From contig JAKFXR010000034.1 of the NCBI GenBank assembly GCA_021731285.1, positions 1-57,785 on the forward strand: DNA of 57,785 nt, read 5' to 3'. The position numbers and the translations under genes were made by a program. Numbering within the stretch: position 1 is the stretch's first letter; each line of letters starts with the position of its first letter. This stretch comes from Polaromonas sp. (GTDB taxonomy: Bacteria > Pseudomonadota > Gammaproteobacteria > Burkholderiales > Burkholderiaceae_C). The notes below the pieces were generated by a model. It ran no database searches and was not told the DNA's origin. It was given only the letters and a program-made list of their open reading frames with translations. This document shows, one piece after another, positions 1 through 57,785 of the stretch.

Positions 1-1
1 G

Positions 2-700
2 GGGGGCGGGGCGACGGGAAGTGATCGCGACAAGACGCCAGCCAAGCCCGTTTCCCCAGAGGACGCGCGACGAAAGCCCGTCACCCTGCGCCGCTACTTC
101 GTCTTCAACGCGGAGCAAGTCGACGGCATGCCGCCGCTCGAAATGTCCTCCGACTTGGAGTTCGATCCAATCGCGCGGGCCGAGGCCGTGATCGAGGCGC
201 TCAAAGAGAAGACGAACCTGGTGATCGTCCACGGCGGAAATCAGGCCTGCTACGTGCCAGCGAATGATCAGATTCGCCTGCCGCCCAAGAAGAAGTTCAA
301 GAGCGCTTACGACCTATACAGCGTGACCGGCCACGAAATTTGCCACTCGACCATGGCTCCGCATAGGTTGAACAGGACCGAAGCCTACGCCAAGAGGTGG
401 GGCGACGAGGCCTATGCATTGGAAGAGCTCACGGCAGAAATTGGCTCAGCCATCTTGGCCGCCGAGCTCGGCATCGCGGACCATGTGAGCGCGGAGCAGC
501 GGGAGAAGCACATCGCGAACCACGCCGGATACCTGCAAAACTGGCTTAAGGTTTTATCGAAAGACCCGCTGGCCATCTTTACTGCGGCGAAGGCTGCCGA
601 TCGCGTCAGCGAATATGTCTTGAGCTTCGAACGAGAATTGACGGCCATGAACGAGCACGCCGAATGGATCGCGGAATACGACCGAACCCCAAGCCGCTAG
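2..700 (+). CDS. ardC: ArdC-like antirestriction protein, C-terminal part (5' truncated by window edge)
   Basis: The open frame runs in from the left edge. Translation from base 2 gives an ArdC-type linker ending in RRYFVFNAEQVDGM, so the ATG at 128 is internal and the true start lies outside the window. The remaining part is the zincin-like metallopeptidase domain: HEICH (HExxH type), then EELTAEIGSAIL supplying a further acidic residue, and the family's C-terminal block around GYLQNWLKVLSKDP. ArdC proteins are carried by plasmids and integrative elements and protect incoming single-stranded DNA during conjugation; that role is family knowledge, not visible here. Its position directly before a DNA-modification defence operon supports a mobile-element origin for this segment. 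The gene is followed by 112 bp holding two inverted repeats. Confidence 0.85.
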   Translation, partial: GGGATGSDRDKTPAKPVSPEDARRKPVTLRRYFVFNAEQVDGMPPLEMSSDLEFDPIARAEAVIEALKEKTNLVIVHGGNQACYVPANDQIRLPPKKKFKSAYDLYSVTGHEICHSTMAPHRLNRTEAYAKRWGDEAYALEELTAEIGSAILAAELGIADHVSAEQREKHIANHAGYLQNWLKVLSKDPLAIFTAAKAADRVSEYVLSFERELTAMNEHAEWIAEYDRTPSR

Positions 701-717
701 GAAAGAGCCAGGGTAAC

Positions 718-771
718 CGGGTGTTTCAGGCAATAATGCTTTAGAACGCGCAAAGACGCCTGAAACACCCG
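718..771. repeat. Perfect 14-bp inverted repeat upstream of sspF
   Basis: CGGGTGTTTCAGGC at 718-731 is exactly repeated in inverse orientation at 758-771, with a 26-nt spacer. It lies between the ardC stop and the sspF start. It could be an operator for a dimeric regulator or form a long RNA stem. No T-run follows, so a simple terminator is less likely. Confidence 0.75.
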
Positions 772-775
772 AGGG

Positions 776-791
776 GAGGGCACAAGCCCTC
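776..791 (+). promoter_or_regulatory. Short hairpin in the sspF leader
   Basis: GAGGGC at 776-781 pairs with GCCCTC at 786-791 around an ACAA tetraloop, 21 nt before the sspF ATG. A GGAGAGAG ribosome-binding site follows at 801-808. The hairpin lies in the probable 5' leader and could affect translation; no function is proven. Confidence 0.5.
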
Positions 792-812
792 TGTTCGCAA
801 CGGAGAGAGCAG

Positions 813-2711
813 ATGAACAATCCCGAGCCGGCGCAGCCGGCCGCGCCAGCTTTAGGCAGCCATCCGGCAAGCGCTTGGGTGCGCTTTCTTCGTTCCTACG
901 GGCCGACGCCCGAAAATGGAACGCTCTTTGACGAGCACGTCACCAAAGCCCTGGCCAAGGCCAAAGTTCAGCCCATCACGTTGCCGACTCCGAGGCTCGC
1001 CGAGATCGTTAGCCGGGTCCTCAGCGGAGATCCTGGTTCGATCTTGATCGCCGGAACTGCCGGCGACGGCAAGACTTTTCATTGCAGAAGCCTTTGGACG
1101 GAATTGGGCGGCTCTGCCAAGGATTGGGCTTCCGCAAGCGTGATCACGGAGTTGACGCTGGCCGACGGGCGCGTCGCGGTTTTCGTCAAAGACCTCAGCG
1201 AGCTGGCCAACGAGGCGAGCGACGAGGCGATGGAGCTCTTGGAGCGCTCCGCGCTGGGTGACGAAGATAAGCGGTTTCTGATCGTCGCAGCCAATCACGG
1301 CCAAATTCTGGAGCGGCTCAGAGACTTTGGGACGCGGCGCGGCCGACAGAGCGAGTTGCGCAGGATCGTCCAAGACGCCTTTTTGCAGGCGGGCAATTCC
1401 ACTGCGAAGCTCGCTATCTTCGACCTCAGCAAATCGGTCAACCGCGAAACGCTGCAAAACGTCTTCATCGCCGTCGCACGGCATCCCGAATGGGACAAGT
1501 GCGATGGCTGCGGCCATCGAGGGGCAGGGCAGGTGTGCCCCATCTATGAAAACCGCAATCGGATGCTGGGAACTGGCGACGAGGGTTTGCTCGCTCGAAG
1601 GCTCGGAGATGTCGCCGAAGTCGCAAAGCTCAATGGTTGGCATTTGCCCGTGCGCGATGTGCTTACGCTTGCGTCGAACATGATCCTGGGACATCCAGAC
1701 GCCAAGGAATCGTTGATGACTTGCGCAGATGTCCCGCGCCTGCAAGGCGACCAAGACATCGAGAGAGCAAGCATCTACTCCAACATTTTTGGCGCAAACC
1801 TGAAGCCGAAAATGCGCCAGCGCTTGGTGTTTCAAGCTCTTGCGTCGTTCGGGATCGGTTCTGAGACGACCAACGGAACCGACGGCCTGCTGGTTTACGG
1901 CGCCGACGACCCGGCCCTTAGACCAGCGTTTGATCGGCTTGTCAGGTCCGACGACATCTACGGCGCCACCGCCGGTTACCTCACAGAATTGCGCGCCTAC
2001 CTGGAGGGCGACGAAGAGGCCCGGATGGAATCGACCGCGACCGCATTTCTAGGACGTCTCGAAGCGCAACGCCGCAGGCTCTTTTTCACACTCCCCGACG
2101 AGGAGCCGAACTACCTTTATTGGCAGCTCTCGGTTTTTCGCTCGGCAAGCGAATATTTAACCTTGGCCCGGGACGTCGCCAAGCAGCGGCCAATTTCAGA
2201 ACCCACCCGAGCTCTCTTGGCGAAGGGACTCAACCGCGTCATGACCGGGCTTCTTATTGAGAACGGCGACAAACTGTTCGTGGCAAGTTCCGGTGGATAC
2301 ACCCAGTCGCGCGTCAGCGTCCTCTGCGACACCGAAGCGCCGGCCCGGCGAGTGGGCGGCGTAGGCATGCGAGCGCGTATCGAGGCTTCTTCCGGCAGGC
2401 CGATGCTTGAAGTGGCGCTGGTCTCTGCGGAGATCGCGCCAGCATCTCTCGCGCTCACCCCGGTTCGATATGAATTTCTGTGCCGAGTGGCCGACGGCGC
2501 TCTCCCGGGGAGCTTCTCCAACGAATGCTTGGAGGACCTGCTCGCCTTCAAGGCGAGGCTTTTGCGCAAAGCGGAGTTGCTACGAAGGCAGCGCGCGGCC
2601 GACGACGAGGACGATGCTGCGAACGACCAGACCCTCACGCTCAACTTCATCGACATGGAGCAGTCCGGCATGGGCTTCTCTCGGCCGGTGACCATCAGGA
2701 CCACGCAATGA
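813..2711 (+). CDS. sspF: SspF/DptF-like P-loop ATPase, phosphorothioation-linked defence
   Basis: 632 residues. A Walker A motif GTAGDGKT lies at residues 81-88 after a roughly 60-residue N-terminal stretch. A small cysteine cluster (C230, C233, H235, C242, within CDGCGHRGAGQVCP) resembles a zinc-binding knuckle. The start is the ATG behind GGAGAGAG. The first-of-three order (P-loop ATPase, about 500-aa partner, about 1800-aa FtsK-type protein) matches the DptFGH/SspFGH effector modules that accompany DNA phosphorothioation systems. SspFGH is reported to damage DNA lacking phosphorothioate marks. The assignment to SspF rather than DptF rests mainly on the convergent sspBCD-type genes. The gene overlaps sspG by ATGA, implying coupled translation. 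Confidence 0.75.
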   Translation: MNNPEPAQPAAPALGSHPASAWVRFLRSYGPTPENGTLFDEHVTKALAKAKVQPITLPTPRLAEIVSRVLSGDPGSILIAGTAGDGKTFHCRSLWTELGGSAKDWASASVITELTLADGRVAVFVKDLSELANEASDEAMELLERSALGDEDKRFLIVAANHGQILERLRDFGTRRGRQSELRRIVQDAFLQAGNSTAKLAIFDLSKSVNRETLQNVFIAVARHPEWDKCDGCGHRGAGQVCPIYENRNRMLGTGDEGLLARRLGDVAEVAKLNGWHLPVRDVLTLASNMILGHPDAKESLMTCADVPRLQGDQDIERASIYSNIFGANLKPKMRQRLVFQALASFGIGSETTNGTDGLLVYGADDPALRPAFDRLVRSDDIYGATAGYLTELRAYLEGDEEARMESTATAFLGRLEAQRRRLFFTLPDEEPNYLYWQLSVFRSASEYLTLARDVAKQRPISEPTRALLAKGLNRVMTGLLIENGDKLFVASSGGYTQSRVSVLCDTEAPARRVGGVGMRARIEASSGRPMLEVALVSAEIAPASLALTPVRYEFLCRVADGALPGSFSNECLEDLLAFKARLLRKAELLRRQRAADDEDDAANDQTLTLNFIDMEQSGMGFSRPVTIRTTQ

Positions 2712-4231
2712 GGCCACGCATAGAGGGCGTCGACTTCGCCGTCGATGAACACATTTGGGGCCACAGGCTCTACGACGAGCAACTTCCCCACCTGCTGATA
2801 CTTGAATTCTTAGGCGTGCTGGCTTCGAATCTCGACAAGCCGCTGCATCCGGTGGACCCGAAAGAGCTGAGGTTCACGCCTCAGCGCCAAACCCGCCTTC
2901 GCGCTCTTTTGTTCAACAATCCATACGTGGAGTCCATACGGCAACGCTCCATCTCCAATGAAGAAAAGTGGCGGCAATGGAATGATCGCTTCGCGCAAGA
3001 CTGCATGTCCCTGGGCGACTGGGACCTCGCCTATTTGCGCCAACGTTTCGCTGAGTTCGACGACTTCGCCAAAGCGGTTGAGCTGCTTCGCTCGTCCGCC
3101 TTCGAAGCACGCAGCAATAAGCGGTGGAGCTCTAAATTCGTTTTTCCTTTTGGCCCCGACGCGCTCTACGAAGATGTGCGCGTAAAGGATGACGGAGCTA
3201 CGTCCAACGACCGACGATTCTTCGCCCGTGGCGGCGAGTTGCTGTATTTGATGCTTTCGCGTTCCCGCAGAGGCGCGGAGCTTGGAGCGATTCTTAAGGC
3301 CAGCCTATTCGACTCCTCGGCTCCAATGAATCGACTAGCCCGGGCGTTGCAGGGAGAGCCAGAGTTCGCGGGTCCTCGTTCGGTAGGGTATCTCCCGCAC
3401 GACAGCCACCCACGGTTCGATATTGTTTGCGAGGACTGGCTCGCGATCCTGTCGCGGAACATGCCTGTTTACGATGCTTTGGAACACCTGATCTCCAACG
3501 CAGGGCTCAACATGCTCCTCTACTTTCTCGAATGCGCGAAGGCCGAGTCGGGAGACGCTGATCCCGTCGAATTTGTTTGCGAGATCGTTTCTCGGGAGCG
3601 GACGAAAGTTCGGGCTTTGTCTGGCGACTCTTTCCAGGCCAATCAAAGCCTGTCGCTTCGAGCGGTGCGGGCCTCGGTCGAAAAGATTCGGTTGACGAGC
3701 GAATGGGCCGAAGCCGCTCAGTCTAGGGACCCCAACGGCGCGGCGGCCGCATTGATGCGGGACTGGTTCCAGTGGCCTGCTGCCAATGGCTCGGATGAGG
3801 ACACGTCGGATGCGGATACGGGCGACGAGCTGGTGTCCAAGCTTGCCGGCAAGGCTGAATACCGACACGGGCAACACGTCGGGAAAATCCATGGCAGCTG
3901 GTCGCGCGCTCTGGGGCTCACGTCGCGCCGGCTTTCTCGCCGAACTCGCTACGCGCCAAACGACAAGCTTCTCAAGACTTTGGTGATTTCCATGGTGAGC
4001 GACAGGATGCAGTTTGACGATTTTCTAGCGCTCGCCCGCTCGCGATATGGATTGATCATCGGCGACGTTGAAGGCTCGCGCTTGATCAAGTCTCAACAGG
4101 TCGACCAGGAAGCTCTGAGCGACAACCGGGAGAAACTAGAGACCAGGCTGGTGGGCCTTGGACTGGTGCGTCGCCTCTCCGACTCTTGCTCTTTCGTCGA
4201 AAATCCATTCGCTGCGGAGGTCGCGCCATGA
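2708..4231 (+). CDS. sspG: SspG/DptG-like protein of the phosphorothioation-dependent defence module
   Basis: 507 residues from the ATG at 2708, which overlaps the sspF stop as ATGA. The open frame extends further upstream inside sspF, but that would be a long unnatural overlap. The protein is soluble, with no membrane segment or recognised catalytic motif. It has an acidic run around GSDEDTSDADTGDE and a basic C-terminal third (SRRLSRRTRYAPNDKLLKTL). In the Dpt/Ssp effector triads the middle gene is a poorly characterised partner of the two ATPases. I assign it by position, size and coupling, not by a motif, so it could be a divergent equivalent. Confidence 0.65.
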   Translation: MRPRIEGVDFAVDEHIWGHRLYDEQLPHLLILEFLGVLASNLDKPLHPVDPKELRFTPQRQTRLRALLFNNPYVESIRQRSISNEEKWRQWNDRFAQDCMSLGDWDLAYLRQRFAEFDDFAKAVELLRSSAFEARSNKRWSSKFVFPFGPDALYEDVRVKDDGATSNDRRFFARGGELLYLMLSRSRRGAELGAILKASLFDSSAPMNRLARALQGEPEFAGPRSVGYLPHDSHPRFDIVCEDWLAILSRNMPVYDALEHLISNAGLNMLLYFLECAKAESGDADPVEFVCEIVSRERTKVRALSGDSFQANQSLSLRAVRASVEKIRLTSEWAEAAQSRDPNGAAAALMRDWFQWPAANGSDEDTSDADTGDELVSKLAGKAEYRHGQHVGKIHGSWSRALGLTSRRLSRRTRYAPNDKLLKTLVISMVSDRMQFDDFLALARSRYGLIIGDVEGSRLIKSQQVDQEALSDNREKLETRLVGLGLVRRLSDSCSFVENPFAAEVAP

Positions 4232-7200
4232 ACGCCGACAAGATCATCGGCCGTGTCGTGGCGTCCCTCCTGCTATCGAGGTTGCCGTCGATTCCCGAAG
4301 GCGCGCCTCAGCCCGACCCCTCTTATTTCCGCCTCGACAAGCTTGATGGGAGCCAAATCGCTGCGGCTGTCCGCGAGATCCGCCTTAATTCCTTGCTAGC
4401 CGACAGGGTGGAACTCAAAATTCCGCGATGGCTGGTGGCGGGTGAGGGGCTGCCTGAGGACACCTTGACGTCGCACAACGCCGGAGCCGCGCGCAACGAG
4501 GGGACAACCAAGAGTGTCATGCTCACGGCGAATGGCTCCGAGCCCGGTTTGGCGGACACCCTGGGGCACGTCGCTGCGCTTGGAGCTAAGGAGTTGCGCT
4601 CGCACGAACATTTTTGGGTCGAAGCGACTTGCCACGTTGCATCCCTCGCGCCCACTGTCGAGGATCGCGCGATCTTTGCCGCAGCCATCTCCGGGCTGGT
4701 TCACGTCACCGACCTATCACTGGTGCAGCTGGGCGAGTTCTGCTCGAAGATGAGCGAGGCGTTCCATCCATCACGTGGCTTGCCCATTAGGAACGCCGTG
4801 GGTTGGGCGCTTCCCTGCGTCGGTCTTCCCCGCGACACCGCCGTCTTCGCGAGCTCGAAGACCTACGGCAAACAGGTGGGGCCGTGGCGCAAAGCGTTTG
4901 GCAAGTTGTTCACAACGCGACAGCCTTTGATATTTAAAAGGCGTCCCACTGGGCAGCCCATCGACGCCGAAGACATGCGCGCCAGGTTCGAAGACAACTT
5001 GGCGTCGATCTCCGCTGCGGCGCAGCCTGTGCTCGATGCGTTCATCAACGCCCCAGACTCCGACGACGCCGCGCGAGTTCAAGTGGCCGAGCTGGAATGG
5101 GAAACCGATGGAGTCCACTTCATCTTTGAAAAGCCGCGCGAGCAGCAACGCGGCCTTGCGGAGGACACGCTCTACCATTTCGAAAACGGCGTCAACGAGC
5201 CGGTTCTCACCAAGGAATGGCTTGACCATCTGGAAGACCTGAAGACGCGCGAAAAGCGCTCCGAATGGAATGATGCGGACGAAGTGTTCTTCAACGGACA
5301 CCGCTCATACATCGAGGAGAACAAGCCGCTGCTCGCCAAGTGGGAAAAGATCGTCTACGGCAAGCCCATCGACTGCGACGACTTCTTTGAAGGATTCTCG
5401 GAGCTGGTCTCCCGGCTGGTGGCGAGCGCGCCTGAGCCCAAAGGCGAGCGAGTTTTGCACATGACCGTGACAAAGGGCCGCACGGCTTGGCGTGAGCGAT
5501 TCAACTACGACGTGGGATCGTATTTCTCCGCAATGTATCGCGGCTTGAAGGAGCTCATGGGAGACCGAGTCCGATGGCATTCGACCAAGATGCACGGGGC
5601 AGTCCATCTCGACCCTCTCTTTGCCTATCGAGCCTTTTTCCAAGCCGAGAAGGAGCGCCTGGCCAAACCTCCCAAGCCATCCGATTCCGTGGCGCGCGCG
5701 GCAGTCCAAATCAAATTTGACGCCGTGCTCTACGAGCGCGTTGGAAGCGACGAGGTCCAGCTTCGGAAGAGCCAGCTCGTCTGGTCTTTCAAGCCGGATG
5801 CGATCGGGCTGGCGATGGTCGACGACATGAAGCGCTTGATGGAGAAGGGCGGCATCAACTGCACTTCCGTCCCGCGCAGGCTAGTCAGTAAAAAGGGTGG
5901 GGTGCAAAGCGTATCGCTTGACGACACCTCGACTTTGGAAGCGACGTTCGCTTCGGACGCGGGGTCGCTGGTGCCTCCGGCCGGCAAGCTTCGCAGCATG
6001 CGCCAAGACATCAAGCGGCGCATCGACGACTTGACGGCGCAGGACAGGCTCTCCACGGAGCAGCGCGACGCAATTCGCGAGGCTTGGGACCGGTTCGAAT
6101 CGGATTACGCGGAAGCTATGCAGGACTTCATTGCTTTCGGTCTCCACGGAGAAGCGGTGGAGCGCCAGTCCGAGTCATACGCGGAGTTGCTGCGAGCATT
6201 GGCAGTTCATGCCAGGGGAGACATCTGCCGGTCGAAGCTGGTCGCCGAAGTTTTAGCAATAGGGACCGTGCGCGTGGCTGGCGAACAGCCATGCGTTATT
6301 GTTCCGCCGTGGCACCCCGAACGGATGAAGGCGCTTGCAGTCAAAACTCGTCGCGTTGCCGGCCTCGCGTCGCATTTGCTTGCCGGAGTGGACGTGCGCT
6401 TTGGCGACCACGGAATCTTCACCAAGGAATTTTCCGACGAGATTCGGCATCCCTTTTATCCGGAGATCGCGATAGCCGAGCGCGAAAAAACTTCCGAGTT
6501 GGTCACTGAGAGCGCGACGGTCAACGGTTACAGCTTGATGGAAATTCCGGTGAACACCGAGCAGGAGTTCCTCACTGACGTTGACCCCACCGCCGCCGCG
6601 AAGCACGTCAAGGAGCTTCTGGAGCGCTACGTCGGCCTCCAGCCTCACGAGGCGAGCAATCTAAGCGTTCTTCTTTACAACGCCGACGCCGCGGAGTTGC
6701 CGCTGGCCGTGGTCCATGAATTGTCTCGAGTGCAGGCGGAGCGCGAAGACGAGTTCCAATGCGCGGTGGCCGTGCGCCACCGAGATCCTGAAAAGCTTCG
6801 CCGCGTCTACGCGGAGCTAGTCACCAAAGCCGGGGACGATCCTGACTTGCCGGTGGTGAGCGAGACTTCGGAAAACTTCGTGTCGAAGCTGCGCATAGCG
6901 GCCGTCCCGTCTTCTTCTACGCCCCAGTCGTCGGCCGGTTTCAAGCCCTTTGACATTGCTTTTCTGCACGACGTTGTGTCCCGAACGGCAGGCGTCGAAT
7001 GGATCAAGGTTCAATGGTCCAACGACCGCCCAAGCTATGAGCACGCGCCATCTCGATGGTCGTATCGGAGCGTCTCCGGCGAGGACGAGCTGAAATCGAC
7101 GACCTTCCTAACGTGCCCTCAGCAGACGGCTACCGGCTGGGCGTATGTCGCTGCCGTGGGCTCTGTGGTGCGTCGGTCCGACCCAGTCGACGGCGAGCGG

Positions 7201-9651
7201 TGGCTGCCGGCCAGGCGCATATCTCTTGAGAGCTCAGCCCTTAAAGAGACCATCGATGACGCCCACGCGATGGCCGAGTGGGTCGCCTCGTATGACGAGC
7301 TTCTTGACAAGAGGCAGCTCCGCGAAAATGGCATCACCATCGTTCGCTATCGGAGGGCTTCCACCAACGGTCGGAACATGATCGTCAGCTCCACGTCCGA
7401 GCTTAGACTGCTCAGCGTGTTGGCGCGAAGGCGCCTGGGCGAACTTGGGCTTTCATTTGACGAGGCGACGCTAGCAGCCACGGTCGCGCGGGTAAGGGGA
7501 GATGCTCTCTCCATTTCTGGCGACATCGTCATGCGAGCCGCCAAGCGCGGCGTGTCTGCTGGCGAGATGCTCGGTCTTGTGATGAGCCGTTACATCGTGG
7601 AGTCGGAATTGCGCGCTCTCGCGGGATCTGGCTCGCGGCCGACCTTCTGCGCTTTCTTTTTGCTCGATGACTACGCCAGTTGGCTGGCTCAAAAGGAGAG
7701 CCGGATCGCTGACATCCTCGCGCTCTGCGTCGAAGAGCGCGATGGCGAGCCGCACCTGCACATTGCGATCATCGAATCCAAATATGTGGCAGGCCCCTCA
7801 TGCGCTGAGGCCAAGCGTTCTTCCCGGGCGCAGTTGATGTCCACGCTGAACGTTTTCCGCAGCGCGTTGTTCGGTGACCCTGGGCGGCTGGACCGGGACG
7901 TGTGGCTCTCAAGGTTGGCGGACTTGCTTCTTGATGCCCACATTCCGCCTGGCGCCACGAACCTCATGGAGCGGGCTCGGTCGAAGTTGCGCACGGGCCA
8001 GGCGCCCATCTCGTTGCGCGGCTATTCCCATGTCTTCGTCCACTCGGCTGACCCTGCCACCTCTAGCTCTCAGGCCGAGCAGTCGCCAATCGACACCGCC
8101 GACGGCTTTCCCGCGTGGCAAGAAGTTTTCGACCGCCAAGAACTGCGCGCGCTGGTTGAGGCCTACGCGGCGAAATCGGATCCAACACAAGTTCGCGCCT
8201 TGCTGGGTCCCCAGACGCCATGGCTGGCGGACAACATGCGTTTGCCAGCGCCGAGGGTCACGTGGACCTCAATGATGAGTTTGCTTACCCCCGGGTCAGC
8301 GCCTGACGCGCCTGCCGAACCTGGTGTGAAGCCTGAGGCTTCTGTCGTAGCCGCTAAGCCTGACGAGCCGTCGCCAATCCCTGTGCCGCCCGCCGTTGTT
8401 TCGACTCCTCCCGCAGTTGTTACGCAGGTCCCGCCATCGTCAGCAGGCGAGCTCACGCCAGGCGCGGATGGCCCTGTTGGCGGAGCCTGGGCCGCGCTTG
8501 TAGATCGAAAATCGAGTTCGTCGGCGACTTCTGACGAGGAGCGAGTGGCTTGGGCGGATGATGTCACTGCGAAGCTGCGCGCAGCCCTTAACGGTTATGG
8601 ACTCCAGGCTGCCGTCAAATCCACTCGCCTGACCCCGAATGGGTGCTTGGTTAAATTGGCGGGGTCCGACCGGTTGAGGGTCGAGGACATTGAAGCCAAG
8701 CGGATGCAGCTTCTCACTACGCATGCGCTGAATCTTGTGACGGTTCAGCCCATGCCTGGCGAAATTGTTGTCACGGTTGCTGGAACGAAGCGCCAGTCGG
8801 TGTCGCTATGGGACCTTTGGAGAGACCGCTCAATCAACCGTAACGCCGCGGGGGTCAACACCTCGTTCGTCCTCGGACTTCAAGAGATCAACGGCTCGAT
8901 TCTCTACCTGAATCTGGGTGGAGAATTCGGCGGCTTGTCGTCCCACGATCCACACACGCTCGTGGCGGGAGCGACTGGAAGCGGGAAGTCTGTTCTGGTG
9001 CAGTCCTTGCTTTTGGATATCGCGGCGACCAATCCGAAGGAGCTCGCGCAGATTGTGTTGATCGATCCCAAGATGGGGGTCGATTACGCGCCCCTGGAAG
9101 GTTTGCCGCACATGCGTGAACCCATAGTGATCGACAAGGGTCGCGCGGCGGCGATTTTGGAAGGCTTGGTCCAGGAGATGGAGTCTCGCTATCAGCAGTT
9201 CCACAATGCCCGCGCCAACAACCTCACGAGCTTCAACGCCAAAGCGTCGCCCGAAAGCCGTCTTCCACTGATCTTCCTCGTCCATGACGAATTCGCCGAC
9301 TGGATGCTTGACGATGCTTACAAAAAGGCGGTGAGCGCCGCCGTGCAGCGATTGGGCGTCAAGGCGCGAGCTGCCGGCATTCATTTGATCTTCGCGGCGC
9401 AGCGCCCGGACAAGGACGTGATGCCAATGCAGCTTCGAGACAACCTCGGGAATCGCTTGATTCTCAAAGTAGCCAGCGAAGCCACGTCGAAAATCACCTT
9501 GGATCGAGGGGGCGCCGAATTGCTTCTTGGCAAAGGGCACATGGCCGCGAAGCTGTCGGGCGAGCTGGGCCTGGTGTATGCGCAAGCGCCATTCCTGTCG
9601 GAGGATGACATCGCTGAAGCGGTCGATGCGATAGCTAAGGACGCCACATGA
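4228..9651 (+). CDS. sspH: SspH/DptH-like giant protein: PD-(D/E)xK-like nuclease motif plus C-terminal FtsK/HerA ATPase
   Basis: 1807 residues from the ATG at 4228, an ATGA overlap with sspG. The C-terminal 270 residues are an FtsK/HerA-type motor: Walker A GATGSGKS at 1581-1588, the FtsK-like LIDPKMGVDYAPLEGLPHM block, Walker B LIFLVHDEF with D1687-E1688, and AAQRPD. A Pro/Ala-rich linker (about 1355-1420) precedes it. Around 1162-1185 the sequence ADILAL followed by HIAIIESKYV fits the D...ExK core of PD-(D/E)xK nucleases (D1162, E1183, K1185); this is my reading and has not been tested by structure. The large N-terminal part shows no motif I recognise. DptH/SspH is thought to be the DNA-damaging subunit, which a motor plus nuclease architecture would explain. 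Confidence 0.75.
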   Translation: MNADKIIGRVVASLLLSRLPSIPEGAPQPDPSYFRLDKLDGSQIAAAVREIRLNSLLADRVELKIPRWLVAGEGLPEDTLTSHNAGAARNEGTTKSVMLTANGSEPGLADTLGHVAALGAKELRSHEHFWVEATCHVASLAPTVEDRAIFAAAISGLVHVTDLSLVQLGEFCSKMSEAFHPSRGLPIRNAVGWALPCVGLPRDTAVFASSKTYGKQVGPWRKAFGKLFTTRQPLIFKRRPTGQPIDAEDMRARFEDNLASISAAAQPVLDAFINAPDSDDAARVQVAELEWETDGVHFIFEKPREQQRGLAEDTLYHFENGVNEPVLTKEWLDHLEDLKTREKRSEWNDADEVFFNGHRSYIEENKPLLAKWEKIVYGKPIDCDDFFEGFSELVSRLVASAPEPKGERVLHMTVTKGRTAWRERFNYDVGSYFSAMYRGLKELMGDRVRWHSTKMHGAVHLDPLFAYRAFFQAEKERLAKPPKPSDSVARAAVQIKFDAVLYERVGSDEVQLRKSQLVWSFKPDAIGLAMVDDMKRLMEKGGINCTSVPRRLVSKKGGVQSVSLDDTSTLEATFASDAGSLVPPAGKLRSMRQDIKRRIDDLTAQDRLSTEQRDAIREAWDRFESDYAEAMQDFIAFGLHGEAVERQSESYAELLRALAVHARGDICRSKLVAEVLAIGTVRVAGEQPCVIVPPWHPERMKALAVKTRRVAGLASHLLAGVDVRFGDHGIFTKEFSDEIRHPFYPEIAIAEREKTSELVTESATVNGYSLMEIPVNTEQEFLTDVDPTAAAKHVKELLERYVGLQPHEASNLSVLLYNADAAELPLAVVHELSRVQAEREDEFQCAVAVRHRDPEKLRRVYAELVTKAGDDPDLPVVSETSENFVSKLRIAAVPSSSTPQSSAGFKPFDIAFLHDVVSRTAGVEWIKVQWSNDRPSYEHAPSRWSYRSVSGEDELKSTTFLTCPQQTATGWAYVAAVGSVVRRSDPVDGERWLPARRISLESSALKETIDDAHAMAEWVASYDELLDKRQLRENGITIVRYRRASTNGRNMIVSSTSELRLLSVLARRRLGELGLSFDEATLAATVARVRGDALSISGDIVMRAAKRGVSAGEMLGLVMSRYIVESELRALAGSGSRPTFCAFFLLDDYASWLAQKESRIADILALCVEERDGEPHLHIAIIESKYVAGPSCAEAKRSSRAQLMSTLNVFRSALFGDPGRLDRDVWLSRLADLLLDAHIPPGATNLMERARSKLRTGQAPISLRGYSHVFVHSADPATSSSQAEQSPIDTADGFPAWQEVFDRQELRALVEAYAAKSDPTQVRALLGPQTPWLADNMRLPAPRVTWTSMMSLLTPGSAPDAPAEPGVKPEASVVAAKPDEPSPIPVPPAVVSTPPAVVTQVPPSSAGELTPGADGPVGGAWAALVDRKSSSSATSDEERVAWADDVTAKLRAALNGYGLQAAVKSTRLTPNGCLVKLAGSDRLRVEDIEAKRMQLLTTHALNLVTVQPMPGEIVVTVAGTKRQSVSLWDLWRDRSINRNAAGVNTSFVLGLQEINGSILYLNLGGEFGGLSSHDPHTLVAGATGSGKSVLVQSLLLDIAATNPKELAQIVLIDPKMGVDYAPLEGLPHMREPIVIDKGRAAAILEGLVQEMESRYQQFHNARANNLTSFNAKASPESRLPLIFLVHDEFADWMLDDAYKKAVSAAVQRLGVKARAAGIHLIFAAQRPDKDVMPMQLRDNLGNRLILKVASEATSKITLDRGGAELLLGKGHMAAKLSGELGLVYAQAPFLSEDDIAEAVDAIAKDAT

Positions 9652-10613
9652 AAGCAGTCGCTGCGTTGCTCGCCGGCGGGCTGTTGAGCATTGGCGTGTT
9701 TGCTGCTAGCGGGAACGCGGGAGGGGCGGCCGCGCAAGCTACGCCTCCCTTGCCAGCGGCTGCCCCTATGGCCACCGGCGCTTCTGCTGCCGTGCCAGGG
9801 CTAGTGGACGAGCGTCTCCGCTTGGAGCTTGCAAACGCTGCGTCGAGGCTCACATCTCTCGAAACTTCCATCGCGAAATCAGGGGAGAAGGCTGATCAAG
9901 TCGCCCTGCGGACTTCAACCTTTGCCTTGTATACCGCCCTAGGAGCGGCATTTCTCGCCGCACTTTTCAGCTTTGCGGCGCAAGCTCTGTTGATGTGGCA
10001 TCAGCGACGAATCAATCGTGCCGATTCTGAGGCGAAGGTCGCCAATACCTATATCGAATGGCAATTGCAGCAGTTGTCGGAGCTCTATGGTCCGATACGC
10101 GCATTGCTTGGGCAGTCCAACGTGTTGTATCGCCAGATGAACAGGGCTTTGGTCGCTGCCGATTCCAAAAAATTCAAACTCATCCCAGGGGACGATTTTG
10201 ACGGCCAAGAGTTTCAGATTTTCCACAATGGGGCTTGGTTGCGATTTCGAACCGTCAAGCATCTGGAAGAGGTCTACAACAAGGATTTTGGAGTAGAGCC
10301 GTATTTTGATGATGTCGTCGATGTGGGCGAACGGTTGGTGGATGTGATCCGCGAAAAAGCAGGGTTTGCCCGGCCCGAGGATGACGCGCTGGTGAAAGTC
10401 ATGGGCGACTATCTTGCGCATTACTTGGTGCTAAGGCGGCTGTTGAATCGAGCTAAGGATGGTGAGAAGTTGCATGTCAATGCGGCGGATGAACATGCCA
10501 CGTTCCCGAATCAGATCCAGGAATTGGTCGACAATGGCTTCAAAGCAATCAATGAGCAGGTTATGGAGTGGCGAAATTTTTCAGGAACGCGAAAAAATCA
10601 GCCTCGAATGTGA
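9648..10613 (+). CDS. Single-pass membrane protein with coiled-coil, fourth gene of the ssp effector operon
   Basis: 321 residues. The ATG overlaps the sspH stop as ATGA, so it is translationally coupled to the effector genes. The N-terminus is signal-like (MKAVAALLAGGLLSIGVFAA) followed by an Ala/Pro-rich stretch. A helical segment about 52-90 and a strong membrane helix at about 92-117 (ALYTALGAAFLAALFSFAAQ) lead into a charged cytoplasmic domain starting HQRRINRADSEAKVANTY. The 200-residue C-terminal domain is helical and not recognised. It is not one of the named Ssp or Dpt components I know. The position suggests membrane anchoring or sensing for the SspFGH complex, but that is inference. 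Confidence 0.75.
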   Translation: MKAVAALLAGGLLSIGVFAASGNAGGAAAQATPPLPAAAPMATGASAAVPGLVDERLRLELANAASRLTSLETSIAKSGEKADQVALRTSTFALYTALGAAFLAALFSFAAQALLMWHQRRINRADSEAKVANTYIEWQLQQLSELYGPIRALLGQSNVLYRQMNRALVAADSKKFKLIPGDDFDGQEFQIFHNGAWLRFRTVKHLEEVYNKDFGVEPYFDDVVDVGERLVDVIREKAGFARPEDDALVKVMGDYLAHYLVLRRLLNRAKDGEKLHVNAADEHATFPNQIQELVDNGFKAINEQVMEWRNFSGTRKNQPRM

Positions 10614-11200
10614 GCAACGAAACGATCGCTTTTTACGACAGGAATGCTGAACGCTACGCTTGGCAAACGGCGCAGGCCGATTTGTCAGAGCTCTACTCGC
10701 GATTTCTTCCGATTGTTCGACCTGGCGGCCGAATTCTTGATATCGGATGCGGCGGCGGACGAGACCTTCGGGAATTCAAATCTCGCGGATACCACTGCGT
10801 CGGAATTGAGCCCGCGCCTCGGCTTGCTCAATTTGCCCGTGAATATTCCGAGTGCGAAGTTTTAGTGGGCAACGCGGAGGATTTGGAATTCTTCCAGGAG
10901 TTCGATGGCGTGTGGGCTTGCGCATCGCTCCTTCACTTGGATCTCGTGAAGTTCAAAGTCGCAGCGGAAAATATTGCTGCTGCTCTAACTGTCGACGGCG
11001 CGCTGTTCCTCTCAATGCAAGAGGGAGTCGGGCACATGGTCGATGCGGACGGCCGCTTCTACGCGCGATATACAGCTGCGGAACTGAAAGCGATCGTTGG
11101 ATCTTGCGGGTTCACCGTCATCGAGCAGTGGTCCACTCAGGACACCCTGCCGGGGCGAGAGAGCATGGCCTGGCTGAACTTGCTGGCTAAAAAGACGTAG
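10610..11200 (+). CDS. Class I SAM-dependent methyltransferase, last gene of the ssp effector operon
   Basis: 196 residues from a GTG that overlaps the previous stop as GTGA; a longer reading from GTG 10568 would overlap the membrane-protein gene by 46 bp. SAM-binding motif I is RILDIGCGGGRDL, motif II is the acidic GIEPAP, and the post-motif region GVWACASLLHLD is typical of small-molecule or protein methyltransferases. There is no NPPY or PCQ motif, so it is unlikely to be a DNA base methyltransferase. The opening IAFYDRNAERYA is common in this methyltransferase group. Substrate unknown. It ends 8 nt from the end of sspD on the opposite strand. Confidence 0.75.
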   Translation: MSNETIAFYDRNAERYAWQTAQADLSELYSRFLPIVRPGGRILDIGCGGGRDLREFKSRGYHCVGIEPAPRLAQFAREYSECEVLVGNAEDLEFFQEFDGVWACASLLHLDLVKFKVAAENIAAALTVDGALFLSMQEGVGHMVDADGRFYARYTAAELKAIVGSCGFTVIEQWSTQDTLPGRESMAWLNLLAKKT

Positions 11201-11208
11201 ACGCTAGC

Positions 11209-12054
11209 TTATTTGTGACAGACGACGCATGCTCCGCCACCTTCGTCTTCGCCAAATAAATCGTCGAGGTCCTCGCAACCATCCGCAGCCACTGGACGCA
11301 ACGGATTGACGGGTCGGCTGGCCGCTTCGCGCTGTTTGCGGCGCTCGTAGTCAGCCACAATCTGGATAACGCGCGCGGGCTTTTCCAATTCGTCCAAGGG
11401 CTCGCCCTTCGACCAGGTGAAAGGCGAACCGTGTTCCAACGCATTTTTCTCGTAGCTCTTGGCCTCCTCGAATGCCTCGGGATGGCGATCTTTGAGGCGC
11501 ACCCACTCGATCTTTTGCTGGAAGAAACAGAAAGTGCATCCGCTACGCGAGCGCCAGTCGTAATACTTGGGCATGCCCACCCCGGAGGAGTCCAGGATGT
11601 CGTGCACGCCCTTCTTGTCGATGCCATCCTCGCGAAAAGGCAGACGCACTATCAGGTTGGGATGCTTTGTGGTGTAGCCCTCCCGAAATTCCTCATCCGA
11701 ACGTATGGCGACATAGCTAGTCACCTTGTCTCCGGCGGCGAGCATCGGGCGCACCCATTGCTCAAAAGGCGCGAGTTTCAACTGGCGCGTGCACCAACGG
11801 GTTTGAGCTGAGGGCAGGAAGTGGTGGTATTCACGAAGCCAGAAATCAAAGTCCCTGCGGGGGTTCAACCTTGCGATGGGTTTGCCCAGGAAGCCCTCCA
11901 GGCGCCCCAGAAATTCGTAGACCTCCGGCAGCTCTTTGCCGGTGTCGGTGAAGAAATATTCAACATCGAGCTCCGGGTGATGCTGCCTGACGTAGACCGC
12001 AAGAGCCGCGCTGTCGCGGCCGCCAGAGATTCCAAGCACGTGTTTGTCAGCCAT
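11209..12054 (-). CDS. sspD: SspD/DndC-like PP-loop (PAPS reductase family) enzyme of DNA phosphorothioation
   Basis: 281 residues. A PP-loop SGGRDS at residues 10-15 marks the ATP pyrophosphatase/PAPS-reductase fold. Cysteines C88 (RWCTRQLK), C173 and C176 (SGCTFCFF) could hold an iron-sulfur cluster as in DndC, and two more Cys form a C-terminal CVVC. In phosphorothioation systems this enzyme activates the DNA backbone phosphate for sulfur insertion. It is the last gene of the leftward sspB-sspC-sspD operon and its start overlaps the sspC stop by 8 nt. A canonical PAPS reductase for sulfate assimilation is unlikely because no other cys genes are adjacent and the partners are DUF4007 and a large ATPase. 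Confidence 0.82.
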   Translation of the reverse strand: MADKHVLGISGGRDSAALAVYVRQHHPELDVEYFFTDTGKELPEVYEFLGRLEGFLGKPIARLNPRRDFDFWLREYHHFLPSAQTRWCTRQLKLAPFEQWVRPMLAAGDKVTSYVAIRSDEEFREGYTTKHPNLIVRLPFREDGIDKKGVHDILDSSGVGMPKYYDWRSRSGCTFCFFQQKIEWVRLKDRHPEAFEEAKSYEKNALEHGSPFTWSKGEPLDELEKPARVIQIVADYERRKQREAASRPVNPLRPVAADGCEDLDDLFGEDEGGGACVVCHK

Positions 12055-15000
12055 GGGTCGAGCTCCGGTTTGGTTTGTCGTCTTCGGTCAACTGCATCCC
12101 CGCGTTCGCCAGGGCAGCAAGCATCAAGTCGGTGCCCAGCCCCTGGGAGCGCAAGTCTGCCACTAGCCTTTCAGCCATCATGGCGACCTTTGGCGCGTGC
12201 TTCTCGGGCACTGAGAACGAGCGTGAGATCGTCCTGGTTTCGGGACCCGCGCCGAACACCACCGCCCAAGCCTCAGTTTTCGGCTTGCGCCCCTTCACGC
12301 CCACGAACGCCTCGTCACGCCGAAACCGAAGCGCCGCCTGCGCAATTTCAAGCTTTGCCGCGTCGATGTCCCTGTCGTTCCAATCGCGAGGCGGCTTGTT
12401 CGCCGAAAGGCTTAGGATGCCCTCCATGCTTTCTCGGCCGCCGTCGTGCTTCGCCAATCGAGAGCAAAAAGCTTCCTGGCGAAGGTCCCCGCTAATTCCA
12501 TCGAGCATTTCTGCGCGAGCGCGCAGCGTAGCGAAGTCTTCGCGCGAACCGTCAAGTTCGGCGAGCATGGAGTCCTCGATTCCGCGCAGGAGCTCGTCGT
12601 ATGCGGTCACAAGCTCCGCGACGGGCTCGCGCAACTCCTCGGCGAATTGCGTTCCCGCCTTGCTGTCCAGCACCGCCGGCAGGTCAATGAACAGCACCTT
12701 GTGCGGGTCGCTTGCTTTGAGCAAGGTGTCGCGGACGGCGCGGGCTTTCGGGCTCAGGCGCTGCGTGCGCTGGGTCCACGCTGGCAAAGCGAAGACGAGG
12801 GCAACCAGGCCGCGCGCGGCTTCAAGCGGATCCATGGAGGCAGGAGCGGCCCGCAACTCCGACAGCACCTTCGCCACGGCTTGCAAGATCTCGGTCTTCT
12901 GCTCATCAATGACGATCCATCGCAGCGAAAACCGCTTCGTGTCTTGCAAATATTCGTCGAAGTCCGCATCTGTCAATTCGGGGATAAACACACCGTCCTT
13001 GTAGACCGCCAAGTTTCCACGGTTTGCCAGGACGAAAGCCGTGAAGTAGACAGGCATCAGGCCGGATCGCATGCCGTAGGGAGGCTGGGACCATAGTTTT
13101 TCGATGTCGATCACCGAAAGGCGAGCAGGCGCCTCAATGAGCAATTTTTTGGTTGCATCCCACACTGGGAGAAATGTCCTGGAGAGCTCGTCGGTCTCCT
13201 GGGGGGCCTTCAAGCGCCACGTCCCGTCTCCAGCGGGAACGTGCAAGCCCACGTGGGACAGCAAAGCCACATGCAGCCCACGCTCGGCCGGAAAGCCTTC
13301 GATGCCGAGATGCTCCACGGCTTCGTGGCTCAGCATCCTGTGAATAAGGTCGCGACGGGCCTTTACGCTATTGCTCGACGGACTCTCCCGGTTGACCAGC
13401 TCGCTCCAGACTTCTGGGGCCTTGTCATAGAGCTTGTCGGCGAGTTCGGATGCGATGCGCGAGAGCCTCATGCCGCTCCTGGCGGGTTCGGCGCCGATTT
13501 GCCAGCGAGCGTTTGCTATGCCTGCTCGCAGCGCCTCTTGCAGCCCAGAGCGCACGTCGGCGAGCCTGGCATGCACTTCGCGCCGGGCCACCCGGTCCCC
13601 GCTGAGCTCGTGGCGGCCTTGCACCTGCTGCAAAGCGACCAGCTCGCCGCCGAGGTCTTCGATCTTGGCGTGGTTCGGCGGCACGCCGACGACGACCGGC
13701 CATGGACGGGAGCGCGCGTATTGCGCGGCTTGGCGCGAGGACGTTTTGGCGTTCTCCCCGCGTTCGGGCAGCGCTAGGACAAAAAGTCCGAAGTCCCCAT
13801 TGGTCGGCGCGAATTTCTCCGCGACCTTCGACGCTTCCGAAAGCCTGCACAGCGCCATGTTCATCCAGCGCATCGTGCCGGTGTAGTGGTAGTGGCGCTT
13901 TGCGACCACTGGATGCAGGTTGGCCAGGCTAGATAGCAGGGCGAAGTCAAGATGAGGCTGGGCGGAGCGGGCCTGAGCGATGGCCGCCTCGATGTCGAAG
14001 TCGCTGCCTTCGAAAACTGACCATGCTCCGATATGCTTTTTGAACAGAAGCACTTTGAGCGCGGTGAGGCTCTCAAGGGCTTCGTCGACCTCTGGCCGGG
14101 GAATGTCGCTGAAAATCGCCGCGAGCACGTCTGGCTCGGCAGCCAGACCGGACCCGTTGCGAAACAGGTCGATCACAGCGACGTTCTTGATCAGCGCGAC
14201 TTGCAGAGGATTGCCAGACTTGGCCTCCGCGCGCTCCACGGCCTCAACGGCCTGCGCCCAGCGATGCCCGTCGGGGGACGCGAGGATGGCGGGCTCCAAA
14301 TTGGCCCGGAGGTAGTCCCAATAGTCATCGGGTCGATACCAGCGCGGACTCGAGGCCAACGTCGATTGCAAATAAGCGCGAAAGCCAGACGGTTCGACAG
14401 ACGCCAAAAATCCAAAGACGCTGCGTTCGTTTTGCCCAAACTGCCGCTTGGAGATGGGGCCGAGCAGGGCCGCCATGGCGGGATGCAGGGGCCAGCACCG
14501 CGCCAGGCTAGCTGCGAAATTAGGCCCTACCGCTGGGCGCCTCGACCTGATGGAGTCGGCGATGGCTTGAGCCGGCGGCGGCACCCAGTTTTCGTGCTTC
14601 TGGCCTTCGATGGCGCGACCAATCAACTCCACGACTTCATCGCTCGCGGCGACAAGTGGGATGTCGGCGTAGCGGCCTTGAACTTTGGCCCAGTCGTCGC
14701 GCGTGTCGATGCCCAATCGCTTCGCGTATTGCGCAAACGCCTGATGCAAGATGCCAACGACGACGACTTTGCCCTTGGCCCGCCCGCCGAGTTCAGCCAG
14801 GTCTTGATAAAAATTCAAGTCGTCGCCAACGCCAACGGCCGAGGCTTCCAAGAATTTGCCCATCTCGTCGATGAGCACGAGGACGCCGTCCCACTGTCGC
14901 GAGTCGGCGAGGTCGCAAATTTTTTCGATCAAAGCCGTCGGGGTGAGCTTCTTCGGCTCGCCGCGCCCGCCAACCGCTTTATGCAGCGCCTTGGTGAGCT

Positions 15001-15391
15001 CATCGACCACGCTCGCGAGCTTGCCAACAGCGGGCAGCACCAACCATCCTCGCCTGCAGGCGAAAGCTGTGTCGAAGGAGTCGATCTTGTCCGTCGCCAG
15101 CAGCTCGCGGGCCTTTTGCCTGACGGGCTTGGACTCCGAAAGCGCGCTGGCCAAAGCCACGGCGAGGGACGATTTTCCCCCGCCGAATGGCCCCGTCCAG
15201 GTGAAGGCGCGTTGGTTGCCCTGCGTGAGCTGCCGGGACATGCTCTCGAGCACGCCCCTCGCCGTGGCATGGCACACGTAGCCATCGAGCGCGTCAGATC
15301 GTCCTAGGTCGGCGTCGATGCGGATCGAGCGTTGATACAGCCTCGAAATTCGGACGACTTCGGAGAGCGGGGCGTCTTTGAGGTCACGCAT
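12047..15391 (-). CDS. sspC: SspC-like large P-loop ATPase of the phosphorothioation modification module
   Basis: 1114 residues. Walker A is GPFGGGKS at 67-74 and Walker B is LVLIDEMGKF with D175-E176, followed by the AAA/STAND-like stretch KGKVVVVGILHQAFAQYAKR. The C-terminal two thirds are long and helical with no recognised enzyme motif. SspC is the ATPase of the SspBCD complex, which works with the nickase SspB and the PP-loop enzyme SspD to place phosphorothioates on one strand. The gene overlaps both neighbours by 8 nt, supporting a single operon. Similar large ATPases occur in BREX, but no pglZ or brxL gene is present. Confidence 0.78.
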   Translation of the reverse strand: MRDLKDAPLSEVVRISRLYQRSIRIDADLGRSDALDGYVCHATARGVLESMSRQLTQGNQRAFTWTGPFGGGKSSLAVALASALSESKPVRQKARELLATDKIDSFDTAFACRRGWLVLPAVGKLASVVDELTKALHKAVGGRGEPKKLTPTALIEKICDLADSRQWDGVLVLIDEMGKFLEASAVGVGDDLNFYQDLAELGGRAKGKVVVVGILHQAFAQYAKRLGIDTRDDWAKVQGRYADIPLVAASDEVVELIGRAIEGQKHENWVPPPAQAIADSIRSRRPAVGPNFAASLARCWPLHPAMAALLGPISKRQFGQNERSVFGFLASVEPSGFRAYLQSTLASSPRWYRPDDYWDYLRANLEPAILASPDGHRWAQAVEAVERAEAKSGNPLQVALIKNVAVIDLFRNGSGLAAEPDVLAAIFSDIPRPEVDEALESLTALKVLLFKKHIGAWSVFEGSDFDIEAAIAQARSAQPHLDFALLSSLANLHPVVAKRHYHYTGTMRWMNMALCRLSEASKVAEKFAPTNGDFGLFVLALPERGENAKTSSRQAAQYARSRPWPVVVGVPPNHAKIEDLGGELVALQQVQGRHELSGDRVARREVHARLADVRSGLQEALRAGIANARWQIGAEPARSGMRLSRIASELADKLYDKAPEVWSELVNRESPSSNSVKARRDLIHRMLSHEAVEHLGIEGFPAERGLHVALLSHVGLHVPAGDGTWRLKAPQETDELSRTFLPVWDATKKLLIEAPARLSVIDIEKLWSQPPYGMRSGLMPVYFTAFVLANRGNLAVYKDGVFIPELTDADFDEYLQDTKRFSLRWIVIDEQKTEILQAVAKVLSELRAAPASMDPLEAARGLVALVFALPAWTQRTQRLSPKARAVRDTLLKASDPHKVLFIDLPAVLDSKAGTQFAEELREPVAELVTAYDELLRGIEDSMLAELDGSREDFATLRARAEMLDGISGDLRQEAFCSRLAKHDGGRESMEGILSLSANKPPRDWNDRDIDAAKLEIAQAALRFRRDEAFVGVKGRKPKTEAWAVVFGAGPETRTISRSFSVPEKHAPKVAMMAERLVADLRSQGLGTDLMLAALANAGMQLTEDDKPNRSSTHG

Positions 15392-16307
15392 ACGCTTGCT
15401 TCATCATGCGCGTTGAGAGGTTCGTGCCCTTCGCGCGGTTGCGCAGCACTTGGCGAAGACCCGCCGTGTCGGTCCATGTGAGCACGCCATGCGTGAGCTC
15501 TTCAAGTCCGAACAGCCTCTCGGCCACCGACTCTTCGTCGAGCTTGAAAACGCGGCCGGGAGATCCCTCGCCGTAGGCGATGGCTTCGAATGGGAGCGAG
15601 CTCAGATCTTTCGCCGCGCGGTCCCAGTAGTCGAGAAGCGCGAAGGCGAAAAGGCCGTCGCTCAGCGTCGCCTTGGGCCCTCGGCGAAAGGCGAAGTGCC
15701 CCTTGCGCTCTTCGTAAATGAGGCCGAGTTCGGCAAGCATCGGCTCAGCGTATTCCTCAGGCGAGCCGCCTACCGCGCGCGGCGCGTAGCCACGCAGACA
15801 AGTCTCAATGTCGCGCGAGAACGTCGCAGGGGAAAGCCGCCGATTCGCATCGATGCTCTTGGCGTAGTCGGCGAGGGGCGCCTCCAACTCGTCGCGGGTG
15901 AAGGACGAGCCGGTGACATGGTTGAAGAGCCAATACCAGGTGGTTGCGCGCTTGCCGCGGCCCGCCAAACACCAATGGCAATACCAAGCAGTGCTCGGGT
16001 GCTCGGAGTAGGGGTCAAGGCCGTCATCGACGAAGATTTGGCGGCCCATGGGAGTGACGGGGAAGTTTCCACCGTCATCGTCGTCGGTGATGATGTCGCA
16101 GGCCAGAGCCCAATGGCGAATGGACGCCACCATGTTCTTGCCGACCCCAAACTGCGCGATCGCGTCCTCGTTGGCGAATGCAGCTCTCGGAACGACGCCG
16201 TCGATGGCTTGATCGACAGTCTTCTTCAGCCACATCTGACGGAGCGGAAAAGTCTCATGCCCTGCGAAATGGGCAGCGATTCCGTCAGTGGTCTTTTTTC
16301 TTCTCAT
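15384..16307 (-). CDS. sspB: SspB-like DUF4007 DNA nickase of the phosphorothioation module
   Basis: 307 residues. The DUF4007 signature is at the N-terminus: FAGHETFPLRQMWLKK with H17, E18 and R23, followed by the VGKNMVASIRHWALA helix-turn-helix-like segment. DUF4007 proteins pair with PP-loop enzymes in phosphorothioation loci, and SspB is reported to nick DNA as the first step of sulfur insertion. It is the first gene of the leftward operon. Its promoter must lie in 16308-16526, where two inverted repeats are found. No cysteine desulfurase gene (sspA) accompanies it; a housekeeping IscS could provide sulfur. Confidence 0.8.
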   Translation of the reverse strand: MRRKKTTDGIAAHFAGHETFPLRQMWLKKTVDQAIDGVVPRAAFANEDAIAQFGVGKNMVASIRHWALACDIITDDDDGGNFPVTPMGRQIFVDDGLDPYSEHPSTAWYCHWCLAGRGKRATTWYWLFNHVTGSSFTRDELEAPLADYAKSIDANRRLSPATFSRDIETCLRGYAPRAVGGSPEEYAEPMLAELGLIYEERKGHFAFRRGPKATLSDGLFAFALLDYWDRAAKDLSSLPFEAIAYGEGSPGRVFKLDEESVAERLFGLEELTHGVLTWTDTAGLRQVLRNRAKGTNLSTRMMKQAYA

Positions 16308-16327
16308 AAAGGCATTCTAGCCTCGCT

Positions 16328-16349
16328 CACTGGATGGAACCGTCCAGTG
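16328..16349. promoter_or_regulatory. Second inverted repeat upstream of sspB
   Basis: CACTGGA at 16328-16334 and TCCAGTG at 16343-16349 form a 7-bp inverted repeat with an 8-nt spacer, 20 bp upstream of the sspB ATG. It may be a second operator or lie in the 5' leader. Confidence 0.45.
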
Positions 16350-16355
16350 GGCAAT

Positions 16356-16373
16356 AGTGCAGACGTCTGCACT
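16356..16373. promoter_or_regulatory. Perfect 18-bp palindrome in the sspB promoter region (operator candidate)
   Basis: AGTGCAGACGTCTGCACT is a perfect palindrome without spacer, 49 bp upstream of the sspB start. Perfect palindromes of this length are typical dimeric-regulator sites. No adjacent regulator gene is visible, so the binding protein is unknown. Confidence 0.6.
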
Positions 16374-16526
16374 GCGTCGATGGTAGTGCAAGCAGCGTTG
16401 CCTCTCCATGAGGGAACACCCCTGTGAATGCGCGCGATGGATCGATAAATCAACAACAGCCTCCCGCGATCCCATGAATCCTTGGCCTGATTTGCGGATA
16501 CATATCCGAAAACGACGGTTTTCATG

Positions 16527-17825
16527 TCAGGCCCGCACTCGCGGCATGTCTTCCCAACATGTTGTGTAGGCTGGTGTGCGCCGCTCTTGCTTCATGCTCC
16601 ATGCGCGCTTTGCGCCAGCGGTGCCGGAGCTGCCGACAATCACCGTTCCCTTGCCGTAGCGGCGGTTGAGGACGTCCATCGCCGTCATAAGCCTGCCAGC
16701 GTCTTTGGGCTCGTCGTCAAGATCGAGCTCGTCTTGAACAATCGAATCCGGCTGCAGGTCGAGCAGCATCACTCCTGCCTTGGCGTAGCGAAACTCCGGT
16801 TTGTAAATTGCGTCCAGACCCAGGACGGCCGCCCCGGCGATCTTGATGGTGTCGCAACTTGGGCGGCGCAGGGGAATGGTGATCGAGCGTGAATACTGCG
16901 GGTCGTCCTTGCGAAATGGGCTCGTCCGGATGAAGACATGCACTTGGCCCGCCAAGCCGCGCTGCTTGCGCAGCTTCTCTGACGCCCGCGCTGCGAAGTC
17001 CGTCACCGCTTCCGTGAGGTCAGCTTTTGATGTCACGACCTGCCCAAAAGACCGCGTGCTCGCGATCTCCTTCTTGTCTGGCGGGATGTCTTCAATGTCC
17101 ACGCAGGACACACCTTGGAGCTCGCGGACGGTGCGCTCCAACACCACGCTCCAACCGCGGCGCACGGTGGCGGCGTCGAGCTTGACCAAGTCGGCGACAG
17201 TGAATACGCCCCCAGTGTTGAGCTGCACGGCGATCCGCCGGCCGATACCCCAAACCTCTTCCACGTTGGTGTGTGCGAAGACGTCTAGGAGTTCGTCAGG
17301 CGAAAGCGTCGAAAAGTCGCACACCTGCGAGAGCTTGGCCGGGTAGGAGCCTGGCTTGCGCTCTGCGGTCTTGGCGACGTGGTTCGCGAGCTTCGCCAAG
17401 GTTTTGGTCTGGCCGATGCCGATCCCGCAGGGTATGCCCACCCAGTCGAGGATCCGGTCGCGCATCCTGCGGCCGCGAGCCACATGGTCGCCACGCACGC
17501 CAGTGAGGTCGATAAAGCTCTCGTCGATGGAGTAGATCTCCTGGCGGGGACCGAAGCCTGCGGTGAGGCTCGCGACCCGGTCGCTGATGTCCCCGTAGAG
17601 AGCGAAGTTGGCCGAGAGGGCGATGAGGCCGTGCGACTCCTCCATGTGCCGGATCTGGAACCAGGGCGCGCCCATCTTGATGCCAAGCGCCTTCGCCTCG
17701 TTGCTCCTGGCAATGGCGCAGCCGTCGTTGTTGGAGAGCACGATGACGGGCAAACCGTTGAGCGAGGGCCGGAACACCCGCTCGCAGCTCACGTAGAAAT
17801 TGTTCCCGTCGATCAGCGCGAACAT
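16527..17825 (-). CDS. umuC: UmuC, catalytic subunit of error-prone DNA polymerase V
   Basis: 432 residues, full length for UmuC. It opens with [16 protein letters not shown], giving the first catalytic Asp, and carries [12 protein letters not shown] with the Asp-Glu pair of Y-family polymerases, then helix-hairpin-helix elements ([14 protein letters not shown]) and the little-finger domain. It performs translesion synthesis after SOS induction, activated by cleaved UmuD. It follows umuD by 3 nt in a leftward operon preceded by a LexA box. Island-borne umuDC copies are common on plasmids and integrative elements; whether the host has a second copy cannot be seen. Confidence 0.95.
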
Positions 17826-17828
17826 AGC

Positions 17829-18263
17829 TCAGTGCACGTTGAACGATTTGATGGCCGTGAGGACCACGCCCCAGACGAGCAGGGTCTGGCCTTCTTTGGG
17901 AACGATGTCGGCGTAGGTCGGGTTGCCCGCTCTGAGTTTGAGCACCCCGTTGCGCTTCCACAGGAATTTGACCACGAACTCGTTGTCCAAGTTCGCCACG
18001 ACTATGTGGCCGTGCCTAGGCCGGATCGCCCGGTCCACCAGCAGGATGTCGCCGTCGAAGATGCCGTATTCCACCATCGATTCGCCCGAGGTCCGCATGA
18101 CGTAGGTCGCGGCAGGGTGCAGGATGAGCTTCTCCAGCACGTCGATGCGCGTGGCGCCCAGGTCCTCGGCCGGCGACGGAAAGCCCGCCTTGACCTTGGC
18201 GGCCAGCTCTTGAAGCCATACGGGCGACACGTCCAGAAGCTGGGGCAATGCATAGGCGTCCAT
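17829..18263 (-). CDS. umuD: UmuD-like self-cleaving accessory protein (S24 peptidase)
   Basis: 144 residues, the usual UmuD size. The probable autocleavage site is Ala26-Gly27 in KVKAGFPSPAED. The catalytic Ser-Lys dyad is S62 in TSGESM and K99 in FVVKF, close to S60/K97 of E. coli UmuD. After RecA-stimulated self-cleavage UmuD' binds UmuC. The gene lies directly upstream of umuC and downstream of a 63-codon gene, all leftward. No N-terminal DNA-binding domain is present, so it is not a LexA-type repressor. Confidence 0.93.
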   Translation of the reverse strand: MDAYALPQLLDVSPVWLQELAAKVKAGFPSPAEDLGATRIDVLEKLILHPAATYVMRTSGESMVEYGIFDGDILLVDRAIRPRHGHIVVANLDNEFVVKFLWKRNGVLKLRAGNPTYADIVPKEGQTLLVWGVVLTAIKSFNVH

Positions 18264-18284
18264 CGGCGAGTTCGCGCGGGCGCG

Positions 18285-18476
18285 TCATTGCAGGGGGGTG
18301 GTGATCGGGCTCAGCCAGCGCGCTGCCGCCTCTTCGGGCGGCAAGGCGCGCAGGTCGGCGTCGTTCCAAATGACAACCGCCGCTTCCTCCAACTGGGCCT
18401 GATTTACCGTCACCCAGCGCTCGTGTAGGCGCTCAGCGCACTTCGCGATCCATTGGGAGGGGGTGAGGCTGTCCAT
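18285..18476 (-). CDS. Small hypothetical protein, first gene of the SOS umuDC operon
   Basis: 63 residues from the ATG at 18476 (MDSLTPSQWIAKCAERLHER). The open frame extends further upstream but would run across the LexA box, so this start is preferred. There is no clear Shine-Dalgarno sequence and the ATG is only 10 nt from the SOS box, so the transcript may be leaderless. The protein is helical and acidic toward the C-terminus (PPEEAAARWL). I know of no function. Position 21 nt before umuD makes it part of the damage-inducible operon. Confidence 0.6.
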   Translation of the reverse strand: MDSLTPSQWIAKCAERLHERWVTVNQAQLEEAAVVIWNDADLRALPPEEAAARWLSPITTPLQ

Positions 18477-18486
18477 GTTGGAATGA

Positions 18487-18506
18487 TACTGTATAAATAG
18501 ACAGTA
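18487..18506. promoter_or_regulatory. LexA/SOS box
   Basis: TACTGTATAAATAGACAGTA matches the LexA consensus (CTGT, eight bases, ACAG, inside TACTG...CAGTA). It is 10 nt upstream of the leftward 63-codon gene and umuDC, and 50 nt upstream of the rightward membrane-protein gene, so it may repress both directions. Confidence 0.9.
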
Positions 18507-18556
18507 TTGGGCAAGGCAGGTGGCACAATCTTTCCATCCACTGGGGGACTTGCTGA

Positions 18557-19816
18557 ATGAACAACAACGACTTTCCAAACGCCGACTGGCGCGGCCTCAG
18601 CGCCACGCGGCAATTTCTCGACCAGGCTGATCAAAACCGTCGGCTGCTCGGCCTTGGCCGGGATGCGTTCAATTCCGTGCGCGACGTGCTGTCCATCAAT
18701 GACAAGTTGTTCGGCGAGACCGAACGTCTCGCCAAGGCGTTCAGGGAGTTGGATGGCGGCTGGCGCAACAGCATCGCTAGCACCGCGCGAAGCGCAATGG
18801 ATTCCCATCAGCGGATGTTTGAAGCTGCCACCGGCCCGCTAATGAAGCTACGCGCCGACACCCTTTACGAAGATCAAATCAAGCGCGCGACTTCCGCTCT
18901 GGGCAATCCTCTGGCCAGCATGTTCAAGGACGCGAACGTAGCCAGCAGCATGTTCGATAGCCTGCGCGGCATCAGCGCCACCGACGCCATCGCCAAACAG
19001 ATCACGGCCTCGCTGCAGAGCCACACGCTCAGCCACCTCGCCGAACTCGCCAAGCCGCTCAGCAGCGTGAGCGACCAAATCTCCAAAGAATTGGACCGCG
19101 TCAAGGGGCTTGGGAGCATGTTCGACCCCGGCGACTGGGCGCGGCGCTTAGGCGTCCCCATGCTGGATGCTGCGTCGATCGCGACGGTCGCGCGGTCATG
19201 GGGCGCGGATGACGCCATGCGCGCTTTGCGAGGCATTGGCGGCGTCGACCTTGAAACCGTGCGGCAGATCGCAGCGCAGATTCGCGCGGAGGAGAGTTTG
19301 GGCGACGAGGCCACGCCCGGAAAGCTGTCGGGCGTGGGAAAGCAGGGCGGCGGAATGTCCCTCGAGCTGCTCCTCAGCATCTTCGCCATCGTTCTCTCGA
19401 TCGCGATGTATCAATGGCAGAAGGAAGACTCCGAGGAGATGGAAGCCAGGCTGAGGGCTGACAACCGCGCGTTGTCCGCACAAATCCAGGACTTGTCGAC
19501 CCGGGCCGAGGCCGCGGAACGTAGGAATGCGGAACGAATCGAAAATTTAACGAATGCCTTCGAGCGCGCGATGAACCAAATCGATGCCGGGGTGGCGACG
19601 CAATCAAAGTTCATCGTGCGAGCGCGTGGGGCCTCGATTCGCGCCAAGAAGGGCGGGCGCGCAACTGCCGGCGAAGCTCTCCCCGGTCAGTCCGTCACCC
19701 TGATTTCCGAGCAGGGGGATTGGATTGAGATCGCTTACTTCAACTATCAGACCGGGCAACAGGCAAGCGGGTGGGCGCTGAAGAAATACTTCGCGCGAGT
19801 CCGAGCCAGGCGATAG
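18557..19816 (+). CDS. Membrane protein with coiled coil and C-terminal SH3-like domain, divergent from umuDC
   Basis: 419 residues; ATG preceded by GGGGGA at 8 nt. The first 265 residues are predicted helical, rich in Ala and Ser, with no recognised motif. A membrane helix follows at about 267-286 (SLELLLSIFAIVLSIAMY), then a coiled coil about 290-345 (EEMEARLRADNRALSAQIQD), and a bacterial SH3-type domain about 353-417 with the usual ARGASIRAKKG...GDWIEIAY...GWALKKYF pattern. Such domains bind peptides or cell-wall material. The gene shares its upstream region with the SOS box of umuDC, so it may be damage-induced. Not a known umu-associated gene; a defence or stress-envelope role is possible. 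Confidence 0.7.
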   Translation: MNNNDFPNADWRGLSATRQFLDQADQNRRLLGLGRDAFNSVRDVLSINDKLFGETERLAKAFRELDGGWRNSIASTARSAMDSHQRMFEAATGPLMKLRADTLYEDQIKRATSALGNPLASMFKDANVASSMFDSLRGISATDAIAKQITASLQSHTLSHLAELAKPLSSVSDQISKELDRVKGLGSMFDPGDWARRLGVPMLDAASIATVARSWGADDAMRALRGIGGVDLETVRQIAAQIRAEESLGDEATPGKLSGVGKQGGGMSLELLLSIFAIVLSIAMYQWQKEDSEEMEARLRADNRALSAQIQDLSTRAEAAERRNAERIENLTNAFERAMNQIDAGVATQSKFIVRARGASIRAKKGGRATAGEALPGQSVTLISEQGDWIEIAYFNYQTGQQASGWALKKYFARVRARR

Positions 19817-19892
19817 TCGCATCCACAGAGTCTCGGGCGAGAGCCCTCGGTTCTGGCTGAGTTCGGCGCTTCTGCGCAGCAAGACTTAAAGA

Positions 19893-19970
<78 letters not shown>

Positions 19971-20107
19971 CGCTGGTCTGTTGGTGGCACGTCTCACCGG
20001 CAGGTTATCCTGCCGTTCATGGGTTACCCGATTGGTCGCACGCATGTGTGGTGACAAATACCTCTGGAGGCTAGAGAATCGATGAATAGCATAGAGAAGG
20101 ATTTTTC

Positions 20108-20224
20108 ATGAACATCGCAAAAGCCATCAACATTTGCCGTGGAGCCCACTCGCCAAGGGACTGCGTCACTCCCATCGCCATTGGGCCCGCAGCCCAAACG
20201 GTGCGCGTCCCGCGCAAACCGTGA
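20108..20224 (+). CDS. 38-codon ORF, possible remnant of a helix-turn-helix regulator
   Basis: ATG at 20108 after AGGATT, giving MNIAKAINICRGAHSPRDCV. The first eleven residues resemble the start of Xre-family regulators, and the +2 frame continues with AKGLRHSHRHWARSP, which faintly resembles the next helix, so this could be a frameshifted fragment. Alternatively it is a leader peptide, since its stop overlaps a GTG (GTGA at 20221) that opens the long downstream frame. Confidence 0.35.
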   Translation: MNIAKAINICRGAHSPRDCVTPIAIGPAAQTVRVPRKP

Positions 20225-21606
20225 GCAATAAAAAGATGCGCGAGTCAGGCGCGGCGCGACCCTCGCAGCCCAGCGGGAAAACGATCAAGCAAACTGCGGA
20301 CGAAAGCGTCCGTCGTCAAGTCGACGTGTCGGACCCCTTGTTCGTCGCAGCGGTGAGGCAGGCAAAAATATGGCGGACTGGCGATAGGACCCTCCATGAG
20401 GAATATCTGCGCACCGCAATGGATCGACTGCTGGCTGGGCAGATTCCGAGGGCCATCAGCGTCTCCATCGACTATCCAGGAGCGAGCACGTCTTGGACCT
20501 TTTCCTTCGGCGAAGGAGAGCTTGCGCGCGAAGTGCAGTTCGACTCCTCGCCGATGGAAGAACTATCCGTTCCGGAATTTAACGATGACGGGACGAGTCG
20601 GCATCTCCATTTGACCGAAATGCAGCCAAAGCAGATCGAGATGATCGCGAACGCCGGCATCGATTTTGAAACTTCCGCCACTCGGCCGCTCGTCCCCTCG
20701 CGAAAGGGCTTGATTAGGCTCGCGAATCAATCGTCGCTCATTTTTGCATCGAGGATCGACGAGGGACCGCGCGTTGACGCGTGGCGATTCTCCTTCGGGG
20801 TCCCTTGGAAGCGCGAGCAGACCAAAGATTATTTCGTGACCGTTCCTAAGTCCACGCCATGGGAGCTGCAATACGAATTTCAAAACGCAGCGCGTCACGA
20901 AGCCGTCGAAGGCGTCGTAGTTAAAAACCATGGAGGGGCGATGGGCAGGAACGAGGCTCAGATCGTTCTCGACAGGTTGAGCAAGATCGCGTCGAGCTAC
21001 AAAGAGATGAACGCGCTCGACTATCAATTCATGAACAACTACGCGAACGCCCACCGTGAGTTGGTGAACGTTTTCACCCAGATGGACAGCGAAATTCGCG
21101 ATGAGATGATGCTGTTGGCCTATGAGGAGGTGTCCCCCTTGGAAGCGTTGTCGAAGCTTGACCATCGGAACACCGAGCAGACAAATTTTGGGCGGTTTCT
21201 TGTGCTTGTGCGTTTTTGCTGCGGATACTTCGGAAACTTGGCGCAAGGCGACAGGTTGACGGACGAGGAGGTTGTCGCGCTCATGTTTGCTTATGAATGC
21301 TATTGGCGCGAGGGAGAGGATTTTCTATTGGGCAATTTGGTGGATAGCATGCTGCGTCGAATTGGTCCAAGCGGGTCCTGGTCGTGGCCGCCGGAACCCG
21401 ACTTCCAAGGCTTGGAGAGCAATCGTCAGCGCCAATGGCTCGCGCGCGAGGTGGGGAAGGAAATACTTGAACTGGCGACTTTTTATCGGCATTCCCAGCC
21501 GGGCTTAGAGGCTTTCAGCATGAGCAAGCCCACCAAGCCAACCTTTCGCGATTTCAAGGCGACTCGAAACCAGATCAACGCTGTCGCGAAGTCATTGGAG
21601 CAGTAA
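20221..21606 (+). CDS. Hypothetical protein of unknown function in the accessory region
   Basis: 461 residues from the GTG at 20221, which overlaps the stop of the preceding small ORF; an ATG at 20134 in the same frame would overlap that ORF and encode an unlikely Arg/His-rich tail. The protein appears soluble. The N-terminal third is Ser/Lys/Thr-rich, the middle contains beta-type stretches (SVSIDYPGASTSWTFSFGEG), and the C-terminal half is helical (YQFMNNYANAHRELVNVF). No catalytic motif was recognised. It may be an uncharacterised defence or regulatory component given its setting, but nothing in the sequence shows that. Confidence 0.65.
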   Translation: MSNKKMRESGAARPSQPSGKTIKQTADESVRRQVDVSDPLFVAAVRQAKIWRTGDRTLHEEYLRTAMDRLLAGQIPRAISVSIDYPGASTSWTFSFGEGELAREVQFDSSPMEELSVPEFNDDGTSRHLHLTEMQPKQIEMIANAGIDFETSATRPLVPSRKGLIRLANQSSLIFASRIDEGPRVDAWRFSFGVPWKREQTKDYFVTVPKSTPWELQYEFQNAARHEAVEGVVVKNHGGAMGRNEAQIVLDRLSKIASSYKEMNALDYQFMNNYANAHRELVNVFTQMDSEIRDEMMLLAYEEVSPLEALSKLDHRNTEQTNFGRFLVLVRFCCGYFGNLAQGDRLTDEEVVALMFAYECYWREGEDFLLGNLVDSMLRRIGPSGSWSWPPEPDFQGLESNRQRQWLAREVGKEILELATFYRHSQPGLEAFSMSKPTKPTFRDFKATRNQINAVAKSLEQ

Positions 21607-21751
21607 GTGGAGATGGCCGAGTCGCCTCTGGAGGGCACTTGGCACTCTGCGCTTTGGCATTGAGATCTGTTGCCGCTAATTGAGGCTGTCAGATTCATAG
21701 ATGGGTAAGGTGCCAATGTTTCGCCACCGCCCGGCGTAGGTTGCGTGGCTG

Positions 21752-22105
21752 CTAGTCGCGCCAGGTTTTAGCTTCAGCAATAAATGGAAGCATCAGCAAT
21801 AAGTTGGTTGCGCCTAGGCCAACCAGCGCCACCTGCGAAAACTCTGGGATTAGAAGCGCGCCAAAAACGGCCACCGCGGCAAATGCGCAGAAAATGCGTC
21901 CCGCTCGATTGAGCGTCGAACTTGCGCGAAGCTTTTTTACCCTAAATCCAAGTGCCATGTCCGCCATAATGACGAGCACATCAAACCCCATACAGCCCAT
22001 CCCTAGTTGCCACAAGGAATCGCTCGTTACCGAAAAAATGCCCAACGCCGCGACGACGGCGAGCGCGGGGACTTGAAATCCCAGCACGACAAGCAGCATT
22101 GGCAT
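21752..22105 (-). CDS. Small hydrophobic membrane protein, downstream of a metallopeptidase gene
   Basis: 117 residues from the ATG at 22105, which has GGGAGG six bases upstream; a further in-frame ATG at 22132 lacks such a site. Four hydrophobic segments are visible (PMLLVVLGFQVPALAVVAAL, WQLGMGCMGFDVLVIMADMA, IFCAFAAVAVFGALLIPEF, VALVGLGATNLLLMLPFIA). It follows the HELGH peptidase gene by 56 nt on the same strand, so the two are probably co-transcribed and may act together at the membrane. No family recognised. Confidence 0.6.
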   Translation of the reverse strand: MPMLLVVLGFQVPALAVVAALGIFSVTSDSLWQLGMGCMGFDVLVIMADMALGFRVKKLRASSTLNRAGRIFCAFAAVAVFGALLIPEFSQVALVGLGATNLLLMLPFIAEAKTWRD

Positions 22106-22161
22106 GGTCGCCTCCCTTCCCAGACCAACCAACCTACGAGATCAAGTGGTTCGGCGCAAGG

Positions 22162-22758
22162 TCAAGGTGAGAACCAGGAAGGCTTCAAGCCATTGAGCCT
22201 TTCCTTCTTATTCGAATAGAAGGCACGTAGGTTGGGAGATCGCAGGGGGATCACGAGGTCGATGCCGTCTGTCATTGCTTGGACGGATGTCATGCGAGCC
22301 CCACGACGGTCAGCCTCCCATTCGAAGCACATGGTCTTCCTCCCGGCAATGGTCGCTACGCCCATTAGCGTAACACTTGCGGATTGAAGTGAAGGAACGA
22401 TTGCCGCCAACGACAAAAGGCTTATTGTGGTCCCCAGACCGAATGCTACCGCGATCGCTGCGGCGAACCCTATCGCATCGTGCCAACCTTCGTCATGCCC
22501 AAGTTCATGGGCTATCAAATACCGTCGAAGCTTCGGGTCGGCGGCGAGCAGGTCCCGAGAAATGTTAATCCATTCGCCGGTAGTCCACGCCGCGTGACCA
22601 TCCCCTTCTTGCGGAATTGGGTGAACGCGCAATCGAGGCTCGCGGTTGCGCACACGACCCGAAACGGAGTTGCCCGCGATTGCTGCGATATCGTTCATCC
22701 ATAACGTCAACTGGACCTTCTCCGCAGTCGTAAGGTTCTCAAGCGGGATGGCCGTCAT
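22162..22758 (-). CDS. M48-like membrane zinc metallopeptidase
   Basis: 198 residues. HELGH at 84-88 gives two zinc-binding His and the catalytic Glu; the third ligand is probably a Glu in FEWEADRRGA (about 146-150), the ExxxD-type motif of M48 peptidases. Between them lie two hydrophobic segments (about 95-118 and 120-138), as in HtpX-like enzymes. The size is small for HtpX (about 290), so this is a minimal relative. The target is unknown. It heads a two-gene leftward unit with the small membrane protein and sits among accessory genes. Confidence 0.7.
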   Translation of the reverse strand: MTAIPLENLTTAEKVQLTLWMNDIAAIAGNSVSGRVRNREPRLRVHPIPQEGDGHAAWTTGEWINISRDLLAADPKLRRYLIAHELGHDEGWHDAIGFAAAIAVAFGLGTTISLLSLAAIVPSLQSASVTLMGVATIAGRKTMCFEWEADRRGARMTSVQAMTDGIDLVIPLRSPNLRAFYSNKKERLNGLKPSWFSP

Positions 22759-22893
22759 GAGGTTAAGGCGGGATAAGTCATGCGATTAAAGCGTGCAGAA
22801 GATATCAATGATCGTAACGCCTGCATCGAGCAGCCGCCTTGGTAAATACGATAAGCGCGCGAGCGACGGATCTTGACGGATCTGCCTCGGACG

Positions 22894-24288
22894 CTATGCC
22901 TGTTTGTTAAGACGCCTGCTGATTTCTCTCGCCAGCGGCAAAGCAATGGCGTTTCCAGCATGCCGTAGGGCATGCCGGCGGTTCTCGTGCTGGACAGCCC
23001 ACTCCGGCATTCCCTGCATGCGGGCGGCCTCTCGCGGCGTGAGCGGCCTGGCCCCGCCATTGACCTTGTAGGCCCCGGTGAACTGGGCTGCTCCGCCGCT
23101 CCCGGCCAGGAGCGAGATGCCCACGCCCTTTGGCGAGTAGACCCTGTAGCCCTGGCTGTTTTTGCCCCGGACGAAGCCAACGCGGTGCATCTTGCCGACG
23201 CGGATCGCGGGTTCCGGCTGTAGGTCGGTGAGTTCGTCTTCCATGAGGGTGGCTGGCAAGTCCGGCTCCATGATGTCGGCCACGCATGCGGTGGGCGCGC
23301 TTTCGTCAGGAAATACGTAACCGAGCAGCGAGTCTACGTCCACGCCAATGCGGGTGCAGATCAGGATGGACCGCTCGCGGTCTTGAGGCACTCCAAAGCC
23401 TGCGGCGTTCATGGCCCGGGCCTGCACGCGGTAGCCGGCCGCGTTCATGGTGGCGATGAATTCGTCGCAGTGCTTGCCGGCATCCAGGGTCAGGAAGCGG
23501 CGAGCGCACTCCACGATGACGACTTTGGCATCGACTTCACCCAGCACCCGCATGGCGTGCTTGTAGGCATTGGCAAGCACTGGATCGGCAAAGCCCAAGC
23601 CGTTTCCGGCCGGGGAGAAAGCCTGGCAAAGCAGGCCGACTGTCACGAAGTCCACTTTGGTCATGGAGCAATCCAGCGTGCAGATGTCGCCATGCGTGCG
23701 AAGCGGGCGGACGTTCTTACGGTAGACCGCCATGGCTTCGGGATCGATCTCGCAGGCGAGTTCAACCTTTGCCCCGAGGCTCATGAGGCCCATGGAGAAG
23801 CCGCCGTGGCCGCCTGCGAACAAGTCGATGACGGTCATGCCGCGAAGAGGTAGGGTCTCGTCCTTGTCTCGGACCTTACTGATCGCCGTCGCCATCCACT
23901 CCCGCAGGCTCTCGACCTTGTCCGCCCAATCCACGGAGTCGGAGGTGCGGTGCTTCTGGGCGCGAACCATGCGAAGACCCCGATCCATCGCCGCCTCGAC
24001 GGCTTCACTTCTGCTCTCAAAGCGTTTGGAGCCCGAGTGCAGAGGACTGACGTCCATAGGCAGCCCATCGGCTCGGCACGCCCAGCCAGGCTCCGCGATC
24101 CACTGGCCTTCTTCGACCGCGTGGGCTCTCACAGTGAACTCAATGCCATGCGGCTCCTTTAAGAGCTTGGCAGAACTGAACTTTCGGATGAGGACGAATG
24201 TAGGTTGGGCAATGACGCCGCGCGTGTTGAAGAGGGAGGGCGCGACTGCGCTCTTGGCGATGCCGACAACGGCTTGATTAACTTTCAC
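22894..24288 (-). CDS. C5-cytosine DNA methyltransferase, solitary, with atypical active-site motifs
   Basis: 464 residues from a GTG at 24288 with GGAG upstream; the frame is open for another 17 codons. Motif I is DLFAGGHGGFS (about residue 155), motif IV is LCQAFSPAGNGLGF (catalytic Cys near 221) in place of PCQPFS, motif VI is VECARRF in place of ENV, motif VIII is QDRERS, and motif X is AGNAIALPLA. An N-terminal extension of about 145 residues has no recognised domain. The key Cys, Glu and Arg are kept, so it should be active. No restriction enzyme or Vsr-like gene is adjacent, suggesting an orphan protective or regulatory methylase typical of mobile elements. Confidence 0.85.
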   Translation of the reverse strand: MKVNQAVVGIAKSAVAPSLFNTRGVIAQPTFVLIRKFSSAKLLKEPHGIEFTVRAHAVEEGQWIAEPGWACRADGLPMDVSPLHSGSKRFESRSEAVEAAMDRGLRMVRAQKHRTSDSVDWADKVESLREWMATAISKVRDKDETLPLRGMTVIDLFAGGHGGFSMGLMSLGAKVELACEIDPEAMAVYRKNVRPLRTHGDICTLDCSMTKVDFVTVGLLCQAFSPAGNGLGFADPVLANAYKHAMRVLGEVDAKVVIVECARRFLTLDAGKHCDEFIATMNAAGYRVQARAMNAAGFGVPQDRERSILICTRIGVDVDSLLGYVFPDESAPTACVADIMEPDLPATLMEDELTDLQPEPAIRVGKMHRVGFVRGKNSQGYRVYSPKGVGISLLAGSGGAAQFTGAYKVNGGARPLTPREAARMQGMPEWAVQHENRRHALRHAGNAIALPLAREISRRLNKQA

Positions 24289-25134
24289 TTGGGGTGCTCC
24301 GAAGCATTCGCCACAGCTCACGCCATGGCCCCACGGCAATCGCCATGGGTGCTTCGGACGCCGGTTTCGCGGAGACCCGCTAGCGGCTCCGCCGGCGGCA
24401 TGCCGGCGTCATATTCGACAGCCCGTCCGAGGATGATTCCCCGCCGCTTCATGCGGCTTAGCTGTATCGATTTGGGCGTAGTTCCCAGGTGCTTGTCGGC
24501 CTTCTTAGCCCTCGCGTTTCATGCCATCGCGAGGGGAGGGTTCTGCCATCAAAAATGGGTTTGAGCCGATGCCTCAATTGTATGGAGAGCTGCGGATTTG
24601 AGGCGTTCGGCCGTGCTCGATCTTGCGCTCAACTTCCCTCAAGGGTGCGGGTGCTCTGGGGGGACTGCGAAAGCGAGATTGAAGCCCGCGCTCAGGGAAA
24701 ATTAATGAACCCCTTGGTAGTGGACCATCATGGGCGTGTGTTTTCCGGCCGGGCTGGCCATGTCGGAAGGAAGGTCTGGAAGGTTCACTGGAGTTTCAGG
24801 CGGCGTCGGTGAGGGGCTGAATACACGGGTGAACTCAGGGTTGCAGCAGGCAGCGGGCCGAACCGGGGAAAATAATAGCACCTGCCGGTCCCGACTGGCG
24901 GTACATCGCTTTCAAGCACCGCCGCTGCGGCTTGTCAAGGTAAAAAGCGGGGGTGCACGGCAGTGTGCACAAAACCTTACAAAACGCCGCGAAGAATTCG
25001 ACTAAGCAGCGCCGATTCTTCCAAGTAGACTCACAGAACCGAAAGTTGCAGCGCCAAAACAGTGCCACAGGCCGGGCCGTGCCGCACCTGCGGCGATGGC
25101 GCCCGGCTTGAAGACTTCTCCAACAAGGACGCCC
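24289..25134. other. 846-bp stretch without a convincing gene, probable island boundary
   Basis: Short open frames exist but none has a good start site, plausible composition or family resemblance. A GC-rich hairpin (CGCCGGC at 24390-24396 with GCCGGCG at 24402-24408) is visible. I found no tRNA, integrase remnant or repeated attachment core. The region separates accessory genes from the polyene cluster and must hold the promoter for the latter's rightward genes. Confidence 0.5.
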
Positions 25135-26487
25135 ATGACCCCACCTAGCTCACCGACCGACTCGGCCACTGCCGTCCACAGTGAGTGCGATGTCCTGGTG
25201 ATAGGTGGGGGGCCTGCAGGCTCTACCGCAGGCGCACTGCTGGCCCAAAAGGGCCTCAAGGTGGTGGTGCTGGAGAAAGAGCACCATCCGCGCTTTCACA
25301 TCGGCGAATCCCTGCTCCCGGCCAATTTGCCCCTGCTTGAAAAGCTGGGCGTCGCAGATGCGGTCAAGGCCATAGGCATGGAAAAGTGGGGCGCAGAGTT
25401 TGTCTCACCCTGGCATGAAAGCAAAAGCCAGACCTTCATGTTTGGCGACGCGTGGGACAAGTCCATGCCCTATTCCTACCAGGTCAGGCGCTCGGAGTTC
25501 GACGAAATCCTCATTCGCAACGCGGCCAGGGTCGGGGCTCAGGTGATCGAGGGTTGTCGGGTCAAGACGGTGGACCTGGGTTCCGGCAGCGACGGCGCCA
25601 CGATTCACGCGCAGCACGATGATGGGCGGCTTGAAAGCTGGCGGACCCGTCTTGTGGTGGACGCCTCGGGCCGCGACACCGTGTTGGGCAAACAGCTGGA
25701 TATCAAACGTCGCAATCCGAAACACAACAGCTCTGCGCTCTATGGCCACTTCACCGGCGCGGCCCGGCACCCGGGGCAGGCCGAGGGCAACATCACCATC
25801 TTCTGGTTTGAGCACGGCTGGTTCTGGTTGATTCCGCTGCTTGACGGCGCCACCAGCATAGGCGCGGTGGTCTGGCCGCACTACCTCAAGAGCCGGACCA
25901 AACCGGTCAGGGAGTTTTTTCTGGACACGATTGCCATGTGTCCGGCCCTGGCTGAGCGGCTGGCCCATGCCACGCTGTCGTCCGAGGTCGAGGCCACGGG
26001 CAATTTTTCCTATGCCTGTGATCGAACCCACGGTCCCAACTATTTGCTCATCGGGGACGCCTTCACCTTCATTGACCCGGTGTTTTCATCGGGTGTCATG
26101 CTGGCCATGCAGGGCGGTTTTGTGGCAGCCGAAACGGTGGACACCTGCTTGCGCGAGCCTGCAAAAGCGTCAGCAGCCCTGGCGCGCTTTGATCAGCAGG
26201 TGCGGATGGGACCCAAAGAGTTCTCCTGGTTTATTTACCGCGTGACCAACCCGACCATGCGCGACCTGTTCATGGCGCCGAGCAACATATGGCGGGTCAA
26301 GGAAGCGCTGCTGTCCATGCTGGCCGGTGATATTTTCGGCAAAACACCGATCTGGCGTTCTCTGGCTATTCTCAAGAGCATCTTCTACATAGCCTCACTC
26401 CTGAATTTCAAACGTTCCTGGCAGGCCATGCGTCTGCGCAAAGCCAACATTCGCGTCGTGGACGGCGCAGAGACGGCGGCACAGTGA
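25135..26487 (+). CDS. FAD-dependent oxidoreductase of the tryptophan-halogenase family, aryl-polyene cluster
   Basis: 450 residues from the ATG at 25135, chosen because AAGGA sits 6 nt upstream; an earlier ATG at 25096 lacks one. FAD-binding GGGPAGS is near the N-terminus, GDAFTFIDPVFSSGV is the second FAD motif, and HGWFWLIPL fits the WxWxIP signature of flavin halogenases. Members occur in xanthomonadin and flexirubin-type pigment clusters, where they halogenate or otherwise modify the aryl head group. Whether it halogenates cannot be judged from sequence alone. First gene of the rightward three-gene unit; the next start overlaps its stop as GTGA. Confidence 0.85.
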   Translation: MTPPSSPTDSATAVHSECDVLVIGGGPAGSTAGALLAQKGLKVVVLEKEHHPRFHIGESLLPANLPLLEKLGVADAVKAIGMEKWGAEFVSPWHESKSQTFMFGDAWDKSMPYSYQVRRSEFDEILIRNAARVGAQVIEGCRVKTVDLGSGSDGATIHAQHDDGRLESWRTRLVVDASGRDTVLGKQLDIKRRNPKHNSSALYGHFTGAARHPGQAEGNITIFWFEHGWFWLIPLLDGATSIGAVVWPHYLKSRTKPVREFFLDTIAMCPALAERLAHATLSSEVEATGNFSYACDRTHGPNYLLIGDAFTFIDPVFSSGVMLAMQGGFVAAETVDTCLREPAKASAALARFDQQVRMGPKEFSWFIYRVTNPTMRDLFMAPSNIWRVKEALLSMLAGDIFGKTPIWRSLAILKSIFYIASLLNFKRSWQAMRLRKANIRVVDGAETAAQ

Positions 26488-27323
26488 ACATCGACACGCG
26501 GACGGACTCCATTGATCACAAGCCCGAGATTGTGCTGACAGGGCGGCGCCCAAGTCGCGCGGGCCGCAGGGCCTGGCATGAAACCCTCCGGCTGCACCTG
26601 GGCTTTGTGGTGCTCGGCCTGATCTGTCTGGCGGTGTCATTGCTGGCCTTTGGTCTGCGTGCGGTTTTGCCCCGGACGATGAGCAAACGCATCGGTCGAC
26701 ACATCGTCACCCGGACAGCCCAGGCTTATTTGCGCTTTCTGACCCTGATGGGGGCCTGCCGCTTTGACCTGAGCGAACTCGACGCGCTGCGGGATGCGCC
26801 GGCCATGGTCATCGCGCCCAACCACCCGTCCTTGCTTGACGCGGTCATGATCTTGTCGCGACTGCCCAATGCGGCGTGCATCATGAAGGCGGATATCGTC
26901 AACAGTGTTTTTTTTGGAGCTGGCGCCCGGTTGACGGGCTATATCCGCAACACGCCGCTGCGCACCATGGTGCAGTTGGCAGTTGCCGATCTGCATCAAG
27001 GCAGCCATTTGCTGCTCTTTCCGGAAGGCACACGCACCACCCGGTTTCCCGTGGGCGCCATGCAGGGAACCACCGGACTGATTGCCAAGAATGCAGGCGT
27101 AGCGGTGCAGACCGTGTTCATCGAGACCAACTCCGGGTTTTTGGGCAAAGGCTGGTCCCTGCTCTGGACACCGAAAATGCCCATCACCTACCGCGTCCGG
27201 CTGGGCAAACGCTTTGACCCTCCCCAGCACACCGCGCGTTTTGTCAGCGAGCTGCAAAGCTACTTTGAGTCCGAGATGGCGCATGCCCGGCTTCCCGAAT
27301 TTCCCGTCAGGCCGCCTCTCTGA
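26484..27323 (+). CDS. PlsC-like 1-acylglycerol-phosphate acyltransferase, aryl-polyene cluster
   Basis: 279 residues from a GTG overlapping the previous stop. The acyltransferase motif NHPSLLD (HX4D) and FPEGTRTTRFPVG block III are present. A hydrophobic stretch LGFVVLGLICLAVSLLAFGL near residues 34-53 anchors it to the inner membrane. In aryl-polyene and xanthomonadin clusters such enzymes move the polyene chain onto a lipid or glycerol carrier. It sits between the flavoprotein and a glycosyltransferase gene in one unit. Confidence 0.85.
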   Translation: MNIDTRTDSIDHKPEIVLTGRRPSRAGRRAWHETLRLHLGFVVLGLICLAVSLLAFGLRAVLPRTMSKRIGRHIVTRTAQAYLRFLTLMGACRFDLSELDALRDAPAMVIAPNHPSLLDAVMILSRLPNAACIMKADIVNSVFFGAGARLTGYIRNTPLRTMVQLAVADLHQGSHLLLFPEGTRTTRFPVGAMQGTTGLIAKNAGVAVQTVFIETNSGFLGKGWSLLWTPKMPITYRVRLGKRFDPPQHTARFVSELQSYFESEMAHARLPEFPVRPPL

Positions 27324-27358
27324 ACTGCTGATGGTGGTGTTTTCCGTGTCCCTTTTTC

Positions 27359-28141
27359 ATGCCCATGACTGATTCCCTGCCCAACCCGTCCCTGACGCAC
27401 CTGGTCCTGATTCCCAGCTACAACCCCGGCCCCAAAGTTTATGAAACCGTTCGCTCCGCGCGGGAGCAGTGGAGCCCGGTGTGGGTGGTGGTCGACGGCA
27501 GCAGCGATGACAGCGCGCAGGGCCTGCTGGCCATGGCAGGGCAGGACGAGGGCCTGAAGGTCATTGTGCTGCCCACCAATGTGGGCAAGGGTGCGGCTGT
27601 GCTGCATGGCATCGATCAGGCTGCTGCCCAGGGCTTCACCCACGTGCTGACGATGGACTCGGATGGCCAGCACCCGGCGCATCTGATCCCCCAGTTCATG
27701 GCCACCTCGGCTGCGCAACCTTCAGCCATGGTGCTGGGCGTACCGGTCTTTGCTGCCGACGCGCCGCGCCTGAGGGTCAATGGCCGCAAGGTGTCCAACG
27801 GCTGGGCCGATCTGGAAACCCTGTGGGCGGGCATTGGTGACTCACTGTTCGGATTTCGCGTTTATCCGATTGGGCCGCTGCGCCGGGTGATGCACGGCCA
27901 GCGCTGGATGCGCCGCTTTGACTTCGACCCCGAGGCTGTGGTGCGCATGTGCTGGCTGGGCGTCAAACCCGTCAACCTTCCGGCGACCGTCAAATATTTC
28001 CGCGCTGATGAGGGCGGCGTGTCTCACTTCAATTACCTGCGCGATAACCTGTTGCTGTCATGGATGCACTCGCGCCTGCTGCTGGGATTCATCATTCGCC
28101 TGCCGCTGCTGCTGTGGCGGCGAGTCACACGGCAGGGATGA
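27359..28141 (+). CDS. Family 2 glycosyltransferase, aryl-polyene cluster
   Basis: 260 residues. GT-A fold landmarks are IPSYNPGPKV near the start, VVVDGSSDDS, and the DSDGQHP metal-binding DxD-type motif. The C-terminal RLLLGFIIRLPLLLWRRV could associate with the membrane. It resembles dolichol-phosphate-mannose-type glycosyltransferases found in polyene pigment clusters, where they may attach a sugar or build the lipid anchor. The last 17 nt overlap the end of the convergent methyltransferase gene. Confidence 0.85.
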   Translation: MPMTDSLPNPSLTHLVLIPSYNPGPKVYETVRSAREQWSPVWVVVDGSSDDSAQGLLAMAGQDEGLKVIVLPTNVGKGAAVLHGIDQAAAQGFTHVLTMDSDGQHPAHLIPQFMATSAAQPSAMVLGVPVFAADAPRLRVNGRKVSNGWADLETLWAGIGDSLFGFRVYPIGPLRRVMHGQRWMRRFDFDPEAVVRMCWLGVKPVNLPATVKYFRADEGGVSHFNYLRDNLLLSWMHSRLLLGFIIRLPLLLWRRVTRQG

Positions 28142-28934
28142 CTCCGGCGGCACGCGCTGCGTTGCCCGCTGGCTGGAGTGGCTTGATCGCCTGGTATTCG
28201 GAGAAAACGCCCACTTCCAGGTGCTGGCGTACCTCTGACAGACCCTCTGCCCGCAAGGTGGCGATGACCTGCTCCGGAGGAACACAGGCTTCAATGCTGT
28301 CCCAGTAATAGCGCCAGATGGTGGTGGTGTCGCGTCGCCGGGTCACAAGCCGGCTCAAAAACGGGATCACGCCACGCATGTAAGTCTTGAGCACCCACTT
28401 TCCCACAGGGCTTTTGGCCTGGGTGATTTCGAGAATGCACAGGCGTCCTCCGGGTTTGAGGACGCGGTGAAACTCCGCGAAGGCTACACCCAGGTCGCTG
28501 ATATGGCGCAGGGCATAGCCCATGCTGAGAAAATCAAAATGGTTGTCCGGAAATGGCAGCGACTCGGCCCGGCCTTCGACCAGCGTGATCCCGTGCGGAA
28601 GTTTGCTGGCGGCCAGCATGCCGGGGCTGGGGTCGATGCCGGTTACCAGCGACGCGTCACCCGTCACCACGCAAGCCTGCGCTGCGACCAGCCCGGTGCC
28701 CACCCCCACATCAAGCACGCGCATGCCCGCCTTCAGGCCGGCACGCACCAGGGCAAGGCGGCGATAGCGCGAGCCCGTGCCCCACGCAAGCATGGCTTCC
28801 ACGCGGTCGTAATCGCCAGCGGTACTGTCAAAAATCCCGCGCAGGTAGGTCTGCCTGTCCTGCTCGCTCTCGTAGTAGCTGGTCAGGGGCAGGTGCGGCG
28901 CGTGCGCCGCTGGAGCCGGCTGGGATGTTTTCAT
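28125..28934 (-). CDS. UbiE/COQ5-like SAM methyltransferase, aryl-polyene cluster
   Basis: 269 residues from the ATG at 28934 with AAAGG upstream; the open frame reaches 29048 but that start is weaker. Motif I is VLDVGVGTGLVAAQA, motif II TGIDPSPGM, and the FDFLSMGYALRHISD region is close to UbiE. Its place at the end of the leftward polyene operon suggests O-methylation of the aryl head group rather than ubiquinone or menaquinone synthesis. It is the last gene of the operon and converges on the glycosyltransferase gene. Confidence 0.8.
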   Translation of the reverse strand: MKTSQPAPAAHAPHLPLTSYYESEQDRQTYLRGIFDSTAGDYDRVEAMLAWGTGSRYRRLALVRAGLKAGMRVLDVGVGTGLVAAQACVVTGDASLVTGIDPSPGMLAASKLPHGITLVEGRAESLPFPDNHFDFLSMGYALRHISDLGVAFAEFHRVLKPGGRLCILEITQAKSPVGKWVLKTYMRGVIPFLSRLVTRRRDTTTIWRYYWDSIEACVPPEQVIATLRAEGLSEVRQHLEVGVFSEYQAIKPLQPAGNAARAAGVIPAV

Positions 28935-29155
28935 GAATGTGCCTTTCAGCCGGTGCTGCACGCCTGGGAAGGCGCCATGCGTCGACGGGAATTTGGGTGA
29001 GCGGGCTGCCTTCGCAGGCAACAGGACATAAACAGGCTTGCGCAGCATGCGGCCTGCTACCAGTTTCCGGCGTTTTATGCTGAAGTCAATCGGACAAGTT
29101 CGACAAAGGAGGTCTTACCCATCCCTGAGGTGTGGCCTGCGAGCCGTCTACCCCG

Positions 29156-29887
29156 TCAGATCATGCCGCCGTTGATGGAGATGACCTGGCCGCTGATGTA
29201 GGCTGCCTGATCGGAAGCCAGGAAACCGACGAGGTCGGCAACCTCTTCGGCCCTGCCCGCCCGTTTCATGGGCACCATGGCGTTGATGACTTCCGGGCTG
29301 AAGCTGTCTTTCGTCATCGCCGTGTCAATGATGCCGGGCGCCACCGCGTTGACCGTGATGCCGCGGCTGGCGACTTCAAGTGCCAGTGATTTGGTGGCAG
29401 CGTGCAACGCGCCCTTGGCGGCCGAATAGTTGACCTGCCCCCGGTTGCCGGCCACTGCCGCCACCGAGGTGATGCTGATGATGCGACCCCAGCGGGTGCG
29501 GATCATCGGCAGGGTCAGCGGCTGCGTCACGTGAAAAAATCCGTTGAGCGACACGTCAAGCACACGCTGCCACTGCGCCAGTTGCATCCCCGGAAAAACC
29601 GAGTCGTCGTGAATGCCTGCATTGTTGACCACCACCTGGATGGAGCCTTCGTCAAGCAGGGCCTGCAGGGCAGCTGCGGTAGCGCCGGCGTCGGTCACGT
29701 CAAAGGCGACAGCCTGGGCCTGGCCGCCCTGGGCCAGAATGTCGGCCACCACGGCCTGGGCTTTGTCCACCTGGCTGTTGGCGTGCACGATGACATGAAA
29801 ACCGTCAGCGGCCAGTCGCCGGCAGATGGCCGAGCCGATGCCGCCGCTGCCGCCAGTGATGAGTGCGCGTTTCGGAGAAGGATTCAT
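29156..29887 (-). CDS. 3-oxoacyl-ACP reductase (FabG/ApeQ-like)
   Basis: 243 residues, usual FabG length. The NADPH site is TGGSGGIGSAI, the catalytic Ser is in ISITSVAAVAG and the Tyr/Lys pair in YSAAKG. In aryl-polyene assembly it reduces each 3-oxoacyl-ACP intermediate before dehydration. Located between the dehydratase gene (upstream) and the methyltransferase gene in the leftward operon. A housekeeping fabG is unlikely here given the dedicated ketosynthases next to it. Confidence 0.9.
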   Translation of the reverse strand: MNPSPKRALITGGSGGIGSAICRRLAADGFHVIVHANSQVDKAQAVVADILAQGGQAQAVAFDVTDAGATAAALQALLDEGSIQVVVNNAGIHDDSVFPGMQLAQWQRVLDVSLNGFFHVTQPLTLPMIRTRWGRIISITSVAAVAGNRGQVNYSAAKGALHAATKSLALEVASRGITVNAVAPGIIDTAMTKDSFSPEVINAMVPMKRAGRAEEVADLVGFLASDQAAYISGQVISINGGMI

Positions 29888-29913
29888 GGCAACTCCTGTT
29901 GTCTGTTCAATTG

Positions 29914-30420
29914 TTACGCCGCGCCCGAAACCGGAACACCTGGCATGCCCAGCACCGAGGCGTCCAGCACCACCACTGCACGCCCACTCACCAGTATCCG
30001 GGAATCACCCTGCACGGTGAAGCTGTAAAGCACTGTGTTGGCGTCACCCGTCATGCGTTCTGCCTGGACCGTGAGAGGGCCGGTGATGGTGTCCAGTTGC
30101 TCCACGAGCAGATGGACGTTGCGCACGCTGGCCAGGAAACCCCCTCGCGGCGGAACCGCAGCGGTGCGCCCATGGGCAGCTTTTTCAGCCATGAGCGCGC
30201 CATGCATGGCCATCGCCTGCGCAGCATATTCAATCCCGCAAGCTGCGCCCAACCTGCCATGGGCGCGCAAGGGGTGGTCGGCGGCGCGATGGCTGTCTGT
30301 CCGGCAGCTGATGTGGTTGTCGTCCCAGGCGGTGACAGCGTCCAGCAGACACATGCTGGCTTGATGAGGAATGCGGCGGGCAATCTCGCTGCGGTCCAGG
30401 CCCTGCGCGGCGCCGTTCAA
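29914..30420 (-). CDS. Hotdog-fold 3-hydroxyacyl-ACP dehydratase (ApeP-like)
   Basis: 168 residues from a TTG at 30420 that overlaps the preceding stop as TTGA; no upstream ATG is available without a longer overlap. RIPHQASMCLLDAV and HPLRAHGRLGAACGIEYAAQ match the hotdog dehydratase pattern seen in ApeP-like proteins of polyene clusters, with the His of PHQ and of LRAHG as candidates for catalysis. It would create the double bonds of the conjugated chain together with the second hotdog protein at 38675-38980. Confidence 0.8.
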   Translation of the reverse strand: MNGAAQGLDRSEIARRIPHQASMCLLDAVTAWDDNHISCRTDSHRAADHPLRAHGRLGAACGIEYAAQAMAMHGALMAEKAAHGRTAAVPPRGGFLASVRNVHLLVEQLDTITGPLTVQAERMTGDANTVLYSFTVQGDSRILVSGRAVVVLDASVLGMPGVPVSGAA

Positions 30421-31241
30421 AACGAAACCCCGACGGAGAGTTGCAGGCCTTGCAGATAAGACAGCACAACCATGCGGTCCTGCTTTCGGGCGATGGCCTG
30501 CAGCAGGGGAAGCGCCCTGGCTGCGGGAATGGAGGTTCGCAACAGTTCGAGGTCAGCGTTGTCCATGGTGCTGGCCGCGGCTGTGCTCATGCTGCTCGCG
30601 CCATCCAGTGTCAGTCGGACGTCGCCGGGCGCACGCTGGCGCGGGCTGATGACCAGGGCCACGCCAAAGGTGTCCGTCAGCGGCCGTACGCTGCGCAGCG
30701 GTTCCGGGTAGTCGGTGTCATAGCACACCAGCAGCACTGGCGTGTCATCGACGATGGCCATGGTCATGGCTTCCAGCAGTCCGGCCCCGAAGCTGGCGTC
30801 ATGGGCGCACAGCACTGACGAACTCGCCATCGCGCCGCTGGAGATGCTCCAGTAGCCTGAAGGCGCGTTGTGCACCGAGTTGTGAAAACGTGTGGGCGAA
30901 ATCAGGCGGTCACTTGAGGCCAGCGCGCTGCAGATCTCGTGGCAATTGATGCCGTCGCCGCTGGACGACGAGAAAACCGATGGCAGGCTGCTGATCGGGA
31001 GTCCGGACGCGGTCACGGCTTCCTGCCCGACGGCCAGGGAGACCTTGACGACCGCGCCAGCGCGTCGGCGCTCTGCGGCGGGCAGGGCCATGGGCAAGGG
31101 CAGCACTGTCCGCTCGGCCTGGTAAGTGGTCTGGCCAGTGAGCGCCGCCTGGCTGGCTTCCCAGCCGGGAAGCGCAGGTCCGAGCAGGCCGATGCCATGG
31201 ATGTAAACGCTCAGCGGCTGGGTGGGGTGAGGGCCTGTCAT
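30417..31241 (-). CDS. Beta-ketoacyl synthase-like chain-length-factor protein (ApeC-like)
   Basis: 274 residues from the ATG at 31241, preceded by AAAGGCGAC; another ATG at 31262 would overlap the upstream gene. It resembles the N-terminal half of ketosynthases, but at the expected nucleophile position reads FSSSSGDG without Cys and it lacks the C-terminal His blocks. Such truncated, Cys-less relatives pair with an active ketosynthase and set chain length in aryl-polyene systems. Overlaps the dehydratase gene by TTGA. Confidence 0.75.
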   Translation of the reverse strand: MTGPHPTQPLSVYIHGIGLLGPALPGWEASQAALTGQTTYQAERTVLPLPMALPAAERRRAGAVVKVSLAVGQEAVTASGLPISSLPSVFSSSSGDGINCHEICSALASSDRLISPTRFHNSVHNAPSGYWSISSGAMASSSVLCAHDASFGAGLLEAMTMAIVDDTPVLLVCYDTDYPEPLRSVRPLTDTFGVALVISPRQRAPGDVRLTLDGASSMSTAAASTMDNADLELLRTSIPAARALPLLQAIARKQDRMVVLSYLQGLQLSVGVSF

Positions 31242-31251
31242 CTGTCGCCTT

Positions 31252-32463
31252 TCAACCGGCACGGCTAAAAATCAGGCTGCAATTGGTGCCGCCAAAACCG
31301 AAAGAATTGCTCAGCACGTGCTTCATGGCTTGTTCACGGTTTTCCATCAGGTAGTCCACCGCAATGGCCGGATCCTGCTGGCGGGTATGCACGCCGCCGG
31401 GCATCACCCCATGCTGCAAGGCCAGTGCGCTGATGACGGCCTCGAGGCCGCCGGCCGCGCCCAATGCATGGCCGGTGGCGCCCTTGGTAGAGCTGCAGGG
31501 TACGGCGTGGTCGCCAAATACCGAGGCCACGGCCTTGCCTTCGGCTGCGTCGTTGGACGGCGTGGCCGTCCCGTGCAGGTTGATGTAGTTGATGTCGCGG
31601 GCTTGCAGCCCGGCGGTTTGCAGCGCTTGCTGCATGGCCATGGACGCGCCCAGACCGTCGGGGTGCGGCGCTGACATGTGGTGCGCGTCGCTGGACTCGC
31701 CCACACCGCGCAGCAGCACTGCGCCGGCAGCAAGCCTGTCGGGGGCGCGTTCAAGCAGGATGAATGCCGCGCCTTCGCCGATGGAAATCCCGTTGCGCTC
31801 CGTATCGTAGGGCCGGCAGGGACTGCTTGAGAGCAGGTCCAGCGAATTGAAACCGTACAGCGTCGTCAGGCACAGGGTATCCACCCCGCCGACCACGGCA
31901 GCGTCGATCAGCCCTGCCTGCATCATGCGGCTGGCCGAAGCAAAAACCTTGGCGCTGGATGAGCATGCCGAGGAAATGGACGCGGCCGGTCCCTGCAGAT
32001 ACAGGTAGTCGCGCACAAAGCGGCTGATCGAAAAGGAGTTGTGCGTGGCGTCATAGACAAAGTCCGCCGGCAGAGCTCCGGTGCCGGGGTCCAGCCGGCG
32101 GTATGCGAGTTCTGTCTGCAGGATGCCTGAAGTGCTGGTGCCGATGAAAACGCCGACCCGCTGCGCGCCGACGCGTGCGACGGTGGTCGCGACAGCTTGC
32201 GCAAATCCGTCCTGGCGCAAGCCGATTTGTGCCAGGCGGTTGTTGCGGCAGTCGTAGGGGGCAAGATCGGTACGCAAAACCTCATCATCCACACCTGCCA
32301 CCTCGCCCACCCAGGTGCTCAGGGTGACGCTGTCGAAGGCGCAGGAACTCAAGCCGCTGCTGCGCAAACGCAAGGCGGCCAGCGTGGCGTCCAGCCCGCG
32401 GCCAATGCAACTGGTCGCGGTGAAATGGGCGAGATGCAGGGGAGGTAGGGGACTGTTGGACAT
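31252..32463 (-). CDS. Beta-ketoacyl-ACP synthase (FabF-like, ApeO/ApeR type)
   Basis: 403 residues from the ATG at 32463 (MSNSPLPPLHLAHF). The Cys-His-His triad is complete: Cys in SISSACSSSAK, His in NLHGTATPSND, His in KGATGHALGAAGG. It extends the polyene chain by decarboxylative condensation with malonyl-ACP. Only one full ketosynthase is present in this operon, while canonical aryl-polyene clusters usually carry two plus a chain length factor. Starts 7 nt after the neighbouring methyltransferase gene ends. Confidence 0.9.
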   Translation of the reverse strand: MSNSPLPPLHLAHFTATSCIGRGLDATLAALRLRSSGLSSCAFDSVTLSTWVGEVAGVDDEVLRTDLAPYDCRNNRLAQIGLRQDGFAQAVATTVARVGAQRVGVFIGTSTSGILQTELAYRRLDPGTGALPADFVYDATHNSFSISRFVRDYLYLQGPAASISSACSSSAKVFASASRMMQAGLIDAAVVGGVDTLCLTTLYGFNSLDLLSSSPCRPYDTERNGISIGEGAAFILLERAPDRLAAGAVLLRGVGESSDAHHMSAPHPDGLGASMAMQQALQTAGLQARDINYINLHGTATPSNDAAEGKAVASVFGDHAVPCSSTKGATGHALGAAGGLEAVISALALQHGVMPGGVHTRQQDPAIAVDYLMENREQAMKHVLSNSFGFGGTNCSLIFSRAG

Positions 32464-32470
32464 GTTTGTT

Positions 32471-33217
32471 TCAGGAGGCGGTGGACGGCAGCCGCGCGAT
32501 GAGCAGAACGTTGGCAAACGGCGTGCCCTGGCTCATGGGTCGCGCCTCGACTTCGAATCCAAGTTTTTGCAGCGCAATTTTCCAGTCGGCAAGGGGTCGG
32601 CAGTACAGGGTGCCCAGGCGGTGACCGCGCAGCGTGGTCACGACATGGTCTACCCAGTTGCTGATGGCAAAGGGCAGGCCGGCGGCGGCATCGCCTACCC
32701 GCAGCAGCAACAAGCCAGCGGGAGGCAGGGACTGGCGCACGCGCTGGAGTACATCATCTTGCGCGGCGACTGGAACATAGTGCAGCACATCCAGAATCAC
32801 GACCGCGTCAGCCTGACCAAAATCAGCGCTGCACATGTCAGCCTGGACGAACTCAGCCTGGCCCGACGCCACGGCCGGTGCGAGTGCCTTGTTGGCACGG
32901 GCTACGTCATGGGCCATCAACTCGATGCCCCGCACAAAGGAGCTTGCTGGCGCCGAGGGCCAGGCCTGTGGCCATTCGCCGCGCGCCGCGCAGGCCTGTG
33001 CAGCCAGCAGCCAGGAAGTCAGCAGTCCCTGGCCGCAGCCAATGTCGAGAATGCGCGAGCGCCCGGCCAGCAAGCCTGCGCTCAGCAGGTGAACAAATGC
33101 AGGGTCGCCTCCCAGCTTGCCCCTGGCAAAAGACCAGGTGTAAATGCCGCCTGACTTGTAGGGGGCAATCGCCAGTGCGATGAGATGGTTGACGAAAGCA
33201 GAAGGCGTGGATGTCAT
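32471..33217 (-). CDS. Class I SAM methyltransferase, aryl-polyene cluster
   Basis: 248 residues. Motif I is RILDIGCGQGLLTSWLLAA, followed by GIELMAHDVARA and ADAVVILDVLHYVP, the typical small-molecule methyltransferase layout. It is distinct from the UbiE-like enzyme at the end of the operon, so the product may be methylated at two positions or one enzyme may act on the carrier lipid. Substrate not determinable from sequence. Confidence 0.8.
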   Translation of the reverse strand: MTSTPSAFVNHLIALAIAPYKSGGIYTWSFARGKLGGDPAFVHLLSAGLLAGRSRILDIGCGQGLLTSWLLAAQACAARGEWPQAWPSAPASSFVRGIELMAHDVARANKALAPAVASGQAEFVQADMCSADFGQADAVVILDVLHYVPVAAQDDVLQRVRQSLPPAGLLLLRVGDAAAGLPFAISNWVDHVVTTLRGHRLGTLYCRPLADWKIALQKLGFEVEARPMSQGTPFANVLLIARLPSTAS

Positions 33218-33278
33218 GGAAGAGAGGCAGGTAGGGGAGAGGGACAGAGTCTCCTGCGGATTGTCATTGAATCAATAC

Positions 33279-33974
33279 TCAAGCGGTGACTGGAACGATG
33301 TGGTCATCGGACCGGGTCCGCTGCAGGTAGCGCAGTGCCCCCCAGCTCGTGATCAGACCCAGGGCCAGTCCGGCCCACATGTCCACCGCTACATGCTGGC
33401 GTGTGGCTACCGTGGAGTAGGTGATGCCGATACACCAGAGCGCATTAAAAAGCGTCACCCACAGCGGCGCGCCAAAACGCCGCAGCTGGTGGTGCAGCCA
33501 GACGCCGGAATACACCGCGGTCGCGACGTGCAGCGAGGGACAGGCATTGCCCGAGGCATCCATGTTTTTGAGGAAGTCCACCCCTGGGTGCAGGGACCAG
33601 TCGATGTTGGCAGCAGGAACGGCAGTTGGCCAGAAATAGAAAATGATCAGTCCGGTCAAACAGGTGGCGGTCATGCCCAGGGTGAAGGCCTGGAGTTCGC
33701 GCCGGACGGCAAGAAACGCCGGCGGCAGGGAAACATAGACCCACAACGAGACATACAGGGGCAAAGCCGCGGGCTGAAAGCTGATGAGTCGGTCCACCAG
33801 AGTGACGGGCATCAGCGTGACAGGGTAGGCCGGAAACTTCAACAGGTAAAAGTAGGCGCCGAAAAACACGGCAATAAAAGCCGGTATACCGATACTTTTC
33901 AGGCGCAGGTAAGGGAGCAAGGCCTGTAGGGCCAGGCGATACCAGGGCGTCTGCGGATGACGCAGAGCCGTCAT
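33279..33974 (-). CDS. PAP2-superfamily membrane phosphatase, aryl-polyene cluster
   Basis: 231 residues with about six membrane segments. The phosphatase motifs are GNACPSLHVATA (SxxxH) and TRQHVAVDMWAG (catalytic His and Asp). It resembles inositol-phosphotransferase/phosphatidate phosphatase-type PAP2 proteins. It overlaps the deacetylase gene by ATGA. PAP2 proteins are not part of the minimal aryl-polyene set; here it may dephosphorylate a lipid carrier formed by the acyltransferase and glycosyltransferase. Confidence 0.8.
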   Translation of the reverse strand: MTALRHPQTPWYRLALQALLPYLRLKSIGIPAFIAVFFGAYFYLLKFPAYPVTLMPVTLVDRLISFQPAALPLYVSLWVYVSLPPAFLAVRRELQAFTLGMTATCLTGLIIFYFWPTAVPAANIDWSLHPGVDFLKNMDASGNACPSLHVATAVYSGVWLHHQLRRFGAPLWVTLFNALWCIGITYSTVATRQHVAVDMWAGLALGLITSWGALRYLQRTRSDDHIVPVTA

Positions 33975-34774
33975 GGCAGGGCCTCGCGCAAAGTGACGGC
34001 CCTTAGCTGGCTGGCTGCAGCCGCTTCGAGCAAGCCGGGAAGCACTTCGAGAATCACCGGTACGCCGCCCGGGGTGCGCGCAGCATTGCCATCATGCAAA
34101 AGCAAGATTGCGCCGGCCTTCAGATCAGGCAGCAACCTTGACGTGACGCGTGCGGCATCGCCCACCCGGGTGTCGAAACCACGCGCAGACCAACTGGCCA
34201 GTTGCAAGCCCAAACGGGCCAGAACCGGCTCCAGAAACGGGTTGCGCAAGCCGGCGGGGGCCCGGAAGAACCGGGGGCGCTGGCCGGTAATGGAAGTAAT
34301 CGTGTCCTGCGCGGCTTTTACTTCGCGCGTAATGCCGCGCGTGCCCATCACGGAGAAGTGATGGTGGTGGTGCTGGCTGTGATTTTCAATGGCATGACCG
34401 CGCCTGACGATTTCCCGGCAGAGCTCGGGATGGCGCGCGGCTTTCTCGCCGATGCAAAAGAAGGTGGCCCGCGCGCCGTAGCGGTCGAGCAGGTCCAGCA
34501 CCTGCGGGGTGACCACGGGGTCGGGGCCGTCATCGATGGTCAGGGCGATTTCCTGACGATCCGCAGAAGGCAATCGCGTCCAGTTCGGCCCCAGCCACCG
34601 GCTGCGGGGCCAAAGACCGACGCCGGCAATCAGCGCATGGTTGGCAACCACCGCCGCCAGAGCCCATGGCCATAGCTGCGAAGCGACAACGGTGGCGGCG
34701 ACGGCCAAGCCATGAACAGCAATGGAGCTGCGCATCAGGGTGGAGGAGTGCCAGCGCGGATCAGGCGGGGACAT
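33971..34774 (-). CDS. Polysaccharide deacetylase (carbohydrate esterase 4 type)
   Basis: 267 residues from the ATG at 34774; the frame is open to 34894 but that would run 130 bp into the transporter gene. The TIDDGPDP motif 1 with the paired Asp and HSQHHHHHF motif 2 with the His zinc ligands define the NodB domain, then RAPAGLRNP. An N-terminal hydrophobic pair (HGLAVAATVVASQLW, ALAAVVANHALIAGVGLW) makes it membrane-anchored. It probably removes an N-acetyl group from a sugar attached to the polyene lipid. This is inferred from the adjacent glycosyltransferase and PAP2 genes. Confidence 0.8.
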   Translation of the reverse strand: MSPPDPRWHSSTLMRSSIAVHGLAVAATVVASQLWPWALAAVVANHALIAGVGLWPRSRWLGPNWTRLPSADRQEIALTIDDGPDPVVTPQVLDLLDRYGARATFFCIGEKAARHPELCREIVRRGHAIENHSQHHHHHFSVMGTRGITREVKAAQDTITSITGQRPRFFRAPAGLRNPFLEPVLARLGLQLASWSARGFDTRVGDAARVTSRLLPDLKAGAILLLHDGNAARTPGGVPVILEVLPGLLEAAAASQLRAVTLREALP

Positions 34775-37115
34775 GGGGCTGCCTCGCAAAAATAGCCGCG
34801 TACACCAGCGCCAGGACCACGCCTGGCGCCACCGTGACGCCCATGGCTTGCAGGATCGACACATTCGAAAATGCCAGCAGGCCAAAGCCTGCAACGGTGG
34901 TTACATTGGCCAGCGCCATGGAGGCCAGGGTGCGGTGCGAGATGGGGGTCAGCGGGTCAGGCCGGTCAAAAAAGAGTGCGTAGTTTGACCCCACCGCCAC
35001 AACAAGCAGCAGCCCCACCAAATGCAAAATGGCCAGTTGCTGACCAAACAGGGCCAAGCCTGCGGTCACGGTGAGGACCGACGCGATCAGGGGCGCGACG
35101 ATGCGCGTCACGCGCGAGGGAGAGCGGAAAATCAGCAGCAGCAACACAACAAGAGCCACCAGCCCGCCCAGCGACAACAGCGATGCCTCATTGAGGTAGC
35201 CGGAATACAGCCGGTCTGACTCCGCCTTCATGTCGACAAACAGCACATGGGGCAGACCGGTGTTGCCCAGCGCGGCGCGGATCGGGTCGGCGTTGATGTT
35301 TCCGTCCTCCGGGGCCTTGAGCGGCAGCAAGGCTGTCCACCCACGGGGTTGTTGCAACAGCAGGGCGTCCACCGCCATGGCCATGGATGTCTGCTCCAGA
35401 TCGGATGCCTGCAGCAAAGGCTGTTGACGGCTGGTTTGCACGTCATTCAGAAAGGGCTTGAAAAGCTGAGCCTGCACCGGCAAGTCCAGAACCGCTTTGG
35501 CAAGGCGGGCCTGCAGTTCATCGGGCGGCGGCAGGCTGGCCTGGCGCGCGCGCTGGGTGGCGATGCTGGGAAGATAGCGGCTGGGGCTTTCAAATCCGGC
35601 AATTGCACCGTTGGCGACCTGCTCCTGGAGCAGCGCGCCTACCTGTTCGGAAGAGCTCAGCACGGCTTCGCGGCTGGCGCCGGTGATGACCACCAGATAA
35701 CGCACATCGGGGGCGCCCATGTCGGCGCGCAGGCGTTCATCCAGAGCGATGTCTGCTTGCGAGACAGGACTCAGGGAGGAGATCTTTTCGTTGAGCAGGG
35801 TGTCGCGGTTGAGGGCGAGCACGGCGCAGGCGGCCACCAGCAGCACCACCACCGGCCAGCGCAAAATTGCGGCCCGTTCGGTCAGGCGCCCGAGGACGCG
35901 GCCTATCGCAGACACGTCGTGGATGCGGAAATTCGCAGGCAGAAGATGAGGCAGGACAAAGCGGGTCATGACAGCGGCGGCGATCAGCCCGGCAATGGCG
36001 TACAGGCCGAGCTGCGCCAGGCCGGGAAAGCCCGACAGAAGAAGTGATGCGAAGCCGCAGATGGACGTCAGCACGCCGAGCCGCACGGTGGGCCAGAAAC
36101 GTTTGACCCAGCTCTCCTTGTCGTTCTCGGCTTGTTCGGATTGCACAAAAAGATAGATGGAGTAATCCACAGCCTCGCCAATCAGCGCGGTGCCAAAACC
36201 CAGGGTGATGCCGTGCACGGCGCCGAAGCCCAGGCTGACCGCCGCCACGCCAGCGGCCACACCACTGAGGACCGGCAAAAACCCCAGAACCAGCGCGGTC
36301 GGCGAGCGATACACCAGCAGCAGCAAGGCGGCAATCAGGACGACGCTGATGAGAGACAGTCGGCTGACCTGGCTATGGATGGTTTCGCGTGAGGTCACGG
36401 AAAAAACACCAGGGCCGGTCATCACAAGTTTTGCGTCAGGGTGGGCCTGGCGCGCCGTGGCAAAAGCCCGCTCAATGGCTGCCATGGCGCGCTGCTGGGC
36501 ATCGGTGTCTGACCCGGGGGCACGCGTTTGCATCAGCATCAGAGCGCGCGTGCCGTCGCGTGAGGCCCAGGCGCCGTGCTCCATCGGCGGCTGGGTGCCA
36601 CTGCTGAGCTGATCAAGCAGTTGAACCATCTCGCCCGTGGGGTCGCGCGGCAGCAGCGATTTGACCAACAAGCCTGCGGGCGAGGCCAACAGGTCAATAC
36701 TGTCTCCCAATGCCGCATGCAGGCCGTCGGCAGTGAAACGTTCAGGCGTGACCGACGGGCTGAGGAGGAAGCGGTTGTTGAACAGAAAAGCCCGGTCACG
36801 TTCGGTGTTGACCGGTTCACCGTTGTTGACGGTGACAAACGCCGGGTCGGTGCGCAGGCCCTGGGCCACCTGTTTGGAGAGTTGGGCGCGCGCCGGCGCG
36901 TCGGCGCCTTCGATGCCCACCAGAATCAGGCGCGAGGCAATGCCGTCGCGCAGCTGGTCCATCAGCAACTGCTGCTCGGGCGTCGGGTTTTTCGGTAAAA
37001 AGGCCGACAGGTCCGTGGTGACCTCGGTACGGCTGATGATGGCGCCACAGGCCAGCAAAAATGCCAGCCAGAGCCAGACCGGCAAAAACTGGCGCCGTAA
37101 AAACCGCTTCATCAT
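34761..37115 (-). CDS. MMPL/RND-family exporter, aryl-polyene cluster
   Basis: 784 residues with two repeats of one N-terminal membrane helix, a large periplasmic loop and five clustered helices (first cluster near LSLISVVLIAALLLLVYRSP, second near LLSLGGLVALVVLLLLIFRS). This is the MMPL lipid-exporter architecture. In aryl-polyene clusters the MMPL protein is thought to move the polyene lipid from the inner membrane toward the outer membrane. The start overlaps the LolA-like gene as ATGA, supporting cooperation between exporter and periplasmic carrier. Confidence 0.88.
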   Translation of the reverse strand: MMKRFLRRQFLPVWLWLAFLLACGAIISRTEVTTDLSAFLPKNPTPEQQLLMDQLRDGIASRLILVGIEGADAPARAQLSKQVAQGLRTDPAFVTVNNGEPVNTERDRAFLFNNRFLLSPSVTPERFTADGLHAALGDSIDLLASPAGLLVKSLLPRDPTGEMVQLLDQLSSGTQPPMEHGAWASRDGTRALMLMQTRAPGSDTDAQQRAMAAIERAFATARQAHPDAKLVMTGPGVFSVTSRETIHSQVSRLSLISVVLIAALLLLVYRSPTALVLGFLPVLSGVAAGVAAVSLGFGAVHGITLGFGTALIGEAVDYSIYLFVQSEQAENDKESWVKRFWPTVRLGVLTSICGFASLLLSGFPGLAQLGLYAIAGLIAAAVMTRFVLPHLLPANFRIHDVSAIGRVLGRLTERAAILRWPVVVLLVAACAVLALNRDTLLNEKISSLSPVSQADIALDERLRADMGAPDVRYLVVITGASREAVLSSSEQVGALLQEQVANGAIAGFESPSRYLPSIATQRARQASLPPPDELQARLAKAVLDLPVQAQLFKPFLNDVQTSRQQPLLQASDLEQTSMAMAVDALLLQQPRGWTALLPLKAPEDGNINADPIRAALGNTGLPHVLFVDMKAESDRLYSGYLNEASLLSLGGLVALVVLLLLIFRSPSRVTRIVAPLIASVLTVTAGLALFGQQLAILHLVGLLLVVAVGSNYALFFDRPDPLTPISHRTLASMALANVTTVAGFGLLAFSNVSILQAMGVTVAPGVVLALVYAAIFARQPHVPA

Positions 37116-37717
37116 GGAGCCGCCAGCGGGGCAATGACCATGACCGAGCGGTCCTTGTCGGTTTGCTCGATCTCGATGGACTTGACCTCCGCGCGGCTGC
37201 CGCCAATGCGGATGCGCTGCACGACGTCCAGCATTTTGGTTTCAATGGGACGCAGGGTGAGGGTCCAGCGCTCCTCCGTGCCTTCCAGGTCGAGGTTGTA
37301 GATGCGCCTGAGCGCGGCGATGTCACCCGCGAGGGTGCCACGTATGCTTTCAGTGAAGGCCACCAGCTCTGGATAGTCCTGCAGGCGCAGCACCATCTTG
37401 CGTTTGCCACGCTCCACAGTGAGCGTACTGCTCTCGATGATCAGCGACTCCGGACGGGGTTTGAGTGTGCGTTTTTCCAGCCGGTCGGGCGCGGTGTAAA
37501 GCAGCTCGCCAGAGGATTCCACCGGTTTGTCGAGCAGGGCGATGTATTTTTTCTCGACAAAACCCGCGCGGCCCGATTTGTTTTGCGCCAGGCCCTGCAT
37601 GAGTTGCGCGAGGTCCCATGCCGCCAGTGCCGGTGCGCTGCAAAGGGTCATGAGCAGCAGCAACGCTGCGCCCAAACGGACGGCGGCAGAAGGTGGGGGT
37701 CGGGATGTATCAGTCAT
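37112..37717 (-). CDS. LolA-like periplasmic lipid/lipoprotein carrier
   Basis: 201 residues from the ATG at 37717 (MTDTSRPPPSAAVRLGAA), followed by a signal peptide (LGAALLLLMTLCSAPALAAW) with AxA cleavage. The longer open frame to 37903 has no signal and overlaps the acyltransferase gene. The GFVEKKYIALLDKPVESSGE region matches LolA-related outer-membrane carriers found in polyene clusters. It would shuttle the hydrophobic product across the periplasm after export by the MMPL protein. Confidence 0.82.
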   Translation of the reverse strand: MTDTSRPPPSAAVRLGAALLLLMTLCSAPALAAWDLAQLMQGLAQNKSGRAGFVEKKYIALLDKPVESSGELLYTAPDRLEKRTLKPRPESLIIESSTLTVERGKRKMVLRLQDYPELVAFTESIRGTLAGDIAALRRIYNLDLEGTEERWTLTLRPIETKMLDVVQRIRIGGSRAEVKSIEIEQTDKDRSVMVIAPLAAP

Positions 37718-38678
37718 GGCCTGGAACCGGTGGGGTGGCGGGAGCCGGGTGTCCAGCTTGCCAGAAGTCGAAAAAATTAAACCAGTTATAGGGCGCGGTG
37801 CGGCAGTACTGCTCGAGCAGCTGCGCGTAACGCGCCATGGCCGCCTTGACCTCGGCATCACGTCCTCCTGCGGGAATGCTGGAGAAATCAGCCAGGGTCT
37901 CAAAATGAATATCGTAGCGGTTGCCCCCGCCGTACAGCCCGATCATGAAGACCACCGGACGGCGCAGGATGGCCGCCATGCGGAAGGGGCCAACCGGGAA
38001 TTCGGCCGGCTCACCCATGAAGGACACAGACCGTGTGGTGTCATTGTTCAGGCAGCGATCGGCCAGCATGCCAACCACGCTGCCGGCGGTCAGCAACTCG
38101 TTGACCTTGAGCATGGAGTCGGCGCGTCCGAGCGGGATGATGTCCTGCTGCGCTACCGGGTTGATGGCGCCGAGCGCAGCGTTGAGCTTGCGGGCGTTTT
38201 CTTCGTACATCACCATGGCCACGCGCAAGCCGGGCTGCTTGCGCCCAACGGCGCGCAGCACCTCAAAACTGCCGGCATGCGCGCCCATCAGAAACACGCC
38301 TTCCTTGCCGCCAGTCATGGATGCAATCAGATGCTGGTCGTGGATGCGGATGTCGAACAGGTCAAAGTGATCGTTGATCAGGTACACCCGGTCGTGGATC
38401 GTGGAGGCGAAACTCAGGAAATGCAGGAAACTGCGGCGCCAGCCGACGGAGCTGGCCGGCAGCGACAACACCCGGCCAAGGTAGTCGCGCGAGGCCCGCC
38501 GCGCAGCAGGATTGGCGACCAGGAAATACGCCGCAATGCCGTACAGCACCCCCCGGCCTGCGCGGCGACCCAGGCGCAGCGAGATCCAGGTCATGACGCG
38601 CAACATCAGCATGTTGCTGCGCTCGGGGCGCTCCCGCCACGCGGCCTTGGGGACCGGCGTGCCGCTGGTGGCGCTCAT
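37710..38678 (-). CDS. LpxL-like lysophospholipid acyltransferase, aryl-polyene cluster
   Basis: 322 residues. The HX4E acyltransferase motif is HAGSFE in FLMGAHAGSFEVLRAVG, followed by MLADRC and the GPFRMAAILRRPVVFM segment typical of lauroyl/myristoyl acyltransferases. In polyene clusters this protein likely adds an acyl or polyene chain to the lipid anchor. The ATG overlaps the stop of the upstream dehydratase gene (ATGA) and its 3' end overlaps the LolA-like gene by 8 nt. Confidence 0.85.
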   Translation of the reverse strand: MSATSGTPVPKAAWRERPERSNMLMLRVMTWISLRLGRRAGRGVLYGIAAYFLVANPAARRASRDYLGRVLSLPASSVGWRRSFLHFLSFASTIHDRVYLINDHFDLFDIRIHDQHLIASMTGGKEGVFLMGAHAGSFEVLRAVGRKQPGLRVAMVMYEENARKLNAALGAINPVAQQDIIPLGRADSMLKVNELLTAGSVVGMLADRCLNNDTTRSVSFMGEPAEFPVGPFRMAAILRRPVVFMIGLYGGGNRYDIHFETLADFSSIPAGGRDAEVKAAMARYAQLLEQYCRTAPYNWFNFFDFWQAGHPAPATPPVPGHD

Positions 38679-38980
38679 GGGGCCACCTCGATGCCGAAGA
38701 CACCGCTGGCCACCTGACGCGCATCGCCGCTGATTTCGAAACGGGCGAGACCGGTATCGGTCAGTTGCCAGGCGATGACCAGTGTTTCGCCGGGCAACAC
38801 CGGACTCAGGAACTTGGCCGACGTGATGCGGCAGGGGCCGCCGGGCAGATGCCCGCTTTGCCAGATCGCGTGTAGTGCTGCGTCAAGCAGCAACACCCCG
38901 GGCACAATCGGGCGCCCCGGAAAATGCCCCGCAAACACCGGGTGGTCCGCCGCGATGGTCCAGCTGGTTTTACCCTGCAT
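38675..38980 (-). CDS. Second hotdog-fold dehydratase (ApeI/FabZ-like)
   Basis: 101 residues from the ATG at 38980 (MQGKTSWTIAADHPVFAGHF), overlapping the ligase gene by 11 nt; an ATG at 39013 is also possible. HPVFAGHFPGRPIVPGVLLLD is the FabZ/FabA-type helix region with the active-site His. With the ApeP-like protein it probably dehydrates the 3-hydroxyacyl intermediates. Short for FabZ but typical of ApeI. Confidence 0.82.
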   Translation of the reverse strand: MQGKTSWTIAADHPVFAGHFPGRPIVPGVLLLDAALHAIWQSGHLPGGPCRITSAKFLSPVLPGETLVIAWQLTDTGLARFEISGDARQVASGVFGIEVAP

Positions 38981-40361
38981 CGGACCCGTCCAGGGGATGG
39001 GAGGGGGCTGCATGCTGGCGTGCCAGCGCCTGCAGCTCCTCGCGCGGGAGCTTGCCAGTGGCGTTGCGCGGCAGGGCGTCCAGCAGGACCAGGGGGCGTG
39101 GCAGAAAAGTCGCATCGATCCTGTCCTTGAGCGCGGCGTGCAGGGTGCTGGCGCTCAGGCTTGGGGCCACGACAAAGGCGGTCAGGCGAACCACGGCATC
39201 GGGGTCACTGTCGTCGGGCATGAAAAACACACCGTCCAGCACACCTTCGATGCTGTTGAGCTGGTGGTTCAGGTAGGCCAGCGAGCTGCGCCTTCCGGCG
39301 ATGTTGATCAGGTCATCGAGACGCCCGTAAAGCAGGAAGCGGTGGTTGTCGATGGGTTCGAGCACGTCGTTCATCGGCATGACATTTTCGACATGGCCAC
39401 CGCAAGCCCAGAAGCGGCCATCGTGCGGCGTCAGTGTGACCTGGGGGAAAAGCTCCCATTGGGCCGTCTGCGCGCTGCGGCGTGATGCGATCTGGCCGGT
39501 TTCGGTGGAACCATAAATCTCGATCAGCGGTGCGGCCAGGCGCGCTTCGGTGGTTTGCGCGAGTTGGGGCGACAGCGGGGCGGTGGCCGACACCACCAGG
39601 TCCACCGCCGGCAGCTCCAGGCCCGAGGCCAGCAACACCCGCAAGTGCACGGGTGTGGTGACCAGCAGCCTGGGCCGGGGAAGAACCTGGATGGCGCTGA
39701 CGATGTCGGCCGGGTAGAAGGGGTGGCCACCGTGCATGGCAGCTCCGCTTTGCAAAGCCAGCAGCACGGTGGACTCGAAGCCGTACATGTGCTGGGGTGG
39801 AACGGTGCCGATGATGTTGAAGGGCCGGCTGTCGCCCTCGCGAGAGAAGCCAAGCCGCTGGGCTTCGGCACGGGCGCTGTAGACCAGCGAGGCCCAGGTC
39901 TTGCGGTGCGGCAGCGGCGCGCCTGTGGATCCGGAGGTAAAGACATCGGCAACGGGCTGGTTGCCGGGAAGGTAGGGAACATCGCAGGACCCGCTGGCCG
40001 GTGTGTTTGCGCCGTGGGGAGCCATCGCGTCCTGAAAGGCCACCATGGGAAGGTCTATGGTGCAGGGCGCGTCGGCCAGGCAAAACACGTCGGGCCTGAG
40101 CTCGCGCAGCTGACGCACCATGTCCGGTGTGTGGTTGGGCGGCAGCAGGCTGATCTTGCGGGTGATCAGGGCAGCGCCCAGGCCAACGGCAAACTGGTAG
40201 CGGTCGCTGCAGGCGTTGAGCATGTGCCGGCCAGGCGGAAGCGCCGCCGCCAGCGTTTGTACATCGTGCAGAAACCGGCGCACGTTGATGTTTTTGCCCT
40301 GGTGCCAGGCAACGATGTCGTCGGCGCTGTCGTGGGCCAGGAGCGCAAAAGTAGGAATCAT
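38970..40361 (-). CDS. AMP-dependent acyl/aryl-ACP (CoA) ligase (ApeH-like)
   Basis: 463 residues. The P-loop FTSGSTGAPLPHRKTW, the motif EIYGSTETGQIASR and the hinge region YGRLDDLINIAGRRSSL identify the adenylate-forming superfamily. In aryl-polyene assembly it loads the aryl starter (for example 4-hydroxybenzoate or a cinnamate) onto the ACP encoded three genes upstream. No aromatic ammonia-lyase or chorismatase gene is visible in the cluster, so the starter is probably drawn from general metabolism. Confidence 0.85.
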   Translation of the reverse strand: MIPTFALLAHDSADDIVAWHQGKNINVRRFLHDVQTLAAALPPGRHMLNACSDRYQFAVGLGAALITRKISLLPPNHTPDMVRQLRELRPDVFCLADAPCTIDLPMVAFQDAMAPHGANTPASGSCDVPYLPGNQPVADVFTSGSTGAPLPHRKTWASLVYSARAEAQRLGFSREGDSRPFNIIGTVPPQHMYGFESTVLLALQSGAAMHGGHPFYPADIVSAIQVLPRPRLLVTTPVHLRVLLASGLELPAVDLVVSATAPLSPQLAQTTEARLAAPLIEIYGSTETGQIASRRSAQTAQWELFPQVTLTPHDGRFWACGGHVENVMPMNDVLEPIDNHRFLLYGRLDDLINIAGRRSSLAYLNHQLNSIEGVLDGVFFMPDDSDPDAVVRLTAFVVAPSLSASTLHAALKDRIDATFLPRPLVLLDALPRNATGKLPREELQALARQHAAPSHPLDGSDAG

Positions 40362-40403
40362 GGGCTCGGGAAAGTCAAAGGAGATGCGGTGGGCAAGACG
40401 TGC

Positions 40404-41075
40404 TCATGGAGCGCGAGGTGGCGCGCTTGAGCCAGACTGCCGGTAGGCCCGGATGGCCTGCAGGGGACCGGCGCGGTCGGAAGGCTCCAGCAACAACAGC
40501 CGGGCGAGGTATTCCCCCGCAAACATGAGGACCAGCAAGGGAAAGTTCAGCAGATTGGCAAATGCCGACCAGACCACCACGGGCGCAAGCCAGAACAGCA
40601 ACAGTGACGCGACGGTCATGGCCGCAAAATAAAGTGTCCAGGCCCAGGTGACCTGACGGGTGTAACGGACCAGCGGGGGAGACAGCTCGCCATGCACCAC
40701 AGCAGCGAAGCGCGACACCATCGGGGTGTGACCGTCGCGCAAGGTCATGCCGAAAGCCGCGCCCAGCAGTGCCTGCATGCCCGCGTGCTGCAGCAAAAAT
40801 ACCCAGATGTAGTGCTGGATCAGCCAGTCGCTACCGGTATACAGCGCCGCGCAGGCGATGACACACAGGGCCAGCATGGCCGCGCGGTGCGGCGAGCGCC
40901 AGGCCAGCACGGCCGCCAGCGCCAGCAGGGGCGCCATCGCCACCGCAGCGTCAAACAGGTCGGGGCGCGGATCGGCCGATGCCAGGTGCGCGAGTATGGG
41001 GTAGGCGATACAGAAAGCGGCAATGACTGCCCAGCGAGCGCCGCGCAGCAGATTCGCCTTCAAGCCGGGCTTCAC
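40404..41075 (-). CDS. Multi-pass membrane protein of polyene clusters (COG4648-like, ApeG-type)
   Basis: 223 residues from a GTG that overlaps the ACP stop (GTGA). About six hydrophobic segments (including LALAAVLAW, AALYTGSDWLIQHYIWVFLL, LYFAAMTVASLLLFWLAPVV). Proteins of this type sit directly after the acyl carrier proteins in aryl-polyene clusters. Function unknown; assigned from hydrophobicity, position and coupling to the ACP. Confidence 0.7.
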   Translation of the reverse strand: MKPGLKANLLRGARWAVIAAFCIAYPILAHLASADPRPDLFDAAVAMAPLLALAAVLAWRSPHRAAMLALCVIACAALYTGSDWLIQHYIWVFLLQHAGMQALLGAAFGMTLRDGHTPMVSRFAAVVHGELSPPLVRYTRQVTWAWTLYFAAMTVASLLLFWLAPVVVWSAFANLLNFPLLVLMFAGEYLARLLLLEPSDRAGPLQAIRAYRQSGSSAPPRAP

Positions 41076-41389
41076 TTTGTTCTTTGCAGGGCAATGTGAT
41101 CGCTGAGGCTGCGCAGGGACTGAAAAATGGCCGTGTTGTCTTCATGGTCGGCACGCAGCTGCAAGCCGTAGCGCTTGGAGACCACCAGCGCGATTTCGAG
41201 AATATCGATGGAGTCCAGGCCCAGGCCGTCTCCATAGAGGGCGTCGTCCGGCTTGATATCGGCGGCGGGTGTTTCCAGGTTGAGCGAGGAAACCACCAGC
41301 TCTGCGACTTCAAGCATCAGCACCGCATCGGCGGCTGCGGCGCCGGAGGGTTGGGAAGAGGTTTCAGACAGGGTGGAGGTGGTGGTCAT
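41072..41389 (-). CDS. Acyl carrier protein, first gene of the leftward polyene operon
   Basis: 105 residues, longer than a housekeeping ACP by an N-terminal extension rich in Ser/Ala. The phosphopantetheine Ser is in GLGLDSIDILEIALVV. Its role is to carry the growing polyene. Canonical aryl-polyene clusters encode two ACPs; only this one is present here. The upstream region 41390-41566 should hold the operon promoter. Confidence 0.88.
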   Translation of the reverse strand: MTTTSTLSETSSQPSGAAAADAVLMLEVAELVVSSLNLETPAADIKPDDALYGDGLGLDSIDILEIALVVSKRYGLQLRADHEDNTAIFQSLRSLSDHIALQRTK

Positions 41390-41433
41390 GGTTTTCGGAT
41401 CCGGAGTGAATTCAGTGGGCTTTTGCCTGCCCG

Positions 41434-41451
41434 CATCAATGTATTTTGATG
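41434..41451. promoter_or_regulatory. Inverted repeat upstream of the polyene operon
   Basis: CATCAA (41434-41439) and TTGATG (41446-41451) flank a 6-nt spacer, 45 bp upstream of the ACP start. It is an operator candidate for the polyene operon, but no regulator gene is next to it. Only weak promoter-like hexamers are seen nearby. Confidence 0.4.
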
Positions 41452-41566
41452 GTAACTGACATTGTTTGTCCGGAGCTGCGTCCTTGTAGGCGCGGGGGCA
41501 AGCGGCGTGTGGGACGAATGCGAAACAAGAAGTAAATGCCGGGCTGCCAACCAGTCCAGACCGGTG

Positions 41567-42505
41567 TCAGGGTGCTTCGCCGGAGGCCGGGATCTTTGGT
41601 GCCTTGCCCGCCTTTGCAGCGCGCGGCACGGACAGCGTGGCGCTTGGCGAATCTGCCTCGAGCACGGTCTGGCGTACTGCTGCCTTGTCACCGGCGCCCG
41701 CGAACTTGCTGTATTTGCCCAGCGTGGCCACCATCTGGCCGTAAATTTTGGGGTTGCCGGCCACACACTCGCCCTGGTCCAGAAACTGGGCATCGCCGGA
41801 GAAGTTGCCGATCAGGCCACCGGCTTCGGTGACCAGCAGTGAGCCTGCGGCCACATCCCAGGGCTTGAGGCCGGTTTCAAAAAATCCGTCGGAAAAACCT
41901 GCGGCCACGTAGGCCAGGTCAAGTGCTGCGGCGCCGGGGCGGCGCACGCCGGCACATTGGCTCATGACGTCGCCCAGCATATGCAGGTAGGTCTTGAGCT
42001 GGTCGCCGGGACGGTAGGGGAAGCCGGTGCTGATCAGGCACTCCTGCAGGCGGGTGCGCTTGGCGACGCGCACGCGGCGGTCGTTCATGTAGGCGCCCCG
42101 GCCCTTGGTGGCGCAGAACAGGTCGTTGCGGGTGGGGTCATACACCACGGCCTGCTCGATCTTGCCCTTCACGCTCAGCGCAATGCTGACGCAGTAGACG
42201 GGAAAACCGTGGATGAAATTGGTGGTGCCGTCCAGCGGATCGATGATCCAGACGAATTCGGAGTCTTTGGCACCGTGTTCGCTGCCCGACTCTTCGGCCA
42301 GGATGCCGTGGCCGGGATAGGCGGTGAGCAGGGTCTCGATGATGGCGGCCTCGGCGGCCTGGTCGATTTCGGTGACGAAGTCGTTGGTCTGCTTGACCGA
42401 CACGCGAACCGATTCAACGTCCAGCGCTGCACGGTTGATGATGGCGCCGGCGGCGCGCGCAGCCTTGATGGCCACATTGAGCATGGGGTGGAGATTGCTG
42501 GACAT
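41567..42505 (-). CDS. suhB: Inositol monophosphatase family protein SuhB
   Basis: 312 residues from the ATG at 42505 ([20 protein letters not shown]), the usual start of proteobacterial SuhB; the open frame to 42835 runs into the divergent trmJ gene. Metal-binding motifs are [19 protein letters not shown] and [17 protein letters not shown]. The last 50 residues are an Ala/Pro/Lys-rich tail not found in E. coli SuhB (267 residues). It hydrolyses inositol phosphates and in enterobacteria also aids rRNA transcription complexes. Divergent from trmJ, with 102 bp between starts, an arrangement common in Burkholderiales. Confidence 0.93.
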
Positions 42506-42607
42506 ATGGGAAGTAAGAAAGAGCGGGAGGGCTGACCCCGGTAACCGGAGTGCAGGCGACAATAGCGCCATTTTACCGGCTTGGCCTGTGCGCCGGCCGA
42601 TTGACCC

Positions 42608-43423
42608 ATGAAAACCCGATTTGTCCTCATCAACACCAGCCATGCCGGCAATGTGGGCGCTACTGCGCGTGCCATGAAAGTCATGGGTTTTGACGATCTG
42701 GTGCTGGTGGCGCCGCGCTGGGCGAATGTGCTCAACCGCGAGGAAACCATACAGCGCGCCAGCGGGGCGCTGGACGTGCTGAAAAACGCGCGCATCGTGG
42801 CCACGCTGGACGAGGCGCTTGGCGGCATGACGCACCTGTGCGCCACGGCCATGACGCCGCGCGACTTCGGGCCGCCGACCCGCTCACCGCGCGCACACTT
42901 CTCGCAATTGCTATCAAATAAAGAGCAAATTATTCCCGCCATCAAAGGGCAAAATGCTGGTTTTCCTTCAATCCCGGAGGGCGTGGCCTTTTTGTTCGGC
43001 TCGGAACGCTTTGGCATGGCCAACGAGGACGTGTACCGATGTCACGTCGCACTCAGCATCCCGGCGGACCCGAAGTTTGGCTCGCTCAACCTGGCGGCCG
43101 CCGTGCAGCTGATTGCCTACGACTGGCGTGAGGCGCTCGGTGGTTTCGCCGTGCAGGGCGGTCCGCCTGAGCCGCAACAGGCCGATGCTGCCGCTGTGGC
43201 CGGCATGCTGGCGCATTGGGAGGAGGCACTGGCGGCCATTGACTTTCTGGACCCGGCTTCACCCAAGAAGCTGATGCCCCGCCTGAACCAGCTGTTCAAC
43301 CGCGCGCAGCTGAGTCCGGAAGAAATTCATATTTTGCGGGGCGTGGCCAAGGCGATGTTGCAAAAATCCGGGCCGGCCACGGCCAAAATCGGCGCGCCAG
43401 CGCAGAGCGCGGACGGCAAGTAG
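42608..43423 (+). CDS. trmJ: TrmJ, tRNA (cytidine/uridine-32-2'-O)-methyltransferase
   Basis: 271 residues of the SPOUT superfamily. It begins [20 protein letters not shown], carries [13 protein letters not shown] (knotted SAM site) and [17 protein letters not shown]. It methylates the 2'-hydroxyl at position 32 of several tRNAs. Residues around 101-115 ([15 protein letters not shown]) are encoded by a copy of a dispersed palindromic repeat (42908-42952) and look like an insertion tolerated in a surface loop. The start is 102 bp from divergent suhB, with cysE following 9 bp after the stop. Confidence 0.92.
42908..42952. repeat. Dispersed palindromic repeat, copy A, inside the trmJ coding sequence
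   Basis: 45 bp beginning TTGCTATCAAATAAAGAGCA. It matches copy B (44227-44271) at 36 of 45 positions, including the end CATCAAAGGGC. The first 21 bases form an imperfect 7-bp inverted repeat (TTGCTAT / AGAGCAA). The reading frame of trmJ is kept open across it. Confidence 0.8.
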
Positions 43424-43432
43424 ACTTCGCTT

Positions 43433-44215
43433 ATGTTTTCCAGACTCCGCTCCGACATCCAGTGCATCCTCGACCGCGATCCTGCCGCGCGCAGTACGTG
43501 GGAGGTGCTCACCTGTTATCCGGGCCTGCACGCCATCATGCTGCACCGCATGGCGCATGGCTGCTGGATGCTCGGTTTCAAATGGCTGGGGCGATTTGTT
43601 TCGCATATTTCGCGCTGGCTGACGGGCATCGAAATTCATCCCGGCGCGGTGATCGGCGAACGCGTTTTTTTCGACCATGCCATGGGCGTTGTCATTGGCG
43701 AGACCGCTGAAATCGGCGACGGTTGCACGATCTACCAGGGCGTGACGCTGGGCGGTACTTCGCTTTACAAAGGCACCAAGCGGCACCCGACGCTGGGCAA
43801 AAACGTGGTGGTCAGCGCCGGCGCCAAGGTGCTGGGCGGCTTTGTGGTCGGCGACGGGGCCAAGATCGGCAGCAATGCCGTGGTGATCAAGCCTGTGCCC
43901 GCCGGCGCCACGGCTGTGGGCATTCCGGCGCGCATCATTCCATCCAAAGTGGGTGAAAGCGCGGATGTGGCCACCCCACAAAACCAGTTCTCCGCCTACG
44001 GCATCACGCTGGAGGACGACCCGGTGTCCCAGGCGATGAAGGGCTTGATCGACAACGCCTCGTCGCAGGAACACCAGATTGCGCTGCTCTGGCAGGCGAT
44101 TGAAAAACTCTCGGAGGCGTCAGCGCGCGGCCCGGCCCAGCCGTGTGTGCCGGTGGATGCGGCGCGGCAGGAAACCTTTGAGGCCGACAAACTCAATCAG
44201 CTCATGGGCAAGTAG
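43433..44215 (+). CDS. cysE: Serine O-acetyltransferase CysE
   Basis: 260 residues. The left-handed beta-helix hexapeptide repeats run from about residue 65 ([20 protein letters not shown]) through [20 protein letters not shown] to [13 protein letters not shown], with the catalytic His in FFDHAMG. It makes O-acetylserine, the first step of cysteine synthesis. The start is 9 bp after trmJ, so they may be co-transcribed. Its cysteine supply may matter for the sulfurtransferase and phosphorothioation genes in this window, though that link is only thematic. Confidence 0.95.
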
Positions 44216-44226
44216 CTGAACATGAT

Positions 44227-44271
44227 TTGCTATTTAATCAATAGCAAACTATTGGCGTCATCAAAGGGCGA
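44227..44271. repeat. Dispersed palindromic repeat, copy B, after cysE
   Basis: Begins TTGCTATTTAATCAATAGCA, with a perfect 7-bp inverted repeat (TTGCTAT / ATAGCAA, 7-nt loop), and ends CATCAAAGGGC. It lies between the convergent cysE and sulfurtransferase genes, where it could act as a weak bidirectional hairpin. 80% identical to copy A in trmJ. Confidence 0.8.
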
Positions 44272-44283
44272 ACTGGCAAAAAT

Positions 44284-45186
44284 TCACTGACCCGTGGCTA
44301 CCGGCCGGGCCGGGTCGCTGCACCAGTCGCTCCAGCTGCCGGCGTACAGGCCGGTGCGGCCCAAACCGGCGATTTCCATCGCGAGAAGGTTGGGCACAGC
44401 GCTGACGCCGCTGCCGCACTGGTGGACGACGCCGGCCGGGTCGCGTCCCGCCAGCAGCGCGTCAAACTCGGCTTTGAGCTGCTCAGCGGATTTGAACTTG
44501 CCGTCTTCGCCCAGATTCTGGCTGAAAGGGCGGTTGAGCGCGCCCGGGATGTGACCGGCGACGGGGTCCAGCGGCTCGACTTCACCGCGAAAGCGGGCGG
44601 GCGCGCGTGCGTCAACAATGGTTTGGCTGGCCCGGTTCAAGCCGGCTGCGACGGTGGCGGCATCCAGCAGCACGGCTTTTTCTGCGCCTAAAGCGAAGTT
44701 GGTCTGAAAGTGCGAAGCCTCCTCGCCACTGGCCAGCGGGCCGCCTGCTGCTTGCCAGGCCTGCAATCCGCCGTCGAGAACGGCCACGGCCTCATGACCG
44801 GCCCACTTGAGCATCCACCACAGGCGCCCGCAGTAGTTGGCGCCATTGCGGTCATACACCACCGCCTGCATGTCGTTGGAAAACCCCACGCTGGACAGCC
44901 AGGCGGCAAATTTTTCGCGATTCGGAAGCGGGTGACGGCCGCCTGAGGCGGGCTGGTCTTCCCCTTCCTGGGCGGTCAGTACACCGTGCGCGCCACGCGC
45001 TCCATGTTTCGCGCTCAGGTCGGTGTCCAGGTTGGCATACACCGCGCCTGGAATGTGCGCTTCGAGGTATTTCTGTTTTCCGGTCAGCGGCTGCATCAGG
45101 TCAAAGCTGCAGTCGAAAACGCGCAAAGGCTTGCGCTCGGCCAGCAGGGCCTGAAGTTCTTCGGCAGAGATCAGGGTGGTGTACAT
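44284..45186 (-). CDS. sseA: 3-mercaptopyruvate/thiosulfate sulfurtransferase, two rhodanese domains
   Basis: 300 residues, normal for a two-domain rhodanese. The first domain carries VFDCSFDLMQP and AHIPGAVYANLD; the second carries DARAPARFRGEVEPLDPVAGHIPGA and the catalytic loop HQCGSGVSA. The CGSGV(S/T)A loop is characteristic of mercaptopyruvate rather than thiosulfate sulfurtransferases (CRxGx[R/T]). It transfers sulfur from mercaptopyruvate to cyanide or thiol acceptors. Converges on cysE. Confidence 0.88.
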   Translation of the reverse strand: MYTTLISAEELQALLAERKPLRVFDCSFDLMQPLTGKQKYLEAHIPGAVYANLDTDLSAKHGARGAHGVLTAQEGEDQPASGGRHPLPNREKFAAWLSSVGFSNDMQAVVYDRNGANYCGRLWWMLKWAGHEAVAVLDGGLQAWQAAGGPLASGEEASHFQTNFALGAEKAVLLDAATVAAGLNRASQTIVDARAPARFRGEVEPLDPVAGHIPGALNRPFSQNLGEDGKFKSAEQLKAEFDALLAGRDPAGVVHQCGSGVSAVPNLLAMEIAGLGRTGLYAGSWSDWCSDPARPVATGQ

Positions 45187-45219
45187 GCGGGCAAGCCTCC
45201 TAAGCGTACGGGCCGGTTG

Positions 45220-46338
45220 TCAAAGCATTTGCGTGGTTTTGCTGGCGCCCATTTCCCGGCGGTACCACTCGTGAAAATGTTGCATGCCATCTTCCATCGG
45301 GCTCTGGTAAGGGCCAAACTCGTTGTCGCCGCGTTGCATCAGGGCCTTGCGGCCGGCGTCCATGCTCAGCGCTATTTCGTCGTCTTCCACACAGGTTTCC
45401 ATGTAGGCGGCCTGCTGCGCTTCAATGAACTCGCGCTCGAAAGCGCAGATTTCCTCGGGGTAGAAAAACTCCACCACGTTCAGCGTTTTGTCCGGCCCCT
45501 GCGGGTGCAGCGTGCTGACCACCAGGGCATGCGGGTACCACTCGACCATCACATTGGGGTAGAAGGTCAGCCAGATGGCGCCGTATTTGGGCGGTACGCC
45601 GCCACGGTACTGCAAGACCACGTCGTGCCATTTCTTGTAAACGTCGGTGCCGGGCTTGCCGAGCTTGTCGGACACGCCGACGGTTTGTACCGAGTAGTGG
45701 GGCGTGAGTTCCCAGCGCAGGTCGTCAGTGGTGACGAAAGCGCCCAGGCCCGGGTGGTAGGGGCCCACGTGGTAGTCCTCGAGGTAGACCTCGATGAAGG
45801 TTTTCCAGTTGTAGTTGCACTCGTGCAGGTGGATCTTGTCGAGCTGGTAGCCCGTGAAGTCGAGGTCCTGCATCGGGCCCAGCGGCGCCATCTCGGCGGC
45901 GATGTCGCGGCCATTGTCCTCAAACACCAGGCCATTCCAGGTGCTGGTCTTGTAGCGGTTGAGGTTCAGGCAGGGATCGACCTGGAAGTGCGGCGCGCCC
46001 ACCAGCTCGCCCGTGGTGTTGTAGGTCCAGCGGTGCAAGGGGCAGACGATGTTGCTGCCGGTGTTGCCCCGGCCCTGCAGCATGGTGGACTGGCGGTGCC
46101 GGCAGACATTGGAGATCAGCTCCACGCCCGAGGCGTTGCGCACCAGGGCGCGGCCGCCCAGCTCTTGCGGCAGCGCGTAGTAGTCGCCCAGCGCCGGTAC
46201 GGACAGCTCATGCCCCACATAACGCGGCCCGTGGGCAAACAGCTTTTGCTGCTCGCGCTGGTACAGGCCCGGATCGAAATAGCTGGAGATGGGAAGCTGG
46301 CTGGTGGCCTGCAGGAGACGGAGGCTTAAATCAGACAT
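45220..46338 (-). CDS. Rieske-type aromatic ring-hydroxylating oxygenase, alpha subunit
   Basis: 372 residues from the ATG at 46338 (MSDLSLRLLQATSQLPISSY); the longer frame to 46557 would overlap the divergent xseB. The Rieske [2Fe-2S] ligands are NVCRHRQS and CPLHRWTYN (CxH and CxxH). The mononuclear iron site is in FIEVYLEDYHVGPYHPG (Asp, His, His). No beta subunit, ferredoxin or reductase gene is adjacent, so its substrate is unknown. Related single-gene oxygenases often sit beside xseB-ispA-dxs in Burkholderiales, suggesting a conserved but unassigned role. Confidence 0.88.
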   Translation of the reverse strand: MSDLSLRLLQATSQLPISSYFDPGLYQREQQKLFAHGPRYVGHELSVPALGDYYALPQELGGRALVRNASGVELISNVCRHRQSTMLQGRGNTGSNIVCPLHRWTYNTTGELVGAPHFQVDPCLNLNRYKTSTWNGLVFEDNGRDIAAEMAPLGPMQDLDFTGYQLDKIHLHECNYNWKTFIEVYLEDYHVGPYHPGLGAFVTTDDLRWELTPHYSVQTVGVSDKLGKPGTDVYKKWHDVVLQYRGGVPPKYGAIWLTFYPNVMVEWYPHALVVSTLHPQGPDKTLNVVEFFYPEEICAFEREFIEAQQAAYMETCVEDDEIALSMDAGRKALMQRGDNEFGPYQSPMEDGMQHFHEWYRREMGASKTTQML

Positions 46339-46534
46339 GTGATTTTCCGAAAAGGCTGCTTCGGGACAGGGGAAAGGGGGCCCGGCAGCCGCGCCGGTAG
46401 CCGGTGCAGGCCAAGGAAGAGGGGGCTTGTTCATTGTACGCGCAGGCACTTCTGGCAAGCTGCAGACAGCGGCCCGCCGCCCTCGCGCCAAAGCGCCGCA
46501 CAAGCGCCTAAAATCAGGCCTCACGCAAATAAAC

Positions 46535-46777
46535 ATGGCCAGAAATTCATCCACCACCGCCGCTCCTCCTGTCCCGCCCAGCTACGAAGCTGCACTGGAA
46601 GAGCTTGAAACCCTCGTCGCCCGGCTGGAATCCGGCCAGTTGCCTCTGGACCAGTTGCTGACAGGCTACCAGCGCGGCGCTGAGCTGCTCAAGTTCTGCC
46701 GTAGCAGGCTTGAAGCCGTCGAAAACCAGATCAAGGTGCTGGAAGGCAACGAGCTCAAACCCTGGGCCCCCCAGTGA
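46535..46777 (+). CDS. xseB: Exodeoxyribonuclease VII small subunit
   Basis: 80 residues from the ATG at 46535. The conserved core is [40 protein letters not shown] and the C-terminal helix [14 protein letters not shown]. It forms exonuclease VII with XseA, which is encoded elsewhere. Its stop overlaps the ispA start (GTGA). The xseB-ispA-dxs order is conserved in many proteobacteria. Confidence 0.93.
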
Positions 46778-47694
46778 ACGCTGTCACCGAATCCCCCGCT
46801 TTTGCCCTGGACGCATGGAGCGCCCGGCAGCTCGCGGCTGTCGAGCAGGCCTTGATGTGCTGGGTCGCGCCCCCTGACCGCAACCCGGCGCCTGCGGGCC
46901 TGGGCGACGCCATGCGTTATGCCGTGCTCGACGGTGGCAAGCGGCTCAGGCCGCTGCTGGTCATGGCGGCCTGCGAGGCCGTGCATGGCAAGCCCGATGC
47001 GGCACTGCGCGCAGCCTGCGCTGTCGAATTGATTCATGCTTACTCCCTGGTGCACGACGACATGCCCTGCATGGACAACGATGTCCTGCGCCGCGGCAAG
47101 CCGACCGTGCATGTGAAATTTGGCCAGGCGCAGGCCTTGCTGGCCGGCGATGCCCTGCAGGCGCTGGCCTTTGAGCTACTGACACCGGATGACGGTTCGG
47201 TCGATGTCCGCGTCCAGGCCCTGCTGTGCCGCATGCTGGCGCAGGCGGCCGGTTATCAGGGCATGGCGGGCGGTCAGGCGATTGACCTGGCCAGTGTCGG
47301 CAAGGCGCTTACCTCCGAATGTTTGCACGACATGCACCGCCTCAAGACCGGAGCACTTTTGCAGGCCAGCGTGATGATGGGCGCGGCCTGCGGAGATTCG
47401 ACCCCGGCGGCTCTGGCTGCACTGCGTGATTACGGGGCGGCGGTCGGGCTGGCGTTTCAGGTCGTTGACGATATTCTGGATGTCACCGCTGATTCAGCCA
47501 CGCTGGGTAAAACCGCGGGCAAGGACGCCGCGCAGGACAAACCCACTTTTGTTTCGCTGATGGGCCTGCCGGCCTCGCGCAACTACGCGCAGGAGTTGCT
47601 GTCCGAGGCGCACCACAGCCTCAAGGCCAGCGGGCTGGGGCAGACGGCGGCGCTCGCCGCCCTGGCCGATATGCTGGTCAACCGACGGACCTGA
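46774..47694 (+). CDS. ispA: Farnesyl diphosphate synthase (polyprenyl synthetase)
   Basis: 306 residues from a GTG coupled to xseB. The two aspartate-rich motifs are DDMPCMDND (first) and DDILD (second), with GGKRLRP near the start. It condenses IPP with DMAPP and GPP to farnesyl diphosphate for ubiquinone, undecaprenyl phosphate and other isoprenoids. Followed by dxs after 32 bp, so precursor supply and chain synthesis are co-expressed. Confidence 0.95.
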
Positions 47695-47726
47695 TCAGGG
47701 CGGCCGCGCCCGGAAGAACCCACCCC

Positions 47727-49634
47727 ATGTATCCATTGCTTGAAACCATCAACAGTCCTGCCCAACTGCGTTTGCTGCCGCGTAGCGAGCTGAAAACCCT
47801 GGCTGATGAACTGCGCGCCTATCTGCTGCACAGCGTCTCGCAGACCGGCGGCCATTTGAGCTCCAACCTCGGCACGGTCGAGTTGACGGTGGCCCTTCAC
47901 TATGTGTTCAACACGCCGGAAGACCGGCTGGTGTGGGATGTGGGCCACCAGACCTACCCGCACAAGATACTCACCGGGCGGCGCGAGCGCATGAACACCC
48001 TGCGTCAGCTGGGCGGCCTGAGCGGTTTTCCGCGACGCGATGAAAGCGAGTACGACACTTTCGGTACGGCGCATTCGTCGACGTCCATCTCTGCGGCGCT
48101 CGGCATGGCCCTGGCCGCCAAGCAAAAAGGCGAGGACCGCCATGCGGTGGCCATCATCGGTGACGGCGCCATGAGTGCCGGCATGGCGTTTGAGGCCATG
48201 AACAACGCCGGTGTGTACGACTGCCGGATGCTGGTGGTGCTCAATGACAACGACATGAGCATCAGCCCACCGGTCGGGGCGCTGAACCGCTACCTGGCGC
48301 AGCTGATGAGCGGGCAGTTTTACGCCTCGGCCAAAAGCGTCGGCAAGCAGGTGCTCAAGGTGGCTCCTCCCCTGTTCGAGCTGGCCAAGCGGCTGGAGAC
48401 CCACGCCAAGGGCATGGTGGTGCCGGCCACGCTGTTTGAGAACTTCGGCTTCAACTACATCGGCCCCATCGATGGTCATGATCTGGACTCGCTGATTCCC
48501 ACGCTCGAAAACATCAAACACCTGATGGCCAAAGGTGAAGGCCCCCAGTTCCTGCACGTGGTGACCAAAAAGGGCCAGGGCTACAAACTGGCCGAGGCTG
48601 ACCCGGTGGCCTACCACGGGCCAGGCAAGTTCGATCCGGCGATGGGCCTGCAGAAATCGGCAGCGCCGGCCAAACAGACCTTCACCCAGGTCTTTGGCCA
48701 CTGGCTGTGTGACATGGCCGAGAAGGACAGCCGCCTGGTGGGCATCACGCCGGCCATGCGCGAAGGCTCGGGCATGGTGGAGTTCCACCAGCGTTTTCCC
48801 GAGCGCTATTACGACGTTGGCATTGCCGAGCAGCACGCCGTCACCTTTGCCGCCGGCATGGCCTGCGAGGGCCTCAAGCCGGTGGTGGCGATTTACTCCA
48901 CCTTTTTGCAGCGCGCTTACGACCAGTTGATTCACGACGTGGCGATCCAGAACCTGCCGGTGGTTTTTGCGCTCGACCGGGCGGGCCTGGTGGGCGCTGA
49001 TGGCGCCACCCATGCCGGGGCTTACGACATTGCCTACCTGCGCTGCATTCCCAACATGAGTGTGGCCTGCCCCGCCGACGAAAACGAGTGCCGCATGCTG
49101 CTCAGCAGCGCATACGAACAAAACCATCCCGTGGCCGTGCGCTATCCGCGCGGCGCTGGCGCGGGGGTGGCAACCCAGGCGCACCTGGACGCCCTGCCTT
49201 TCGGCAAGGGTGAGGTGCGCCGCCAGGGGCAGGGCGTGGCCATCCTGGCGTTCGGCACCCTGCTTTACCCCGCCTTGCAGGCCGCTGAAAAACTCAATGC
49301 CACCGTCGTCAACATGCGCTGGGCCAAGCCGCTCGACGTCGAATTGCTGCTCAAGGCGGCAGCCGGCCATGAAGCACTGGTGACGCTGGAGGAGGGTGCG
49401 ATCATGGGTGGCGCCGGCAGTGCAGTCGCGCAAGCTCTTGCCGACGCCGGCGTTCAAAAGCCTTTGCTGCATCTGGGATTGCGCGACGAGTTCACGGAGC
49501 ACGGCGATCCGGCCAAACTGCTGGCAGAGCAGGGGCTGGACGCGGCGGGCATCGAGCAATCCATCACCCGCCGCTTCGGCGCGCTGGCGACACTGGTCAA
49601 GGGCAGCAAACCCGCGCTGAAGTCAGTCGCCTGA
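47727..49634 (+). CDS. dxs: 1-deoxy-D-xylulose-5-phosphate synthase
   Basis: 635 residues, standard length. Thiamine diphosphate-binding motif [18 protein letters not shown], the N-terminal [35 protein letters not shown] and the transketolase C-terminal domain ([12 protein letters not shown]) are all present. It catalyses the first step of the MEP pathway, condensing pyruvate and glyceraldehyde 3-phosphate. Last gene of xseB-ispA-dxs. The 287 bp before dctP holds no other gene; a short promoter-like TACAAT at 49759 lacks a well-spaced -35 box. Confidence 0.97.
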
Positions 49635-49921
49635 CAACCATCCCGCTGCTCACCGCAGCGACGCATCATTTTGGTGTTTCTGACAGAACCCTGAAGACCG
49701 AAGGCCCTCAGCGCGTTTTCGAGGGAAAACCCGTGACAGTCGCGGCGGCGACAGTTTCTACAATTCCCGCAGCAACATGCCGGAAGGGCGCGTTGTGTGT
49801 GTGGTTCCGTCAATGAGGTTAAGCCCTGAGTGGGTATCTCCCAATGTTTATCGGGAGGTGCGCTCCTAGACTCGCGGTGGTCGGACCTCATTCAATTTTT
49901 TCAATACAGAGGAGTTAGCTC

Positions 49922-51004
49922 ATGGATCGTCGTTCCCTTATCAAAAATGCCGGTATTGCCGGTGTCCTGGCGGCAGGCGTTGCGCCCGCTGTCCATGCTC
50001 AGGGCGCCGCCATTCGCTGGCGCCTTGCATCGAGCTTCCCCAAGTCGCTCGACACCATCTTTGGCGGTGCTGAAACCTTTGCCAAAAAAGTCAGCGAGAT
50101 GAGCGGTGGCAAGTTCACCATCAGCACGCACGCAGCTGGCGAACTGATGCCTGCTTTCGGCGTGGTTGACGGCGTGCAGAATGGCACCGTTGAGTGCGCA
50201 CACACAGCGCCTTACTACTTCTTCGGCAAGGACGAGACCTTTGCACTGGGCTGCGCCATCCCCTTTGGCCTGAACAGCCGCCAGATGACCGCCTGGATGT
50301 ACGAGGGCAACGGCATGAAGCTGATGCGCGAGTTCTACGCCAAGTACAACATCATCAATTTCCCGGCCGGCAACACAGGTTGCCAGATGGGTGGCTGGTA
50401 TCGCAAGGAAATCAAGTCGGTCAAGGACATGAAGGGCCTGAAGATGCGCATCGGCGGCTTCGGCGGCAAGGTGCTTGAGCGCATGGGTTCTGTTCCCCAG
50501 AACATCCCTGGCGGCGAGATTTACCAGGCGCTGGAAAAAGGCACGATCGACGCGGCCGAGTGGGTCGGTCCTTACGACGACCAGAAACTGGGCTTTAACA
50601 AGGTTGCTCCGTTCTACTACTATCCCGGCTGGTGGGAGGGTGGCCCTGAGCTCGACGTGTTCGTCAACAACAAGGCCTACGAGGCCCTGTCAGCAGACAA
50701 CAAGGCCATCGTCGAAGCGGCAGCGGCATTTGCCCACGTGGAAATGCAGGCCAAGTACGATGCCAAGAACCCGACGGCCCTGAAACAACTGGTGGGCAGC
50801 AAGACCAAGGTCCTGCCTTTCCCCAAGGACGTGCTGGACCTCGCCTTCAAGGAGTCCATGGCACTCTACGCGGAAATCAGCGCGAAGAACCCGAACTGGA
50901 AAAAGGTGTACGACGACTACGCCAACTTCCGCAAGGACCAGAATCTCTGGTTCCGTTTCACCGAAGCGCGTTTCGACAACTTCATGCAGAGCCAGAAGCT
51001 GTAA
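49922..51004 (+). CDS. dctP: TRAP transporter substrate-binding protein (DctP family)
   Basis: 360 residues; ATG preceded by GAGGAG. The N-terminus MDRRSLIKNAGIAGVLAAGV has a twin-Arg-like pair and an AxA-type cleavage before QGAAI, so it is exported, possibly by Tat. The mature part shows IRWRLASSFPKSLDTIFGGA, GNTGCQMGGWYRKEI and the GWWEGGPELDVFVN block seen in 2-oxoacid- and lactate-binding TRAP proteins. Substrate not certain. It faces, end to end, the permease pair dctQM, with separate terminators between them. Confidence 0.9.
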   Translation: MDRRSLIKNAGIAGVLAAGVAPAVHAQGAAIRWRLASSFPKSLDTIFGGAETFAKKVSEMSGGKFTISTHAAGELMPAFGVVDGVQNGTVECAHTAPYYFFGKDETFALGCAIPFGLNSRQMTAWMYEGNGMKLMREFYAKYNIINFPAGNTGCQMGGWYRKEIKSVKDMKGLKMRIGGFGGKVLERMGSVPQNIPGGEIYQALEKGTIDAAEWVGPYDDQKLGFNKVAPFYYYPGWWEGGPELDVFVNNKAYEALSADNKAIVEAAAAFAHVEMQAKYDAKNPTALKQLVGSKTKVLPFPKDVLDLAFKESMALYAEISAKNPNWKKVYDDYANFRKDQNLWFRFTEARFDNFMQSQKL

Positions 51005-51026
51005 ACAGTTTCTCTCGTGCTGATCC

Positions 51027-51053
51027 AAGCCCCGCCCTGCGGGGCTTTTTTTT
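51027..51053 (+). terminator. Rho-independent terminator after dctP
   Basis: AAGCCCCGC (51027-51035) pairs with GCGGGGCTT (51039-51047) around a CCT loop, followed by a run of T to 51053. It is 23 nt after the dctP stop. A classical intrinsic terminator. Confidence 0.93.
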
Positions 51054-51506
51054 GGCGCTCGTCTCTCGCCGTCCATGACTTGGGCCCGTCAACGCGAGGT
51101 GTGTCCATGCGGTCCCCGGGTTGTGGTCAAAAATGCTTGCGCGGTGTGCAAAGCATTGTCCGGGGCCATCTGGCTGGCGAAGAGAGCCGGCGAAGGGCAA
51201 GGGAGCGCTGATGGCTCCACCCCGCTGTCACGCCTGGCGCGCGGCGCTGTGCTGCCACCGCGACGGGGTTTGGCCGGGCTCAGCGCTTCTTCGCTCGCAT
51301 CACACATTGTGCGCAAGCGTCAGCAGGCGCCCCCTGCCTGCCGGGCAGCATGCAGCAGAGATCAGCTGCGGCAAACCGTCAGCGCGTCACTGGCGCAGAC
51401 CACGGACACTCCCCAGAGGAGGTCTGAAAGCCTTGGGCCGGCATAAGCGATAGCGGCGCAGGCGTGGGCTGCAAGTCGGGCAGATATTCCACAGCCTGTG
51501 GATGCG
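51054..51506. other. Intergenic spacer between the two TRAP terminators, no gene recognised
   Basis: 453 bp between convergent transcription units. Small frames occur in both orientations but none has a ribosome-binding site or family resemblance. A short palindrome CCACAGCCTGTGG lies near 51490. Nothing else was recognised. Confidence 0.6.
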
Positions 51507-51536
51507 AAAAAAAAGCCCCGGTGTACCGGGGCTTTT
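51507..51536 (-). terminator. Rho-independent terminator after dctM
   Basis: On the minus strand AAAAGCCCCGG pairs with CCGGGGCTTTT across a four-base loop, followed by a U-run given by A507-A514. It lies 36 nt beyond the dctM stop. Confidence 0.9.
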
Positions 51537-51571
51537 GGGGTTGCCGACAGAAGTCGCAAGAAGCGAGGCTT

Positions 51572-53329
51572 TTACTTTTTTTCCTTGTTCATCGAATCCT
51601 GCATGGCTTTCATGGGGTCATCGTCGGCCAGCTTCTTCTCGGCCGCCGCTTCTTCAGCGCTGCCGGCAGCGGGAGTTGCCTGGACGGGCTCCTGCTGGAC
51701 TTCCAGAATCACCTTGTCCAGGTCAAGCTTTTCGACCTTGTCCAGCCCGCTGGAAACAATACCGGGGAAGGCGATGATCAGGCCGACCATCACGATCTGG
51801 ATCAGCACAAAAGGCACGGCCCCCCAATAGATCTGCATCGTGGTGACGGGCTGGATCAGTTTCTTGGTGACCTTGTCGGTGTATTCCTTGATAGGCGCCA
51901 CGCTACGCAGGTAGAACAGTGCAAAACCGAAAGGCGGGTGCATGAACGAGGTCTGCATGTTCACTGCCAAGAGCACGCCAAACCAGATCAGGTCAATGCC
52001 CAGCTTTTCTGCCACCGGAGCCAGCAAGGGCACCACGATGAAAGACAGTTCAAAAAAGTCCAGGAAGAAAGCCAGGAAGAAGATCAGCACGTTGACCACA
52101 ATCAGGAAGCCAACCTGGCCGCCCGGCAGGCCGCTGAGCAGGTGCTCCACCCACTTCGGTCCGTCCACGCCCTGGAATACCAGGCTGAAAATGGTGGAGC
52201 CGATCAGGATGAAAACCACAAAACACGACAGCTTGGTGGTGGTGTTGAGTGCCTGCTTGAGCAGCGAGAAGCTCAGGCGGCGGCGCGCAAACGCCATGAT
52301 CAGCGCACCGAGCGCACCCATGGCGCCGCCTTCGGTCGGCGTGGCGATGCCGAGGAAAATCGTGCCCAGCACCAGGAAAATCAGCAGCAGCGGAGGGATC
52401 AGCACAAAGGTCACCCGCTCGGCCATGCGCGACAGCAGGCCCAGGCGGGTGACCTTGTTGATCACGGCAATCACGAAGGCCAGAATGACACCGGCGCACA
52501 TCGACACGACGATGGTTTCGTCGAGTGCAACCGATGCAACCGTCTCGCCTTTCCACCAGGTCAGCACGTCGGCATAGTGCTTTGCAAAATAGACGGCGCT
52601 GCCCGCAGAAGCGATGGTCAACAGCAGCAGCGACAGCAGGCCGGCCTTGCCGTTGTCTTCGCGGATGGTGCGTGCCTCCGCAGGCAATGCGGGCACCCAC
52701 TGCGGCTTGATGAAGGCCAGAATGAATACATAACCCACATACATGCCGGTCAGGATGAAGCCGGGAACAAAGGCGCCCTTGTACATGTCACCGACACTGC
52801 GGCCCAGCTGGTCAGCCAGAATGATCAGCACCAGCGATGGCGGAATGATCTGCGCCAGCGTTCCGGATGCAGCGATGACGCCCGAAGCCAGACGCCGGTC
52901 ATAACCGTAACGCAGCATGATGGGCAGGGAAATCAGGCCCATGGAAATCACCGAGGCTGCGACCACGCCGGTGGTTGCAGCCAGCAGCGCACCGACCAGA
53001 ATGACTGCAATGGCCAGACCGCCGCGCAGCGGGCCGAAAAGCTGGCCAATGGTGTCCAGCAGGTCCTCGGCCATGCCGCTGCGTTCGAGCACCAGACCCA
53101 TCAGCGTGAAGAAGGGAATGGCCAGCAGCGTGTCGTTCTGCATGATGCCGAACAGTCGCAGGGGCAGAGCCTGCAGCAGGGCTTCGGGCAGTACGCCGAG
53201 TTCCACACCGACAAAGCCGAAAAACAGGCCGCAGGCGCCCAGGCTGAACGCCACCGGGAAACCCATTAAAAGGAAGACGATCAGCCCCACAAACATGATG
53301 GGGGCGAGGTTTGCAATAAAAAATTCCAT
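51572..53329 (-). CDS. dctM: TRAP transporter large permease (DctM, mannitol/chloroaromatic type)
   Basis: 585 residues, longer than ordinary DctM (about 425) and typical of the COG4664 class. Many membrane helices are seen, from NLAPIMFVGLIVFLLMGFPV at the N-terminus to the conserved GVLLAVNMQTSFMHPPFGFAL loop near residue 470. The last 70 residues are a soluble Lys/Glu-rich tail (VEKLDLDKVILEVQQEP) of unknown role. It moves the substrate captured by DctP, driven by the sodium gradient. Starts 14 bp after dctQ. Confidence 0.92.
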   Translation of the reverse strand: MEFFIANLAPIMFVGLIVFLLMGFPVAFSLGACGLFFGFVGVELGVLPEALLQALPLRLFGIMQNDTLLAIPFFTLMGLVLERSGMAEDLLDTIGQLFGPLRGGLAIAVILVGALLAATTGVVAASVISMGLISLPIMLRYGYDRRLASGVIAASGTLAQIIPPSLVLIILADQLGRSVGDMYKGAFVPGFILTGMYVGYVFILAFIKPQWVPALPAEARTIREDNGKAGLLSLLLLTIASAGSAVYFAKHYADVLTWWKGETVASVALDETIVVSMCAGVILAFVIAVINKVTRLGLLSRMAERVTFVLIPPLLLIFLVLGTIFLGIATPTEGGAMGALGALIMAFARRRLSFSLLKQALNTTTKLSCFVVFILIGSTIFSLVFQGVDGPKWVEHLLSGLPGGQVGFLIVVNVLIFFLAFFLDFFELSFIVVPLLAPVAEKLGIDLIWFGVLLAVNMQTSFMHPPFGFALFYLRSVAPIKEYTDKVTKKLIQPVTTMQIYWGAVPFVLIQIVMVGLIIAFPGIVSSGLDKVEKLDLDKVILEVQQEPVQATPAAGSAEEAAAEKKLADDDPMKAMQDSMNKEKK

Positions 53330-53343
53330 GATGATGTTCCTGT

Positions 53344-53940
53344 TCAGCCGGCGGTTTTGGACTCGGCGAGGCGGCGAATCGCCTCGGCCAGCTCTTCTTC
53401 AGCCGTCTTTTCAACCTTCTTGGCTGTCGGGTCTTCGATCAGGCCTTTCAGGAAAGCCACACGCTTGATCAGCTCGGACCAGCCCTGCACCATCAGCAGG
53501 GTAAAACCGATGGGAATCATGGCGTACACGGGCCAGCGGATCAGGCCGCCCGCGTTGGCGGACACCTCTCCTGAGCGGTAGCCCTGAAGAAAGAACGGAA
53601 TGCCGTAATAAAGAATCGTCAGGCACACGGGCGTCAGGAAAAAGGCAAAACCAATGATGTCTATCCAGATCTGCCCACGCTTGGACAGTTTGCTGGAGAC
53701 CACGTCGATCTTGACGTGTTCACCCTGCAGCAGGGTATAACCCGCTGCAAGCAGGAAGGACGCTGCGAAGAAGTACCACTGCACTTCCAGGTAGGCGTTT
53801 GAACTCATGTTGAATACCTTGCGGATCACTGCATTCACCGCGCTGATGACGGTGGAGGCAAGAATCAGCCAGATCACGTATTTACCGATCTGGGCATTGA
53901 CCCAGTCCACGGCATTGGAAAATTTCAATAAGGCGCGCAT
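53344..53940 (-). CDS. dctQ: TRAP transporter small permease (DctQ family)
   Basis: 198 residues from the ATG at 53940 (MRALLKFSNAVDWVNAQIGK), preceded by GGAGAC; the frame is open for another 13 codons. Four membrane helices are visible, among them YVIWLILASTVISAVNAVIR and VYAMIPIGFTLLMVQGWSEL. The C-terminus is a charged helix (EKTAEEELAEAIRRLAESK). DctQ pairs with DctM. The 221 bp upstream to the selenium locus should hold the promoter. Confidence 0.9.
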   Translation of the reverse strand: MRALLKFSNAVDWVNAQIGKYVIWLILASTVISAVNAVIRKVFNMSSNAYLEVQWYFFAASFLLAAGYTLLQGEHVKIDVVSSKLSKRGQIWIDIIGFAFFLTPVCLTILYYGIPFFLQGYRSGEVSANAGGLIRWPVYAMIPIGFTLLMVQGWSELIKRVAFLKGLIEDPTAKKVEKTAEEELAEAIRRLAESKTAG

Positions 53941-54161
53941 GTTGTCTCCAGGGAAATGAGTTCGCGCATTGACAATCATCCGGCAGTCCTCTCTGGGACG
54001 GGTTGCCGGATGCGGGTCTGCGTGGATGGGATTTTATAGAGGACTATAGGAGGCAAGCTGACAGCTTTGTGACGGTGTTATCCCGTAGCGGGAGGCCCGT
54101 GCCAGGCGCGCCCCGTGCGGCTCTTTGCAGGAGAACGCGGCGCAGAGAGGGAAAGACCGCG

Positions 54162-55229
54162 CTAAATGACCCGGATGCCACTGCCTTCCCGCATGCGGCC
54201 GATGGTGCGGGCATCGGCAAAGCCCTGGCTGTGAAAGCAGGCCAGAACCTCGTCGGCGATGTCCGGAGCGCAGGCCACCAGCAGCCCGCCGCTGGTTTGC
54301 GGATCGGACAGCAGGGCCTGCCGGGCCGGGTCGATGCCGGCCGGCAGCATCACCTCGCTGCCGTAACTGGCCCAGTTGCGCCCTGAGGCACCGGTCACCA
54401 TGCCTTGCGCTGCCAGTTCAAGCACGCCGGGCAGCAGCGGGATCTGGTCCATCTGCAACTCCATTCGCAGTTTCGCGCCGCGCGCCAGTTCGAGCCCATG
54501 GCCCAACAAGCCGAAACCCGTGATATCGGTCAACGCGTGCACACCCTCCATCTGCGCCAGCGCAATGCCCGGCTTGTTCAACTGGGTGGTCACCGCGATC
54601 ATTTGCGCATAACCCGCCGCACTCAACGCGTCTTTCTTCAGTGCTGCAGAAAGGATGCCCACACCCAGGGGCTTGCCCAGTATCAACACGTCGCCCGCCT
54701 TGGCGCCGGAGTTCTTCTTGACCCGCGACGGATGCACCAGACCCAGCACCACCAGCCCGTAAATGGGTTCGACCGAATCGATGGTGTGCCCACCGGCAAT
54801 TGGAATACCGGCGTCCCTGCAGACGTCCTGACCACCCCGCAAAATGGCGCCTATGGTCTCGAGCGGCAACACGTTGATGGGCATGCCCACCAGGCCCAGC
54901 GCCATGATGGGCGTGCCGCCCATGGCGTAGACATCGCTGATCGCATTGGTGGCGGCGATGCGGCCAAAGTCGTAGGGGTCGTCGACGATGGGCATGAAGA
55001 AATCGGTGGTCGCAATCAGCGCCTGCTCGTCGTTAAGCAGGTACACGGCGGCATCGTCGGCGGTTTCAATCCCGACCAGCAACTGCGGCGGAATGGGCAG
55101 GTTGCTGGAGTTCTTCAGGATTTCTGCGAGCACCCCGGGTGCGATCTTGCAGCCGCAACCCCCGCCGTGGGACAGACTGCTCAAGCGGGGAGTGGCAGGG
55201 AGGGTGGGTGCATCAGGCGCGTTCATCAC
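54162..55229 (-). CDS. selD: Selenophosphate synthetase SelD/SenC
   Basis: 355 residues. The glycine-rich active-site loop SHGGGCGCKIAPG carries C25 and K28, equivalent to Cys17 and Lys20 of E. coli SelD. ATP- and metal-binding motifs DDAAVYLLND and AGGHTIDSVEPIYG follow. It makes selenophosphate from selenide and ATP. It overlaps senB by 17 nt on the same strand, and with senB and senA matches the selenoneine locus described as senABC, in which SenC is a SelD homologue. It may also serve selenoproteins or selenouridine tRNA; selA, selB and selU are not seen here. Confidence 0.93.
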   Translation of the reverse strand: MMNAPDAPTLPATPRLSSLSHGGGCGCKIAPGVLAEILKNSSNLPIPPQLLVGIETADDAAVYLLNDEQALIATTDFFMPIVDDPYDFGRIAATNAISDVYAMGGTPIMALGLVGMPINVLPLETIGAILRGGQDVCRDAGIPIAGGHTIDSVEPIYGLVVLGLVHPSRVKKNSGAKAGDVLILGKPLGVGILSAALKKDALSAAGYAQMIAVTTQLNKPGIALAQMEGVHALTDITGFGLLGHGLELARGAKLRMELQMDQIPLLPGVLELAAQGMVTGASGRNWASYGSEVMLPAGIDPARQALLSDPQTSGGLLVACAPDIADEVLACFHSQGFADARTIGRMREGSGIRVI

Positions 55230-56220
55230 AGTCTTTCAGGGCGTTTTGCAGCAAGTTTATGACAAGGCGCTTTTCTTCGGCAGGGCGGAACAAGTGGGCC
55301 CGCTGCGCACATTGATTCTCAAGCAGCCGCAGAAATGCGGGATCTGCCGCACAGCGCTGCATCAATCCGGCCAGAGCAGCGTCGTCCCCCACCGTAAAGT
55401 AGCCCCGGTAGTCATCACCCAGCATGCCGATGTTGCCGCTGATGTGTGAGGCCAGCACCGCTGTGCCGGACTGCACCGCTTCCAGAATCACCTGCGCACC
55501 GCCTTCCATGATGGAGCAGACCACCAGCACATGAGCGCGCTTGATGTGCTGGCGGGTTTGCGCCCGCGGCAGGCCGCCCGACCAGCGAAACCGGGGCAGC
55601 GATGCCTGTGCGGCGAGGACCGCATCCGCCAGGTGCGGCTGCAGCGCATCACCGATCTGCTCAAACCGCATGTGTTCATCAGGGCAGCTGGCGACTGCCC
55701 TCAGCCAGGTCAAAGGGTCTTTTTCGTCGCGAAGGTGTCCGACCATGACGGCATGAAACAGGCGCGTGGATTTGGTTGCCGGCTTCAGGGCGGGCGCTGA
55801 CTGATAAATCACACGTGCCTTGTGACGCCACTCGGCAGGCACTTCACGCAAACCGGCTTGCTGCAGAACCACCACGTGGGTGGCGAGCGCCAGCGACTGG
55901 CGCGCATCGGCATCCTCATGGATGTCGCGGTAGAGGTCTGTGCCTGTGAGAACAAGAACCAGGGGCCTGCCGGGACGATGGCGGGCCCAGGCTTGAATGG
56001 AAGCTGCGGAGCGCCTCGCATGCAGCGCAATCATGGCGGCTGCGGCTGGACTGTCATGGTCGGGTGACCAGTGCCGGGTGAGCGTGATGTCACAATGGCC
56101 CGAGAGAAATTTTTCCCAGCGATGCGCCGTGTGCCAATTGCCGTTATTGGCCTCACGCATGGCCGGGCTCACCAGGACAACTGTCGTGGCCTCTGACGCT
56201 TTACCCGGTTCATCGCCCAA
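55213..56220 (-). CDS. senB: SenB, selenosugar synthase (glycosyltransferase family)
   Basis: 335 residues from a TTG at 56220 that has AAGGGGGAG five bases upstream; a GTG at 56247 is the alternative. The core starts VVLVSPAMREANNGNWHTAH, as in the SenB-type glycosyltransferases, and has a GT-B C-terminal domain (AVMVGHLRDEKDPLTWLRAV, CSIMEGGAQVILEAVQSGT, HISGNIGMLGDDYRGYF). Members couple selenophosphate to UDP-N-acetylglucosamine-type donors to form a selenosugar. The gene is coupled to selD and divergent from senA, whose 5' end probably overlaps it. Confidence 0.87.
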   Translation of the reverse strand: MGDEPGKASEATTVVLVSPAMREANNGNWHTAHRWEKFLSGHCDITLTRHWSPDHDSPAAAAMIALHARRSAASIQAWARHRPGRPLVLVLTGTDLYRDIHEDADARQSLALATHVVVLQQAGLREVPAEWRHKARVIYQSAPALKPATKSTRLFHAVMVGHLRDEKDPLTWLRAVASCPDEHMRFEQIGDALQPHLADAVLAAQASLPRFRWSGGLPRAQTRQHIKRAHVLVVCSIMEGGAQVILEAVQSGTAVLASHISGNIGMLGDDYRGYFTVGDDAALAGLMQRCAADPAFLRLLENQCAQRAHLFRPAEEKRLVINLLQNALKDCDERA

Positions 56221-57505
56221 TACATCTCCCCCTTCATCGCCGGTCACGGCGGGTGGCCTGCTTGATTCTCCGCTGATTCGCAGTGCAGGTGCGGATGTAT
56301 TGTCGCTGGCCCTGATGGATGCACGCAACCACACGCTGCGGCTTTTTGGTCATTTCCAGCAGGCACTGGAGGCTGTTGATTTTGTGGTGCCGCAACTGCC
56401 CGTCATCAACCCGCCGCTGTGGGAGTTGGGCCATGTGGGGTGGTTTCAGGAGTGGTGGATTGGCCGCAACATGCAGAGGGCGCGTGGTGTGCTCTGCGAT
56501 CCGGCGCACGCGCGGCTGGCGTCCATAGAGCCTGGCGCCGACCAGTGGTGGGATTCCGCCCATGTGCCACACAGCCAGCGTTGGGCACTGGACCTGCCGG
56601 TTGTCGCCAACTGCCGCGCCTACCTGCTGGACACGCTGGAGAGCACGCTGGAGTTGCTGGACAGGGCAGGGGATGACGACAACGCCCTGTACTTCTACCG
56701 GCTGTGCCTGTTTCACGAAGACATGCATGCCGAAGCGCTGAGCTACACGGCGCAGACCCTGGGCCTGCCGCTGGACAAGGCCTTGCTGGAGGCTTTTGCA
56801 CCACCGGCCATGACCCTGCGCGAACCGGTGCTCGTGCCGGCTACTGTCTGGAAGCAGGGTTTGCCTGATCCGGCTATGAGCGGCGGATTTGTGTTTGACA
56901 ACGAGCGCACCAGGCATGAAGTCCCCGTGCCCGCTTTCGAGATCGACGCGCAGCCTGTGAGCTGGGCCCAGTTTGTCGAGTTTGTCGATGACGGCGGCTA
57001 CGACCGCCGGGAGTTCTGGCAGGCCCCCGGCTGGGACTGGTTGCAGGGCGTGTCGCAAACGGAAGGACGGCGCGGGCCGCGGTATGTGGAACAAATTGGC
57101 GGGGGCAGTGGCGCTGTCCTGCAGACCCGCTTTGGCAAGACCATGCGCATGCTGGGCAACCAGCCCGTCATGCACGTGAGCTGGTGGGAGGCCGACGCCT
57201 GGTGCTGCTGGGCCGGGCGGCGCCTGCCGGCCGAGGTGGAGTGGGAAGTGGCGGCCCACACGGCCGCGCGCCGTGGCTTTGTCTGGGGTGCGGTGTGGGA
57301 ATGGACAGGAACCACCTTCCGGCCCTACCCGGGCTTCACCCCGGATCCTTATCTTGACTATTCACAGCCGTGGTTCGGCACGCACAAGGTCTTGCGCGGC
57401 GCGTCGTTGGCAACTCGGGCGCGGATGCGGCATGCGGGGTACCGGAATTTTTATTTGCCTGAGAGGGATGATGTTTTTTGTGGGTTTCGGTCTTGTGCTT
57501 TGTGA
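56186..57505 (+). CDS. senA: SenA, selenoneine synthase (EgtB-like, DinB plus formylglycine-enzyme-like domains)
   Basis: 439 residues if the GTG at 56186 is used (AGGAC upstream); an ATG at 56159 is also possible, and the conserved part begins near 56290 (LSLALMDARNHTLRLFGHFQ). The N-terminal DinB-like domain has iron ligands in LGHVGWFQEWW and in FHEDMHAEAL (HxxxHxE). The C-terminal sulfatase-modifying-factor-like domain includes GGFVFDNERTRHEVPVPAFE, HVSWWEADAWCCWAGRRLPA and RHAGYRNFYLPE. It joins trimethylhistidine (hercynine) to a selenosugar with oxygen to give selenoneine. EgtB of ergothioneine is the alternative, but the senB/selD neighbours favour SenA. Confidence 0.85.
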   Translation: MASDALPGSSPNTSPPSSPVTAGGLLDSPLIRSAGADVLSLALMDARNHTLRLFGHFQQALEAVDFVVPQLPVINPPLWELGHVGWFQEWWIGRNMQRARGVLCDPAHARLASIEPGADQWWDSAHVPHSQRWALDLPVVANCRAYLLDTLESTLELLDRAGDDDNALYFYRLCLFHEDMHAEALSYTAQTLGLPLDKALLEAFAPPAMTLREPVLVPATVWKQGLPDPAMSGGFVFDNERTRHEVPVPAFEIDAQPVSWAQFVEFVDDGGYDRREFWQAPGWDWLQGVSQTEGRRGPRYVEQIGGGSGAVLQTRFGKTMRMLGNQPVMHVSWWEADAWCCWAGRRLPAEVEWEVAAHTAARRGFVWGAVWEWTGTTFRPYPGFTPDPYLDYSQPWFGTHKVLRGASLATRARMRHAGYRNFYLPERDDVFCGFRSCAL

Positions 57506-57573
57506 CTGTGGAAGGTGGTTTCTTCGTTGTTGATGAGTGTGCGCGACAAGCCGGGTCTCGCCCCGGCGGGCGA

Positions 57574-57607
57574 CTTACTTTCTTTTGCTTCGCCAAAAGA
57601 AAGTAAG
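57574..57607. repeat. Hairpin repeat at the right edge (14-bp perfect stem)
   Basis: CTTACTTTCTTTTG (57574-57587) pairs exactly with CAAAAGAAAGTAAG (57594-57607) around CTTCGC, 68 bp after the senA stop. Very similar strings recur between genes in Comamonadaceae genomes, in my recollection. It may end transcription or be part of a dispersed repeat that continues to the window edge. No gene is recognised in 57506-57785. Confidence 0.8.
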
Positions 57608-57785
57608 CAAAGAAAAGGCGACCCTGCTGTCTGCGTCCCCCTCCGCTTGCGCTACGGGGGCAACCTGCGGTGCTCGGTCCAGCCGGGGTCGGGCTCGAAC
57701 TCGCCTGCGGCTCAGACAATCGCCCGCCCTGATCCGTCTGGACCTCCGCTCCTCGGCGCATACAGAAGGGGGTGGGGAGCGGAGT

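Follow-up and report, generated by a model that had tools for sequence, protein, structure and literature searches.

A conserved LexA-linked small protein precedes umuDC in a predicted SOS operon of Polaromonas, with a divergent 419-aa gene nearby

Introduction

Which genes are served by a LexA box that lies between the umuDC side of a Polaromonas locus and a divergent gene? The sequence-only reading of this region proposed that one SOS box is shared by umuDC and a gene for a 419-aa membrane protein, whose expression would thus be induced by DNA damage and which was possibly a division inhibitor or an envelope-stress factor. We addressed this question in the window, the whole analyzed stretch of 57 785 nt, and in related genomes, plasmids and viral contigs. 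The reading that we favor, with a probability of about 0.78, is that the box serves as LexA operator for an SOS operon that encodes a 63-aa small protein, UmuD and UmuC, with the small protein as the conserved partner of the box and the 419-aa gene as an incidental neighbor.

Results

The LexA box and its rank in the genome

A pattern scan of the window found the exact CTGT-N8-ACAG core at 18489–18504 and no second exact match in the 57 785 nt. The complete box, TACTGTATAAATAGACAGTA (18487–18506, no strand assigned), was one of five exact TACTGT-N8-ACAGTA sites in a scan of the whole Polaromonas assembly (4.0 Mb, 87.6% complete). It had been described as perfect, which is true of the two half-sites, both of which are exact, but not of the 8-nt center ATAAATAG, which is not self-complementary. 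Among the other four exact sites, two are located at further umuDC loci (contigs C56 and C88), one on contig C93 is followed after 10 nt by an ORF that we take to be radA, and the remaining one is on contig C4. When two mismatches were allowed, the pattern gave 23 matches against 100 per strand for the reversed control pattern, so that weak box matches in this assembly carry no meaning. The same genome contains a lexA gene with a score over the cutoff, and because two boxes with one core mismatch each were found 19 nt apart upstream of it, the box of the window fits the type used by the host LexA.

A separate small gene precedes umuDC

The previously given distances of the box from the two start codons agreed with the sequence: 10 nt to the ATG on the - strand (18476–18474) and 50 nt to the ATG on the + strand (18557). 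The divergent ATGs are separated by just 80 nt, a spacing that places any box near both of them, and the 50-nt distance is therefore not independent evidence of shared control. The start at 10 nt, which had been assigned to the umuDC side, does not belong to umuD but to a separate 63-aa ORF (18285–18476, - strand), the first gene of the predicted SOS operon. It is followed on the same strand after 21 nt by umuD (17829–18263; NF007621, 133.6 bits against a cutoff of 110; Peptidase_S24), encoding the autoproteolytic subunit of Pol V, and after a further 3 nt by umuC (16527–17825; NF002955, 440.9 bits against a cutoff of 431; IMS, IMS_C and DUF4113), encoding the catalytic subunit. With both proteins over curated cutoffs and their genes adjacent and co-directional, the pair was identified as umuDC.

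The region adjoining umuC (813–16307) contains SspF, SspG and SspH together with SspD, SspC and SspB on the opposite strand, which form a defense cluster of the DNA phosphorothioation type; SspA was not among the matches of the ten proteins scanned in this cluster.

Distribution of the small protein and conservation of its box

Across the taxonomic family, the box and the small-protein gene were found together repeatedly, in most cases with no umuDC and in many with a gene for a SRAP protein close by, which marks the small protein as the partner conserved with the box. A query with the single protein matched 15 of 149 relatives, its own genome included, with three of the matches being weak (E 0.001–0.006). 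A profile search of 399 genomes of the taxonomic family detected the small protein in 39, the own genome included, which belong to 24 of 141 genera. The named records of small-protein loci (19 loci) came from Polaromonas, Rhodoferax, Caldimonas, Pseudorhodoferax and one Gammaproteobacteria MAG, and further copies were found on three viral contigs and two Variovorax plasmids. The cultured Polaromonas JS666 is among the carriers (L063). One of the plasmid copies has a box with one mismatch, and its ORF is covered by no listed gene, the gene table being incomplete; the other (L122) has no box. Samples of the order (399 genomes) and the class (274 genomes), which include few genomes of the same family and in which scoring covered 15 or 22 candidates per genome, gave no profile match beyond the own genome.

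For the comparison of upstream regions, the 48 profile matches in the 39 genomes contributed 30 loci, with 18 second copies or weaker matches left out. The loci of the single-protein search (L018–L036), which were mostly the same copies and of which L029, L030, L031 and L036 were weak, were also left out. Removal of 5 duplicates from 53 small-ORF loci resulted in 48 distinct copies, including that of the window; the two Variovorax plasmid copies are outside this set. At one place of genome G025 (contig C31, L029/L054), a 150-aa frame near umuDC and a SRAP gene matched the small protein weakly (E 0.0015), and its kinship to the family is uncertain.

A LexA core within 70 nt of the start codon was exact in 28 of the 48 copies and present with at most one mismatch in 39, counts that do not represent 48 independent events because the copies are related and some are near-identical. 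In control windows of the same loci, 22 of 1683 had a core with one mismatch and none an exact core, while shuffled upstream sequences had a core with 0–1 mismatches in 159 of 9600 cases. Nine copies had no box with up to one mismatch inside 70 nt of the assumed start. They comprise a relict (L051), a fragment (L073), three copies with two core mismatches (L057, L061 and L091), one with none of these (L092) and three (L089, L096 and L100) with exact cores elsewhere, which overlap the assumed start or precede it by 184 and 154 nt.

Differences among the 12 Polaromonas copies were distributed over codon positions 1, 2 and 3 as 0.284, 0.192 and 0.572, respectively. They are thus mostly at third positions, as expected of a translated gene.

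A predicted promoter merged with the operator

The hexamer TATCAT (18483–18488, - strand), which has two bases in common with the box, was predicted as the -10 element of the small-ORF promoter from the spacing of TANNNT in the family copies, so that a host-type LexA box stands at the putative promoter and overlaps its -10 hexamer. For this count we used 46 copies, namely the 48 without L051 and L073, in which the start is missing. Among the 46 copies, 28 have a TANNNT ending 6–7 nt ahead of the start codon, compared with 996 of 23 000 (4.3%) shuffled upstream sequences, a count that is inflated because the -10 borrows its TA from the box wherever the box is 10–11 nt from the ATG, and the two are then not independent. 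Other spacings were rarer, the next most frequent being 11–12 nt before the start (12 cases). In 10 copies the box lies 18–20 nt from the ATG and does not overlap the hexamer, and TANNNT still ends 6–7 nt before the ATG in 8 of them. A Shine–Dalgarno-like 4-mer was absent in 36 of the 46 copies and present in 10. A consensus scan of the intergenic region of the window passed no sigma-70 promoter pair on either strand. The hexamer spacing and the scarcity of Shine–Dalgarno-like motifs suggest a leaderless small-ORF mRNA, whose transcription is predicted to begin at the ATG or right beside it.

Neighbors of the small ORF

Scored by tblastn with the UmuD of the window, umuD was found directly behind the small ORF in only 3 of the 48 copies, which are the window, L059 and the relict L051. 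With so few such copies, one of them a relict, the tie of the small protein to Pol V itself is thin. In L051, the DNA at 6323–6695 is 91% identical to 18024–18398 of the window and thus represents the remains of a small-ORF–umuD operon, of which the promoter and the N-terminal part of the small ORF are unmatched.

A SRAP gene was located within about 2.8 kb of 13 of the 48 copies, a lower bound given the unequal flanks (1.5 kb for whole-genome loci and up to 5 kb for named loci). Four of these neighbors (L056, L059, L062 and L064) coincide with PF02586 matches over the cutoff and the other nine were assigned by tblastn similarity. SRAP (PF02586) was found in 51 of 91 genomes, mostly in one to three copies, and since each copy accounts for about one 6-kb neighborhood in 3–5 Mb, 13 of 48 is, as a rough estimate, far above chance. 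In L059 the small ORF, umuD, umuC and a SRAP gene stand in one row. DNA similarity between the window and this sister operon (compared through L042, a longer stretch of the same place) covers 16543–18494 and stops inside the box. The LexA operator and the SRAP neighborhood agree in pointing to a role of the small protein in damage tolerance.

In the Polaromonas assembly itself, the exact box on contig C56 (G000:C56:20555–20574, L004) has umuDC on one side and a divergent SRAP gene on the other, the SRAP match being 26 nt away, and the same order of umuDC, box and divergent SRAP gene was found in one other genome, G025, at a single place (L029 and L054). The C56 box may be an SOS box that is truly shared.

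Predicted structure and family searches

Using an alignment of 18 sequences, the small protein was predicted to fold into a three-helix bundle (pLDDT 81.9, pTM 0.63), with modeled helices at residues 6–20, 26–38 and 47–55 and a short turn at 40–43. Six residues (W9, L17, W21, A33, A50 and W54) are invariant in the wide family alignment. No match at E 0.001 was obtained for the family in Pfam, NCBIfam or PHROGs; the best family match was that of one member to DUF3459 (E 0.0018), and the only recurring one was to NF046112 (three-helix bundle dimerization), which was found for 6 of 31 members with a best E of 0.021. PDB sequences gave no significant match. Two candidate fold relatives were rejected as too weak, namely the best PDB match (E 2.4) and an uncharacterized phage protein that was the best match in the viral library (E 0.35). 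Identity with YolD was also rejected, as PF08863 was not among the matches of the 31 members at E 0.1 and the model is all helix.

The divergent 419-aa gene

The 419-aa ORF (18557–19816, + strand) has a GC content of 0.61, 0.48 and 0.77 at codon positions 1–3, which together with its distant homologs makes it look like a real gene. The layout ascribed to its product, a membrane protein with a coiled coil and an SH3-like domain, could be recognized as a helical N-terminus, one hydrophobic segment, a coiled coil and an SH3-like C-terminus, but the match of the C-terminus to SH3_3 (PF08239) stays below threshold (19 bits against a gathering cutoff of 27, E 0.0016), and both the hydrophobic segment, at about residues 269–287, and the coiled coil were read by eye. 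A single-sequence fold of this protein was discarded for its pLDDT of 44.5, and PDB profile matches of the family were weak (E 0.022 and above).

No foreign match to the 419-aa protein was found in genome contigs, plasmids, phages, viral contigs or the 149 relatives. The search of the taxonomic family, with four candidates per genome scored, detected it in at least 11 of 399 genomes including its own; besides the own match, five were clear (E 4e-19 to 6e-12) and five weaker (E 4.7e-4 to 8e-3). The five clear relatives (L116–L120) have the same layout at 19–26% identity, come from five genera and adjoin varied genes, for example those of DUF262-like and subtilase-like proteins as judged by reading. 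A plasmid search with one of the relatives gave no match, and a family profile found the full-length protein in only the own genome among 130 genomes, along with two short C-terminal matches. This is possibly an uncharacterized membrane family of genomic islands.

A single LexA box that represses both directions would make the 419-aa protein the product of a genuine SOS gene induced together with Pol V, with LexA blocking polymerase at the divergent -35 region. In favor of this is the short distance (50 nt) between box and start codon. A putative extended -10 element read from the sequence (TGG-CACAAT, 18521–18529, + strand) would place the box at about -49 to -30, over the -35 region, and a ribosome-binding-like site (GGGGGA, 18543–18548, + strand) was also read ahead of the start. 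Shared boxes are known, as between uvrA and ssb in Escherichia coli according to the available part of one article (PMC3323433), and the arrangement of umuDC, box and divergent SRAP gene on contig C56, repeated in G025, gives a parallel within the same genome. Against shared control, the box is present in the window and in none of the five clear 419-aa relatives: no box with 0–1 core mismatches was found in their loci of 3.3–3.9 kb, nor between positions -500 and +250 relative to the first start codon. Likewise, a 419-aa relative was absent from all other small-ORF loci examined, so that the divergent pair, whose conservation had been put forward as a check of the proposal, had no counterpart among them. 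The consensus scan, which passed no promoter pair for this direction either, and the end of the similarity to the sister operon at 18494 also speak against it. We consider shared control possible, with the odds leaning against it.

Since the DNA shared with the sister operon extends no further than into the box and the five clear 419-aa relatives are boxless, the conserved unit is box–small ORF–umuD–umuC and the 419-aa gene lies outside it. From these comparisons, the gene looks like a sporadic neighbor that starts 50 nt from the operator by chance; LexA may repress it by proximity, not as a conserved feature. The prediction of damage-induced expression is accordingly well supported by sequence on the umuDC side but lacks comparative support on the 419-aa side. 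SOS division inhibitors include SulA, SidA and similar proteins. Our searches found no link of the 419-aa family with division, with envelope stress or with SOS.

Beyond the 419-aa gene, the window contains a perfect 13-copy repeat of the hexamer AGCAGG just past its end (19893–19970), a 490-aa ORF without a Pfam, NCBIfam or PADLOC match (20134–21606) and a C5-cytosine methyltransferase gene (22894–24339).

Discussion

The box of this locus is best explained as the operator of the small ORF–umuD–umuC operon. LexA bound at 18487–18506 would cover the spacer and part of the -10 hexamer TATCAT of a promoter that is predicted to start transcription at or next to the small-ORF ATG. The operon, if co-transcribed, would be silent until LexA undergoes RecA-stimulated self-cleavage after damage, when the small protein would be made first, probably from a leaderless mRNA, followed by UmuD and UmuC (Pol V). 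Because its association with the operator is closer than that with any particular gene downstream, the small protein most likely serves the SOS/translesion response as a small helical accessory factor or regulator.

A sharper form of this explanation, which is compatible with it, is that the small protein acts as a co-regulator of LexA or UmuD and provides SOS feedback in the manner of DdrR or gp7. DdrR of Acinetobacter enhances the binding of UmuDAb and is called unique to that genus in the part of the article available (PMC11332147), and gp7 of phage GIL01 enhances the binding of LexA (PMC4551915). Both are auxiliary proteins of SOS-type repression, and the likeness to the small protein is one of description, not of sequence. 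The small size, the LexA box in front, the frequent absence of umuDC and the copies on three viral contigs would suit such a role; what speaks against it is that no named family or PDB chain was matched significantly by sequence or by fold. We regard this specific function as unlikely, at perhaps one chance in a few. That the small ORF is a leader peptide merely setting umuD translation, as its position 21 nt before umuD in the window might suggest, is very improbable because most copies are without umuD (none was detected by tblastn directly behind 45 of the 48), and the amino-acid sequence stays conserved.

Returning to the favored reading of a conserved small protein at the operator, we regard the small-protein family, with its links to LexA and to damage tolerance, as a better finding than shared control. 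We would tentatively go further, at somewhat below even odds, and propose that this three-helix SOS family of about 60 aa, found from Polaromonas to Variovorax and having no significant match in the family databases, with its leaderless start and a promoter merged with the LexA box, acts generally on translesion repair, as an accessory factor or a brake, alongside SRAP and Pol V, that is, the lineage's own DdrR- or DinI-like modulator. The gene tied closest to the operator is small, has no clear ribosome-binding site and fits no family model, which makes it the kind of gene that annotation misses. If translated, the small protein would add to the SOS/translesion response of a large environmental group a new component that is open to testing, and its leaderless start and the repressor site would be fused into one compact promoter.

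Among known systems, a literature search, with supplementary material outside its scope, returned nothing that we recognized as the small-protein family. One hypothetical gene of beta-Proteobacteria, hypA, is a predicted LexA target in a set with Variovorax among its members (PMC3323433, available in part); it could belong to the same family, the comparison being one of descriptions and not of sequences. The small SOS proteins YolD and YqjX of Gram-positives resemble the small protein in being SOS-linked and encoded next to umuC-type genes of Y-family polymerases, but in the part of the source available (PMC6511836) YolD has a predicted SH3 beta-barrel fold and a proposed role as counterpart of UmuD, whereas the small protein described here is predicted to be all-helical and, at this locus, accompanies UmuD. 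SRAP/YedK/HMCES (PF02586), the neighbor of 13 of the 48 copies, is a different and much larger protein. Its location beside umuDC, imuAB-dnaE2 and dinB was already known (PMC3765255), and the portion of that article available does not mention the small protein. With the umuDC (Pol V) SOS operon, finally, the locus shares the LexA box and the order of umuD followed by umuC, and it differs in that a conserved 63-aa gene occupies the promoter-proximal position.
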